Positions 1-64,000 of a stretch of 64,000 nt of DNA are shown here, one piece after another. The DNA is from Muricea muricata (Eukaryota; Cnidaria; Anthozoa; Malacalcyonacea; Plexauridae). The position numbers and the translations under genes were made by a program. How positions within the stretch are numbered: position 1 is the stretch's first letter; each line of letters starts with the position of its first letter. Under the pieces are notes generated by a model. The model worked only from the letters and a program-made list of their open reading frames with translations, had not been told where the DNA came from and searched no databases. The stretch spans positions 52,006,846-52,070,845 of the forward strand of contig OY979716.1 of NCBI GenBank assembly GCA_963855995.1, written 5' to 3'.

Positions 1-123
1 AAATCTACCAACCGTGATAAAAATCATTTGAGTTCATATGCAAGGAAGGCGAAATGGCAGAAAGTGACGAAGAACTGTTTATTACTCAGAATACTTTTAT
101 AACAGAAGAAATAACTGAGTGAT

Positions 124-1735
124 GTGATATTAGAGGGAGGATCAGATATTAAGGCAAGGTTTAATCGCTGGTTATGCGATGCAGAAATACAGGAACGTGT
201 GCGGAAGTCTGTTCCTTTGGCCACGCGATACAAGGATGGATGGGCAGTGAAAACTTTCGAAACGTGGCGTTTAACCAGAGAAAAAATGGCGGTTAGTGAT
301 CAGAAAATCCGTTGTTTTAAGACACCTCTCGAAAATATATCGGCAGATGAGCTTAATGAGTCCATTTCGTATTTTGTGTTTGAAGTCAAAAAGCAAGATG
401 GCAGAGAATATCCAGCTAATTCATTGCATAGTTTGGTTTCCAGTTTACAACGTTATCTAAAAACTCAGTGTGGGAAAAATTTTCGATTCTTCAATGATGA
501 TTTCTTCAGCAAATTACGTACATCACTCAATACTGTAATGAAAGAGCGATCGGCGGCTGGAATAGGTGTAGAGTCCAAAAGAGCTGAAGTCATTTCACTG
601 GACGAAGAGAATCGATTATGGGCAAAGAGTATCCTTGGGAAGACAGTGGCACTCAGTTGGTCAAGATGTTAGTCTACATGTTTGGACTTCATTTCGCATT
701 ACAGGGTGGAAAGGAGCATCGTTGTCTGCATTGCATTAATCCTCAAATTGTTTTGAAGTACGACGATAAAGGGAAGAAATATCTGGAATACACGGAGGAT
801 ATTAGTAAGACAAACGCTGGTGGTCTTAACAACTGAAAGACGAGAGGGAAAATTACTCCTGCACATGAAAATGCTGACCCATCGCAATGCATAGTTCGTC
901 TGTATGAAAAGTATTGTAGTCTGTGGTAAGAGTTTGTTTTATTTAATCTACAGTTTATGCAATTTTTAACATGTAAATTCAGTTTAGTCAAAATAGTCTG
1001 TATTTAGTGTTTATAAAATATTTTTGATTTATTTAGTCCGAAAGAAAGAACCAGTGATGCTTTCTACCTGACTCCATTAAGAATTCCAAAGAATGATTGT
1101 TGGTATTCTACAGTTCCCTTGGGCCACAACAAGTTAGCAAGCACGGAAAAGCAATTGTGTGAGGCTGGGGGAATACAAAGTTTTAAGACAAATCATAGCT
1201 TACGAGCGACAGCCGCAACGAGATTGTACGACGCGAAAGTAGACGAACAGCTAATTTGTGAAAAAAACAGGTTTGTTTGCTTTATGGTTATAATAGAGAC
1301 TTAATAGGATGTATTTTTGGTAGTTTTTTACACACTAATTTAACGTGGCCATATATTATAGAGTTTAGTTTCTGTGTAGGTGCATGGTATTTCATTGTGT
1401 TAAATTTGATGTGTGGGATTAATTTCAGGTCATCAAAGTCTGGCTGTGCGAGCGAACAAAAGAACCAGTAAAGAGTTAAAAGAAAGCGTTTCGTCTGTAT
1501 TATACGGTAATTTGACAGAAACAAAAAAGACGTGTACAACGCCGATTGAAGTAAAGGAGGTGAACCCGGAGCCTGTCGAAATGAAGAAGAAAGCGACTCA
1601 CGAGCCTGTTGAAGAAAGTTAAAATAAGAAAAAAGCTTTTGAGCAGCATCATGAAGGACATAAAGATAAGAAAAAACCTTTCAACATTACTGTTAATTTT
1701 AACTTACATGAATGCAATCGTTTGTTTTGAATAAA
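124..1735 (+). pseudogene. Crypton-type tyrosine recombinase, decayed
   Basis: Resembles the Crypton-derived tyrosine recombinase/DUF3504 family, which cuts and rejoins DNA through a Tyr nucleophile. The 124-660 segment has the N-terminal core-binding region (KTFETWR; LHSLVSSLQRYL). The reading frame then shifts by one base near 640 and continues to about 836 (LHFALQGGKEHR), the conserved start of the catalytic half. An in-frame stop follows at about 834. An intron is likely at about 927-1039. The next segment carries the HxLR catalytic motif (TNHSLRATAATRL, about 1183-1220). A second intron (about 1271-1428) leads into GHQSLAVRANKR, but a 7-A run before its donor puts the exons out of frame by one. 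The family normally has Tyr where Asn stands in RANKR, so the nucleophile appears lost. A basic tail ends at 1620, with a His-rich continuation past the stop to about 1730. Confidence 0.75.
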
Positions 1736-1739
1736 ATTT

Positions 1740-2236
1740 ATAATGTTGTGTTATGTTAATTGAAAGGAATTAGCAGTAGGTTATTATTATTTTAAAATAA
1801 TAACATGGTATCGGGTTTTTATTTTTTAGTAATAACCTGTTACCCGGTTTATATTTCATGCAAAATGTTTCTTTCAACCCTGCCTTTCCCCCGGAATATT
1901 CAAATACCACCGCCTACTTTCAGACACTGGTTATTACGCCGAAATTAAAAACCGATGGAAAACAAAAGAATAGGGTGTGGCGAGTTTATAAGAAAGGTAA
2001 ATAGCAATATCCACCAGATAGGGATTTTTTCAAACCTTCTTAACATGCTTCGTAACTGGTGAAGCTCATAATAAAGTTCAGTTCTTTCGAGTTAAAGATA
2101 CCTTTTACTTATTACGAGTTCAATATCTTTGGTGTCATAGCTTTTAATGCCTTTCTGTGGCAGTTGAAAACTCTCTATCCGATTGATAGCGCTATCCACC
2201 TTTCGTACAACTGGCCCCTGGACAGTCAGGATATAT
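1740..2236. other. no gene recognised
   Basis: AT-rich sequence between the Crypton remnant and the integrase-core remnant. No convincing coding signal, tRNA or terminal repeat seen. Confidence 0.5.
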
Positions 2237-3161
2237 TCATTCACTGTTTAGTATACAGATTTCCATAACCAATTTTATTATGTCAGCTGTAAGAATAATA
2301 TTGTGTAGACAGTATTTTGTTATCATTCCCTGGTGTTTATAAGCTACATTGCATTTCAATAGGCATTTAGATGGGAACCATAAGCTCATATGGCAGATGG
2401 TTGTACATGGGGGTGTGGATGGATTTTTAAGAGCAGTGGTATTTCTTAGGTGTTCCAATAACAATGAAGCTACAACCGTTTTTGAACAGTTTCTTCTTGG
2501 CACCAGAAAGTTTTACTTTCCACGCCGGATCTGAACTGATCGCGGAACAGAAAACATAGAAGTTGCAAGATACATGCTGCAGAAATATGACATAACATCT
2601 AATCCTGCTCTTACTGGAAGGTCAATTCACAATCAAAGAATTGAAAGATTGTGGAGGGATGTCTTCACATATGTGTTGCAACACTACTACAATCTCTTCT
2701 AGTTTCTTGAGTCAAATGGGGAGCTAGATCCAGACAATGAAGTTCACATGTTCGCTTTACAGTATGTATTTATGCCAAGAATCAACAGGGCTCTTGCCTA
2801 CTTCACCACACAATGGAATCATCACCCCATTCGAACTGAAGGGGAGAAGAGTCCATTACAACTATGGATTGCTGGCTTTTATCAGTTTGCTGAATCTTAC
2901 TAGACAGCAGTAAAAGATGTTTTGGATTTAGGCACAGTTGACTTCAATGAATATGGCATTGATGACAATGGACCTATACTACCACTGCAAACCAATAATC
3001 ATGTAGTTGTACCAAGGTCCCTTGTTGAACTTTCTGAGGATGAGGAAACTTTCCTAGACAGCCAAGTACAGCCATTGTTTGATGATGAAAACTATGGAAT
3101 TGGATTATGCAGGAGAACTGTTAGTCTTGTACAAGAATTCCAGCAGGATTTGAATTCATAG
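2237..3161 (+). pseudogene. integrase-core (DDE/RNase H-fold) gene, decayed
   Basis: One frame from 2349 to 3161 encodes an integrase-like catalytic core of the type found in many copies in cnidarian and fish genomes. Visible motifs are HLDGNHKLI (first catalytic Asp), TDRGTENIEVARYM (second Asp region) and SIHNQRIERLWRDVF (Glu region), then an aromatic-rich stretch (FMPRINRALAYFTTQWNHHP) and an acidic C-terminal tail. Three in-frame stops (2532-2534 TGA, 2700-2702 TAG, 2901-2903 TAG) break the frame, so it is not translated whole. The upstream helical/HTH part is only vaguely visible before 2349. Related pieces lie at 50055-50804 and 56455-56637. Whether the family is a live transposon or a domesticated gene cannot be told from this copy. 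Confidence 0.75.
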
Positions 3162-3838
3162 GCATAGACGGAGTAATACGTGTCTGTGTGTGGATATTAT
3201 TTACAGATAGTGATGCAAAAATAAGAGAGTACAGTAAATGAAATATTTTTTAGGACTTCACTTGATGTAGGATAGTTGTGCCGGTCATGTATCTTAACTT
3301 TAAGGCATGTTAAGACTGGACGGGATTTGGCAACGCAATGGAATTTTAGATTTTCAATGTTTAAATTTCTTAATTATAGTTTTAAATTTTCGAAAGCGCT
3401 TGAGTAATTTAAGTTGTTGGGTTTGTATATCATGCAAAATTATTTTCCGTTCACCTCGTTTTGAAAACTGAAAAGCCGCATCTCGTTGTGTAATTGCGTT
3501 CGGTCTGTTCTGGCCTTCAATCTCGAGTGGCAAACATACACATCATAGAATTTCAACATATCCATGTTTTTTACTCATGACCCAGATCATTACCCAGATA
3601 CAATAATTAGCTATGCTGCAGAGGTTATTGTATTTGCGATAAAGTAGCTACAGTTCAATGCATGTACAAATCAAACCCTTACAGGACATAAGACCAATAA
3701 ACCATGTGTCAATAAACCATAAACCATTGTGACTGCTTTACAGTACACTCTCAAATTAACACAAAACATAATATTAACTAAACTGCAACTTCTAAAAAAA
3801 GAATCAGTTGTTGTAGAGGTTAGGTATGCAATACCCAT
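3162..3838. other. no gene recognised
   Basis: No long frame and no conserved motif seen on either strand between the integrase-core remnant and the HECT-type remnant. Confidence 0.45.
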
Positions 3839-4158
3839 CTACAAAACAGTATATACCTGGAGATTTCCAAAGCCACAACAATCAATCAGACATGATATGA
3901 GCAGATCACCAATTTCTTTGGAAGAGCAAGAATGTATGGACAGTATTAGCACCAAAGCGCATGTAGATGCTGTTGGTCTACACTGGCAGTTGTCCAGACA
4001 ACCATATCTAAAGTGTACATTAAGATCACAAGGGAAACCCATTGGTGGAATGGTTTCACAGCCAGCCATAAATTTAAAGACATCTTTCAGTTTTAGGTCT
4101 GGAGCCTCACTTACACCAATATGAGTGAAATGAAAAATTGGGCATTTACTGCATGTAC

Positions 4159-4350
4159 TGTATTAGTGGATGTGGACGCAGTTTTTGTTACGTGTTTTCC
4201 CATGTTTAGGAGTAGCATAGAGGGTCAAAGCTTGGAGAGGAGGGGGTGCACAGGGGTACTAATCTCAGTTTAAAAGACCAGATAAAAAGCTACAATTAAA
4301 CTAAACATGGGAAAACACGTAACAAAAACCGTGTCCGCCTCCACTAATAC
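4159..4350. repeat. foldback/MITE-like element with about 50-bp inverted ends
   Basis: The sequence 4159-4208 (GTATTAGTGGATGTGGACGC onward) is repeated inverted at 4301-4350 with only a few mismatches. The interior of about 92 bp encodes nothing. It sits in what would be the last intron of the decayed HECT-type gene. No clear target-site duplication seen. Confidence 0.75.
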
Positions 4351-4921
4351 ATACATTATGACATACGTTGGATAATTGGGGGATGAGAAGCAAAGGATAT
4401 GTTCAAGTTCACTTTGTCCTACTTAACTCATGCACTGTTTAATAATCCCTGCATGCAATTCTAACATGTTTAAAAAGAGACAAAATATTTTTTTACCTTT
4501 GTAGTACAAGTTTTGGATAAAATCTGTAAAGTGCTTGAATAGATCCTGCTCCTTAGATCTCAAAAGCTGTTGTTCGCTGAAATGAACCACTAGTCGTTAG
4601 AGAAATTCATCTGCTGTCATGTCAAAGCATGTAGATGCTGTAAACACAGGTTTAAATGCTGCAGGATGTTTCTGAATTTCTGCTAAGAGACCATGCAAAT
4701 GCAACCTTTTCCCAATTCTTTAAAGACAGGTTACAGTCGCATCTGCGCATGCGCTAGCTTTGTTTACATTTTTTGTTTTGATCAGCTTTAATTGCATAAA
4801 ATGAAGTATTTCAGTTCGTCGGCATAACAATGCATGAATGCAATATAATTTTACCAACAAGGAGCGAAAGAGTGCAGCAACAGCGAAGCATTTCTGTTTT
4901 TGTCCAAAGCCATTTTTTAAT

Positions 4922-5640
4922 CTAAAGCAATCTAGAGGGGCGATTTCGGCGAACCGAAATACCGAATGTGCGAGTTTGAATCATTTTTGTATTTAAATTG
5001 GATTTTAATGCCTTAATGGTTTTGGAAGTATTTATTTGTTCTGTATGATGAAGATTTTTATTGCGGGACCCTCGACAATCCAGGCAGACAGAGTTGTGTT
5101 GTCGAACGTTATGGCAGTCTTTCGAGAAAAGTTGTAGAATTAGAAATATAAAATTACTGATAACAATTTGCCTAAAATATAAATTTAAAAAGTACCCAAT
5201 TTCTTTACACAATTGGTTAAACATCTAATGTCACATTTAAAAAGTGGAATGTCTTGTGCACGTATATGATTGTGCTCATGATTAATTGGTTGGGGCAACA
5301 ACGCTGACAGTTTGCTTAAATTGTCAAAAGTTTTGCTTATCATTATCACTCAAATTACTTTCAGAATCTCATTTCCTCCTAATATTTTTGGTGCCTCCCC
5401 CTTCAACTAGGGGAGGAGGGTGCCATCCATTATATTTGCATTCTGGGGTGTAAGATTGTTATTCCAGCTTTGTTGCTTATTTAGCAGCTACCATTACATA
5501 TCTTTCACATCACTATGGCAAAACATGCCCCCTTGATCAAAGCCTTTATGCCTGGCACTTAGCATAATCCACTCATTATATATTTAATACATTATGCTTT
5601 TCAATAAATATTTTACTATATTGTCTAAATACCTTACCAC
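4922..5640. other. intronic or decayed stretch of the HECT-type remnant
   Basis: Lies between recognisable HECT pieces on the minus strand. The 100-codon minus frame 4922-5224 has no motif I recognise. Nothing else supported. Confidence 0.35.
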
Positions 5641-6639
5641 AAAAAAATTCTCTTATAAGTCCTCCACCATCAACAGCTTTTTCCCAATAAAATTGACTTT
5701 CAAAGTATTCTCTGGACTAAACCACTTGCTTCGTCCGCTAGCATCTACATAGTCCTCCTACAGCAGCTTGAGACGAACATATATGGCACTCTTTGCTTCC
5801 TTGACATTTTGTTGGAGAGACAGAAGACAATCTTGAAGATTAAACTGATCACTACTAGAGTTTGGCTGTTTGTCTGAAATGTGCACATTGGTTTCTTCAT
5901 CCTCACTTACGTGCATGTCATCACGTAAAAATTCCATCAGTAGATTTCCATATGTTTGTCTACTAGCAGAAAAACCATCTGCAATGTCAGCACATCTGTC
6001 TGCATGTTCTGCAATTTCACTTGTGGAAAACTTCTGTAGCATGTAGGGCAGTTGACTTTTATAGGACATGAACTGTCTTTATCACAAAATTGTCTGTGCT
6101 GGCTTGCTGTACTGTGCTCCCCTTCCTCTCTTTCTGTGTTTTGAGAAGTACTTGCACCTCGATTAACTTGCATCTCATCATCAGATTTGTTGCTACTTAT
6201 CCCTTTTTGTTCGAATGTAGAAATCATTAAAATATCTTCGTCACTGTCTATGTTGAAATTTTCCTCATCACTTATGTCCTGTTCAGAAATTGCTGACACT
6301 GCTCGAACATATATGGGTCCCTGCTTGTTCAGGTATTTTAAAACTTTCCCAGAATATGTTTGACAGGATGGATTAATCATCTTATTCCAAACTGCTCTTA
6401 CGAACTTGAACTTGGGCTCTGGTAAATTTCAAAAGCAGAAATTACACAACCTTGCATGTACAGTTTTTGCCGCTCTTAATGTCGTGGTACACAATCTGTC
6501 TTGGGTGATGTTATAAGCACAACATTTTGCAAACAGACTTCTCTTTGGACAGATCTTCTTCATCACTAAAGCCAGCAAAACGCTTTCTCTTTCCACCCAC
6601 ATTTCTCTTTCCGTTCTTGGGTCTATATTTGGCATAACT

Positions 6640-7029
6640 TTAGAATACCTCGCAGGTGAGAAGACGCTGTGTAGCCAATGGCTATGTGGCTACAGTATAA
6701 GTACCATGCACAGTGTAGCTACATAAACTAATATTAATTTAATATTTTTTTGTTTTGTGATACCAACCAGTGTCACAGTGATTTGGGTACCCCATGTTTT
6801 GTGTATTCCCATACTCATATAACTGGCAAATTTGTCACAGTGGACTTAAACGTAAGCGTACTGTTTTGCTATATTAAACTTTACTAGCAAAAGGTATTAT
6901 ATTTAAGACTATTCTCACTCACGGGGACTTTATCTACTTCACCAAATTTAGCTAAAGCGCGAGGCCTACGGGCGAGTAATGATTGTCGCGCTCCCTCTTG
7001 GTAGTCAGGTACTAAGGTAGTCATAGATA
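6640..7029. other. no gene recognised
   Basis: Non-coding. Contains isolated copies of the TAGCCAATGGCTATGTGGCTA type near 6670-6705, related to the array that follows. Confidence 0.4.
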
Positions 7030-7143
7030 TTACACGTAGCGAGGTAACCACGTAGTCAGTTGTCACGTGGCTAGTAGTGACGTAGCCACTAGCCGCGTAG
7101 CCACATAACCAGTAGCCACATAGCCAGTAGCTACGTAGCCATG
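7030..7143. repeat. degenerate short tandem array, GTAGCCAC/GTAGCCAGTA units
   Basis: About ten imperfect copies of a unit of about 10-12 bp (GTAGCCACATA, GTAGCCAGTAGC, GTAGTCAGTTG) run directly into the first in-frame ATG of the BEL gag at 7141. The unit is found again singly at 6670-6705. Confidence 0.65.
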
Positions 7144-9121
7144 TTGGCAGTAGGCATCTGGCCCTCCACGTCGTCAACTGCAGTGTCTTCTCGAACTAAA
7201 GAAAGAGTTAAAGTGGCAGAATTATTGGCAGAAAAGGCAATGCTCAAGCGTAAACAAGCACTTGATGTTGCTGCAGAAAATTTGAGACAAGAAACGGAGA
7301 TTGCAAAGGCTGAAGCCAGAGAAAAGGTGTACGGAGAACTCATAGATTACGAGGAGAAACCACTGATGAGTGTGAAAGAAAGGAAGAAAGTACGAACAGC
7401 GGCAACGGACGAATCAACATCAAATGTACCATGCGCTTCGAAGCCAAGATATTCTCACTCAACGTCTGCTGTTAGTCAACAGAAAATACCTTTGTTCACT
7501 CCGTCTTTGTCGGTATGGTCGTTAACGGATATATCGAGTTCACCTAAATCGACGCAAATGGCGTGGGATATTCGACACGAACGATCAGCGCAGAGTACTC
7601 GACCAGAACCAGATCCACCATGCGTGTGGGGTCTTCGACACGAACTTGAGCAACGACAGGCGTGGAATCCTCGACATGTGCCTGATCCACGATACTCGCG
7701 CAACCCTCCATGTGTACCCGATTACGTACCTAATCCACGATACACGCGTGCCCCACGACACGTTTCTGACTATGCACCCAATTCAAGTTGCCCAAGAGAT
7801 TCATCCCGTACCTAACGTTCTTTACCCTTCTGCTTCACAAGTGTACCAACCACCTGATTCAGCAAGTCTTGGTCGTGATATTTCCGAGTTGCGGCCTAAC
7901 GTAACGTCCAATCAAGAACCACAGATCAATTCTGAACAGCAATGGTACATGTTGCAGCAGGGTAATAACGAAGCGATGATGGCAGCTAATTTCCAACTAG
8001 CAGCAGCCATGAGTTTACCAAAAGTAGAAGTTTCAAGGTTTAAGGGAGATCCAATGGAATACAAATCGTTTGTAAAGGCCTTTGATGCCCGAATTGAGTC
8101 GAAAATTGCAAACAGCGCTGATCGTCTGTATTACCTAAATCAGCATTTGGTTGGTGAACCCAAGGAGCTCATTGGGGGATGTTTATACCTTGAACCGGAC
8201 TTAGGGTATTCAGAAGCAAGAAAGTTACTAGAAAGTGAATATGGCGATTCTTATAAGATTTCGACAGCGTATGTGAAGAAAGTTTTCGATTGGCCAATAG
8301 TCAAATATGATGATGTAACGGGACTCAAATGTTTTGTTCTCTTCCTCAAAAAAGTAAAAAATGCTATGTGTGCGATCGCAGATATGTCAGTACTAAATCA
8401 TCCAACAAATATGCAAATAATCGTGAGGAAGTTGCCGGCGAGTATACAAAATAAATGGCGAGACAGAGTCACAAAGATGAAGCGAAGTGATTAAAAGATA
8501 GCCAAATTCCAAGATTTGGTGAGCTTTGTTGACGAATGCTCAGAATCTGCAAATCACCCAGTATACGGAAAGGAGGTCCTTGGCTATAAAAGAACAGATA
8601 ATAAGGATAAGACGAAATTAATTGCTGGCAAAAACAGCAACAGTTTTGCCACAAAGGTTGGGATGCCAGGAGAACCAGTTACTCCCAAACAAATAGCGAA
8701 AAACAAAGTCAAAAGGGAGGAACTATGTCCATGTTGTAATAAATCTCATCAGCTGGACGATTGCGAAGACTTCATTAAGAATTCCATAGAGGCTCGGAAG
8801 TCACTTTTAAAAGAGAAGAAATTGTGCTTTTCTTGTTATGGACAAAATCATATTGCAAGAGGATGCCTACAGAAAAAGACATGCAAGTCTCGCGGTGAAA
8901 AACATCCAACCGCGTTACACATTCCTGATTTCCAGTCAAAGAAACGAGAAAATGAAGAAAAGATTAACGATGGCTATATTGACATACCAGCCAAGGAAAA
9001 CAAGCACAGAGATGGTATAGGCGAGGCAATTATTTATCACACAATCCTGCCTGTGAGAATAAAAGAGAAAGGCAGCAGAAAGTCAATTGAAACGCATGCT
9101 TTTTATGACAACGGCAGCTGA
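7141..9121 (+). pseudogene. BEL Gag and start of protease, decayed
   Basis: An N-terminal Lys/Glu-rich coiled-coil segment (7200-7400) precedes a Pro/Arg/His-rich region with a repeating PRHVPDPRYSRNPP pattern. A frameshift near 7790 leads to the conserved Gag core (DUF1759-like: VSRFKGDPMEYKSFVKAFD, about 8030-8085). A stop at 8492-8494 separates the C-terminal part. Two zinc-knuckle motifs follow at 8727-8900: CPCCNKSHQLDDC, and CFSCYGQNHIARGC with the CKS tail. The protease begins at the end (AFYDNGS, in place of the usual D-T/S-G), and a TGA at 9119-9121 falls right in its active-site loop. Gag would package element RNA in cytoplasmic particles; this copy cannot make an intact one. Confidence 0.8.
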
Positions 9122-10727
9122 GGATCATTCATGACTGAGAAGTTACGAAAGCAATTGGGCGTGGAAGGCATGAAAACTGCGTTACAGCTGGGAACCATGC
9201 ACGGTCGGAGATACGTTAATAGTAATGTGCTTACGAATCTCATAGTCACCGACTTGAATGACGAACATCCAATTGAAATTAACAAAGTATTCACAAGAGA
9301 GTTTATTCCCGTTGATCATAATCAAATCCCTACTCCAGAGATGGTGTCGAAATGGGATCATCTCGAGTCAGTTGCAAAGGACATTCCTGGTTATAGACCG
9401 AACTTGGAAATTGGTCTCCTCATTGGAAATAACTGCATTCTGGCGCATGAACCATTAAACGTTATCCCGAGCAAAGGTAATGGTCCTTTTGCTGTTCTTC
9501 TTCGACATGGTTGGTCTGTTGGTGGCCCTGTAAGTGAAGAACCTATGCACCCAGACGCAAAGAACGTCAATGTTAACCGCATAACAATACGCGAGATTGA
9601 AAGTGTTAAAGAAATTGTTACTCCACAGCTTCTTTTAAATGCGCTGGCATTGGACTTTAACGAATACAATACTGGAGGTAAAGGTGTAGATGGTGAGGGG
9701 TTTTCACAGGAAGACAAGCTATTTATGAAGAAAGTGGAAAAGGGAACACGGTTGAGCGACGGCCATTACAAAATTCCTTTGCCGTTCAGAAACGAAAATG
9801 TAGTCATGCCAAACAACAAACGTCAAGTGATCAAGCGAGCGGACTTACAAAGAAAGAAGATGCTGAAGGACCCAAATTATCGGAAAGACTACAAAATATT
9901 CATGACAGATGTTATTGCAAAGGGCTATGCAGAGAAGCAGAAGGGAAAGTGTGGTATATTCCTCATCATGGGGTATACCATCCGAAAAAACCTGGATAGA
10001 CCCGTGTAGTCTTTGACTGCAGTAGCAGATTTCATGGAACATCGATCAATGATAAGCTGCTCCCAGGTCCTAACCTCACCAACACATTGACAGGCGTATT
10101 AACGGGATTCAGACAAGATCCAATTGGGTTTATGGCGGACATTGAAGCGATGTTCTACCAAGTAAGAGTCCCAATCTCTCAACGAAATTACCTTCAATTC
10201 CTATGGTGGCCAAATGGTGATTTAAGTTCTTCCATAGAAGAATATCGTATGACGGTACATCTTTTTGGCGCTGTCTCCTCACCAACTTGTTCCGTCTTCG
10301 CCCTCAGGAAAACCGCTAGTGATAACGAGAAAGAGTTCGGGCCCCTAGTTGCTAAGACAATTAAACATAATTTTTATGTGGATGATTGTCTAAAGTCGAG
10401 AAACGATACTTTATCTACCGTCAATTTGATTAATGATCTAGGACAGTCTTGTGCCAAAGGAGGTTTTCGTTTAACAAAGTTCTGCAGTAATTCACGCTCT
10501 AAGGAATTAAAGAATTTGGATCTGCAACAGAAAGATTGCCACTCGAAAGAGCGCTTGGCGTCTATTGGAATATAGAGTCTGACGACTTCGAATTTCACAT
10601 TACCTTAAATTCCAAACCTGCCACAAGAAGAGGAATACTACCAGTTGTATCCTCGGTATATGACCCACTTGGTTTCATAGCCCCGTTCATTCTTCCAGCA
10701 AAGAAAATTTTGCAGGAACTTTGCTAG
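9122..10727 (+). pseudogene. BEL protease/reverse transcriptase, decayed
   Basis: Continues from the protease stop. The 9131-10009 frame contains the protease C-terminal part (LIGNNCILAHEP, VLLRHGWSVGGP) and the connector to RT. RT motif A is at about 10135 ([11 protein letters not shown]), and the catalytic FYVDD box is at about 10372-10386. A frameshift near 10535 leads to the connection to RNase H ([16 protein letters not shown], about 10635-10690), a motif highly typical of BEL/Pao and Pao-like elements. Stops lie at about 10007 and 10725. RT would copy element RNA to cDNA. The inverted copy at 13.4-15.7 kb does not contain this part. Confidence 0.85.
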
Positions 10728-11296
10728 GAAAAGCAACTAGATTGGGACGACGAAATTCCGATTGCATATCAAAATCGATGGTCTAAATAGAAAAATGATC
10801 TTCATATCCTCGAGCAACTTCTCATCAAACGCAGCCTCATTCCACCTGACTTTGGAAAGATAGTATCTCTTCAGTTGCATGTGTTTTCCGATGCGAGTTT
10901 TATGGGTTATGGTGCAGTAGCATATCTTCGCCTTAAAGATGACAACGGTCAAATTCATTGTGCCTTCCTTATGGGAAAATCTCGCCTTACTCCTTCCAAA
11001 GTAATCACTATCCTCGCTTAGAGCTTGTTGCAGCAACCTTATCAGCACGACTAGGTCGACTATTGGATGACGACGTAAAAGAGAAACCTGACATCATAAT
11101 CTTTCATACTGATTCAACTACAGTTCTGCGATACATTCAGAACGAACAAACCAGATTTCACGTTTCCGTAGCAAATCATTTGCAAGTCATTCGAGACCTA
11201 ACCGAAGTGATGCAATGGAGATATGTCCAGTCCAATGAAAATCCAGCAGATCATGCATCAAGAGGTATGGATGGCAGGTCAGTCTTGGAACAATGA
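10728..11296 (+). pseudogene. BEL RNase H, decayed
   Basis: RNase H-fold motifs appear in order: VFSDASFMGYGA (about 10882), RLELVAATLSARLG (about 11020, after a frameshift), FHTDSTTVLRYIQNE (about 11104) and NPADHASRGM (about 11240). These supply the expected acidic residues for cutting RNA in RNA/DNA hybrids. A TGA follows at 11294-11296. The sequence from about 11080 onward is duplicated in inverted orientation at 13444-15748, where the same stop is an Arg codon. Confidence 0.8.
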
Positions 11297-13046
11297 AAGT
11301 GGATTCAGGGTCCGGATTTTCTTTGGCAAAAGGAACACGAGTGGCCACAACAACCAATAACATTGAGTGAAATAGCAAATGACAACCCGAAAGTGAAAAA
11401 AGCTGTTAACATCTCTGCAGTGTCCGTTGACGATTTCATGGAGTCAATTAACAAGCTATTTGAGTTCTATTCTGATGTGCATCGTTTAAAAAGAGCACTG
11501 GCGATAATGCTTGGACTTCGTAGATTGTTGATGGACCGAGAATTATCAAAGCAACACATCCAATTCCAGTGCGAAGCCAGACCGAAGAAAAGGGGTGAAC
11601 CAAAGAGATCAGCAAAGTTGAAGGTGATATCACCGCCGATCACAGCACAGGAGTAACAGAAAGCTGAAGAAGCTATCCTTAAATGTCTACAAACCCAAGT
11701 CTATGGAAAAGAGATCAACGTGATCAACGATACTATTGGTACGGAAAGACAAAAACAAAAGGAACGAAAAAAGGGAATTAAAAGGTCAAGTTCTATTTAT
11801 CGATTGAGCCCATTTCTTTCGCAAGGAATTTTGTGCGTGGGAGGTCGGTTGTCCAATGCAGATATTTCAGAATCAGCAAAACATCCATGCATTTTGCCCC
11901 GACGAAGCCACATCATGACGCTCATAATTCGCGACATTCATAAACGATTGGGTCATGCTGGGCGCGGTCACGTTTTGGCAGTCCTGAGAGAGAATTATTG
12001 GGTGATCGGTGCCAGTGCAGCAGTTCGGCATTGTCTTCACAAATGTGTATTTTGTCGGCGTTTTTGAGCAGTGCCAGCTGAACAAAGAATGGCTAATCTC
12101 CCAAAGGAACGAGTTAATCCTGCCCCACCATTTACCTACGTTGGCGTAGATTATTTTGACCCCTTTCATATTAAAGAACGACAGTCAGTATTGAAGCGGT
12201 ATGGCGCCTTGTTCACTTGCTTAGTGATTAGAGCTATTCACATAGAAGTCTCCAATACTTTGAACACAGACTCATTCCTACAGGCATTACGACGTTTTGT
12301 GGCACGACGAGGTCCAGTACGGCAGATCAGATGTGATAACGGTACAAACTTTATTGGAGCAGTCTGAGCTGGAGAGGGCCTTTAGTGAAATGGATCAGTC
12401 TGTCATTCAACAGAAAATGTGTACTATGGGAATAGAATGGATTTTTAACCCACTAGCATTGAGCCACATGGGCGGAGTCTGGGAACGTCAAATTAGAAGT
12501 GTTCGCAAGATCTTAGCGGGAATTCTTCATGAAAACGGGGAGCAACTTGACGACGAATCGTTTTGCACCGTGTTGTGCGAAGTTGAAGCGATAGTCAATT
12601 CTCGACCACTGACATTTCCATGGAGCGATCCTAACGACCTAAATCCTATTTCGCCAAGCAACATACTAACCATGATAACTCAAGTTATTCTTCCAACACC
12701 TTGAGCTTTTGAACGAGCAGATCTTTATCTTCGTAGACGTTGGCGTCGTGTGCAATATTTAGCGAATCTTTTCTGGTCATGATGGAAGAAAGAATATTTG
12801 GTATCTCTTCAAATACGGCAAAAATGGACAAAGTCCAAACGAAATATTACCGTAGGTGACATAGTATTGGTAAAAGATGACTTCTTACCAAGAAATGAGT
12901 GGTTAATGGGTCGTGTCATGGCAACGAAACCAGATTCAAAGGGTTATGTTAGAAGTGTGGTCTTAAAGACTTTGACTGCGAAGCTTCATCGTCCAATTAA
13001 TAAATTGGTTATCTTACTGGAAAACACGAAAGCACAGGAAACATAA
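11297..13046 (+). pseudogene. BEL integrase and C-terminal domain, decayed
   Basis: The integrase zinc-binding region is visible as GHAGRGHVLAVLRENYW...CVFCRRF (about 11955-12063). The catalytic core has YVGVDYF (first Asp), RCDNGTNF (second Asp) and CEVEAIVNSRPL (Glu). The C-terminal DUF5641-like segment (GDIVLVKDDFLP, about 12858) reaches the terminal stop at 13044-13046. Stops at about 11656, 12066, 12365 and 12704 and a 2-bp loss near 12360 break it. Compared base by base with the inverted copy, several of these are changes at CpG sites (CGA to TGA). Integrase would join the cDNA ends to the genome. Confidence 0.85.
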
Positions 13047-13172
13047 TAAAGACAAATATTATAAGGCATGGATAATAGTCTCAGAAAATTGAATAACAGT
13101 CATCGATCTTGACATAATATAAATATTCTTGGTTAAAATTTAAACAGCGTCCCTAGTTCAAAGGGTCGGGTA

Positions 13173-13372
13173 TGTAAAGGCAACTTTACAGGTATTAACT
13201 AATTAGAGTATGAACAATAGGATCATTGTGTGTGTGCATAAATTATCCGGCCTCGAAGGTATATAAACGGCATAGTTTTATCAAAACGGTTGATGGTATA
13301 AAACGGTTAATGTCATATAAACGGATAATGATATATTATATGGTTACGGTACTTCAGTGAAATAGCTTGCTA
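13173..13372 (+). repeat. BEL LTR, 5' part (U3), sense orientation
   Basis: Begins TGTAAAGGCAACTTTACAGG and matches the reverse complement of 13444-13652 and of the solo LTR at 23856-24289. It stops abruptly after GCTTGCTAA, where the full LTR would continue for about 220 bp. Confidence 0.8.
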
Positions 13373-13652
13373 ACTTACTGAACACACATGCACGAACAAT
13401 AATTACAAACTTACAATATGCCCTTCTTTGTTGCCTTGACCGTTTAGCAAGCTATTTCACTGAAGTACTGTAACCGTATAATATATCATAATATCATTAT
13501 CCGTTTATATGACATTAACCGTTTTATACCATCAACCGTTTTGATAAAACTATGCCGTTTATATGCCTTCGAGGTCGGATAATTTATGCACACACATGAT
13601 GATCCTATTGTTCATACTCTAATTAGTTAATACTTGTAAAGTAGCCTTTACA
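13373..13652 (-). repeat. BEL LTR, antisense, partial
   Basis: Reverse complement of the LTR: it starts inside the LTR near the centre of the palindrome and ends with TTTACA at 13652, complementary to the TGTAAA LTR start. Matches the solo LTR at 23856-24289 in the same orientation. Confidence 0.75.
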
Positions 13653-15747
13653 TACCCGACCCTTTGAACTAGGGACGCTGTTTAAATTTTAACCAAGAAT
13701 ATTTATATTATGTCAAGATCGATGACTGTTATTCAATTTTCTGAGACTATTATCCATGCCTTATAATACTTGTCTTTATTATATTTCCTGTGCTTTCGTG
13801 TTTTCCAGTAAGATAACCAATTTATTAATTGAACGATGAAGCTCCGCAGTCGAAGTCTTTAAGACCACACTTCTAACATAACCCTTTGAATCTGGTTTCG
13901 TTGCTATGACACGACCCATTAACCACTCATTTCTTGGTAAAGGAGTCATCTTTTACCAATACTATGTCACCTACGGTAATATTTCGTTTGGACTTTGTCC
14001 ATTTTTGCCGTATTTGAAGAGATACCAAATATTCTTTCTTCCATCGTGACGAGAAAAGATTCGCTAAATATTGCATGCGACGCCAACGTCTACGAAGATA
14101 AAGATCTGCTCGTTCAAAAGCTCCGGGTGTTGGAAGAATAACTTGAGTTATCATGGCTAGTATGTTGCTTGGCGAAATAGGATTTAGGTCGTTAGGATTG
14201 CTCGATGGAAATGTCAGTGGTCGAGAATTGACTATCGCTTCAACTTCGCACAACACGGTGCGAAACGATTCGTCGTCAAGTTGCTCCCCATTTTCATGAA
14301 GAATTCCCGCTAAGATCTTGCGAACTCTTCTAATTTGACGTTCCCAGACTCTGCCCATGTGGCTCGATGCTGGTGGGTTAAAAATCCATTCTATGCCCAT
14401 AGTACACATTTTCTGTTGAATGACAGACTGATCCATTTCACTAAAGGCCCTCTCCAGCTCAGACTTTGCTCCAATAAAGTTTGTACCGTTATCACATCTG
14501 ATCTGCCGTACTGGACCTCGTCGTACCACAAAACGCCGTAACGCCTGTAGGAATGAGTCTGTGTTCAAAGTATTAGAGACTTCTACGTGAATAGCTCTAC
14601 TCACTAAGCAAGTGAACAGGGCGCCATACCGCTTCAATACTGACCGTCGTTCTTTAATATGAAAGGGGCCAAAATAATCTATGCCAACATAGGTAAATGG
14701 TGGGGCAGGATTAACTTGTTCCTTTGGGAGATTAGCCATTCTTTGTTCAGCTGGCACTGCTCGAAAACGCCGACAAAATACACATTTGTGAAGACAATGC
14801 CGAACTGCTGCACTGGCACCGATCACCCAATAATTCTCTCTCAGGACTGCCAAAACGTGATCGCGCCCAGCATGACCCAATCGTTTATGAATGTCGCGAA
14901 TTATGAGTGTCGTGATGTGGCTTCATCGGGGCAAAATGCATGGATGTTTCGCTGGTTCTGAAATATCTGCATTGGACAACCGACCTCCCATGCACAAAAT
15001 TCCTTGCAAAAGAAATGGGCTCAACCGATAGATAGAACTTGACATTTTAATTCCCTTTTTTCGTTCCTTTTGTTTTTGTCTTTCCGTACCAATAGTATCG
15101 TTGATCACGTTGATCTCTTTTCCATAGACTTGAGTTTGTAGACATTTAAGGATAGCTTCTTCAGCTTTCTGTAACTCCTGTGCTGTGATCGGCGGTGATA
15201 TCACCTTCAACTTTGCTGATCTCTTTGGTTCACGCCTTTTCTTCGGTCTGGCTTTGCACTGGAATTGGATGCGTTGCTTTGATAATTCTCGGTCCATCAA
15301 CAATCTACGAAGTCGAAGCATTATCGCTACTGCTCTTTTTAAACGATGCCAATCAGAATAGAACTCAAATAGCTTGTTAATTGACTCCATGGAATCGTCA
15401 ACGGACACTGCAGAGATGTTAACAGCTTTTTTCACTTCCGGGTTGTCATTTGCTATTTCACTCAATGTTATTGGTTGTTGTGGCCACTCGTGTTCCTTTT
15501 GCCAAAGAAAATCTGGACCCGGAATCCACTTTCGTTGTTCCAAGACTGACCTGCCATCCATACCTCTCGATGCATGATCTGCTGGATTTTCATTGGACTG
15601 GACATATCTCCATTGCGTCACTTCGGTTAGGTCTCGAATGACTTGCAAACGATTTGCTACGAAAACGTGAAATCTGGTTTGTTCGTTCTGAATGTATCGC
15701 AGAACTGTAGTTGAATCAGTATGAAAGATTATGATGTCAGGTTTCTC
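13653..15747 (-). pseudogene. BEL integrase/RNase H fragment, inverted copy, better preserved
   Basis: Two long minus frames (14880-13927, 317 codons; 15756-14923, 277 codons) encode the same RNase H end and integrase as the left arm but without its stops. Visible are [44 protein letters not shown] and CEVEAIVNSRPL, so the catalytic D, D and E are all present. A frameshift near 14900 separates the frames, and another near 13940 precedes the C-terminal end. The copy begins inside RNase H at KPDIIIF, where it is joined to the tRNA-like sequence. It lacks gag and RT, so it cannot be autonomous. Confidence 0.85.
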
Positions 15748-15822
15748 TGGCTCCACGGCGGGGAATCGAACCCTGGTCTCCCGCGTTACAGGCGGGGATA
15801 CTGACCACTATACTACCGAGGA
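15748..15822 (-). tRNA. tRNA-Asp-like sequence with GTA anticodon and encoded CCA, probably a retropseudogene
   Basis: On the minus strand a 72-nt cloverleaf follows the animal tRNA-Asp pattern: the D arm, an anticodon arm CCCGC-CTGTAAC-GCGGG, and the T loop GGTTCGATTCC. The usual Asp loop would carry GTC; here one base change gives GTA, which would read as Tyr. There is one mismatch in the acceptor stem and one in the T stem, suggesting decay. The body is followed by G (discriminator) and CCA, normally added after transcription in eukaryotes, and the next base is the BEL sequence. Confidence 0.65.
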
Positions 15823-16192
15823 AGATAAACTCTCTCGCTGAATTAATATACCTCCGAGTATATGTGTCTGATTTCGAGAATCTTCTGTAAAACATCGTTA
15901 TCATACACCAGACAAGTGAATTTATGTTTTTCTGTGCCTTTTGGAAAACAGCTGTCTGATTTTATAGCTAACTTAGCCAAGTCTGTTTTATATGTTAAGA
16001 TGGTGGAATGACTTGCATAATGACCAAAACCATTCAAAATTTGCGTGAGTTGTGATTACCATGTGAGCTGCCTTACAGCCATACCCAGTTCTAGCGACTT
16101 AAGTGTTTGTTTTCTTTGACATCTGGGTAATCTGAAAACCCTAATATCCAAGCAATAAAATTGAACAGCATACTTGGGACCATTTTTAGCAC
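15823..16192. other. no gene recognised
   Basis: A 64-codon minus frame (15843-16037) has no motif I recognise. Nothing else supported. Confidence 0.35.
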
Positions 16193-17168
16193 TTAGGTTG
16201 TGGGCAGATCAACAGAAGATGGTAGCCAAGATGAATCCATGGCTTGCGCTCCCTTCGTAGCATTCTGTAAAGCCATAGCAATGTCATAATACTCTTTCAA
16301 AATGACTTCCTTCTTATTTGTTGGAGCTTTGGGGATCATTTCATCATCACTATCGCTCTCTGCTGAGCTTGCTCCATCAGTATCTGCTGTTCTCCATGTT
16401 ACTACAACTTCACCTACTGATAGCTCTTGAACAAAAACAAGTTCGCGTTGGTTTCTGGTTGCAGGACGATGAAAGTCAAGCTGTGGATTGTCTCTTTGTA
16501 ATCTCATCTTTAGTTGAGTAGGACGATAATTAGATGCATCAAGCTTCTCAGTCTTCATAACTTGTTCCACAAAAATCTTGTGTAGTATTCTCATTCCCAT
16601 TATTTGTTTTTTCTTAAGCAGCTTTTTGTCAATTGTTTTTGAACAGAAGGCAGTGTATGTAGCTTGAGAGGTACAGTTCATCATTTGTCTTATCCACTGT
16701 CAATTTTCAGGTGAGGAATCTACAGTAATCCAAATGACAATGCCTTTGGTAGCACACTTCTGTGGCAACACAGTCTTTACCTCTAATTTGTGCTAAAATA
16801 GACTCATCCTTTTTCCTTTCTGCAGCCTCCCTTAAAAGACCGCCGTTGGAGGTTTGTGCCAAAACTAGTTTATGGATTTTTCATTTCCTAGTAGCCTACA
16901 GAATAATTGAATTAATTAACTATGAGTTTGTAGGCAATCCAGCCGTGGCATCCACATGGGGGGATGCCAGACCCTTTCATTACATATAACATGTATGGAA
17001 TTGTATTTTAATCTACTTTTACACACCTTGTCCACCCTCTACACATCTTGTTTCTTACAAATTATGCATTGCTCTGGTAGGACGTGTCTGTTTCATCTTG
17101 TAATTCCTTCACTACCGCTAATTAAAGTTCGTGGTGATATACATGGTTTATCACAAAAACAAACATGA
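16193..17168 (-). pseudogene. N-terminal part of a multicopy Cys/His gene family, decayed
   Basis: Minus-strand translation gives a zinc-binding segment (EQCIICKKQ), then LLREAAERKKDESILAQI and CYQRHCHLDYCRFLT, then the frame 16684-16193 (TYTAFCSKTIDKKLLKKKQI, and SSAESDSDDEMIPKAP). This matches by eye the N-terminal half of a large, highly repeated uncharacterised family of cnidarians and fish in which a CxxC...YHxxCYRNF pattern leads a long protein. Stops interrupt 17168-16690. The function of the family is unknown to me. A C-terminal half of what looks like the same family lies at 24296-26640 in the opposite orientation. Confidence 0.5.
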
Positions 17169-17239
17169 CACTCTTTGTGATATCCTGCATTTGCAATTTC
17201 TCAAGTAATTTTATCTGGCACTTGCTCTGTTTCCGATTC

Positions 17240-17735
17240 GAATGACCAGTGCTTGATAGAACAAGTATCGACAAAATACCAATCAAACTAACAGGAGACG
17301 CCATCCACGACTCCCTACTACACATCTTTAATCTTGTACTGGACGCTGGAGTCTTCGCAGACAATTTAAAACTTGCTAAAATAACACCTATTCAATTAGA
17401 AGGAGATAAGGCAGAGTGTGGAAACTACTGACCAATATCTGTAATTCCCACAGTTGCTAAAATCCTTGAAAAGATTGTATACAACCAATTAAGTTCGTAT
17501 ATTAACGACAATGACATCATTTGTAAATGGAGTGCTTTTTCTAGATCTTAAAAAAGCATTCGATACGGTCAATCACTCTATCCTCTTAAAAAACTACACC
17601 AATATGGTGTAACTGGCATACCTCTAAAACCATTGGCATCTTATTTAAACAACAGGAAACAAACTTGCATAATCAATAAAATGAAGTCAGAACAAGAAAC
17701 AGTCACATGTGGAGTACCACAGAATTCCAATTTGA
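17240..17735 (+). pseudogene. non-LTR retrotransposon reverse transcriptase fragment
   Basis: Reads DGIP-like entry (IDKIPIKLTGDAIHDSLLHI), then LDAGVFADNLKLAKITPI, GNY-stop-PISVIPTVAKILEKIVYNQL, LDLKKAFDTVNHS in a shifted frame, and ASYLNNRKQTCIINKM followed by VTCGVPQ. These are RT motifs 1 to 4 of CR1/L2/Jockey-like elements. An internal deletion near 17530 removes the segment before motif A. No endonuclease, and no YxDD box in the window. A 5'- and 3'-truncated relic. Confidence 0.75.
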
Positions 17736-17740
17736 GGAAG

Positions 17741-18075
17741 TTTAATACCTTTTTTAAATCTGGAATACTTTGATTGTTTGCGATAGATGCTTCATTTTGA
17801 TTACATTGATTTATTTCAAGGATATTCTCTGTCTCAAAGTTGCCTTGCTCCTCTATGTCAGTACACAAATTGGTGTTTAGTCCTTGTATAACTCTACAAC
17901 TGCACTGATGCATCTTAAGACCTCTTGGACATTTACATACTTTACAACAGCAAGACTTTATTACATTGTGGCTTGCAATAATGACAATGGGAGAATCTAT
18001 GATGGGCACTTGATTTCCTGTATTATCGGCAGAGTGATCTTGTTCTGCATGATGAACCCGCTGTTTACATCACAA
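17741..18075 (-). pseudogene. fragment with GLKxHQ-type zinc finger of a non-LTR element
   Basis: The minus frame encodes CKVCKCPRGLKMHQCSCRVIQGLN. This Cys/His finger pattern is found just upstream of the reverse transcriptase in many invertebrate non-LTR elements. It is followed by an acidic Asn/Glu-rich linker (EEQGNFETENILEINQCNQN). The catalytic region is missing: the frame runs into the plus-strand RT relic. Assignment rests on one motif. Confidence 0.5.
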
Positions 18076-18283
18076 TGAATGTCGACCAAAAGTAACAAAA
18101 TCTTTCCCACAGAACGAACAAATGATGCAAACCAATAACATAAGAATAAAACTTAAACGAATCATGATTACAACCTTTAATGATATTTATAGCTTCTTTA
18201 AATATTTGTGATTCAAGCAATAAAATTGTGATAAAACTGCGGACATGTGCAGAGCACGTCTGAATGGCTCCGCTCGATGCCAA

Positions 18284-19050
18284 TAATAATAATAATGGAA
18301 ACTTTATTGAATTATTTTCTTTTTGGGATATAAACAATTGTAAATTAAGGTAATTCACAACCGACTACTTGAATCATGACTCTAGCATCTAAAATAAATA
18401 ACAATACATATTGACAGACAAATAACACATAAACAAACATCAGTTTAGAAGGCTAGTAGTTTGGGATCACTCCATTCCTTATTATGGCAGCAAAAGATGT
18501 AACATGATGTTCTGATAGCAATAGTCATCATTTTTGTAATACAGTATATTTTGTGCTTATCTTCAAAACCAATATCATGTAGCATCTTTAAAAAGGTAGA
18601 ACGCTCTTTAGCAAAAACAACCAACTAGCTGATAGAGATATTTACAAATTTAACATCATTAAAAACTTTCGTTGCTGTTTGATAAGTTCCTTATATTTAA
18701 TGTTCTTTCATCTGATGTTTGACTCAAGGTTTGACTCATAACCAACGGAAAGTTCAACTAGATAGTTGTTTGAGGATGTTAATAACAAGTCTGGACGAAA
18801 TCTGTCACCAGTGTTGAAGGAGTCCTGAATCCAGGTCGATCAGCAAAGAGATCATAACCGTTTAGAGACTGTAGTATTTGTGCAAGGAAGTTAAGGATTG
18901 AATTGTGCCTCCACGTAAAACAATAAAGATAGGACTGACTACCTGCTACTACGTGAAGTAGAGATTCTTTATTTAAACAGACACCACATTCTGAAGTTGA
19001 TGATATTCCCCATTCCTTAGGTTATTATGCATCGGAAGAGAGTTGTTGAT
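18284..19050 (-). pseudogene. 3' end of a non-LTR retrotransposon with (ATT)n tail
   Basis: Minus-strand frames, broken by stops, give CGVCLNKESLLHVVAGSQSY, YCFTWRHNSILNFLAQILQSL and NGYDLFADRPGFRTPSTL. This is the Cys-rich C-terminal region after RT in one class of animal non-LTR element. The 3' untranslated part ends at 18284-18297 in an (ATT)n run. Such microsatellite tails are typical 3' ends of these elements. The 5' side is truncated near 19050. Confidence 0.65.
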
Positions 19051-19141
19051 GTAACAAATTGTAAAAGTATATATGTTTTTGGGAAGTTTAGACTGAGCAT
19101 TCGAGCATACTTTGTTTAGTTGAGAAAAAGCAAACTTCGTA

Positions 19142-19625
19142 ATGCTAAAATTACCAGATCTTTACATTAATTATTTCAAGCAAAATAAAGATGTGCATAA
19201 CTATGATACAAGAAATCGTAGAAATTTGCATGCGAGTTATAAAAGAACCGATTATCGAAAGTATACTGTTTTCAGCAAGGGAATTTCTATATGGAATTGT
19301 CTTGATGAAACCATTCAAAACATTAAATCATTCTTTTCCTTTAAGAATAAAGTAAAATTCTATTACCTGAAAAATAATTGTTAAAGGGTTAACCTACAGC
19401 AAAAATGCTGTTTCTGTAGATAATTAATATATCTTTTCTTTGTAAAAATATTCTTCTTTGAATACTTACTGCTTCATATGTGTAAATAACTAGCTTTGAA
19501 ATCTAGGGTCCTTACTTTAAAAATCCAGTAGGATTTCCAAAGGGCCCTAGCCCCTAAATATTTGTATATATATACTATTTTTACTTCGTAAATATATTAT
19601 GGGCAAATCTAATAAAAAGAATTTT
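19142..19625 (+). pseudogene. 3' end of a second non-LTR retrotransposon
   Basis: The 80-codon frame at 19142-19384 carries the C-terminal signature of CR1-like RT proteins: HNYDTRNRRNLHASYKRTDY, then FSKGISIWNCLDETIQNIKS and FKNKVKFYYLKNN. About 240 bp of 3' untranslated sequence end in an AATAAAAAG/poly-A-like run near 19610-19630. It lies back to back with the minus-strand fragment 18284-19050. Confidence 0.65.
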
Positions 19626-19639
19626 AAAAAAATAACAAG

Positions 19640-20180
19640 TTTTAGCTAGAGCTGAATTGATTTTGTGGTGGCATTTTTAATTCCGAAAGTACTACATTTG
19701 TCCACTTGAATAATCATATCAGACCATTGGCACCATACTGAGAAACGGTTCAAAAGATATGGGTTCTCAGATTCTTGGCTCGTGATTACACCGCTGCGTC
19801 ATCAGCAAACTGAAACCAGTGGACTGGATTTAACAGTTTGAAGGAAAAACCAAATTGACTGTATTTTTTTGCTTTGATGTGTTGAATAAATGCATTAAAA
19901 CCAGGGGCGGTCCAGGAATTTTCGTACACAAGTCAAATTTATTTTGGCAGAAGGGCGTGGTCGGGGACTCGGTCTTGATTTTTTTGTAACCCCCATGACA
20001 CGATCATTTACAGTATTCAATTTTGCAACGGGCAAACTTTTTAAGTACTTTAGAAAAAGCTGTTTCACCACATATCAGGGCTCACCAGCATGCCTAGGAA
20101 ACACAAATTACAATATAATTGCAGAGTACAGAGCAAATTGGTGCTTCCGACATGGACAGCACAACAAGAATGGACAAAGA
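19640..20180. other. no gene recognised
   Basis: No supported coding region or repeat. The 98-codon plus frame at 19944-20240 runs into the duplicated block below and shows no domain. Confidence 0.4.
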
Positions 20181-20182
20181 GC

Positions 20183-20579
20183 AGTCTGGTACTCTGGTTT
20201 TAAGTGCCAGAGACTCACCTTTAAAGAAGGAGTTTTGTAAGGCAAAATGATTACACAAGGGACATTTCATGGACATGAAATTGCTCAAGTTTAATATCAC
20301 TACACAAACATACAGGAATAAAAAGGCATTATTAAAGACAAATAAATCTAAAATTCACAAACACTCATCTTTTAAAGAGCAGCCTGGTTTTAAGGTGCTA
20401 GAGACTTGCCTTTAAAGAAGGAGTTTGGTTAGGAAAAAATTGGACATGGGACATTTAATGGATATGAAATTGCTCAAGTTTCATATCATCCCAGACAATA
20501 GACAATACACACAAATACACGAACACAGAGCAATAAAAAGAAATTATTAAAGACAAATGAATCTAAAATTCACAAACAC
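20183..20579. repeat. diverged tandem duplication, about 190-bp unit
   Basis: The sequence from GAGCAGTCTGG near 20183 to CACAAACAC at 20366 is repeated at 20378-20579 (CTTTAAAGAAGGAGTTTGG, GAAATTGCTCAAGTTT, ATCTAAAATTCACAAACAC). Many substitutions and a short insertion in copy 2 make it old. Confidence 0.75.
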
Positions 20580-21176
20580 TAAAAGGTAACAATATTTCTT
20601 AAGCAAGATATGATGAATGTCATTCTATCACTCTAGCAGAAGTGTTAAACTGTGCAATATTTGTTAATTGTCAAAAGATAACACTACAATCACTTTGCAT
20701 TATTATTTTTATATCGAGTTGTTCCAAGTCATACTTTGCACAATACAGTATTTCACTGTTATGACATCTAAGCCCACTAGAGGTACTACCAGACAAACAA
20801 TCTACCTTGACTTTAGCCTGCTATTATTAGCGTTTTAGCTTATGATGACAGATACACATACATGTAAAAATGTATGGTAACTGAAAAAATTAAGAAAGAT
20901 ATATAATTTTGTCACACTGACTGAGTATTACCGTGTGGCGGTGTGCAACAAGCTAAGAAAAAATACGAAGGACCACAATGATACTGTCACTGTATAGTAA
21001 TACTAAATAGTTTTCTGGATGTTACGTTGTGCGACATAGAAATAGACAAGGATCAATAAACTTATAAACAAATGATTAAACTTTTTGATTTTTGAAAACG
21101 GTAAATGGTGTTATGAACTCATAGAATAGAAATATACTCTCAATTAAATTTTAACCTTGTGTTATCAGTGGAAAAC
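20580..21176. other. no gene recognised
   Basis: AT-rich non-coding sequence, possibly the 3' flank of the hAT remnant. No terminal inverted repeat identified. Confidence 0.4.
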
Positions 21177-22840
21177 TTATCTATAACTTTTCCAATATTG
21201 GTAACAATCTCCCTGATGAATCTTCATCAAAGCGAGACCATTCAGGCATTCTTCAACGATGGTACTGCGTTTGTAGTCTTTCAGTATTCTAAGTTGAGAA
21301 ATTGAACGTTCACATTCACAAGAAGTAATAGGAGGTGGTCCTAAAACTTGAAGTAAAACTTTAATATTCTCAAAACCATCAAAACAGGCAGCTTTCAAGG
21401 TTGATGCAATATTAGATGGGCGAAGTCCCTCAAAAGTCATCCAATACCTTTCCCACAACGAAAGCTCAGCATCTAAAGCTAAAGGATTGGATAAATCATC
21501 ATAATAAAAAATAGAAGCAGTCTTGAACTCGTCTTTCCAATCAACCTCCTTACTAATCAAAGATATCATTTTTGTTGGCACGATACATAATCCTTTATAG
21601 ACATTAACACTATCTAGAACAAAACGTGTCTGTAAAGATAAATTAAAATGATCAGTCAGTAGAATGGTAATAGTACGTTTGTAATACTCTGATACAGATG
21701 TGAAAGGGTGGTTACCCCTCAGTCTGTCTACCCACATTCCTTGGCTTTGACTCTTCAATGTCCAGCTCACCTGCCCACATAACAGCTTCTTGATACCAGG
21801 CATCATGGTAGGTATCTACAAAATCCGTCATTAAAATCATGTTGTCTTTTAAGCTGGTAATTAAGTGAATCCCATCCATGATATCAAGACTATTCCCTTG
21901 CAATAACTGTGTCATAGGAAGAGTTACATCTAGTACATGTCTGGTAATATGAAATACTACAATAAAATCAAAAGTAGAAATGTGTCTAAAATGAGACTGG
22001 GCATTACTAGAAAAAGAAGCTTATACTTGCCCTCCGCATTATCTGCCATATCCTCAAGTACATGATACAAAGGGATAAAGAGCTCCTGGAAAGTATCCAT
22101 ACCTTCAATACGCTCTACCCACCAAACGTCAACTAATTATACTCACCTCAAAAGGTATTTTGTGTGTTTAGAGATATTGATGAAATGGGAAATCTCATTG
22201 ACATGTTTCATCATGTTCTTTACGTCAATTATAGCCAAAGCATCACAAACAGATAAATTTAATCTGTGGCTGTAACAGTGTGTATAAACAGCTTTACTGT
22301 TTAGCTTTAAAATCTAGGCAGATAAACCATTTATGTGTCCAGCCACTGCACCTGCACCATCATAACCTTGCCCACAACAATCTTCAATTGACAAGGTTAA
22401 ATCTCCAAGTGCTTCCAAAATCAGTTTTGCAAGTTGGGCACCACTCAACCTGCACATGCAGTGTAAAATGTGATGAACGCTTCTCTGATGTTCATCTCAC
22501 TGTCAACAAAACGTAACAGAAGTGACATTTGCTCCTTACGAGAAGAGTCAGAAGCCTTATCAGCAATAATGCAAAAAAACATACTGCTTTTGATATCCTT
22601 GATGATCACCTCACTAATCACCTGGCCACAACATTTAATAATTTTGTTCCGACTAGTCTTAGAAATATAACTATGGTTCTTACTACAAGTCTTTAAAGTA
22701 TGGCGCACCAGACTAGACAAAAATGCTTCTTTCGAGGAGCAAGACTTGTTTGAAAAAATCGTACTGATAAATTTTCTCAAATAAGACTTTTTGAAAAAAA
22801 TACGACTTTTCAAACAAAAATTAAACCTTTTCAAAGAAAA
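21177..22840 (-). pseudogene. hAT-type transposase, decayed
   Basis: On the minus strand, 22834-22445 has the DUF4371-like start of the catalytic region (MFFCIIADKASDSSRKEQMS, then LLLRFVDSEMNIREAF). Decayed frames to about 22190 follow (CCGQGYDGAGAV-like, HCYSHRLNLSVCDALAI). The frame 21806-21177 holds the C-terminal hAT dimerisation region: PPPITSCECERSISQLRILK and EECLNGLALMKIHQ. Stops and frameshifts separate the parts. The N-terminal zinc finger seen in complete relatives is missing: upstream of 22834 the sequence is low-complexity T/A repeats. A DDE transposase of this type would cut and paste DNA with 8-bp target duplications; none found here. Confidence 0.75.
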
Positions 22841-22849
22841 AATATTACT

Positions 22850-23855
22850 CTTTAAAAAAAAATAGAACTTCTTTTAAATTATAATACTTATTCTTGCACA
22901 ATACTTGTTTTGTAAAAATAGGCAGCTGGGAAATTTGTCTGAGCATGCGCCAGATAAGCCTGTGTGAACGCGTGGAAATTGCGTGATTTACGCGTGATAT
23001 TTAAAAATTATATAACAAACATGGATCACAAGCATTTTCAGTGGGCTAAACGACCTTTTGGCATAATTTTTAAGAGCACGCTAACAAATCAGGTGAGTAG
23101 ATATAAACATGAAGGCCAAGTTCCAGCTAAAATCATGTTGGAGCAAAAGGCTGATTTTTTAAAATTTGACTCAAATTAGTGAACGCTCATACTCGAACAA
23201 CAATACAAAAATGTCACTGAAATCGATCAAATAAATGCATTAGTCAATTGAGAAATATCTTTACCATTTGTACGAAAACGTTTATACAGTATCAAAGACA
23301 TCATTGCACTGACGGCCCACGTGATTGTGGATGTTTTATCACTTTCACGACCATTTCAACAACAATCATAATTTTTAAAGTACGTTTCCGGTAGCGAGTT
23401 TCACAACAAACTATTGGCCATGAGGGGAATTAATAAAACAAAAAAAATGGTTTCGAAAGGAACGTAAACAAATAGGAAGAAACAGGAAATAAATATCTTT
23501 TTGGAGCAAAAGCTAAATTTTTCAGTATTAAGTCAAACATAAATTCAACATCGTGCTGAATTATTGGCAACCCACTCACATGTCAAAGTTTGGAAATTTG
23601 CTTCAACAGACGATGTCATCACTTCAAAATATGATTAACTGACAGCTATATCAGTCCTTTACTAAAATCAATAAACATTTGGGAACAAAATTATAACTGG
23701 CTTGTCAAAGAAACTAAAAACTTGGAACTTTAGCACGAACCGGTCTTGTATTGATAAGCGTTTCACTTGACTGACCATGATCGGATTTAGAGTCACTAGT
23801 TTTGCCGTCACGGTTACTCATAAATATGGCCTTGTATAGGCAACTTTTGAACTAA
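22850..23855. other. no gene recognised
   Basis: A 71-codon plus frame (22964-23179) contains MDHKHFQWAKRPFG followed by a good splice donor (GTGAGTAG), so a lone 5' exon is possible. A GGAGCAAAAG motif with similar flanks recurs at about 23139 and 23499. Nothing else supported. Confidence 0.3.
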
Positions 23856-24289
23856 TGTAGCAGCAATGTACCGTTTTTGTTACTGATACAGGATAACTTC
23901 GATACGTGTATACTTGATTTAACTTTCTTTAATTCTCAAAGGCCTTAGATACAGTTCAAAACTATATAAACCGTACAGATAAACATATTACAATAACACA
24001 CATACAAGAATAATTACTTAACACACATGCACGAACAATAATTACAAACTTACGTTATGTCATTCTTTGTTGCCTTGACCGTTTAGCAAGCTATTTCACT
24101 GAAGTACCGTAACCATATAATATATCATAATATCATTATCCGTTTATGACATTAACCGATTTATACCATCAACCGTTTTGATAAAACTATGTCGTTTATA
24201 TATCTTCGAAGCTGGATAATTTATGCACACACATAATGATCCTATTGTTCATACTCTGATTAGTTAATACTTGTAAATTTGCCTTTACA
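23856..24289 (-). repeat. solo LTR of the BEL family seen at 13.2 kb
   Basis: From about 24020 to 24289 it matches the antisense LTR at 13373-13652, ending in the same CCTTTACA. It extends the LTR leftwards to a TGTAGC at 23856, so the full LTR is about 434 bp. No internal BEL sequence flanks it, so it is probably a recombination-derived solo LTR. A convincing target duplication was not found, so the left boundary is uncertain. Confidence 0.65.
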
Positions 24290-24295
24290 GGCGGT

Positions 24296-26640
24296 GAACC
24301 AGCAGTGGTTACACAGTAGCTAAAAAGTAAGGGAAAACTCTTCAATGTATAAGTCCATAGGCGATACAGCCATGGCAAGAAACAGACACCAAATTTTTGA
24401 GAAAGATGTCTCAAGTGTAGCAAACACCCTTCAAAATATGGTAAATCTTTTTGAATCGGACACTGATCATGAAATAACAGATATGATTCACTTGTCAAGT
24501 GGACTTGTAGCCACAACAGATGTAAAGGCAGACTTACAAAGAACAAAACAACGAGGAGCAGAATGTGTGACTGCTTTTCTAAAAACCAGGTTGCTAGTTT
24601 CGGAGCCGGATATCTTTTCAGCAATTCCTAAGCTAAAATTTGTAAAAACCTTTGCATCAATGGCAAAAAAAGTTAAAGTTAGTTAAATAAAAGGTTTGGA
24701 AGCCACCTCTAAAAATAACCATAACCTGTTTCCTCGAATGCTCTTGCTAGCACAAAGTAGAAATGTGGACATCGAAGAAGTGCTAACTTATTCTTTGGGT
24801 CCATTTCCTTTATTTCTTTCAACAGAGATGGGCACCTAGCGCAAGACCCAGAAAAGCAAAGTGATGACGTTAATAGAATCAAGTGTCCAAGATCACACAG
24901 TCGACAATGTTCCGAAGGGAAATGCAATAATTCTTGATGGAGTGGCACTCATTCAGGCTACAAAGAAGCTGCCTTCATCATTTGGGGAACTTGCAGAGCA
25001 ATTGTTTTTTAAGGGTGATAAAGTTGGCAATTTATCACAAATCTTAGCGTATCGATTTTGTGGTAGACAGATATCCCGATATAAGCAATAAACAACCTCG
25101 AACAGAACAAGCGGGCAAGTGGGGAATAAGCAATAATCAATACATATGAAGCTGAGCAGAAATTGCCAGCACAGTGGGGCAAGTTTCTTGGGCATTGTCA
25201 AAACAAAGAAGCATTCATTCAGTTTTTGTTCAAGCAGTGGTGCGCATACATGTCGATGAAGTTCACACAGCGTCCCAGTCACATGAAAGCATTGTAATAA
25301 AGAGCCCAGATACAGACATCTTCATTAGAGACCTTTAGTTTGGAGTTTACGGTAAACCTGAGACACATCCTTTGAGATAGAAATAAAACTAGTGACCGTG
25401 AAATGTTTTACCTGTACGAACTATTAATAAGAATAAATACACTGCACATACACAGATCGTTCGATCACATACACTTGCTGACTGACGTCAATTATTTTCC
25501 TGCTTACATGGCTTCACGTTTGAATTGTGGCGTTTCATGTTTGAATTCAACAATTGAACTGCTAGACATGCTCATAGCGGCTCACTACAAACATCAAACG
25601 TCAACTCGAACGTCAAGCGATTGAGGCCCTAAACTATTTTCTGTCAGTGATACCTTTCGGTGGTCATACAAGTACATCGTAGATCAGTATTTTCGATTTA
25701 TTGAATACATCGTTTAGTTTGAGCACTTCACGGTTCATGATTTCGTTTTTATAAGAATGAACACGCTTGAGGTTTGCCGTTTGCCGTAAACGCCAATCTA
25801 AAGGTCCCTATTATTTTGGTCCCTGGTTTGAATGAAAAACTTGTATCATAGATGTCAGATGTGTTCAACAGCAAATAGGTGAGAAGGCAAAGCATTAGTT
25901 CGATTCCACGCATATACAAGTAAGCAATACGTGGGTAGATTATATAAATAATTAGGATGTTTTAGATGTATGGTAGGTACATGTAGTTTTTCCAAAAACA
26001 CATCAGCTTGTGCATGACTTGGTCAATATTAGTTCCTTGATCATTTGTAGGGTGTGATTCCACAAGCTCATTTTATGGTGCAAGTAAGAGATCAATCTAG
26101 AAGTTGCTTTCAAATGACAAGACAGCTCTTGAGACATTTGTGCGCGTCTTGATGAAAATTTTGACGTTGATGAATCCATTCAACAAAACCTCGGGTCATT
26201 TACGCGCATGTTATATGGGGCTAAGGTACCACATCTGTCAATAAAGCAAGGTATGACTTGTACAGAATGGGTAAATTTTCGGATGCAACATTGCCTCCAA
26301 ATAAAGATTTCTCTTACAATACATTCATCGAGCAAGCTACCAGGCTGCAATATGGAAAAAAGCAACAACACCAATAATTGTGTGCCTTCACTAAGAAAGT
26401 ACTGATGTTGTATGACTGACACAGAAATATGCTCCTGATGTGCTGCATAAAGATTGCAAATGCAAAACAGGCTTTTCAAGCTTATGATGTTCTTGTAAAA
26501 AGGCAAAAAACAAGTGCAATGAAATGTGCCAGTGTGTCAGATGTGCAAATTGTCCACACTGGTCTAGTGAAAGCGGTAGCCTTGATGAAGATTATTCGGA
26601 TGACGTAGGAAGTAATACAGAGGAAGAAAACTTGTAGTAT
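24296..26640 (+). pseudogene. C-terminal half of a multicopy Cys-rich gene family, decayed
   Basis: The first frame (24345-24686) gives TDHEITDMIHLSSGLVATTD. The next gives AIILDGVALIQATKKLPSSF and GELAEQLFFK (24861-25091). A broken stretch follows to about 25340. From 26150 the frames give QNLGSFTRMLYGAK, then a Cys-rich end CKCKTGFSSL, CSCKKAKNKCNEMCQCVRC and an acidic tail ending at 26637. The order IDGM-like motif, long middle, Cys-rich C-terminus matches by eye a widespread uncharacterised invertebrate and fish family. Many stops and frameshifts. The solo LTR abuts its left edge. Function unknown. Confidence 0.5.
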
Positions 26641-27340
26641 TGTATATTATCTTAACAAAAAACCTATGCAACACAGCTAAGGAAATGTGTGCTATTATGT
26701 TGCATAGACATGTACGAAACATATTTAATCTAGTGGTATTGATATTTTGAATGAATAGTACTTAATTTATTTGTTATTACATAATTAATTTTTTGCCTAA
26801 CGCCAACTTTTGAACTGTTATTTATTATGGTTAGTGTGACAGCTGTACACTACAGTAAAACTACGAATTGTCCTACGAATTCGTCAAAGGCATGTACAAA
26901 ACTTATAAATATAAAAGTGACCAATACTCGAATGTTTGGTATGTTGTGTAACATTTGTCTCATGCAAATTACCATGTTTCAATATATTGCTCGCTTTTAG
27001 AAGTTGTATTAACTTGTATTAGGTGTTGAATGACACAATTCGCAAAATTTACCTTGTATAAAATGTATAAAACAATGCTGTGCATAATGCTTAAGATTGG
27101 CTGTTCATTCATATTTATGATCTGAGTTGTTTGTGAGCCCAAGTTTCACCCTCATACTTCAAGTATAATAATCTCTTACCAATCTTTTACCTTATATATA
27201 TATACTGATCATGATTGTTTCAAAAAATGCATAAGATCGCCTAAAATGTTCAAATCAGGTTACTAGGTTCAAAACTATCATTCTTAGCAAAATAGTAGTG
27301 TACATGCACGGTACAAACAAGTCTGTGAGTGTGATTATGA
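26641..27340. other. no gene recognised
   Basis: AT-rich non-coding sequence. A CAGTAAAACTACGAATTGTC stretch near 26855 resembles pogo-type ends but no inverted partner was found downstream. Confidence 0.4.
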
Positions 27341-29410
27341 GAAAAGTAATTTGGGTAAATTTCTCAGAAATTCGTCATGTCTGTACAAACTCTGGAAAAG
27401 TAAGGTTTCAACAGGCAATGATAGATGTCCGTGAGCACAGAATGAGTATTAGAGAAGCAGCTGCTAAATAGGAGGTTACAAAAACATCTCTTCATGACAG
27501 TGTAAGTGGTAAAGTTGAGCTTGATCGAAGATCTGGGCCATCAAGTATGTTGACCAAAGCCGAAGAATCTCGTCTGGCTGACAGAGCTCGCGAACCCTGG
27601 TTTTGGTCAAACCAAGGATGATTTGCTGGACGCTGTTAAAAAACTTGTTGAAGCAGACAGACGCAAAACCTCATTCGTTAACTGCCTAGGCGATAGATGG
27701 TATTAAATGGCATCCATCAGTTTTACTCAGAAGTGCACGCCCCCTCGAAAAAAGAAATGAGCGAAGATATCTTCCAGATTTAGATCAATGGTTTTCTGAA
27801 TATGAGAAATTGTTTGATGATCATGGCCTTGCTAACCCGTCCTGCCTAGATCTGGAATTGTGATGAGAGAGAGTGTGACCTCCTAGGTAGAGCTGGCAAG
27901 ATCTTGGGCCCTTCTGCTGCAAAGGAAAAGCCATACAGAGTGATAACCGGCACAAAGGAGCATTTAACGGTTCTACCATGTTTTAATGCGTGTGGACAAT
28001 GGGTGCCACTTACTTTCTTTTTCTTGGTAAAAGGATCCTGAAAACCTACAACCCATTGGATGGCGGTGTTCCTGGAAGTGTGTACTCGACGACAGAGACA
28101 GAGAAAGGTTACATGGATAGCTTTTACATAAGGTTTGCCAGTCACTTCATTGCCCAACTGTGACCGCAAAGACTTGTTGTTTTACTTGTTGATAGCCATG
28201 AATCCCATATCGATCTTGAAACATTCAAGCTTGCAAAGAACAACATTCATATTTTTGCTCTTTTAAAGAATGCTACCCATCTGGTACAACCAGCAGATGT
28301 TGGTCTCTTTGGCACCATCAAACAGACTTGGTACAAACATGTAAGGATCTACCATCAGCAGAATCCAAATACCAACATGACAAAGAAGGAATTTCTGTTT
28401 GGTTTTCAAATCAACATGGAAAGAAGTAATGAGACCGTCCATTGTAGTCTATGCATTTAGAAAGTCTGGTATTTTTCCACTGGATAGGTACAAAATTACT
28501 GATGAGCAGGTAAAGCCATCACTTGTGTATAATACATCATCTGTTCCTGCAACACCACCTACATCCTCAACAGCAGTTTTGCCATCAATCATAACATATA
28601 ATTCACCCTCCACATCTGTAGTTTCGTCAGCAGCTTCAAGGGAAACAAATTCACCTAGTGCAGCTTCCTTGCAGACACCCTCTCTTCCATGTGACAAAAA
28701 AATCAGCTTTTGATGCTCTAGGAGACACGCTTCAAACGCCAACAAAATTAAAACATAGACACCATGTAGAAGACCGATACGACTTGCCTGGTAGCCCTGT
28801 ATTCATGGCCTGAAGCACTTGTACAAATCAGAAGCTACACAGTGTAAAGAAAACCAATCACCACATATTAATACAAATTTTAGCGTTTCTCTGTTGACTC
28901 CAATAACTCCTTTGACTTCACAGCCTTCATTGTCATCATGTTTGCGGTCAGTACACCAGACAATATAGCAACAAGTTTTTCCAGTCCTTGATGATATTGG
29001 TTTATCCATCTGCTACCGACCACCCTAAAAAGACCAGCAACAAAATCTCACTACCAAACGTTATGACCAGTGAGACCTCAACGAAGATTCTTCACGATGA
29101 GAAATAAAAAAATCACGGGGACTTGCAGAGAAGCAGAAGAGGTTAGAAGAAACGTAATAAAAAACCCCTGCAAAACAGAAAGTTGCTGAAGTTCAAGAAA
29201 GGGTGGAATGTGATAAGAATACATGCAAAATATGTCTTGCACAGTACATGTTAACTGACGATGAGAATTTCCAGTGAGTTATGTGTGATAGATCCAAATT
29301 TCGCATGTATATTGAATGCATTGGTGAGCAAGCCTATCATGACATATCAGGCAGTGGCTCTATGCTTGAAGAAGTAAACATATCGATGGTTGAAAGGTAT
29401 TTTATTTAAA
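27341..29410 (+). pseudogene. pogo-like (Tc1/mariner superfamily) transposase, decayed
   Basis: The N-terminal HTH is clear at 27405-27560 (FQQAMIDVREHRMSIREAAA, VTKTSLHDSVSGK), with a stop in it. The DDE_1-type core follows across several frames: PYRVITGTKEHLTVLPCFNA (about 27930), VVLLVDSHESHIDLETFKLA (about 28175) and NATHLVQPADVGLFGTIKQT (about 28270). The last two supply the second and third catalytic Asp. The region of the first Asp (about 27850) is frameshifted. FRKSGIFPLDRYKI (about 28455) and a Ser/Thr-rich tail come next. A Cys-rich PHD-like end (CKICLAQYML, about 29226) closes it. At least six lesions; no terminal inverted repeats confirmed. Confidence 0.8.
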
Positions 29411-29474
29411 AGTCTGTGACGACTACTGAATTTTTAAATGTCTCTACAATTATTACATGATTTCATTTATTCTA

Positions 29475-30845
29475 GTGTTGATGCAAACAGACAGAACAGA
29501 TCTATCTTTACTGATGATGAAGAATCTAGTAAAGGTGAAAGTGATTCTGATGAAGATGCCAGGTACAACTTAAAAACCTTTAACTTTTGGTTAAAAATGT
29601 GATTTTACAGTCATCTAAAAAGTAGCATCTGAAAAATTGTTCATCAGTTCATCTTCCAACTTTGAGGAATGCCTGAGAATATACCATCAAACTATTTCTT
29701 ACAGTTTTTACAACATTCAGTTGTATTCAAATTAGCTTTAATGTGGGTGTTCAATAGAAATATATTGTCAAATATATGATTGGCTAATTTAAACAACACG
29801 AAATTGTAAAAACTATGAGGAACAGTTTCAATATAAAGTTAGAGAATGTACTGATAAACATTTTTTGGAAACATGTCAATTGGCACAACTGCAATTAAAC
29901 ATTGTTATTTTCTTTTTTTTAATATCAGCCATACATGAACTTGATGTTCAAAGGTAAAGTAATCCTTTCAATTAATGATACAATTTAGCCATTACGTATC
30001 TGATCGGTTTTCCCTTTTTAGTCTCACACAAGGTGATACAGCTGGTGACAATGAAGAGTATAGTGATGAAACTGGTGATGAAGTCATAATTAAAAAAGAA
30101 GATGAGACAGAAAGTATTTTGGGGTACAAGAGCGCTAACCCAAATTTTGCTCCTTTCCGAAAGTTCAGCCGAGAAAATGAACTGAGCCCATACCAATAGG
30201 AGTTAAAAATGGTGCAAGGAAAGAAAATTATTTGCTCCCTGGATTTACTACTTGCAGTTTTTAAAGCCAGATGCCAAACACCTGGGGGCACTGTTGTGCC
30301 AACTGTTCATCATCTTTGTGGGTGTTGCCATCATCATCAAGTCATCATACACATAAATTCTGTTCCTCTCATGAAACCAATGAGGTGTATGCAAATAATT
30401 TACAAATCATGACTTCCATAATGGTATCTGGAAATCAGTTTGCAAAGATTGAGCAGATGGCAAGATTTTTACATATTCAATTTATGTCGAAGTCAACCTA
30501 TTATAGATTCCAAAGGTTGTATGTGGTTCCTAAAATCAACGAGTGGTGGATGTGGATGAAACAAGAGCTTTTTACAGAGTTTTTTGGCCAAGATGTTGTG
30601 GTAGGTGGTGATGGCCAATGTGATTCACCAGGCTTAAATGCCAAGAATATCTGCAATTTCATGAAGGAGGCTACCTCAAATTATATTCTTGACTTTGAAG
30701 TCTTGGACAAAAGACATGTTGGCCTCGTCTCTACCAACATGGAAAAGGAAGCAGCTCAGCAAAGTCTTGATCGCCTGAAACAAAAGCTGAAAATTGTTTA
30801 ATTTGTTACTGATGCTTCTGCATCTGTAATTGCATTACTAGGTAC
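29475..30845 (+). pseudogene. Kolobok/THAP-family transposase core, decayed
   Basis: Acidic exon-like segments (about 29476-29561 and 30022-30199: DETGDEVIIKKEDETE) lead to a core frame 30271-30801. This contains SIMVSGNQFAKIEQMARFLH, STYYRFQRLYVVPKINEWW, VVVGGDGQCDSPGLNAK and VLDKRHVGLVSTNMEKEAAQ. The GGDG/DSPG block, a long gap and the MEKEA block are shared with transposase proteins that carry N-terminal THAP domains in fish and cnidarians, which I assign to the Kolobok group. A stop at 30799-30801 is followed by about 30 recognisable codons (FVTDASASVIALL). The rest of the core is deleted, and several His/Cys motifs near 30300 are frameshifted. Confidence 0.55.
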
Positions 30846-31585
30846 AGTAACACTGTGATGTAAATATATTAGGTAGTTAGGGGACAGTGTGGGTACAAAA
30901 GTGGAATATAGGAAAGTGGGTTTAATGTACCAGTCAATTCCAACTGCAATCATTCCCCCGGGCAACCCCCCAGGATTTGACCAGAGTTTAAGGCGGGGGT
31001 TAACCTTAAATGTAGTCATTGAATTCAAAAGGCTATAACTGGTCATAATTAAGTGCAAACTATGGCAAACTATATATATGAAGAAAGATTATGAATATTC
31101 AATTTATGCTATCATTATATACATTGTAACCTGACACCAGCCACCACATGCTGAGACATACCTAAGTATCTTTGAGAAAAGATTTCCGATCAGGTATTGT
31201 ATCAAATCACCCAATTTTTGTAACAAGTGAGAGATTAGGCATGTCTTTCTTGGATAAGCATAGAATTTTTTTATCTTTTAACGAACTAACACAGCAGCTG
31301 GTCAAAATACCTGGTCGAAATTGGGGAGACAATTTTTTTAATAATTTCCTTAAAATATATCATACTAAATCATCTAAGAGAGGACTGTGAGAGCATCTTC
31401 TGAAAATTTCATTAAAATTGAGTAAATACATAAGAAGTTATCCTTTCTCAACTGGGAAAAACCAGCATTATGAGAAAATGAGCTTTAAAGTTTGCGATAC
31501 CTAAATATCACACATGTTAACCTACAATAAAACTTTTTCTGTTTTTAGAAGCGTACAATATATGTTAATACTGTTCATAACCCTC
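30846..31585. other. no gene recognised
   Basis: A 72-codon plus frame (31172-31390) has no recognisable motif. Nothing else supported. Confidence 0.35.
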
Positions 31586-31590
31586 CTGCT

Positions 31591-31990
31591 TCATAGGTTA
31601 CACCTTCTGCATAGCTTCAGTTTGACGTCGCTTCCTCGCTTTATTTGTTGCCTGCAAATACGACTTTCGTAATTGTTTCTTGTCATGGGTAAATGAAGCT
31701 CTCCTTGTGTGCTCACCAGTATTTCCAGAATTGCCACCAGTTGCTTCTGATATGCAGGCTTGGAAATACAGGGCATATTCATTATGCTGCAAAATGATGC
31801 CAAACCTTCATAACCACCTCCAGTCTTTAGAGAGTGGTCAACTGCTCTTCGGTTGATGTCATATGACATTCCCTTTTCAGTTATGCTGCTCAAAGAATCA
31901 AGGAATGTCTCTTCATTGGATTAACTACATGATACTGATAGCTCACTTTTCACTGATAGCCCATACCGACGAGCAGGGTCTTCGCCCAAT
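31591..31990 (-). pseudogene. fragment of a Mutator-like transposase-domain gene
   Basis: Minus-strand reading gives DPARRYGLSVKSELSVSCS, a stop, then SYDINRRAVDHSLKTGGGYE and GLASFCSIMNMPCISKPAYQ. The VNRRAV...G.GY..L..FC..MN.P..SKPAY pattern matches by eye the N-terminal part of the Mutator-like transposase domain common in cnidarians. Only about 130 codons remain and the catalytic part is absent. It lies just outside the left TIR of the next element. Confidence 0.55.
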
Positions 31991-32424
31991 GTGATATTAC
32001 CTAGATGATAAGAAGAAACTATGTGACCTGTTGGCCAAATAAATTTTTGTAGACAGTAGTTGACTAAAACATATATTTCAATGTAGATTTATATAGTATA
32101 CTGCTTTAAAATATTTTCAAATACACAACAGTGATATTGGTTAAAGTGCACCTGACCTCAAAATTTTTTTTGATGTAATCGGAAAGATTGTGATTTTAGA
32201 AGATTTTTGGCGCAAAAATTTTTCAAATTTGATAAATTCTCTGCCCTTAAGCTACGGGGAAACCTTGTCTGTATCTCGCTCACGGCCGTGCCATGGGAGT
32301 TTGGGGAGAGTAAGGTCTGTGACGTAAATTCCGGACTTGTATCTAATTAACATTGTAGTAAACACTATAGAATGTCGAAGTGTGGACACATCTAGGGCTA
32401 GGAATTATCGTTTTTATTTGACAA

Positions 32425-33358
32425 ATGTCTTCCAATTCATCCGAATCCGAGACATCTTATTATTCGGATAGTGAAGATGTAAAAGAATATGCGGATTACG
32501 AAAGAGAAGTTGAACTTTCATCCGAAGATGAGTCTACACACAGAGCGAAGCAGATTCATCAGTCCAAGGAGAAAGCGCCATTTGTGCTGATGATCCTGTC
32601 GCCGATGCTGAGTGGACGGCCAAGTATGAAAAGAATATGATGGAGATAAAAGAACAAGAAACAAGAATGAATAGCCGACTTGATGGGAGTGTAGAAATTA
32701 GTGAATGGGGTACGCATATATAAAAATATATTTGTGGCTATATATACAGCAGTAAAATCGTGAAAATGCTACAATAGCTCTGGTTACAAATTGTATAAAA
32801 TATTTGTATATAAACTTTTAGGTGCAAATGTGGAAATTGTGTTAGGGAATTGATTTTTAATACATCGTATTTCTATTGTTGCCGTGAACTTCAAGGCTGT
32901 ATCGATGCTATTGAGATGGAGGAGGTGTTAAGAGATTTTCCATCTGGTACCAAGCTGACATGTGTGACTGAACACCCAGGATTTAACGTGGTCTGCCTTC
33001 AGAAATGGAGCCTGAAGCAAGCTGCGTGGAGATATAAAACGAAAGAGAATAGAAGGTACAAACAGGTGGAATCAGAAGAAAGGTATGTAACTTGCTAAAA
33101 TTTGAGCTACTAAATGGATATATTCCTCTGTAGTCGTACTGGTAATAACAAATTACCTAACTTTTGTCATTTTATAAAAAATATATCACAGGCTTACAAC
33201 GCCATGTCTTATTTATAGATATCTGCGAAGTATTTCATATCACGAATTTTCTCGCATGTTTTATGGTGTTTTGGGTGCCAAAAGAATTCCACTGCCTGCC
33301 TGTGCATATACGGCAATTAAAAAAAATTCCCCTGGAATGACCCAATTAATATTAATTT
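32425..33358 (+). pseudogene. P2X7 cytoplasmic-tail-like gene inside a transposon
   Basis: Exon 1 (32425-32709) starts with a Ser/Glu-rich acidic segment (MSSNSSESETSYYSDSEDV). It continues, after a one-base frameshift near 32540, as CADDPVADAEW and MNSRLDGSVEISEW. Exon 2 (about 32822-33080) has CKCGNCVREL, then CVTEHPGFNVVCLQKWSLKQ. Exon 3 (about 33220-33358) has ISYHEFSRMFYG and RIPLPACAYTAIKKNSPG. The Cys-rich CKCGNC, HPGF..VCL..W and RIPLPAC motifs in this order match the zinc-binding ballast domain known from the P2X7 receptor C-terminus and from stand-alone relatives in invertebrates. No channel segment is present. The exon 1/2 junction is off frame by one, so it is probably dead. It faces the THAP gene tail to tail. 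Confidence 0.65.
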
Positions 33359-33668
33359 AACATGAATAGTTTCATATAAAATTCACAAAATTTCTAAATG
33401 TCAATGCACTTTCTGTTTTATATTATCACTATTTACAACAGCTATAATATGCCTGAAAAATATAATTATAAATTTGCAATCAATCACATAATGTACTGTA
33501 AGGTTAATCTCTTTTGATTTACCTGTCACCCAATTTAGGGAACCCATTTATTCAATCCAACCATTTGAGGCATTTTACATGAACCTTAATATCATTAGTT
33601 ACACTGTCTTTCACTTTCATGCTACATAGTCATGTCTTATTCAAGAGGCTGTGTTAAGTGCAAAAAGA

Positions 33669-34426
33669 TTACAAAATTGAAATAATGTCAGGACCTGCAA
33701 TACATTCCTCTGTATTGACTTCAAGGTAGCCTTTGTCAATGCATTGCAATGTCTCTTGTGCACCACAGATCCTGAAATAATTCAACAGACATAGAGATAT
33801 GTAAGTAAAGAGATGTTCACAATGGTAGCTATGTAACTCACCTGTTTTTATTATAAATAATATGCATACATGACTGAAAATATTAAGCACTGGAAAGCTA
33901 AGACTTCTTACAAAAAATGATGGGGACAAATATATCTGGTAGGAGCCATTTCTTAGGACAAATTTCTGCATAGGCACATTTATTAAAAACAGGATCCTCC
34001 AAGTCAGAATGTTTATTAATGACATGGCTCATGAATGCTTTAAACCATAGCGTCAGTTATGTATAAATAGTCAAGGGCGTCCAATTACATACCATTCTCA
34101 CATCTCGGGCTGAATGCTGATGCTGCTGGATTGATGTCGGATAAATTGTCGGGAAAACAGAAATTCCTATTTCATCTCTTCTCAACCATCGATTTGTTAG
34201 ACTTCCTTCCACTTGTGAACTCACACAACAATGCGAAAAGTCTTCAATCTTAAAATGCTTCGAGCATATCACTGATCGGCTCGTTGGGTTCCATTTTGCG
34301 CGCGTTCGGGAAACAAAATCTACCCACTTTTTCCTCGTCGCCGTAAAAAGGAATAACACGAAGGGATATTCCTTCCTTTAAATCTCTTGTGTTACTACAG
34401 CCGTATACGACGCACCTTTCAGGCAT
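33669..34426 (-). pseudogene. THAP-domain gene, truncated
   Basis: Exon 1 (34426-34093) starts MPERCVVYGCSNTRDLKEGI. A frameshift near 34345 follows, then KWVDFVSRTRAKWNPTSRSV, ICSKHFKIEDF and the THAP end around VFPTIYP. The C2CH zinc ligands (C-x4-C near the start, then CSKH) and the invariant Trp and Pro are visible. A good donor (GTATGT) follows 34093. A candidate second exon starts at 33770 after TTATTTCAG (ICGAQETLQCIDKGYLEVNT) and ends with a stop at 33669. THAP domains bind DNA and serve as the DNA-recognition part of Kolobok and P-type transposases. No catalytic exon is found downstream within the element. Confidence 0.7.
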
Positions 34427-34899
34427 AATTTCTCTTGTAATACGGTCAACTACAACTGCGCTATATGTAAATGCTAGAAGAAAGCTTTGTTGATGTCCGG
34501 AATTTACGTTTCACATTAGCTACCAGACTGCTAAAACAGTTGCGCGGACGTGAACCAAAATGGCGGCAATTTTAAATTAAATTTCCATATTCAACGAGGT
34601 CTTATGACTGCAAAATTGATTTAAACTCAGTAATTTTTGTGCAAACAATCTTCTAAAATCACAATCTTTTGAAATTCATCAAAAAAATTTTGGGGTCAGG
34701 TGCACTTTAAAACAAATAGGGAATTTTGATAACTGAGATTCTGACTATAATTATGATCAGTATAATAATTTCTATACTATTAATTATTAGATACCTTCTT
34801 CACATCCATGAAACTCTAATAACAGAGAGTTTAAATTCTTTAAACTTATCAGCCCGTATTCGTCCTCACTTAGACCTGTAAGATGTGGCTGTTTGGCAT

Positions 34900-35395
34900 C
34901 AGCATATGAGGCGCCAAGTGTAAATTTATTATTTCACAACTTTTTTGTGCTTGTTTTCATTATTTATCAAAGAACCAAAAAGTATTCATTGGTTATTTGA
35001 AATAACCAATTTTAATTTTCTTCATTATACCAAAGAACCAAACGGTCAATTTTTGGTTTTATCAAAAAAAAAACAAATTTGGTAAATTTGGTTATATGAA
35101 ATAACCAAAATTGCTAAATTTGGTTTTATCAAAAAACCAAAATTGGTAAATATGGTTATATCAAATAACCAAAAACAATATATTTACACTTATGAAGCGC
35201 CATGTGTAAATGTATTATTTATAAAAAAAATGCACGAATTTCATTATTTGACTGGTTATTTGATGTCATGAAATGGTTATCACGACTTAAAACCAAAGAC
35301 AAAAAAAAAATGAGACGGACTGGTTTTGTCTAATAACCATTTTCGCAGTATTTGGTTATTTCATATAACCAAATTGTATATATTTTCAATCAGTG
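34900..35395. repeat. AT-rich array of short palindromes
   Basis: Repeated copies of a palindromic motif (GGTTATTTGAAATAACCAA, GGTTATATGAAATAACCAAA and close variants) occur at about 34999, 35090, 35151, 35330 and 35350. The block ATGAGGCGCCAAGTGTAAAT near 34906 recurs as ATGAAGCGCCATGTGTAAAT near 35192, so the array includes a diverged duplication. No coding content. Confidence 0.7.
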
Positions 35396-37568
35396 TGAAT
35401 AAACGATCAGTTGGTCAGATGTTTCGATTCTTCATATTTGATGCAACATGAAGTACAGTAAATTTTCCCGCCAAGAATTGCTAATCAATATGGCTACCAA
35501 CGAAGGACTGGCAAGATTGCTATCTTCTGCCATAGAACGAGCAGTGAGCGATGTTCTGGATTCACGAGGCGTAAGAGGCATAAAAAAATAATACATATCC
35601 CGCTGTGGTGTTTATCCTATAATCGTGAATTTTAGATTTGCCTTACCTTATTAAAAACATGCAAGAGTAATGAGTTGGTGTTTTCGCACCCTAAAACTTT
35701 TCATTATATATATATATATGTGTATATATTCATAATTTCATATAGAACGGTCAGAATGTGCAGGCTACCAACGAAGCTCCTTATAGTAATTCTTCACTGC
35801 AAAACGTGCTGAGGGTAAGCTATCTCTTTATAGTCCCTTGCCTGTGGTGAAAATGCCAAATGTACTTTTAAATACAATCACACAGCTAGAAATGCCAAAA
35901 CATAAGTATAAAAGCAAGTTGTGGATTTCACCAGCTCACAGCAATTCTGTGAAACTCAAACTTGTTGCGACTTGACATTTGCTAAAAGTTGTTGAAACAA
36001 CTTACAATCAAGCTTGCATGTGAATAAAAAGTCCTGACAATTATCATCGAGCAAGTCTGTTGACAACTTGCAGCAAAGCATAATTTTTTCCGCACCTTCC
36101 AACTTAATTGCAGAATGTCACCAATACGTCTGACCAAACATCAGATTCTGTGCAGAGCATTTCAAGGGTAAGTGCTCCCTGGATATTTTCCAGCTGCATG
36201 GGCAATTGTTTAGCAAATTTATGTAATTTAAAAGCTATCTGGTTATAAACAATTTTATGATCATCTTTCTACTTAGGAGAATGTCCAAAATCAAACATCA
36301 TTGTCAATTAACAGGACAAGGGTAAGTAAAACATTTTCTGTGCTATGAAAAATTTTGATGAATTATGTGTTAGAACCTATAATTTATAAGGTACTCATTA
36401 ATTTCAGACATTTATATTTAATACCAGCTTGTGCAAGGATCTAAAATGCAGATTTTTAAAAATCTTAGTGATGCTAGTCATTCATATTAACATGGTACAG
36501 GTATTGCCCTGAATTAAAGGGCATATATGAAGTGAAGGTCCTTTTCTGTTTCCTAACTTTTTTGGGATTTTATAGCCCTCTATTTAGGGAAATGAAGGTT
36601 CTTTTATTTAGGCTATATATAAAATATAACCAGCTTAAAGTGACTAAGAAGAACATAAAAGAATATTCATTTGAAACCAATAAAAATGTTTGCTTCATAT
36701 GTCCATTAAGGTGTTAACATCAACCTGTATTGAGAGGTATTGATTGAGTGATTAGTCTCTTTGTTATAGCCAAGGCACCAGCCAACGCTGCCATCAGCAT
36801 TTGGTCAGTGTGTGCAAGTAACACCCGCCCCAAAGAGAAATTGATCAAGATCATGCCAGCTGAAGCCAGGGAAAGCATACACCAAAGATATTGTGTGTAT
36901 TCCACCTAAGATGACCAAGAACTTGGATACTTATCCTATTCCAAAAGGAGAAAGTGGAGCCAATTTGGCAAAAATGGGCCTTATTGGGAAAATATACCTA
37001 GAGTCTACCTGGAGTGCAGAAGAAGTAGAAAATTAAATCAGTAGTGTTTTCAGCCCTGTATTTAATCTTCCTGGCAATTTGCGTTTTGAATACACGTATC
37101 TTAGGTAAATGTTGTTGATCAGCTTATAGTCAATTATCTTTAGTTGAAACAATGAATAGATAGTACATAATTATCTGTAATATTAGAACAACATGTTCTG
37201 TTCAGAACTCTGTGAAGTTAATTGCTAATTTTCTGAAAAATATTTGCATGTTTTGCAGCACTATGCCAGGAACTAAGAAGCTTAGCGTACCACGTATATC
37301 ATCCTCCTTCAGATGGAATGCTCCAGAAGTTCTCTCGCTATGTTCACAGGGTGCAATTTACATAGCTTCAAAAGAAAATCCTGCACAGGAATATAATTGT
37401 CTAGAAAATAATGTAATTTTTCACACTTTGTTATCTTAATTGAATCACTTGCAATGTTTATTATATATTGGCCCTATTGTAAGGATAGGTTAGGCAAAGG
37501 AAGTAATTATTAATTGGTTTACGATTTCATGATGATATTATCAGAGTTCTGCCTGAAACCAGTTACAA

Positions 37569-37803
37569 TGTGCAGAACTGCCTCCCAATAGTATTCTACA
37601 CACACACATGTTTTATTTTAAACTTTATTTAATACAAATCACAATCTCTCGTATTTAACAATTTCCCTTCTCAAATATTTTTCCACACCAACAACAACAA
37701 CAATACCGGTATATACCGGCTTGACCCGAGTGGTCCCCGTTCGGATTCGCGCGTCTCGCGCGACAACAAACCTATCTTACGTTAATGTTAGTGGTTTCCG
37801 ACA
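37569..37803 (-). repeat. BEL 3' LTR
   Basis: 235 bp, TG...CA, near-identical to 43307-43541. On the minus strand it is preceded by a polypurine tract (GGGGGGAGGG, 37804-37813), the expected plus-strand primer. Confidence 0.9.
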
Positions 37804-37809
37804 CCCTCC

Positions 37810-37945
37810 CCCCATATAGCTTCTTGGAGCTATATGTCATAAGGAAACCTTAAAATCTCAATGTCAATTACGTAACTTCTAACTAACCGTTCGTTTTATG
37901 CAAACTGTAATGTCTTAAAGGATATAGAGTATTGTTCCGAGTTTG
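37810..37945 (-). other. BEL 3' untranslated region
   Basis: Between the end of the integrase frame and the 3' LTR; carries the polypurine tract next to the LTR. Nothing else seen. Confidence 0.5.
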
Positions 37946-39423
37946 CTACTCATTCTCACTCGTCATCGTTGTTTGCTCTTGAATACGAATTCTTGCGACG
38001 GCTGCTGCCTCTCGCGCTGGTCGAAATACTGCAGCGGCAGGATTGAGTTTGTCACTGTTGCTTGATGAACTAATATCACAAGACAGTTCGAGAGGATACA
38101 GATGCTGAACTGCTCGCTCTAAATGACCAGTCGGTGTCTTTATCTTCGCCCCTCGAACAACCCCGTCTCTTCCCTTATAAAGTTCCTCCACTACTCCCAA
38201 CGGCCATTTATTTCTGTTGCGTTCTTCAGCGTAGATTATGACCACATCCCCAACAGCTAGGGAGAAAGACTTCGCATGATATTTTAAATTGTGTCGCTCT
38301 CTCAATGCTCGTACATACTCTTTTGTCCATCTGTTCCACACGTGCTCCTTACATTTCTTTAAATACTTTGCGCGCTTGCGTAAGTCTGGGTCGGTTTCAT
38401 GGTAATGCTCTAGTTCAGGAAGTTGGGTGGTCCCGACGAACTGCAAGCTATTAGGTGTCAACGTGGGCATTTGGATATCATCTTCTTGATACCCCAGTGG
38501 TCTGTTGTTAAGAGTTATCTCAACGTCTAGAAGCACGGCTTCAAGTTCTTTCTTCATAAGGTATCCATTTCCAATAGATTTGTACAATGCGGATTTTACT
38601 AAACCGACCATTCGCTCGAATTGACCCCCCACCAGGGGGCCCGACTAAGATTAAATTGCCATTTTATCTTTTCGTTAGCAAGGAAATTATGGAATTTCTC
38701 ATCTCGCTGTGCTTTCTTTAACCAGTTAGATGCCGCCACAAAGGTTTTCGCATTATCAGAGTAGATCTTCTCTGGTCTGCCCTTTCTCGCAATCAGACGC
38801 TTGAGGGTGGGAATAAACTCATCAGTTTCCATGCTGGTGGTCAACTCTAAGTAGAGGGCTCTGGTAAGACTACACGCGTAGAGGGTTATGTACGCTTTCC
38901 CTTCGGTTTTCTTGGTGATACGATACTTTATTGGGCCTGCAAAATCCACCCCTACCACTTGGAATAAACGGTGGCCTTGTGTTCTATCTATGGGCAAGTT
39001 CCCCGGGGGTGGTTTACTAACATGTCGCACGTGAAATCTTCGACACCCATGACATCGCTTTATGATCTTCCTCACCAGTTTCCTCAATCTAGGAACCCAC
39101 ATGGTTTCTCTAATTTTCGCCATGGTGAGTCCGACTCCCCCGTGTAACGTGCGTTGATGTGCATTCTCTACAAGCTTGATCGTATAAGGATGGTTGTCGG
39201 GTAGGAATATGGGATACAGGCCTTGTAACCGACCTTCGCACACTTGGATGCCATTTACGTCCATCTTCACACCCAGGCGTTGCTTGTCGTCGTTCAACTG
39301 GTCGTTTTCAATTGATTGTGCTCGCTTTATCCAGAATTCACGTTGCTTGTTTATCTCATCGGTGATCAACGGTCCGGAGCGTCTCTCTGTCTCAGTTTTC
39401 CTGGCTCGACAGTTATGCAGAAA
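37946..39423 (-). pseudogene. BEL integrase and C-terminal domain, one frameshift
   Basis: After the TGA at 39424 the same frame continues through the zinc-binding region (HQRTLHGGVGLTMAKIRETM...CHGCRRFH). The catalytic core has VVGVDFAGPI (first Asp), KIYSDNAKTFVAA (second Asp) and LLDVEITLNNRPLGY (Glu). Between them, in a run of six G near 38627-38632, the frame shifts by one base: APWWG ends the first frame and GGQFERMVGLVKSAL starts the next. The C-terminal DUF5641-like part (LAVGDVVIIYAEERNRNKWP; HLERAVQHLYPLEL) ends at 37946. Integrase would insert the cDNA. Because the lesion is in a homopolymer, a sequencing error is possible. Confidence 0.8.
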
Positions 39424-42066
39424 TCAGAAAATCCATGCGTGGATTCTCACAGCTTTGTTGAGCGAAAACTTAGCCAAGATCTGGTCTGATTCGTCAGGTG
39501 AGTTTACCGCTACGTTGAAAACTGCCTTTGTTGCCTTGGCTTCGGCTTCACTCTCTGGGGTTGCCGTTGTCACCATATCTCTGGGCCACTCGTTCGGGTC
39601 AGCCAACCACGACGGTCCTTCCCACCACAATTGATTTCCGGACACAAGACCTCCACGACTACCCAAATCTGCAGGATTGTCTCGACTAGGAACGTGGCGC
39701 CACGTAATATTTGGACATGCCGGAATCTTGTTTACGCGATTCATAACAAATTGTTTATATTCTCCCCCTCCTTTCAGCCACTGCAACGCCACGGTGCTGT
39801 CTAACCAACCATACGATCCTGCAACAGGCATTCCACCTAGCGCTTCTCGAACATTAACCAACAGATTAGTCGCCATGTGGGCAGACACCAGTTCTAATCG
39901 TGGTATGCTTAGATCTTGTTTGGCTAATCTAGCTCTAGCAGCTACTAGACCAATGTTGGTATCTTCGTTCTGCTTTACAACTGCATAAAGTGCTGCGCAC
40001 ACGCCTTTCTTACTCGCGTCTCCGAATGAGTGGAGTTCGATTTCTTCCACTGCTTCACGCTGAGTTGTCAGAGCTCTGGGTATCGCGACACGTTTAGGCA
40101 ATCCTTTCACCCACTGACTGTATTCTATGGCTTGTGATTTTGGTAATGGTGCATCCCATGCTGTTTTTGCTTCGCAAGTCTCTCGATAGATTATCTTCCC
40201 CCTTAGCGTTACTGGCGCGACAAGTCCCAGGGGATCGTAAATACTTGCCAGGTTATGCAACAACTCTCTTTTGGTCACAGGCATTTTCATCTCTGGGACC
40301 ACGACACTAAACTCGTCGGCTTCTTTGTTCCAGGGGAGGCCTAGCAGACTGGACTCTTGATCAGTTGACGGACTAAATTGCTGTTTGGCAAAGGTATTCT
40401 CTGTCTCTACACTGGGTTGTTCACTTTCCAACTCGGAGACATTGGAATGCCATTTGTGGAGTGTAAATTTAGCGTCCTCGAAGATCTCAATAGCTCCGAC
40501 TTTCAATTCTTTTGCCTCGGCCACAGTTGGTTTACCACTCAATAGGTCGTCGACGTAAAGGCTTTTACGTATCTCAGCGACTAATTCTGGTTCACGAGCT
40601 TCCCAGGATACAAGGTGTCGTTCTACAACCCCACCCAGAAGAAAGGGAGAACACACTAGACCAAAGAGAGCTCTAGTGAATCTTAAAGTTTCGACTTCCG
40701 ACTGTTCGCTCGACTTCCAATGGAATCTAAGTGAGTCTCTTTCTTCCTTTCTGATTCGCACTTGCAGGAATGCCTGCTTGATGTCTCCCGTTAGGGCCAC
40801 CGGATGAAACCGCATCCGTACAAGTACATTCCACAATCGATTTTGTAGCGGAGGGCCCACATAGAGGCAGTCATTCAGGCTGGGGGCCTGCACATTCTCA
40901 CGAGCTGAAGCATCATAAACGATGCGCAGTTTGGTCGACTCTGCTTCTGTCCGCATCACGGGTTTATGAGGGATATAGAATGTCTTTCCGGTTGGTGGTT
41001 GTGTCGCAGCTTCAACAATTCCCTCAGATTTCTGCTGTTTGATCACCTCTGCGTACTTCTCGGTTATGCCCAATCGTTGTAGCTTGTTGTCAAGTTGTGT
41101 AAGTCGACGTAAACTGCCAGATTTATTACTTGGCAAAGGTGGGTGACTGCTCTTCCAGAACAGCCCGGTTTCGAACCACCCTTCAGGATGTCGTACCAGC
41201 TGCTCACAAAACTCTGCATGGACTGCATATTGGTCATGCTCAGGCCTGTCCTCCAGGCCTAAAACGTCTAATCTGCACAAGTCCTCATAATCGGCTTGGC
41301 TTGTCTGCATCAAGAGCATTTTGGAATGATCAAATTCTTTCCCAGACGACATTATTGTCCACCCGAACCTAGTCTTCTCCGCCACTGGTTCACCAGGTAA
41401 ACCTACTCGGGGAGATTCTGCTGTTTTGATGGTGGCAAAAGCACTGGCACCTAGGATCAGATGAATTGGTAAGAATGGTTTAGAATCTTTGTCTTCCATG
41501 GTCACTCCCTTGAGATGGTTGTACGAATCGATCAGTTTCTGGTAGTGTGGATTTGCAATTGTTAGTAAATTTCCCCGTTCGACTCTGGTCACATCCACAT
41601 CGATCTTGTAACTGCCGTCTGTAGCCCCCACTCTAATATTAGAAATCGATACTTCACGAGTCGTTGAACCCAACATCATCTCTATTTGCCGAACTTCTTT
41701 AGACTGTGGTCGCTTCGGAAGTTTGTCCAACAACGCTGCGGAAGCATAGGAGCTTCCTGCCCCAGTGTCAAGTAATGCTCGACATATCACCCCCTCCACA
41801 TTTACGTCCACAACTGGATACACCACCTGACCACTGCTTCCCCCGGTCGCCACTTTAAGACTCTCCTTCACTGTGCATATTGAAGTGTGATGCCTTTGAT
41901 TACACTTCTGACAACCAGTTGTACTTCTACACTCGTTGGCTTGATGTTTGGGACCCGTACAGTTAAAACATAGTTTCTTTTTCGCTAGAATCCCCTTTCT
42001 CTCATCCACACTCACCACCCTTGTACACTCACGTGAACTATGGTTAACGTCATCACAGTATGCACA
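39370..42066 (-). CDS. BEL Pol: zinc knuckle, protease, RT, RNase H
   Basis: A single long frame (first ATG at 42018, stop 39424-39426). Order: zinc knuckles (CAYCDDVNHSSREC just before the ATG, CFNCTGPKHQANEC), aspartic protease (LLDTGAGSSYASA), then a linker with FGWTIMSSG. RT motif A is TGDIKQAFLQVRI and the catalytic box is LYVDDLLSG. The connection is NLASIYDPLGLVAPVTL. RNase H has SFGDASKKGVCAALY, IPRLELVSAHMATNLL, WLDSTVALQWL and NPADLGSRGG. All expected acidic residues are visible, so the enzymes look intact. It is flanked by one in-frame TGA on each side (42067-42069 and 39424-39426), and integrase continues in the same frame beyond the second. Confidence 0.85.
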
Positions 42067-42069
42067 TGA

Positions 42070-43148
42070 TCATCTTCGAGAACTCGTATTAAATAGACTA
42101 TCTCGTTTACTCTTGCGCTTCTCTCTATCTTTATCTATGACATCCTCTTTCTCACTAAGATTTATGTCCCTCCATTGTTTTAATGCTTGAATAAGGTGCG
42201 TTAGATCCCACTCTTGCCAGCTCGCCTGTCCTTTAACTAAATCACTCTTTATCCCTGAGAGCTTATCAAGGACACTTCGCGTCATCCCATTTACTCGCTC
42301 AAGTTTACCCAACGTTTCAAGGGATTGAACATTAAAAAGCAAAGTTTTATAGAAACTGTTTATTTCAACAGGGTCAGTGCCTTTTACCACAGGCAAATCA
42401 AGAATGCTTTGGACATATGCATTTATAACTTCACTTGTCTTCCCGTATTCCCCCTTTAAGATGTTTTTTGCCCGTTCGTACCCCTCTGTTGTTAGGGGCA
42501 ACCCGTCAATATCTGCTCTTACCTTGGGTTTCACAAACTCCTTCAGATAAGCAAATTTCGTAACAGCCGAAAGCTCGGCGCTATCGATTTCAGCAACAAA
42601 TTTGTTCCAAAAGGGTAACCAATTTGCACATTTCCCGTCGAATTGGGTAATGGACAGCTTTGGTAATTTCGTTGACAATACCTTTTTCGTCTGGTTCTGT
42701 TCGCCCGCCGTTAATGCCTTTTGAAACTGTAGCTGCTGTTCGTACAGCTCACGTTCTTGACTCATTTTCAGCTGTGTTTCTCGTGCTCAAATGCCATTTC
42801 TTGTTTGAGTGTTTCGGACAACTTTGCCGCCTGATTTCCCTTCGTTATTTTCTCCTTTTCTAGTCGTATCTCAATTAATTTCTTGTCGGACGCCTTTAAA
42901 GTACTTTCGATGCCTTCGACCCATTCTTGTACCTGCAGCTCCGTTTCGTTATTACCGAATTTCAGTTCTATAATCTCATCTTTCAACGCGTGACTCGCCT
43001 CGATTTTCCCTTTGATTGACGTTTCGTGTCTGTTTATCGCTTCAAAGTTTCCCGTTTCGATTACTTCGTTGCTTTTACCTAGAGTAAATTTGAGTGTTCG
43101 TAATTTCCAGTCAAGTTCCTTTACTTTTGCTTCCATAGCTCTTTTCAC
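42070..43148 (-). pseudogene. BEL Gag, one frameshift
   Basis: The N-terminal frame (43148-42768) is a Lys/Glu-rich coiled coil (MKRAMEAKVKELDWKLRTLK). Near 42775 the frame must shift by one base to continue as QLKMSQERELYEQQLQFQKA. The second frame (42765-42070) holds the DUF1759-like Gag core (KLSITQFDGKCANWLPFWNK; RAKNILKGEYGKTSEVINAY; ILDLPVVKGTDPVEINSF). A TGA at 42067-42069 ends it just before the zinc-knuckle region, which continues in the same frame. Gag would form the cytoplasmic particle that holds element RNA. Only two lesions separate this copy from an intact Gag, consistent with the near-identical LTRs. Confidence 0.8.
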
Positions 43149-43306
43149 TTGGTTATTTTAGCTTTATCCGATAAATCTCTCCGTCCCAATTTGTCGCTAT
43201 ACGGTATTTGATATAAATTCCACACGTGTCGCCCGATATTTGTTCCCGATATTTCTTGCTTTTGCTCGATCAACAATCTCCCAAATGTCGTTCGGAGGTG
43301 CCACTA

Positions 43307-43541
43307 TGTGCAGAACTGCCTCCCAATAGTATTCTACACACTCACATGTTTTATTTTAAACTTTATTTAATACAAATCACAATCTCTCGTATTTAACAAT
43401 TTCCCTTCTCAAATATTTTTCCACACCAACAACAACAACAATACCGGTATATACCGGCTTGACCCGAGTGGTCTCCGTTCGGATTCGCGCGTCTCGCGCG
43501 ACAACAAACCTATCTTACGTTAATGTTAGTGGTTTCCGACA
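43307..43541 (-). repeat. BEL 5' LTR
   Basis: 235 bp, TG...CA. Next to its inner edge the minus strand reads TGGCACCTCCGAACGAC (about 43304-43288), a primer-binding-site candidate beginning with the TGG that pairs with a tRNA CCA end. Confidence 0.9.
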
Positions 43542-46500
43542 ACAAATTAATTTTATTGGAATTGTGTTATTTATAAAACATTGCAGCAATTTATCTTTCT
43601 TGAGCACCCTAAAATTTTTCGTATATTAATTTTCAAATTTGATTTGTTGTTTAGGAAAGTGGAGACTCTGATAGTGAGCTTTTAAAAAGTCTATTTGATG
43701 ATGTAGGCGAAACTTCAGCATCGAATAGTTCTGTAACTACCTCGCACGAATTCGTTAACAGTTGTGCATCATCACATGAGAGTCATGATAGTACAATTAA
43801 TCATCACAGGTACATATTGGCCGCGTACATTTATGTTGTGATTACTGTAATGGCAAAACACGCTGTTAAGAGTGGCTAAAATTTTATAGAACAAGAGCTA
43901 TTACACTCCACATGTTTTGTTTTCAGTTCGTCTAAAGAAGGTAATATTTTGACGGCGCTAAAAAGTTTGCAGAAAAATACACATACGGATTATTCTTAGA
44001 ATGGTGTAGATAGTGTCAGAAACCTTTTCCGTGGACAATTCGATTGAACAATGACAAGTGCCAAAGTAGTTGCGAAAAATGCGGGTCTACGGAGCAGCAA
44101 CTCTTCGGATTTGAACTCAGCGTGTTTTACAGTGTTAGTTCCCGTAAAAATATTTCAGTTCTCAGACATGCACAATAAAAATCGTTTTCTGGAAGCATTT
44201 CGACGTCACAACGACATAAAAATAGCTGGATTTATTTGGATTTTCGTCTATGACGGAAAACTCGTCTAAGACGAGAAATTCATCTTGATATAAATATGAA
44301 GACTGGTTTTATGTTTAAACTTTTTCAATCTAACTTTTCTGTCTGAAGGGCGGGAGCATGAAACTCGATTTCGTTCTTTCATTTATGACTTGGCATTCTT
44401 GGTTGTCATGGTTGTTTTCCCAGTATGGGTTTTCCGCCCTCTAAGAGGGAGGTTCGTCACATGAGGTTTCCGTCTGAGATAGAAATTCGACTTCCAATAT
44501 AAATTCGGCTAAATGATGGCTTTTGTCTCAAAGGAGCAATCATAAAGCCTGATCATTTTAGGTTGATAAAATTGTACCTAAGAGTAAGTAGTCAGAACCC
44601 TCAATATTTATTTTAAAGAACATAAATTTACTTTAGGTCATACATTGAAATTATCGACGATGAGATGATCATATCAAGTGACGAAGAAAGTGCTGATGTA
44701 CAAATAGCCATTAGAAACAGCTTAGTGTTAGTAATATAATAAAAATGAATTGTATTTTTTTAAGGCAACCTTACTGGAGCTGGCATTCACTGATTACATA
44801 TGTTAATAATGTAAATATAATGGTTTTATGTTGCAGTTATAACTATGGTATAAATACTGTACCTCGCTTATATAATTACAGCACAAATTGTAATAACAAA
44901 GGATATAACGCATGTATCGCATCGCATGGCACCGTGCAACTCGTCGTTTTAACACAAGCATAAAATTCCATAATGAACTCGCTAATGAGGACATATCGTG
45001 CGATAAGATGGTTAATTAAGGTCCAGATTAAACGCAATCCTTTTTATTTGATAGGTTCAGTGCATGAAAAGTACGGGTTTTTACATCGCTCGTGCGGCTT
45101 TCGACCCTTGTTGCTGTTATATAAACTTAACTCGCATTGTTAAATTCTATATTGCGCTCGTGGCCATTGATTAACCTATGCGTATCTCAGTAGGTGTGAT
45201 GAAGACAGTGCTCCCCTGCAATCAATTTTGCAAGAGCACATAAAGAAAGAAATGATTGGGATGCCATCAAATGCCGATGCTCCAAAGAATATAATCAATG
45301 TAAGAAGAAAGTATGCATTCAAGGATGGTGTGGAAAAAATGCGACGAGCGAGGTTTATTGCGTCACATCCTTTGTCTGTAAAATTTGCCGATGGGTCAGG
45401 GCAGAGCGACGGTGCTGTGGACAGACGTGGTCCAATGAGAGAGTTTCTCCGCATTGCGATACACCAAATGTTTGACTCAAAAATGTTTGGAGGAAAAACA
45501 AAAAACAAAGTATTCATCCTTGACCAAGAAAGTAAGAAAAAACCCCTTAAACAAATGTCTTTACTCTTCTGAATTTGTTTCTATTTACAAATAGTAAGCA
45601 TGTGTCACATTGTGCATAAGACTAATTCACTCGTTCCCAGAGATAATGGGTATACGACATGTACCAATCATGTATATCAGTAAAACAAAAGCAAATGAAC
45701 ATGTCGTGACGTAAGTGGACAACGACATTTGAAACTGCAGCAGTTTACCCAATAATCATACTGCAGCAAATACTTGATACACGTGTTATGTATCACTATT
45801 CGGAAATTATGCGACACTATTCGGAAATAACACGACTTTTGGAAAACTTCACGTTTTGTTGTTGTACAAACACTGAACTAGAAAGGGGCGGTTGCAGGCA
45901 GAGTCGCTTCCAGAAATACTGGGCTTGTTTACCCGGTCATGACCTTTTTATTTAACTATTAGAATGCATGATTGCAATTACTGGTGTTACTAGATATATT
46001 TTCTTTTCTCTATTCTTAGGCAAACAGGATGAGAGTTATAAATTATGTGGCAAGTTACTGGCGGTCTCTCTGCAATGGTGGTGGGGTAGGGCGTTGTTTC
46101 TCGAAATCAGTGTATAAGTTTGTTGTTGAAGGTGAGAAGGGAGCCAATCCTGATATTAACGATGTATGTGATGTTGAGCCAAGAACATTACTTGAAAAGA
46201 TAGGATTTTCCAAGTAACTAATATCTGGTATTTAATAGTATTAACTGTAAATTGTTCGAGAAACATTTTCATTGTGGCGCCTATATTACAGGTTAATGTT
46301 TGTCAGAGCGAAGATCAATTTAAGTTGCTGGAACCTGATCTTCTTAATCACCTTACTGAAGCAGGCTGGTCGACAACGATATCACTCAACAAAAAGGATA
46401 TGATTATTGGCACACTTTGTCAGTACAGTGTTATTGACAAAGTTCGTTCATGCCTTGAGCAATTTAAGGACGGCCTGCAGACATTGCATATTTTAGACCT

Positions 46501-47019
46501 TGTCACGAAACATCCTGCAGCCTTTGAAGACGTGTTCTGTTACAACAAAGGGGATGATTTGACCAGCAAGATATTGGACGATCTTTTCTACCCATGCCTG
46601 TCGGAGACGGGAACAATCAAATGGGAAAAAGAAGAGCAAATAATGCATTGGCGTGATTATTTGACAGACTGTGAAGGTACATGTCGTCAGACGAATCTGG
46701 GCTGTGTTTGACTCTTCCCTGGTCGTCTATATATATCAGATAAATAGAGAGATCATTCCGAGAAGGCAACGGCGCGCAAGCTGGATTATCATTTCCAATC
46801 CCTTGTCGAATGATTTATTTATTTATCTGGAGTATTATTTCAAATTCTGTGTATAGGAGACGACTTGGAACGAGTCAGGGGACGCATTGTATGACCTTTG
46901 GACTTACAACCACAGTTTGAAAAATAGCTTGGTGCCGGTGAATTGTCGATGTAGCAAACGTTCAGAATTTTTCGAACAAATTTTTTTTTTGTTTACTCGA
47001 TTCTGATTGGCTGAGAACC

Positions 47020-47037
47020 GTGCTGATTAATCAGCAC
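47020..47037. repeat. perfect 18-bp palindrome
   Basis: GTGCTGATTAATCAGCAC is its own reverse complement. A second, looser inverted pair (GTGCCGATTAA...TTAATTGGCAC) follows at 47041-47064. Lies in the last intron of the HECT-type gene. Confidence 0.7.
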
Positions 47038-47392
47038 AGTGTGCCGATTAAAAATTAATTGGCACGGAAAAGAGCCCACGCGACTTGTAATTTCCGCAAT
47101 ACTTCATATAGTAAATTTTTTTTTGATAAAATTTGTCAATATTTGAGTGTTTTTATTTTGAAATACTCTAAAAATCAGCAGATTTATTTGACAAAAATGA
47201 TTTTAAAGTGTCTAAACAACTTACAATGGATAAATACACACGTCGGATAACGTTTGTTTTTAACGAAAATGACAAACTTGGAAGTATTTACTATGAAAGT
47301 TCGCAAAACATATCGATGACAGGACTTCATCTTTTAACAATCCACGAAAACAGTTAACTTCAGCATTAAAATATTTAGTAAAGTGATATTAA

Positions 47393-47554
47393 TAGGAAAT
47401 TACACTTGTGCTGGAAGTATTAAAGAAAAATCACACTTGTGTTTGGCGAAATGTTTATAATACCTCTCGTGCTTCGCACTCGCGGTATTATAAACATTTC
47501 GCCAAACACGCGTGGGATTTTTCATTAATACTTCTCGGATCGTGTAATTTCCTA
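47393..47554. repeat. foldback element, about 78-bp arms
   Basis: Starts TAGGAAATTACAC and ends with the inverse GTGTAATTTCCTA. The inner 28 bp around GTTTGGCGAAATGTTTATAA form a near-perfect stem with a tiny loop (CTCGTGCTTCGCACTCG). Intronic position, no coding content. Confidence 0.8.
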
Positions 47555-47650
47555 TACTAACCAATTAGTTTCCTGTTATTTTTATGCAATCGATTATAGT
47601 AATTAACTTTTTGTATCTACGCGAAGTGCTAGATACTATGCTATCGAGTT

Positions 47651-47728
47651 GTTCACTCATTTCCGTTCACTCATTTCCGTTCACTCACTTCTGTTCACTC
47701 ACTTCTGTTCACTTTCTTTGTTCACTTG
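47651..47728. repeat. 14-bp tandem repeat, about 5.5 copies
   Basis: GTTCACTCATTTCC repeated, with GTTCACTCACTTCT variants and a shortened last unit. Confidence 0.85.
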
Positions 47729-48060
47729 TAGCCAATCAGCGACTTGTATTATAAAATTACGTCATTGTATTCTGAGTTCTGTATTCTGAGTTTTTAAAAA
47801 CAGTATATCTCATCCTCGTGGGAAAGTTTCCTATATATTTTTTCGTCGTTTTTGCTTGGAAAGCTTGTAGATTTTGTCGCCTTTCTCTGTCCAGATTTAT
47901 CCTCGACTGGTAAGTATTTTAGATATGAATTCTACTAGTTTTACCTGTGTTAATAACAGTAAAATTTGTGATTTGTATGGAGCCATATGGGATTTTACGC
48001 AAACATGTTTAATAGGGAATACGGCTTTTGAAAGCAAAAATAGGCTTCTCGGGAGGGCAA

Positions 48061-48123
48061 AACAATCTCTTCGGAGATCAGAACAATCTTTTCGGAGATC
48101 AGAACAAACTCTTCTGAGATCTG
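48061..48123. repeat. 21-bp tandem repeat, three copies
   Basis: AACAATCTCTTCGGAGATCAG with variants. In one frame it encodes a 7-residue repeat (QSLRRSE, QSFRRSE, QTLLRSE) near the end of an 88-codon frame (47874-48140) that I cannot assign. Confidence 0.75.
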
Positions 48124-48144
48124 AACAGTTTAAAACCTGATGAG

Positions 48145-49690
48145 GCTGTGATTCACCATTTAGGAAGTAAGTGTAACCTGGTAAATTTAAAACTACATGT
48201 CGATAGTAGCTATAATTACAGATTTTCTGTAAGAAAATTGACTAAACAATCAAATAGTACACGATACAGGAGGGATCATGAACTTTCTAGATTACCTTTG
48301 AAGAAAATTATATTAGCTATATATGCGAAAAAGTTTTTAGTGTTACTACTTAACCACTATTTTTCTTGAAGTCTTAAACATTGTTTTTTTACAGATGACA
48401 GCAACAGCAAACATAAATATAACTACAGTATGCATTGGATAATGTGTTCTTGGTATTTTATATAATGCCTTGCTTCCAGAACAATGAACAATCTCAATTT
48501 CAACTCACCTGTAAATCAAAAAGAAATTAACTTCAGCACCAACCACATGGATCTTATTAATACCACACAATGTGTACAAAACTGGAGCTATTATTGCAAA
48601 TATTAGATTTTATCTTGGGACACAATATTATTCATTACATGGATCGATATGCTATGCTGTTTTTCAACCTTATCACCATAAGGCACAATTATACTGTATG
48701 GATCTGGTTTGCTGTATGACTCTCAATGGACTTGAATTGGATTATACATAATTTACCTGGGCTTTTGAACTCTGGCAACATACATAACAGAAACGTTGAC
48801 GTTTTTGGAGGCTTTGTAACTAATAATTATCTGCAGTGGCTTCCAACATTAATTCTGTATTATGACCAATCAATGATTATGACAGCAGCTGATTATAAGT
48901 ATATAATATAAGTACACTAAGTGCTCATGTAGCTGCAAAAAACGTAAAAGTTTTAATGGTTAATAGTGACTGCTTAGCTGGTAGAACGATAAATAGCCAC
49001 TCACAAAACAAATTCTAGCTAATAAAATAATTTCCATAACATTGCAATATGTTATCAAGTTTTATTCTTTCTGGTATTTGAGAAACAAGTCGACTAGTGT
49101 AGGAGCTTGATTTAGCTGGTAATAGGGACTTCAGTTTATATTCATTATTACTTAATACCAATATTGTCGAAAACTTTGTTACTGAAAAAATTCTTGTATT
49201 ATATGAAGTAATATAGTAAAAGTTCAGTCTCTGTAAGACCTGTACAATAAGATGATCGAGTTACGCAGTGGTTATTACTGCTTGTCCTACATTATCACAA
49301 TGCCTCCCCCTCTCAACAAAACAGAAAATAGACAATGTACATTCCCTTTATTAATTATAACAGTCAACTACAAAATTGTAACTTGTTTTGTCCCAACAAA
49401 ACAAATTTAACACACCAAAACACCTTGTCCCAACAACAATTGTCCCAACCATTAATTGTCCTTTAAATAATGGTTATATATAAAAAGTTTATAAATATTG
49501 AAAAATTAGATTTTGCAACCTTCACACCAATGTTAAACATTGAATTGCAATGCAATGTGGGAAACATGCGGGAAAAATTACCGTGTATATATATGTATTG
49601 AAATCCGTGTGACGTAAGCAATTCTAAGGTCTATTGGCAACATTGATGCCTCCATATAGCGTAGATACATGCACGCGTCGCGAGCCTATT
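48145..49690. other. intron of the HECT-type gene, no gene recognised
   Basis: AT-rich. Short frames at 48148-48369 and 48726-48911 have no motif I recognise. Confidence 0.4.
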
Positions 49691-50054
49691 TTTTAAGCTG
49701 GTGGCAGAATTGAAGGGCAAGCAACACTTGAAGATCTGATATTCACAACTGGCAGCGATGAGATACCACCAGTTGGATTTGACCCAGTTGTAACAATCAA
49801 GTTTTGGGAGGATACAAAACCTATGGCCAATACTTGTTCTAACGTGCTCCACTTGCCTCTTCATCCCATCTCACAAGATGTGAATTACAAGCACTTTAAA
49901 GAAATGATGAGTTTTGAAATTTTAAATTCCCTGGACTATATACAAACAAACATGCTCTGTAACTTTAACATTATTGAAACAACTGTTAATATGAACCATT
50001 TGTTCAATCGGTTGTGTTAAAAAGTTATGTACATTACTGTAGTACAAGTACAGA

Positions 50055-50804
50055 TTATGTTTCCAAAAGTTTTTGCCCAACAAACTGGACTGTCTGTCGA
50101 TATAATTCCATTGGGTCTGCAGATACATCAATTGTGTTTTGTAACTCAATCATAGTTTCATCGTCCAAAGCTATTTCTGTATCCTCACATTCAACATGAG
50201 GAAGATCCTGTTCCAACAACGAGTCTACATCCAATCCTTGGTAGGGCATTTCATGAGCTGAGTCCAATTGAGCTAAATGCTGATTACCCAAGAAAATTTG
50301 TACTGGGGTTTTATTCTCTTCAGTAGATATTTTGTGATTGTTATGAGCAGCTACGAACTCCCTGTGTGATTTATTTAGGATAGGCAGAAAGACATGATGT
50401 AAGCAAAACAAATCAATGTCATTTGACGGGTCTAAGACACTCTTGCATTCCAGCTGGTAAAATATGCTCTTAAACTGTTCTATGACTTGTTCGTTTACAA
50501 TTCGGTTGTGTCTTTCAATCCGTTGGTTGTGCACAGAGCTTCCTGCTATAACAGGCTTGGTATCCTCTCCATGTACACTAACCATATGACGCCACACTTC
50601 CACGTTTTCTCCACTGTAATCTGTTCGTACACGCATAGGACAACCATATTTTTGAACTGCTGCTTTAAACAGGTCTCCAACCGTGATTGCTTTATTGTTG
50701 GTGGAGAATTGTGCGAAAACTACCATTCTGCTAGACCCGTCAATTCCATGATGAAGAACAATTAACTGCTGCCCGCAATATCTGGTCAGGAAACGAAAAT
50801 TCAT
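50055..50804 (-). pseudogene. integrase-core gene, second copy, C-terminal part
   Basis: A single 249-codon frame without internal stops. It opens inside the catalytic core (LHHGIDGSSRMVVFAQFSTN) and carries MRVRTDYSGENVEVWRHM (second Asp region), SSVHNQRIERHNRIVNEQVI (Glu region), VFLPILNKSHREFVAAHNNH and an acidic tail. Same family as 2237-3161 but clearly diverged. The first catalytic Asp motif (HIDGNHKL-like) is missing at the start, where the sequence reads RYCGQQLIV, so the protein is truncated or the 5' part lies in another exon. The N-terminal HTH-like part of a relative occurs 5.6 kb upstream on the same strand at 56455-56637. Confidence 0.65.
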
Positions 50805-50886
50805 TAACTTTGCGGCAGTACTTCATCTAGTATGTATTAAACTAATCCGTACATAGCCCAACGTACGCCATGTTTATTTTTACATC

Positions 50887-51522
50887 ATGAGTGGCAAGGA
50901 AAATATATTCATAAATACAATCTTAGCAGTGTTTAAGGAAGCTGAAAACCGGCTTTCAGAACAAGGTCTAGAAAAGAGAAATGTGGGAAATGCATTGAAA
51001 GAGCTCAAAGAATTGCTAAGGCCGGTTGCTTGAAAACATTTAGGGGATGTGGGAGCTCGTCACAAATATTACGTTGGCCAATATTACCGGATCCTTCAAC
51101 GAATGGCAACGCAGTGGTACAAGCAATTCTCAAGACGAATGTCTGTTCGATGTAAGGCGCTAAGTCCTTGGAAAGTTACCTTAGAAGTTAGTATTCCAAA
51201 TGAACTTTTTTCCATCGTCAAAGACATAGTTCTAGAGACAAATTATGGTTTATACTATTCGGAGACGAAAGCAAAGTCGAAGAAATGTGTCATGGCGTTC
51301 ACTTCCGCAGAGCGAGTGAGAAATCTCTTCAATCGATTAATGGACACTGACCTTACAAATGAAGACTTTCTTTGCAAAAGATTTAAGGGGCAAAGACGGA
51401 TACAAATCATCGTTTCCGAGGATAAGCAATTTGGCATGCTCTATAATTCGCAAAAGGAACTTTTGAATTTTGATTTTTATTATGGCTTTTGGAATGAGCA
51501 GGGATTTCCACAGCATTTGTAA
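50887..51522 (+). pseudogene. unrecognised gene, one in-frame stop
   Basis: The frame starts at the ATG in TACATCATGAGTGGCAAGG (50887) and reads MSGKENIFINTILAVFKEAE. After an in-frame TGA at about 51031 it continues to 51522 (HKYYVGQYYRILQRMATQWY; FTSAERVRNLFNRLMDTDLT; RRIQIIVSEDKQFGMLYNSQ). I do not recognise the family. It is divergent from the integrase-core gene with about 80 bp between the starts, so the two may share a promoter region or belong to one mobile element. The MITE at 51535 follows its stop by 12 bp. Confidence 0.4.
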
Positions 51523-51534
51523 GATGTAGTTAGT

Positions 51535-51705
51535 AATTTCAAGAAGTTAATTTAACTCCACTAGGGTTATTTTGAACCTAATTTTACTCCAAATGTGGGG
51601 TAAAATCTGGAGCAAAATGTCTAATGTGCAGTATAATGTCCAAATGTGGTATGTAAAATTAGGTGCAAAATAACCCTAGTGGAGTTAAATTAACTTCTTG
51701 AAATT
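51535..51705. repeat. MITE-like element, 53-bp inverted ends
   Basis: The arms 51535-51587 and 51653-51705 are reverse complements with one mismatch in 53, starting AATTTCAAGAAGTTAATTTA. The interior is 65 bp. Total 171 bp. Confidence 0.9.
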
Positions 51706-52162
51706 AACAGTGCAGTTATTAATGGCTTGATTGACTCCATGCATGTCCATCACCATGGCACCGCATTTGACATGTACTGTATTAAGAATAATGGCCCACC
51801 CCAAATGTAAATAAAGGTTGAACTTACAAACTGGAATATGGAAGATAATAAAATTGGGTTAAATTGCCAAACATTGGCAGTCCCCATTTAGCATTGACAA
51901 ATTCCTATCCCACAGACCAATTGCAGGAAGCAAATGCTTGATCCTTGTAACAGAAGCGGTTGCCAAATGCCCGATAATTTCCTAGGGGGATGTGTATGTA
52001 TGAGATAACTGTTTGACTTAAAATGGAATTAAAAAGTCATGAACTCTTTAAGCTGGAAAGTGCCTAAGTATGCCTTACCTATTTTTTTTCATGTTTAATG
52101 CCTAACAATTTTGCTTGTCAATATAGGGAAACTCTGCAGCTTAATGAGCTAATAACTTGTAT

Positions 52163-52342
52163 TGGGTCGTTCCAAAAAAGATCCATTCCCCACCCACAGA
52201 GGAAATTTCCGCCGTCCAGGGAGGGAGGGAGGGAGGGAGGTGAATCATCTAAAGAATGTCTTAAATTTATATAGGATGTCCAGAGAGGGGGGTATTGTTA
52301 ATTTCCTCCATGGGGGAGGTGGATCTTTTCTGGAATGACCCA
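52163..52342. repeat. MITE-like element with TGGGTC ends and (GGGA)n core
   Basis: Left end TGGGTCGTTCCAAAAAAGAT; right end is the inverse (ATCTTTTCTGGAATGACCCA) with a few mismatches over about 31 bp. Contains a GGGAGGGAGGGA run near 52220. Confidence 0.8.
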
Positions 52343-52504
52343 TTGAGAAGACAAAAAGAAATCACCTGTCTGTTGTTTTATATATATATGTGATGTGATA
52401 AGTTATGTCAATGTACATAAACCTTTAGTTTTGGTTTTCTCGGAAAGATTATCACTGCAGAGAGTCTATTTGTCAGCTGTGTATATCTGGTTAAAATGTA
52501 TACA

Positions 52505-52697
52505 AAATCATATCAACCGATCCGAACGTTGTATTCCAATAAAATTACTGGTTACAACGTTTGATAATTCCAATAGTTACTGGAATTGTCATTTCATGCA
52601 TATAAAATGAACCCTGACCCAAACCTAACCCTAATAATCCCAATAATTTATCAATAACCCCACTGGGGTACAACGTTCGGATCAGGTGATCATATAG
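52505..52697. repeat. inverted-repeat element, GATCCGAACGTTGTA ends
   Basis: GATCCGAACGTTGTA at 52519-52533 is inverted at 52669-52683. Looser similarity extends about 12 bp outward. The core has a short CCTAACCCTAA stretch. Confidence 0.65.
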
Positions 52698-52699
52698 AA

Positions 52700-53017
52700 C
52701 TATATATGCAAATGCTGTTTCCAGTTTGGTGAATTTCTTTACTGTACCAACAGGCTATCAACGAAATTGCCACGTGAATTTAAAAAGATGCAAAAGATAT
52801 AAATAACTTTTATTTTCAATTCCACACAAATACATAATTGACATCTGTGCTCAACATTGACAATAAATAATATTATCATACAATAATAAATATGTATTCA
52901 ATAAATATATGTAAAATGCATATATGTAAAAACATCAAATTAATGTTCAAACAGAACTGCTATGTTTAGCTTGCTTTACCAGACTGAGTATAGTATACAC
53001 AGTTAGTGACAAGATCA
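52700..53017. other. no gene recognised
   Basis: AT-rich flank downstream of the transposase-like gene. No matching terminal repeat found. Confidence 0.4.
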
Positions 53018-56000
53018 CTATACTTTACATATCCATGTCTGAAGACAGCTTTTTGTAATCTTACAAGCTTTAACAGATTTAACAATTTCAGCAGTTATTT
53101 CATGATCACAGTAATAACATTCAGCAGTAGCTGCTACTTTAAGAAAACCGCAGTGACAATATTCATTATCTTCTACCCTACTTGGAACCAGGCTTAAATT
53201 TGTACGATGATACTCCAAGAGAGAAGGTTGTTTAAGTGGCAACCAAATTTTGCTTATATAATCATGCCTAAATACCAAAGACCATCTATTTCTTACATTA
53301 CTATGCTTAGCGTAACTGGCGATTTGCACATGCTTTGCTTCACGGCCTTGCATAGTGTTTATCCCTAAACCAGCCCCATACCTTTCATACATCCACCGTG
53401 CATGTGTTGCAACAACCTTCCCAATACTCCACTTGCTGGGGGTAGGTGTATCACAGAAAAGGATTTTAGCAGTGATATACTCAGAAGTATACAAAGATAA
53501 CTGCCTAAGCTTCTCATCCGAAAAATGGTACATTGAAAACAGCGAAACAGAATCTCGCAACTTAACGGCAATGAAAGCAATGATAAGAAGTTTAGTTAAT
53601 AACTGAACATTGTTCCTATCACCTCTGATAGCATCAATAAGAAACATGAATCCGCCCAAGACTAAGCATGAATCTTTTCCTGTAAACCTATATGAAAAGT
53701 CCTTATTTTTTGACCTTTCATCACACAACCACTTTAAAAGCTGCCTCTTAAGTCTTGTAGCTTTCACTTCATGCTCAAGTGCTTGCAGATACCTTTTCAT
53801 ACTGCAATTAGGCAAGTCCGAAATGGAGGTAATCTTATTTGAAAGATTGCTATCTGCCAGTGCTAACAGCAACATTTGCCTGTGCAATTTTTCAACTGCA
53901 TTGTTTTTTAAATGTAATGGTTCAATTACCTCTTTTTCACACAGTAAACCTATAAGAGGTTCAAACTCTTGTCTGCTTCCTAGACTAGAAATGTATTGAG
54001 TAACCCTACTTCTCTTAGTTTGATCTGAAAGTTTCTTGGGCAGATTTTTTTTAAATGCACAAACCTTCTTTGCATTAGTAACTCTATCTTTGCAGGTCCA
54101 AGGTTTCCATTTACATTTAGGGTCTGTCCCAAACTCTCCCTTCAGACATCCAGTCCCTTTGAGATCATCAGATTTTACATTTGCAAAGCTGGAAAAATAA
54201 TTTGCTGAATTTGAAAGTTCCCCATTTACGAATGCCAGAAACTTCATGTCCTATGGAAATAAATCAAAAGTAAATTTGACTTGAACATCACCAACATTAA
54301 AGGTGCGTTCAATAGCCGCACAATTATCAGTGAGGAGTTTGCAAAATAACTTAACGACCTCATGGGTTTCTTTGCAATTAGCACCAAACAGTAAAAAGTT
54401 GTCATTCGGGCTTGCAACTCGGGGACCGACAATAAGAAAACTTACTAACCACGACATTGACTCATCCCATTTCCCGAATGGTGCTCCATCACCACCAATC
54501 GCTACCCTGAAGTGCCCAACTTCACTTCCAAACCATATTAGCTTATCCTCAACCCCTTCTATATGGGTCAGTGTCCAAGTAAAACTTGGCAAGACAAAGA
54601 AGAAGGCTTTCCAGATCCCTGTACCCACCATCCACCCTTTCAGCTGAAGGCAAAGCATTTAGCAAATCGCTTACTGGTAAGAGCTCTCCAATATCGATAC
54701 TGTTAACTTTACTCATTAGATCTTTATACGATAGAACTTTTGCTAAGGGTATTCCCCCACTTAATGACAACCTTCTCCTCTGTAAATAGCCTTTTTCTGT
54801 TGTTGTACCTATCGCATAGGTACCATAAGGAAGATCTAGTTTGAGCATATTTGCGCTTACTCAAAAGACCTCTGGCATATAACATAGAGAAAGAGCGATT
54901 AACATTTTGCTCACTTTCTTCAAATTTACTAACATTCTGTTTATGTACATTATGTATTCTGTCTGGCACTGCTGAATTTTTTAGAACCAACTATAAAATT
55001 CTTGCATGTTTCTATGCTGGCATATCTATTACGTGTTATAAACAAACCATTAATTGCTGCTTGCCAGTTTTCCTTAGTGCCACCATGAATTTCAGAAGAC
55101 GCCAGCAGTGTCTCCTGCATTCTTCGATACTTGCTTCTTTCTGGAATGTTTTCATTTCCATCAGATAAAATTTCAGTAGGTGATCTTTTCCTTTCCAGTG
55201 ACATTTTCTCAGATACTGTAAAAACAGTAGGTGAAGTGACAGTCCTCTGTTGTAACTCAACTTTACTCTTTAGGAGTTCTGCCTAAAATTTAACAGCATT
55301 TGAACAAAATTATTCATGTCAGAGGTGTAACTTTACTTTTTTGATCACTTCCCCTGGGGGCAAGTTGAGGGCACATAGTGGCGCAGGGTGCGCGGTGTAT
55401 TGTATTGGTTCAACCCGGGTTATTTTGCAAAGAGTAAATCAGGCTTTACTATACCCTGTCTAATGCCAGACAATTTCGCTTGTCAGGGGGATAAAAGAGG
55501 TCATATAATAGTTACAGTAAATTACATTCACATTGATTGTATTTAGCGAAAGAGTCTTGACTTATAATTCTGTGCTATTTCATGGATACTTAATTCAAAA
55601 TGACAAAATACATCTCGGGCAAGCAAAGCAAAGACCACATGTAATTGATTCTAATTCAATGGCTACTGTGTGTTTTTGATCCCAAGGGTATGCAATTGCA
55701 GTCCAGTGATAGGGTCAAAATCGCAGTTCATTTAATATAACTATCAATTGTGTTTGCCCTACACTCAAAATAACAGCCACTATCTATAGGCCATAGCTTC
55801 AAATAGTACACACATTTTCCTTTATTCGATTATTCTGCTTCCTCAGGGCATTTAGTTCCTTGGATTTTGAAAGGTAACTCTCCTTTAACTGATGTTTACG
55901 TCGAGCATGTTCCCCTACTGGAAATCGATATTGCTGTGTGGACTTTGCTGAGCGACTAGTTGCCCTTTGAGTCTTGCTGCCCATATGAACAGAAGTCAGT

Positions 56001-56023
56001 CTGGTCGCGTTAAAGGGTGACAA
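53018..56023 (-). pseudogene. large unclassified transposase-like gene, decayed
   Basis: Minus-strand pieces read in order: a basic N-terminal frame (56023-55799, TRSAK/KQHLK-type residues), 55204-54950 (MSLERKRSPTEILSDGNENI), 54990-54724, 54848-54549, 54658-54251 and 54247-53018. The last two share a frame and are separated by one TAG (54248-54250). The core contains FRVAIGGDGAPFGKWDESMS, then NFLLFGANCKETHEV, DMKFLAFVNGELSNSANYFS, GREAKHVQIASYAKHSNVRN, and a C-terminal CxC...CxxC finger (CHCGFLKVAATAECYYC). The spacing of GGDGAP and DMKFLAF...EL suggests an RNase H-fold catalytic region, by inference only. It resembles a multicopy uncharacterised family of cnidarians. Four or more frameshifts. 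Confidence 0.45.
55265..55798. other. gap between pieces of the transposase-like gene, no motif
   Basis: Probably intron or decayed linker of the minus-strand gene. No coding signal seen. Confidence 0.3.
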
Positions 56024-56454
56024 TTTTGTTCAAAGAATTCATAGGCTATACAAATATAAACGTATTTTTAGTCCACCCGACTGATGGAATGATAATCGCA
56101 TTGTGTTTCTATGGTTTTACTTTTGTATTTATATCAACAAAAATGCTAACTAACCTTTCCATATTGAAGGCAAATATCTTCACAAGCATAACAATTATAC
56201 TGAAGTCTCCCTCAGCTTTAACGTCAAAGTTTTAAATCAAATATTACAGCAAATACGTCGATCTTGGTATCAAAACGACGACAAAATATCAGAGAATCCA
56301 CTTCAAGTAGGCGGAAAAAATATTTTAGTTCCCAGGACCTTAGGAAGTCAATAAATCATGAGTAATATTTGCAAAAATTTTAAAATACAAACAGCCGTGC
56401 GGCTATGCAAGCTGAAGACTGGAACTACCGGAAATTTCTGTGGCAAAAATTTCC

Positions 56455-56637
56455 CTATAAATTTCCCAGCGTGGTTGGTCGTTTTCTTGCTTCCACGCCG
56501 TCCAGGTCAACTGCGTGTATTGCCTTTCGTACTTTATGACGTTGTAGCATCAAGCCTTGCGATTGTAAATACCCTTGAACCATTACCTCGCCTGCATTTG
56601 GATGGTTTTTCTTGACCTCTGCAACGGAATTTTGCAC
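56455..56637 (-). pseudogene. HTH-like N-terminal fragment of the integrase-core family
   Basis: About 60 codons read VKKNHPNAGEVMVQGYLQSQ, GLMLQRHKVRKAIHAVDLDG, VEARKR. The pattern NP..G...V.GYL.S.GL..QR..VR..I...D..G is the region directly upstream of the catalytic core in the integrase-core family at 2237 and 50055. The frame stops right after, before any catalytic motif. Confidence 0.6.
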
Positions 56638-56782
56638 TTCCTGTTCTGACAGTAAGGAATACTTTTCATGTGATATGCCATTTTCTCATAAATTTATACA
56701 AAATAGGCCTACAACCAGTGACATTAAAAGGTGGGACACCCAATTTATAACTATAAATTTATGTAAACTTGCAAAATTCTTA

Positions 56783-56925
56783 TTAACCCCCCCCCCCCTC
56801 CCCCTTTTCAATGTTGGATTCTTTTGACGACAGAACAACCAGAGACATGCTAGGACAGAAGGTCAGCTCGTGTAAGATCGCAGTTTTGGCCTCACAACAT
56901 TGAAAAGGGGGCAAGGGGGGGTTAA
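56783..56925. repeat. C/G-tract foldback, copy A
   Basis: TTAACCCCCCC...CCTTTTCAATGTTG at 56783-56816 is inverted as CAACATTGAAAAGG...GGGGGGGTTAA at 56895-56925. Both ends read TTAA. Confidence 0.8.
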
Positions 56926-57147
56926 GTTCCAATTTCGGGTCAGTCGGTCCGCCAATTTTGTCACTGATTGTCTGAGCCATTTGGAGTGCTGTTGGTCATC
57001 TTCATTTATGTATAACTTTAAAACTAAGCAAGGTAACTGCACCAAATTTTCAGCATAACGAAAATGTTGAATGAGCTATGATTAGGAATCATCATAATCA
57101 ACTAGTTAATTATGTGACGTAATAATAAATCGTATTAATGACTGATC

Positions 57148-58242
57148 ATGAAGCAAAATAGGTATTTTACGGCTGAGCAGCGGGCTTTAGCCCTCCTAAT
57201 GAGACGGGAAATGAAATACTCATATCGGAAGATTGCCTTGAAAACCAATATGTCAAAGACAAGTGTCCAGAGGATTGTTAAGCAAGCTGATTGTGGACGG
57301 AAGAGCGTGCTAAACTCGAAATCTAATCGTGGTCGACGAAAATCATTATCAGAAAGAGACCAGCGAAAGCTTAGAAGAGCAATCATACAACTCCGAGAAA
57401 AGACTCCAAATTTTACAGTGATGGAGGTAGTGCAAAGGAGTGGAATTTCCGCAACCTTAGTGTCTTACAGAACGTTTGTTCGTCATGTGAAAAAGCTGGG
57501 ATACGATTTCTTTCAAAGTCGCAAGAAAGGGGTGCTTACAAGGAAAGATTTCCAAATACGCCGTACGTTCGCACGATCTATGATGAAGAAACCACCTGAT
57601 TATTGGACAAAAGGCGTTGCATTTTACTTGGATGGCGTTTCCTTCATCTACAAATCCAACCCAATGAGTGACGCACTGAAACCAAAAACTCGTGTTTGGC
57701 GAAAAAGGGGGGAAGGCCTACTGATAACTACAAAAGGAAGCAAAGAGCTCGCCGGTGGCAGAAGACTGCACTTGCTGGTGGCTATAGCGTACAGGAAAGG
57801 GGTTATTTGTGCCGAAACATATGAAAAAATGGATGGGCCATATTTTGCTCGCTTCATTTGCCGTCAATTTCCAACACTCTTTGACATAACAGGAAAACAA
57901 AGCAATAATACTCCAAAATTATTTGTAATGGATAATGATCCCTCACAAACGTCAGCTGTTGCAAAGAAAGCCTTGCATTCTATTGGTGCGACTATGCAAG
58001 TAATTCCAGCCAGATCTCCAGACATAAATCCGATAGAAAATTTGTTCAACGTCGCGCGCAAAAACATTGAAGCAGAAATATTACAGAAAAATATAATACA
58101 TCAATCATGGGATGAATTCGTTGAAAGAGTTAAATTTCATTTATGGTCAGTTTCAAAAGAATATATAAATAAGACTGTGGGAAGTATGCCAAACAGAATT
58201 AAAGAAATTGTTAAACGCAAGGGTATGCGCACAAAATACTAA
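57148..58242 (+). CDS. Tc1/mariner (DD34E) transposase, copy A
   Basis: An uninterrupted 364-codon frame. The N-terminal half holds the paired HTH region: HTH 1 at about residues 8-48 (YSYRKIALKTNMSKTSVQRI), a basic RGRRKS linker at 61-66, HTH 2 at about 75-115. The catalytic domain has FYLDGVSF (Asp162), LFVMDNDPSQTS (Asp262) and SPDINPIENLF (Glu297). That gives 34 residues between the last two, the DD34E signature of Tc1-like enzymes, and the length is normal for the family. Such enzymes cut both strands at the inverted ends and insert at TA. The start is the first ATG of the frame. It converges on the Rep-like gene; the two stops lie about 500 bp apart around the iteron hairpin. It is one of the few intact long genes in the window. 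Confidence 0.9.
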   Translation: MKQNRYFTAEQRALALLMRREMKYSYRKIALKTNMSKTSVQRIVKQADCGRKSVLNSKSNRGRRKSLSERDQRKLRRAIIQLREKTPNFTVMEVVQRSGISATLVSYRTFVRHVKKLGYDFFQSRKKGVLTRKDFQIRRTFARSMMKKPPDYWTKGVAFYLDGVSFIYKSNPMSDALKPKTRVWRKRGEGLLITTKGSKELAGGRRLHLLVAIAYRKGVICAETYEKMDGPYFARFICRQFPTLFDITGKQSNNTPKLFVMDNDPSQTSAVAKKALHSIGATMQVIPARSPDINPIENLFNVARKNIEAEILQKNIIHQSWDEFVERVKFHLWSVSKEYINKTVGSMPNRIKEIVKRKGMRTKY

Positions 58243-58741
58243 CTTTAATTAAATAATAGAGAACCTTACAATGTCTATGAATATTTTGTATTTGATTGTA
58301 AACCCCCTTATATCACAAGCATTAAATTGTTTATCTAACAAACTGATTGAATTATGGCAGTGTCATGTTACATAAAATCGCCGAAAATATCCTTCAAAGG
58401 CAGTTGCTAACATACTCTTGAGTGCCATGAAAGTGCTGTGATGATTTGATAACATATTTACCCGCATAACCATTCAAATTTTTGAATTTTCGTACGATTT
58501 TAAGCGAGTAACCACGAGTCACCACGAGTAACCATGCAATGATAAATATGTTAATATGCTACAATAATTTATAAACACAAACATGGTTACTCGTGGTTAC
58601 TCGTGCTATCTACTTAATTACACCAATTTCGGCACGGTTACTCGTTAACAAACATATACTAAACACTTATAAGAAGAAGTTATGTTTTTTCAACTGCGAT
58701 GTCTTTCACGATAATGCCATATTTAACGAATACATTTCTCA
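58243..58741. promoter_or_regulatory. putative replication origin: iteron hairpin, copy A
   Basis: The core is at 58505-58644. CGAGTAACC occurs at 58505, 58525 and, as the variant CGAGTCACC, at 58515. The inverse GGTTACTCG occurs at 58585, 58595 and 58636. The three left copies and the two adjacent right copies are spaced exactly 10 bp apart, about one helical turn. Arms 58513-58536 and 58582-58605 pair over 24 bp with one mismatch around a 45-nt AT-rich loop. Iterons plus hairpin next to a Rep gene are the hallmark of rolling-circle origins. The loop has TTAATATGCTAC, only loosely like the TAATATTAC nick site of CRESS elements. Confidence 0.6.
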
Positions 58742-60177
58742 TTAGTCAAGCCAGTCGTAGCTCTCGAGGATGAGCCGAGCGAAGCACGCTGGGCAAGGAT
58801 CTATGTCCTGTTGCTCTTCCTGCGAAATCTGCCTGTTGAAATTAAATATTTTCCATCGAACGGCCATCATTTCTGTCCCCCTCTCGTCAACAACTCCCCC
58901 TTTAACATAAACCAACTGATGCTTGCTGGTGCTGAAAATTGGCATGTCTTTGTCAAACACTAGATCATGGGCAAAGTGCAATTTCCGTGCAAGCAAGTGG
59001 ACTAACTGACCCTCCAGCATTAACAGCAAATCATGCCAGGCGATTATCTGAGGTGACCAACGAAAGTCATTCAAGAAAAGCACTTCGGCTTTTTCAGCTC
59101 CTACCCGCGCGAAACTTGTTGATGCCGGGTTAGTAAAAGTTCTAAATATCTTGTTAAGAGGATTTAGCAAGACTGTTTTGCCGCAATTCGCTGGGCTCGT
59201 CAACATAATGTTTCTAAATTTGCCACGACCTTTTATTAATAGTTGTTTTACACAGTTAGCAAAATTGTCAACAGCAATATTGTTATTTGCAAGTAATTGC
59301 AATGTACAGCTATGCCATTTGGCTTTTGCATTGCAAGTACATTGTCCTTCATGTGCCTCGTTTAGAATTTCAATGCGGGTTTTACATTGCCTATCCTGCG
59401 TTTTCTGTGCCGATTCCATCTCCCAAGCTGTTGCTATAACTTCGCTGACCACCTTTTTACCACGGTTTACAATAAACTCAGCCAAATCAGTCTTCCCTTC
59501 CTCTCTTTGCCGGTTTGAGAAAGCTAAAAGTTCGGTTCGATTTTTTAAGCCTTTCCTTAGGACGATCTCAGCAACTTCATACGCACTTAATCGCTTTCGC
59601 TTCTTTGTCTTTGTTGGTTTTTTAAGCTCGCTTTCATGTTGCACTTGCCCATATTTATCTGGGCAATCTATATCTACGCCCTGTTCGATAATTTCATGCG
59701 AACGCCGTCTCACAGCTGTGCCCTTGTAGTTGGCTTCACTTGCTATCATCGTTGATGGTTCTTCGCTGTCGTTAAGTCAGGGTGTCCTTCGCTTTCGAGT
59801 GAATGTTTTTCTGCTTTCGTAACATATTTCCATGCCGTATAATAGTTAGCATGCACGCTTGAGAAATGAATGGAAATACCATATTCGTCAGCAAGATATT
59901 TCTTTCATTGATTTTTGCTAAGTTTCAAACACATGTGGTAATGCACTCCAGATTTCTTGTGGTATTCTTGTGAACAACACCATTGTAAAATTTTGGCGGA
60001 CCCCCCGCGAAACGATTTATTTACCACTTGAGCAAACGCTGCTCTTGTAGGGAATTTTGACGTGTTGGCTTGGCTATATGTTACCAAATAAACTTTCCGA
60101 ATTTGCCTTTTGTCTAACTCACATTTATCAGAATCAGAACAGGAGGAACTACTTTCATAGCCTTCAATAAGATCCAT
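58742..60177 (-). pseudogene. HUH endonuclease-SF3 helicase Rep-like gene, copy A, two lesions
   Basis: The first frame (60177-59905) starts MDLIEGYESSSS and has a motif I-like strand VYLVTYSQAN (residues 29-38) and the HUH motif GVHYHMCL (His79, His81). A TGA at 59905-59907 interrupts it. The same frame continues with KKYLADEYGI and YYTAWKYVTKAE, the Tyr motif that would attack DNA. A one-base loss near 59772-59778 shifts the frame to the 335-codon frame 59749-58742. That frame has Walker A SPANCGKT (185-192), Walker B LFLNDFRW (224-231), motif C PIFSTSKHQ (270-278) and a Cys end (PCPACF). HUH nickase plus SF3 helicase is the architecture of CRESS-type and parvovirus-like replication proteins. 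As written, the nickase and helicase cannot be made as one protein. Confidence 0.75.
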
Positions 60178-60702
60178 GTTTCGAAATTCAATTAAATTCT
60201 TTAAAAGTCTTAACCGGCAAAATGCGTATAGACAGCGCGTCCTTCAAAAAGACATATGTCGAAAATGATCGTGTAACGCAATATGCCAGAAACGCAGTCA
60301 TCACGTTAATAGACTTAAATTATTTGCGACTTGCGAGTGTAACACGGCATATGATGGCTTATATGCCTGCCATGAATAAAGAATGAAGCATTGACCTTTA
60401 AAAATACATTAAATGTGTGTAAAAATTTTATAACTAAGTGTATACTGAGAATAATTGTGAGATTGTTAGAAGCGTGCGGTATTCACAAAAATCACATGCA
60501 TCACTTTTATAGACAAGTGCGTAAAATGCATTCTAAAATACTCCCGTGAAATATTGTTTATTTTAAATTCTTAAGAGTTCACAACAAAATATTACGGAGA
60601 AGTGTTTAAAATGTCTTTAGTAAAGAACCTACAGCATTACATAATCAAAAAGCTAACTTTAGTACAAATTTTACAAACATGAACACCCTCGAATTTGCTC
60701 AG
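60178..60702. other. upstream region of Rep-like gene, copy A
   Basis: About 525 bp before the Rep start, AT-rich, probably holding its promoter. No defined motif found. Confidence 0.4.
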
Positions 60703-60774
60703 ACAACCAGTGACATTAAAAGGTGGGACACCCAATTTATAACTATAAATTTATGTAAACTTGCAAAATTCTTA

Positions 60775-60912
60775 TTAACCCCCCCCCCCCCCTCCCAATG
60801 TTGGATTCTTTTGACAACAGAACAACCAGAGACATGCTAAAACAGAAGGTCAGCTCGCGTAAGATCACAGTTTTGGCCTCACAACATTGAAAAGGGGGCA
60901 AGGGGGGGTTAA
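60775..60912. repeat. C/G-tract foldback, copy B
   Basis: Same structure as in copy A, but the left arm lacks the CTTTTC segment and the interior differs at about five positions. Confidence 0.75.
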
Positions 60913-61134
60913 GTTCCAATTTCGGGTCAGTCGGTCCGCCAATTTTGTCACTGATTGTCTGAGCCATTTGGAGTGCTGTTGGTCATCTTCATTTATGTAT
61001 AACTTTAAAACTAAGCAAGGTAACTGCACCAAATTTTCAGCATAACGAAAATGTTGAATGAGCTATGATTAGGAATCATCATAATCAACTAGTTAATTAT
61101 GTGACGTAATAATAAATCGTATTAATGACTGATC

Positions 61135-62229
61135 ATGAAGCAAAATAGGTATTTTACGGCTGAGCAGCGGGCTTTAGCCCTCCTAATGAGACGGGAAATG
61201 AAATACTCATATCGGAAGATTGCCTTGAAAACCAATATGTCAAAGACAAGTGTCCAGAGGATTGTTAAGCAAGCTGATTGTGGACGGAAGAGCGTGCTAA
61301 ACTCGAAATCTAATCGTGGTCGACGAAAATCATTATCAGAAAGAGACCAGCGAAAGCTTAGAAGAGCAATCATACAACTCCGAGAAAAGACTCCAAATTT
61401 TACAGTGATGGAGGTAGTGCAAAGGAGTGGAATTTCCGCAACCTTAGTGTCTTACAGAACGTTTGTTCGTCATGTGAAAAAGCTGGGATACGATTTCTTT
61501 CAAAGTCGCAAGAAAGGGGTGCTTACAAGGAAAGATTTCCAAATACGCCGTACGTTCGCACGATCTATGATGAAGAAACCACCTGATTATTGGACAAAAG
61601 GCGTTGCATTTTACTTGGATGGCGTTTCCTTCATCTACAAATCCAACCCAATGAGTGACGCACTGAAACCAAAAACTCGTGTTTGGCGAAAAAGGGGGGA
61701 AGGCCTACTGATAACTACAAAAGGAAGCAAAGAGCTCGCCGGTGGCAGAAGACTGCACTTGCTGGTGGCTATAGCGTACAGGAAAGGGGTTATTTGTGCC
61801 GAAACATATGAAAAAATGGATGGGCCATATTTTGCTCGCTTCATTTGCCGTCAATTTCCAACACTCTTTGACATAACAGGAAAACAAAGCAATAATACTC
61901 CAAAATTATTTGTAATGGATAATGATCCCTCACAAACGTCAGCTGTTGCAAAGAAAGCCTTGCATTCTATTGGTGCGACTATGCAAGTAATTCCAGCCAG
62001 ATCTCCAGACATAAATCCGATAGAAAATTTGTTCAACGTCGCGCGCAAAAACATTGAAGCAGAAATATTACAGAAAAATATAATACATCAATCATGGGAT
62101 GAATTCGTTGAAAGAGTTAAATTTCATTTATGGTCAGTTTCAAAAGAATATATAAATAAGACTGTGGGAAGTATGCCAAACAGAATTAAAGAAATTGTTA
62201 AACGCAAGGGTATGCGCACAAAATACTAA
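61135..62229 (+). CDS. Tc1/mariner (DD34E) transposase, copy B
   Basis: The translation is identical to copy A over all 364 residues, with the same Asp162, Asp262 and Glu297. Surrounding non-coding sequence is also identical by eye, so the duplication (or its homogenisation) is very recent, or the repeat reflects an assembly of a circular or concatemeric molecule. As in copy A it faces the Rep-like gene across the iteron hairpin. No promoter motif is obvious in the 220 bp upstream, which includes the C/G foldback. Confidence 0.9.
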   Translation: MKQNRYFTAEQRALALLMRREMKYSYRKIALKTNMSKTSVQRIVKQADCGRKSVLNSKSNRGRRKSLSERDQRKLRRAIIQLREKTPNFTVMEVVQRSGISATLVSYRTFVRHVKKLGYDFFQSRKKGVLTRKDFQIRRTFARSMMKKPPDYWTKGVAFYLDGVSFIYKSNPMSDALKPKTRVWRKRGEGLLITTKGSKELAGGRRLHLLVAIAYRKGVICAETYEKMDGPYFARFICRQFPTLFDITGKQSNNTPKLFVMDNDPSQTSAVAKKALHSIGATMQVIPARSPDINPIENLFNVARKNIEAEILQKNIIHQSWDEFVERVKFHLWSVSKEYINKTVGSMPNRIKEIVKRKGMRTKY

Positions 62230-62728
62230 CTTTAATTAAATAATAGAGAACCTTACAATGTCTATGAATATTTTGTATTTGATTGTAAACCCCCTTATAT
62301 CACAAGCATTAAATTGTTTATCTAACAAACTGATTGAATTATGGCAGTGTCATGTTACATAAAATCGCCGAAAATATCCTTCAAAGGCAGTTGCTAACAT
62401 ACTCTTGAGTGCCATGAAAGTGCTGTGATGATTTGATAACATATTTACCCGCATAACCATTCAAATTTTTGAATTTTCGTACGATTTTAAGCGAGTAACC
62501 ACGAGTCACCACGAGTAACCATGCAATGATAAATATGTTAATATGCTACAATAATTTATAAACACAAACATGGTTACTCGTGGTTACTCGTGCTATCTAC
62601 TTAATTACACCAATTTCGGCACGGTTACTCGTTAACAAACATATACTAAACACTTATAAGAAGAAGTTATGTTTTTTCAACTGCGATGTCTTTCACGATA
62701 ATGCCATATTTAACGAATACATTTCTCA
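62230..62728. promoter_or_regulatory. putative replication origin: iteron hairpin, copy B
   Basis: Core at 62492-62631, same six 9-bp iterons, 24-bp arms and 45-nt loop as copy A at the 3,987-bp offset. Confidence 0.6.
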
Positions 62729-64000
62729 TTAGTCAAGCCAGTCGTAGCTCTCGAGGATGAGCCGAGCGAAGCACGCTGGGCAAGGATCTATGTCCTGTTG
62801 CTCTTCCTGCGAAATCTGCCTGTTGAAATTAAATATTTTCCATCGAACGGCCATCATTTCTGTCCCCCTCTCGTCAACAACTCCCCCTTTAACATAAACC
62901 AACTGATGCTTGCTGGTGCTGAAAATTGGCATGTCTTTGTCAAACACTAGATCATGGGCAAAGTGCAATTTCCGTGCAAGCAAGTGGACTAACTGACCCT
63001 CCAGCATTAACAGCAAATCATGCCAGGCGATTATCTGAGGTGACCAACGAAAGTCATTCAAGAAAAGCACTTCGGCTTTTTCAGCTCCTACCCGCGCGAA
63101 ACTTGTTGATGCCGGGTTAGTAAAAGTTCTAAATATCTTGTTAAGAGGATTTAGCAAGACTGTTTTGCCGCAATTCGCTGGGCTCGTCAACATAATGTTT
63201 CTAAATTTGCCACGACCTTTTATTAATAGTTGTTTTACACAGTTAGCAAAATTGTCAACAGCAATATTGTTATTTGCAAGTAATTGCAATGTACAGCTAT
63301 GCCATTTGGCTTTTGCATTGCAAGTACATTGTCCTTCATGTGCCTCGTTTAGAATTTCAATGCGGGTTTTACATTGCCTATCCTGCGTTTTCTGTGCCGA
63401 TTCCATCTCCCAAGCTGTTGCTATAACTTCGCTGACCACCTTTTTACCACGGTTTACAATAAACTCAGCCAAATCAGTCTTCCCTTCCTCTCTTTGCCGG
63501 TTTGAGAAAGCTAAAAGTTCGGTTCGATTTTTTAAGCCTTTCCTTAGGACGATCTCAGCAACTTCATACGCACTTAATCGCTTTCGCTTCTTTGTCTTTG
63601 TTGGTTTTTTAAGCTCGCTTTCATGTTGCACTTGCCCATATTTATCTGGGCAATCTATATCTACGCCCTGTTCGATAATTTCATGCGAACGCCGTCTCAC
63701 AGCTGTGCCCTTGTAGTTGGCTTCACTTGCTATCATCGTTGATGGTTCTTCGCTGTCGTTAAGTCAGGGTGTCCTTCGCTTTCGAGTGAATGTTTTTCTG
63801 CTTTCGTAACATATTTCCATGCCGTATAATAGTTAGCATGCACGCTTGAGAAATGAATGGAAATACCATATTCGTCAGCAAGATATTTCTTTCATTGATT
63901 TTTGCTAAGTTTCAAACACATGTGGTAATGCACTCCAGATTTCTTGTGGTATTCTTGTGAACAACACCATTGTAAAATTTTGGCGGACCCCCCGCGAAAC
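62729..64000 (-). pseudogene. HUH-SF3 Rep-like gene, copy B, cut by window edge
   Basis: The 335-codon helicase frame (63736-62729) is identical to copy A. The frameshift (about 63760) and the TGA (63892-63894) are also the same. The HUH motif lies at about 63920-63940. The start codon would fall near 64164, beyond the window. Shared lesions mean the gene was already broken, or is read in a non-standard way, before the units were duplicated. Confidence 0.75.

Follow-up and report, generated by a model that had tools for sequence, protein, structure and literature searches.

Tc1/mariner elements are regarded as plain cut-and-paste transposons and, to our knowledge, as a rule code for a single protein and lack long terminal repeats in direct orientation. 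In the window, the 64,000-nucleotide stretch of Muricea muricata DNA analyzed here (contig OY979716.1), positions 56711..64000 hold two head-to-tail units in which a transposase of this type lies beside a Rep gene of viral type. Do the two genes form one mobile element, and what would a replication initiator do in it? The earlier note on this DNA had proposed a composite element that replicates as a circle via Rep and integrates via the DDE enzyme, with the circles giving rise to the tandem.

The head-to-tail tandem of ~3.99 kb reported there is real, with units starting at 56711 and 60703, but the repeat unit is not itself the element. The element is ~4.0 kb long and is bounded by terminal direct repeats (TRs) of 187-277 bp around an internal region (INT). 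The element proper is thus TR-INT-TR, and because direct repeats form its bounds the array reads TR-INT-TR-INT-TR. A model that placed the element end, with a long TIR, at the unit boundary was dropped once copies outside the window had been seen. The window copy is a dimer whose insertion ends at window coordinate 64953, beyond the window limit. Its features are as follows.

56712..64000, + strand: whole insertion within the window, dimer TR0-INT1-TR1-INT2-(TR2), target CTAG
56711..56971, + strand: TR0, terminal direct repeat, 261 bp counted from the A of TA
56972..60702, + strand: INT1, internal region, 3731 bp
57148..58242, + strand: transposase, intact, DD34E Tc1/IS630-type by triad and Pfam domains, 364 aa
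58505..58649, no strand: iteron hairpin, inverted CGAGTAACC arrays with a ~45-nt loop, proposed replication origin
58742..59749, - strand: Rep gene, SF3 helicase part, open frame of 335 aa
59761..60177, - strand: Rep gene, HUH endonuclease part in another frame, broken, in-frame TGA at 59907-59905
60703..60958, + strand: TR1, middle repeat, 256 bp, crossover hybrid
60959..64000, + strand: INT2, internal region, continuing beyond the window to 64689
61135..62229, + strand: transposase, second copy, identical to the first
62492..62636, no strand: second iteron hairpin
62729..64000, - strand: second Rep gene, same two frames, crossing the window end

INT1 and INT2 differ at 1 of 3731 positions, and the dimer is flanked by ...GGCCTA on the left and TAGATAC... 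on the right. TR0 runs from ACAACCAGTGACA to TGTCACTGATTGT, ends that are mutually inverted, as in the TRs generally (CAAYC...GRTTG). For a palindrome at about 56784-56925 (TTAACCC...GGGTTAA) we considered a piggyBac-like MITE located in a spacer, comparable to the coral CMITEs (PMC2872659); this was rejected as the palindrome lies inside the main-family TR and is found again, in part, in TRs of a ~75% lineage (L015, L016).

The transposase is of the IS630-Tc1 type and belongs to the Tc1/mariner superfamily. Both open reading frames are intact, as had been reported, and the DD34E residues D162, D262 and E297 are invariant in a 22-row alignment. Pfam searches place HTH_23 and DDE_3 over the cut-off (DDE_3 at 8.5e-13) and HTH_Tnp_Tc3_2 under it, and the profile matches SB100X at 8.1e-19. 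Between two close copies, dN/dS is 0.76 for the transposase and 0.2 for Rep.

Rep lies on the opposite strand, convergent with the transposase, and is a geminivirus-like protein with the domain order HUH-SF3. The HUH motif and fold, the catalytic Tyr in YxxK, Walker A and a Walker B-like stretch are present, in line with the motifs first listed. SF3 motif C usually has an Asn; here its position reads TPIFxTxK and lacks that residue. The window gene, moreover, is broken: besides the TGA in the HUH part (60177-59761), unit 1 has a frame shift between about 59782 and 59761, unit 2 is the same over the part inside the window, and the Rep of L028 is divided into the same two frames. Open Reps with the HUH and SF3 fold exist at other loci. 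The helicase part is kept in 114 aligned relatives and best matches parvovirus and papillomavirus structures in a PDB comparison; the Rep profile, run against PDB sequences, brought up nothing beyond weak mL101 and SAR1 matches. No capsid gene was seen among the unspliced open reading frames of the unit, where, besides the two genes, only one antisense to Rep reaches at least 100 aa.

The iteron hairpin indeed sits between the stop codons of the two genes, with a DNA fold z of -5.89. The iterons are lineage-specific, and we propose that they resemble a rolling-circle origin. The stems beat all 100 shuffles in only 7 of 12 regions, one of them narrowly.

The pairing recurs. Both genes are present, at least in part, at 28 of the 30 loci inspected directly in the 453 Mb assembly, and paired-gene lineages reach down to ~40-50% protein identity. 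The earlier note had named the two genes in independent contexts as the finding that would refute the joint unit; the inspected loci did not refute it, and direct inspection led us to reject chance neighborhood. Counts from the search lists give another picture: among the matches listed, 26 of 88 loci had both genes, 39 Rep only and 23 the transposase only. These counts mislead because the searches took the best 120 of 581 and the best 112 of 1532 candidates. When eight of the 39 'Rep only' loci were inspected, all eight had a transposase, at least in part; five of the 23 'transposase only' loci comprised three with Rep, one with a C-terminal remnant and one with none. At L038, one of the eight, only 50 transposase residues were found in the stretch examined. 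Searches of viral contigs, GTDB genome contigs, phages and plasmids gave no matches. Equal contig sizes were discarded as proof of linkage: taken over all sizes there were five pairs, while shifted offsets averaged 1.5 and reached 5, which leaves the 147565 pair as the only one strong on its own. P0142 has the size 3386 in common with P0006 as well as with P0020, and the P0190/P0256 pair (2691), too short for both proteins, was taken as chance.

Integration by the DDE enzyme, also part of the initial proposal, is well supported. Insertion is mostly at CTAG with duplication of TA, seen in 15 of the 18 insertions with both ends visible (14 plus the window array) and missing in three, and an empty site adds to the support. 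The transposase evidently cuts TR ends, since a CA or CAG footprint stands at four of the five TR-less array junctions that were read. The sequences show that a single TR can drop out with CA or CAG left in its place, and that an inserted unit reaches from the outer end of one TR to that of a second.

The element occurs both as single copies and in head-to-tail arrays, which take the form (TR-INT)n-TR with n = 2, 5 and 17, and at least 6 in others. TR1 of the window is TR2-like on its left side and TR0-like on its right. Judged from this TR2/TR0 hybrid, the window dimer was made by unequal crossover between TRs; this copy lends no support to an inserted concatemer, nor to Rep-made circles as the cause of its tandem. 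Arrays thus need no Rep, and Rep-made circles are a possible source of the longer ones. A derivative that has lost nearly all of Rep also occurs as a dimer, and trees show that L020 and the C2 array have swapped modules. No solo TRs were seen among the best 40 of 81 candidates, a list filled by array copies.

TR pairs are matched within each lineage, whereas between lineages TRs share only ~50-66% identity. Within one family, the two TRs of a copy are not clearly closer to each other than to TRs of other copies: identity is 1.00 in both cases in the main family, and for L019/L020 it is 0.98 between copies and 0.977 and 0.996 within. This comparison left out L013, whose left TR has an internal deletion, L017, in which no pair of TRs was found, the C1 array, whose right side ends in 200 N, and L050.

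What, then, might Rep do? We favor, as a probable if far from secure account, a composite-like Tc1/IS630 family with the plan TR-INT-TR, in which Rep starts one-TR circles, the transposase inserts and TRs recombine in arrays. Rep would bind the iterons and nick in the hairpin, and from the nick a one-TR circle (TR-INT) would be copied by the rolling-circle mode. Two outer TR ends, at least one unit apart, would then be cut by the transposase, which would paste TR-(INT-TR)n into CTAG; TR recombination would later let arrays grow and shrink. Of the initial proposal, the joint unit and DDE integration stand; rolling-circle replication by Rep is what we infer from open HUH and SF3 Reps, lineage-specific iterons and lineage-matched TR pairs. 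A one-TR stage would explain why pairs match per lineage despite their divergence between lineages. With no clear within-family difference, what speaks for this single-template reading is the contrast between lineages together with one 21-bp duplication, and gene conversion would serve equally well as an explanation. Against the favored account we count the within-family TR comparison, the crossover dimer of the window, the Rep-deleted dimer, motif C without Asn, the stem result (7/12), the L020/C2 module swaps, the insertions lacking TA duplication (3/18) and the transposase dN/dS of 0.76. That two coupled engines are at work, a Rep-driven one-repeat circle stage and Tc1-type DDE insertion of monomers or multimers at CTAG, we hold tentatively, with slightly more doubt than belief.

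Rep might instead be a nicking enzyme that provokes recombination: it would nick the hairpin or a TR, repair between TRs would convert and multiply units, and spread would be by cut-and-paste. The hybrid middle TR and the dimer of units without nearly all of Rep fit this, as does KolobokP, which shares the plan with an opposite-strand nuclease and whose homing endonuclease is proposed (PMC9587614) to provoke repeat recombination and unequal crossover. The SF3 part kept in all those aligned relatives and the origin-like iterons nevertheless exceed what a nicking enzyme needs, and we regard this alternative as rather unlikely, if the most serious. It is improbable that arrays come purely from host recombination between TRs while Rep serves elsewhere, for example in copy-number control or in blocking DNA viruses; array variants do form unbroken runs when judged by score or frame length, and the window dimer is accounted for without Rep, but Rep has been kept together with its iteron site in several lineages.

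Assembly artefacts are a very improbable source of the tandems. Contig C34 is exactly 125,000 bases long and nearly all array, with an orientation flip, yet the arrays of the window, C3 and C9 are embedded, flanked and with one CTA/TAG pair, in contigs of 14-124 Mb, and TR-less junctions and unit variants occur within arrays. As for a single Tc1 landing beside an endogenous viral Rep relic, with later tandem duplication of the pair, the broken window Rep and the 2 of 30 inspected loci with a transposase but no full Rep would suit it; the genome search refutes it, given the recurrent pairing with many open Reps and the fact that whole units share their ends and are framed by TA duplication, and we give it practically no credence.

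The element shares with Tc1/mariner transposons such as Sleeping Beauty the DD34E core, HTH domains, TA duplication and the CA(G)-type footprint that known members leave, and differs in its second gene, Rep, and its long direct terminal repeats. CRESS-DNA virus Reps have the same HUH-SF3 order and, like TYLCV and WDV Rep, the same HUH fold; in these viruses iterons adjoin the hairpin, as here, but the Muricea unit shows no capsid gene and its Rep coexists with a DDE transposase. IS26-type translocatable units are bacterial and carry the transposase inside the repeat, whereas the Muricea element is eukaryotic and has it in INT. Those units, as named in PMC9587614, share the pseudo-composite plan and a possible one-repeat circle intermediate. 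The closest known system is the KolobokP composite-like DNA transposons (Kojima and Bao 2022, PMC9587614). In both, INT lies between long terminal direct repeats that themselves have short inverted ends, a DDE transposase is paired with a nuclease on the opposite strand, and multimers share repeats, with lost repeats leaving INT-INT. KolobokP differs in its Kolobok-type transposase (Tc1/IS630 DD34E here), its His-Me homing endonuclease (HUH-SF3 Rep here), repeats of about 450 or 660 bp, the lack of a strong target preference according to its authors (CTAG here) and the solo repeats common there. An element combining Tc1 and Rep was not found described in the open-licence PMC literature, a partial set.

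The likeness to KolobokP suggests that the plan of direct repeats, transposase and opposite-strand nuclease evolved twice. Across deep divergence, the Muricea family keeps a viral-type replication initiator and an origin-like site beside its transposase. If Rep works, the family shows a route from a cut-and-paste to a replicative element and a capsid-less merging of DDE transposons with circular ssDNA replicons. Should both engines operate, it would be a class of replicative DNA transposon whose LTR-like repeats evolved independently of KolobokP. Its arrays, footprints and hybrid repeats form a large natural data set on how transposon tandem arrays arise.

Two head-to-tail units lie within window positions 56711-64000, their starts 3992 bp apart, in agreement with the earlier note's unit of about 3.99 kb. 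Each unit carries an intact transposase gene (364 aa, + strand) converging on a Rep gene (- strand); an inverted iteron hairpin separates the two stops. As evidenced by Pfam matches to DDE_3 and HTH_23 above cut-offs (HTH_Tnp_Tc3_2 below), by D162/D262/E297, which is invariant in 22 aligned sequences, and by a profile match to Sleeping Beauty SB100X (8.1e-19), the transposase is by sequence of the IS630-Tc1 type, the intact DD34E enzyme that the earlier note had described. For the Rep-like gene the description stands as to its presence, orientation and hairpin, but the frame is broken in both units: a TGA lies inside the HUH part and the frame shifts ahead of the helicase part. Rep had 505 matched relatives; among the best 120 listed, the named ones come from Actinostola, Acropora and Porites. 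For the transposase, the relatives with names belong to Dendronephthya and Paramuricea, which makes an octocoral the probable host. Positions 61-115 (HUH domain) of Rep profile A1 also weakly matched the protein mL101 (PDB 7aoi, E 0.003).

The window holds other elements as well. A Bel/Pao-type LTR retrotransposon (37565-43541) has Peptidase_A17, RT and integrase ORFs between 239-bp direct repeats of 98.7% identity. A 4.7-kb palindrome (11080-15748; 95.6%, each arm about 2.3 kb long) that contains remnants of integrase/DUF5641 is either a fold-back duplication or an assembly artefact, and an ORF at 50055-50804, which strongly matches the rva_4 integrase core (2.7e-51), is probably another element.

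Recurrence was decided on the assembly to which the window belongs (74 contigs, 453 Mb in all). Thirty separate loci were examined at the DNA level: 17 represented by 20 fetched regions (three arrays, fetched at both ends; the window's own array included), the contig C34, L032, L033, L034, eight further loci (L035-L042, with C8:6675086, whose transposase itself sits in fetched region L051) and L050. The profile listing had already supplied the Rep of L035-L038 and the transposase of L040-L042, and at these loci we fetched just the side on which the other gene was missing. Rather than lying in independent contexts, the two genes were found together, at least partly, in 28 of the 30 loci. In L050 Rep is reduced to roughly its final 36 residues, and at C8:6675086 no Rep was found within the 2.6 kb where it was expected. 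The listing alone gave both genes in 26 of 88 loci, a lower figure because only part of the candidates were scored. Listed pairs are convergent, a condition of the pairing rule, with 444-1100 bp between matched parts; the first 17 inspected loci are convergent too. Outside this assembly, contigs of 3386, 3915, 4090 and 147565 bases each had equal size for one Rep match and one transposase match. With offsets shifted by 1-60 bases, chance pairs numbered 0.6 on average (maximum 3) at 3.3-4.8 kb and none above 10 kb, and over all sizes five pairs were seen against a chance mean of 1.5 and maximum of 5, which leaves the 147565 pair as the only one that is strong on its own; its transposase shares 95% identity with one from the window's assembly, and this contig may thus come from the same or a closely related species. 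Overall, the element is real and recurrent.

Main-family single copies run from unit position 1 to 3992 and then through about 1-261 once more. They do not stop at the unit end, and the element is thus bounded by two terminal direct repeats (TRs) flanking an internal region (INT). When 16 entire single-copy loci (six lineages) were compared with themselves, 15 showed two direct TRs whose starts lie 3.8-4.3 kb from each other; L017 gave no TR pair, and the left TR of L013 is partly deleted. TRs measure 187 bp (L050) to 277 bp, and each starts with CAAYC and ends with the mutually inverted GRTTG, with CTA and TAG outside. Both ends could be seen for 18 insertions; 15 of these show a TA duplication, 14 within CTAG and L016 in CTAC, while L018, L019 and L020 show none; TAG also flanks the right end of the window array. 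Among all TA sites in the window, CTAG accounts for just 2.45%. Bacterial IS630 elements prefer CTAG too. One copy sits in a minisatellite, and its flanks, once joined, align gap-free to a neighbouring monomer at 99% over 109 bp; for a second copy, in an older satellite, the joined flanks give matches of 75-86% with gaps. Judged by its ends, the element is mobile through its transposase, in line with the integration by the DDE enzyme that had been proposed.

A few array units are shorter by about 250-270 bp. Four such junctions read in the main lineage were CTCAGA-CAG-TCTGAG (twice), CTCAGA-CA-TCTGAG (once) and one with an extra small deletion; a fifth, from the different lineage of the C2 array, was TTCAGA-CAG-TCTGAA. 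The CA and CAG are remnants of the CAAYC end, such as Tc1-type excision leaves. From these remnants at TR-less junctions, the transposase evidently cuts TR ends, and the footprints would fit excision of a TR alone.

Tandem arrays of the element in the window's own assembly (G000)
C3 array, G000:C3:60577335-60643814: 17 units, period 4023
C9 array: 5 units, period 4028
C1 array: at least 7 units, period 4049; Rep 54% identical to the window helicase part; on one side it stops at a run of 200 N
C2 array, C2:49860762-49881354: at least 6 units, period 3956; transposase 48%
C34 contig array (L029-L031): 30 units listed

A single CTA...TAG pair encloses the entire array in both C3 and C9. Some 20 kb separate the C3 array from the end of its 60.66 Mb contig, a perhaps subtelomeric position. 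Contig C34, with a length of exactly 125,000 bases, consists almost wholly of Rep-Tc1 array, whose orientation flips at about 92.9 kb. Between loci, young-family INTs differ at 5-12 of about 3766 positions, and first and last units differ at 0 (C9) and 3 (C3); the older INTs of L014 and the window copy show 79-92 differences. A single difference in 3731 positions separates the two window INTs, but the three TRs are more divergent. At sites where the outer TRs differ, the middle TR matches the right one at 89-170 and the left one at 205-244, except for C-tract length and two private changes. Such a pattern is expected if the right TR on one chromatid crossed over unequally with the left TR on the other chromatid. 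The hybrid TR indicates that the window tandem was made in place, making Rep unnecessary for it. L050 points the same way: its dimer (653-5837, CTA/TAG flanks) has a common deletion of nearly all Rep in both units. The earlier suggestion that head-to-tail concatemers arise from a Rep-made circle is therefore not supported for this dimer; the longer arrays may have arisen in that way.

Rep itself appears to be maintained. Many young copies have an open 504-aa frame, although 12 C34 units have a 336-aa frame. Rep divergence tracks transposase divergence (r 0.69, permutation p 0.00035; 11 pairs, 4 of them joined only by equal contig size), and the different grouping of L020 and the C2 array in the two trees suggests module swaps between lineages. 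Between the C3 and L015 lineages, dN (0.17 for Rep, 0.16 for transposase) against pS of 0.77 and 0.63 places both under purifying selection; the close copies L015 and L016 give dN/dS of 0.2 and 0.76, respectively. Most lineages have their own iteron between the genes, e.g. CGAGTAACC, ACAAGTAACC, ACGGTTAACC, ACACGTTAC and ACATGTTAC, with a loosely common GTTAC/GTAAC core. Across 12 regions, the intergenic stem beats all 100 block shuffles in seven (L042 only just), is weak and not above shuffles in L022 and L040, and is absent at seed length from L020, L021 and L032 (the last two being one family); L020 nevertheless repeats iteron-like words. A Rep origin would show iterons of this kind, particular to each lineage and constant in position; no circular form was observed.

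In some respects the TRs resemble LTRs. Within 17 insertions, TR pairs are 94-100% identical (first against last TR for arrays), while between lineages identity is 0.50-0.66, near the level of unrelated sequence in the same global alignment, and both TRs of L010 share a 21-bp duplication missing from relatives. This calls for a stage templated on one TR, or for gene conversion between TRs. The former is weakened by the young main family, in which identity between copies equals that within them, and by L019/L020, which show no excess within copies. No Tc1 element with a Rep was found in the searches of open-licence PMC papers, consistent with the earlier note, which knew of no such family. The closest known system is KolobokP (PMC9587614), whose authors call its direct-repeat plan unlike any other DNA transposon. 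The main rival explanation is that Rep may act in TR recombination, as proposed for the KolobokP endonuclease. The best reading of the sequences is that Rep would drive a rolling-circle stage of the element.
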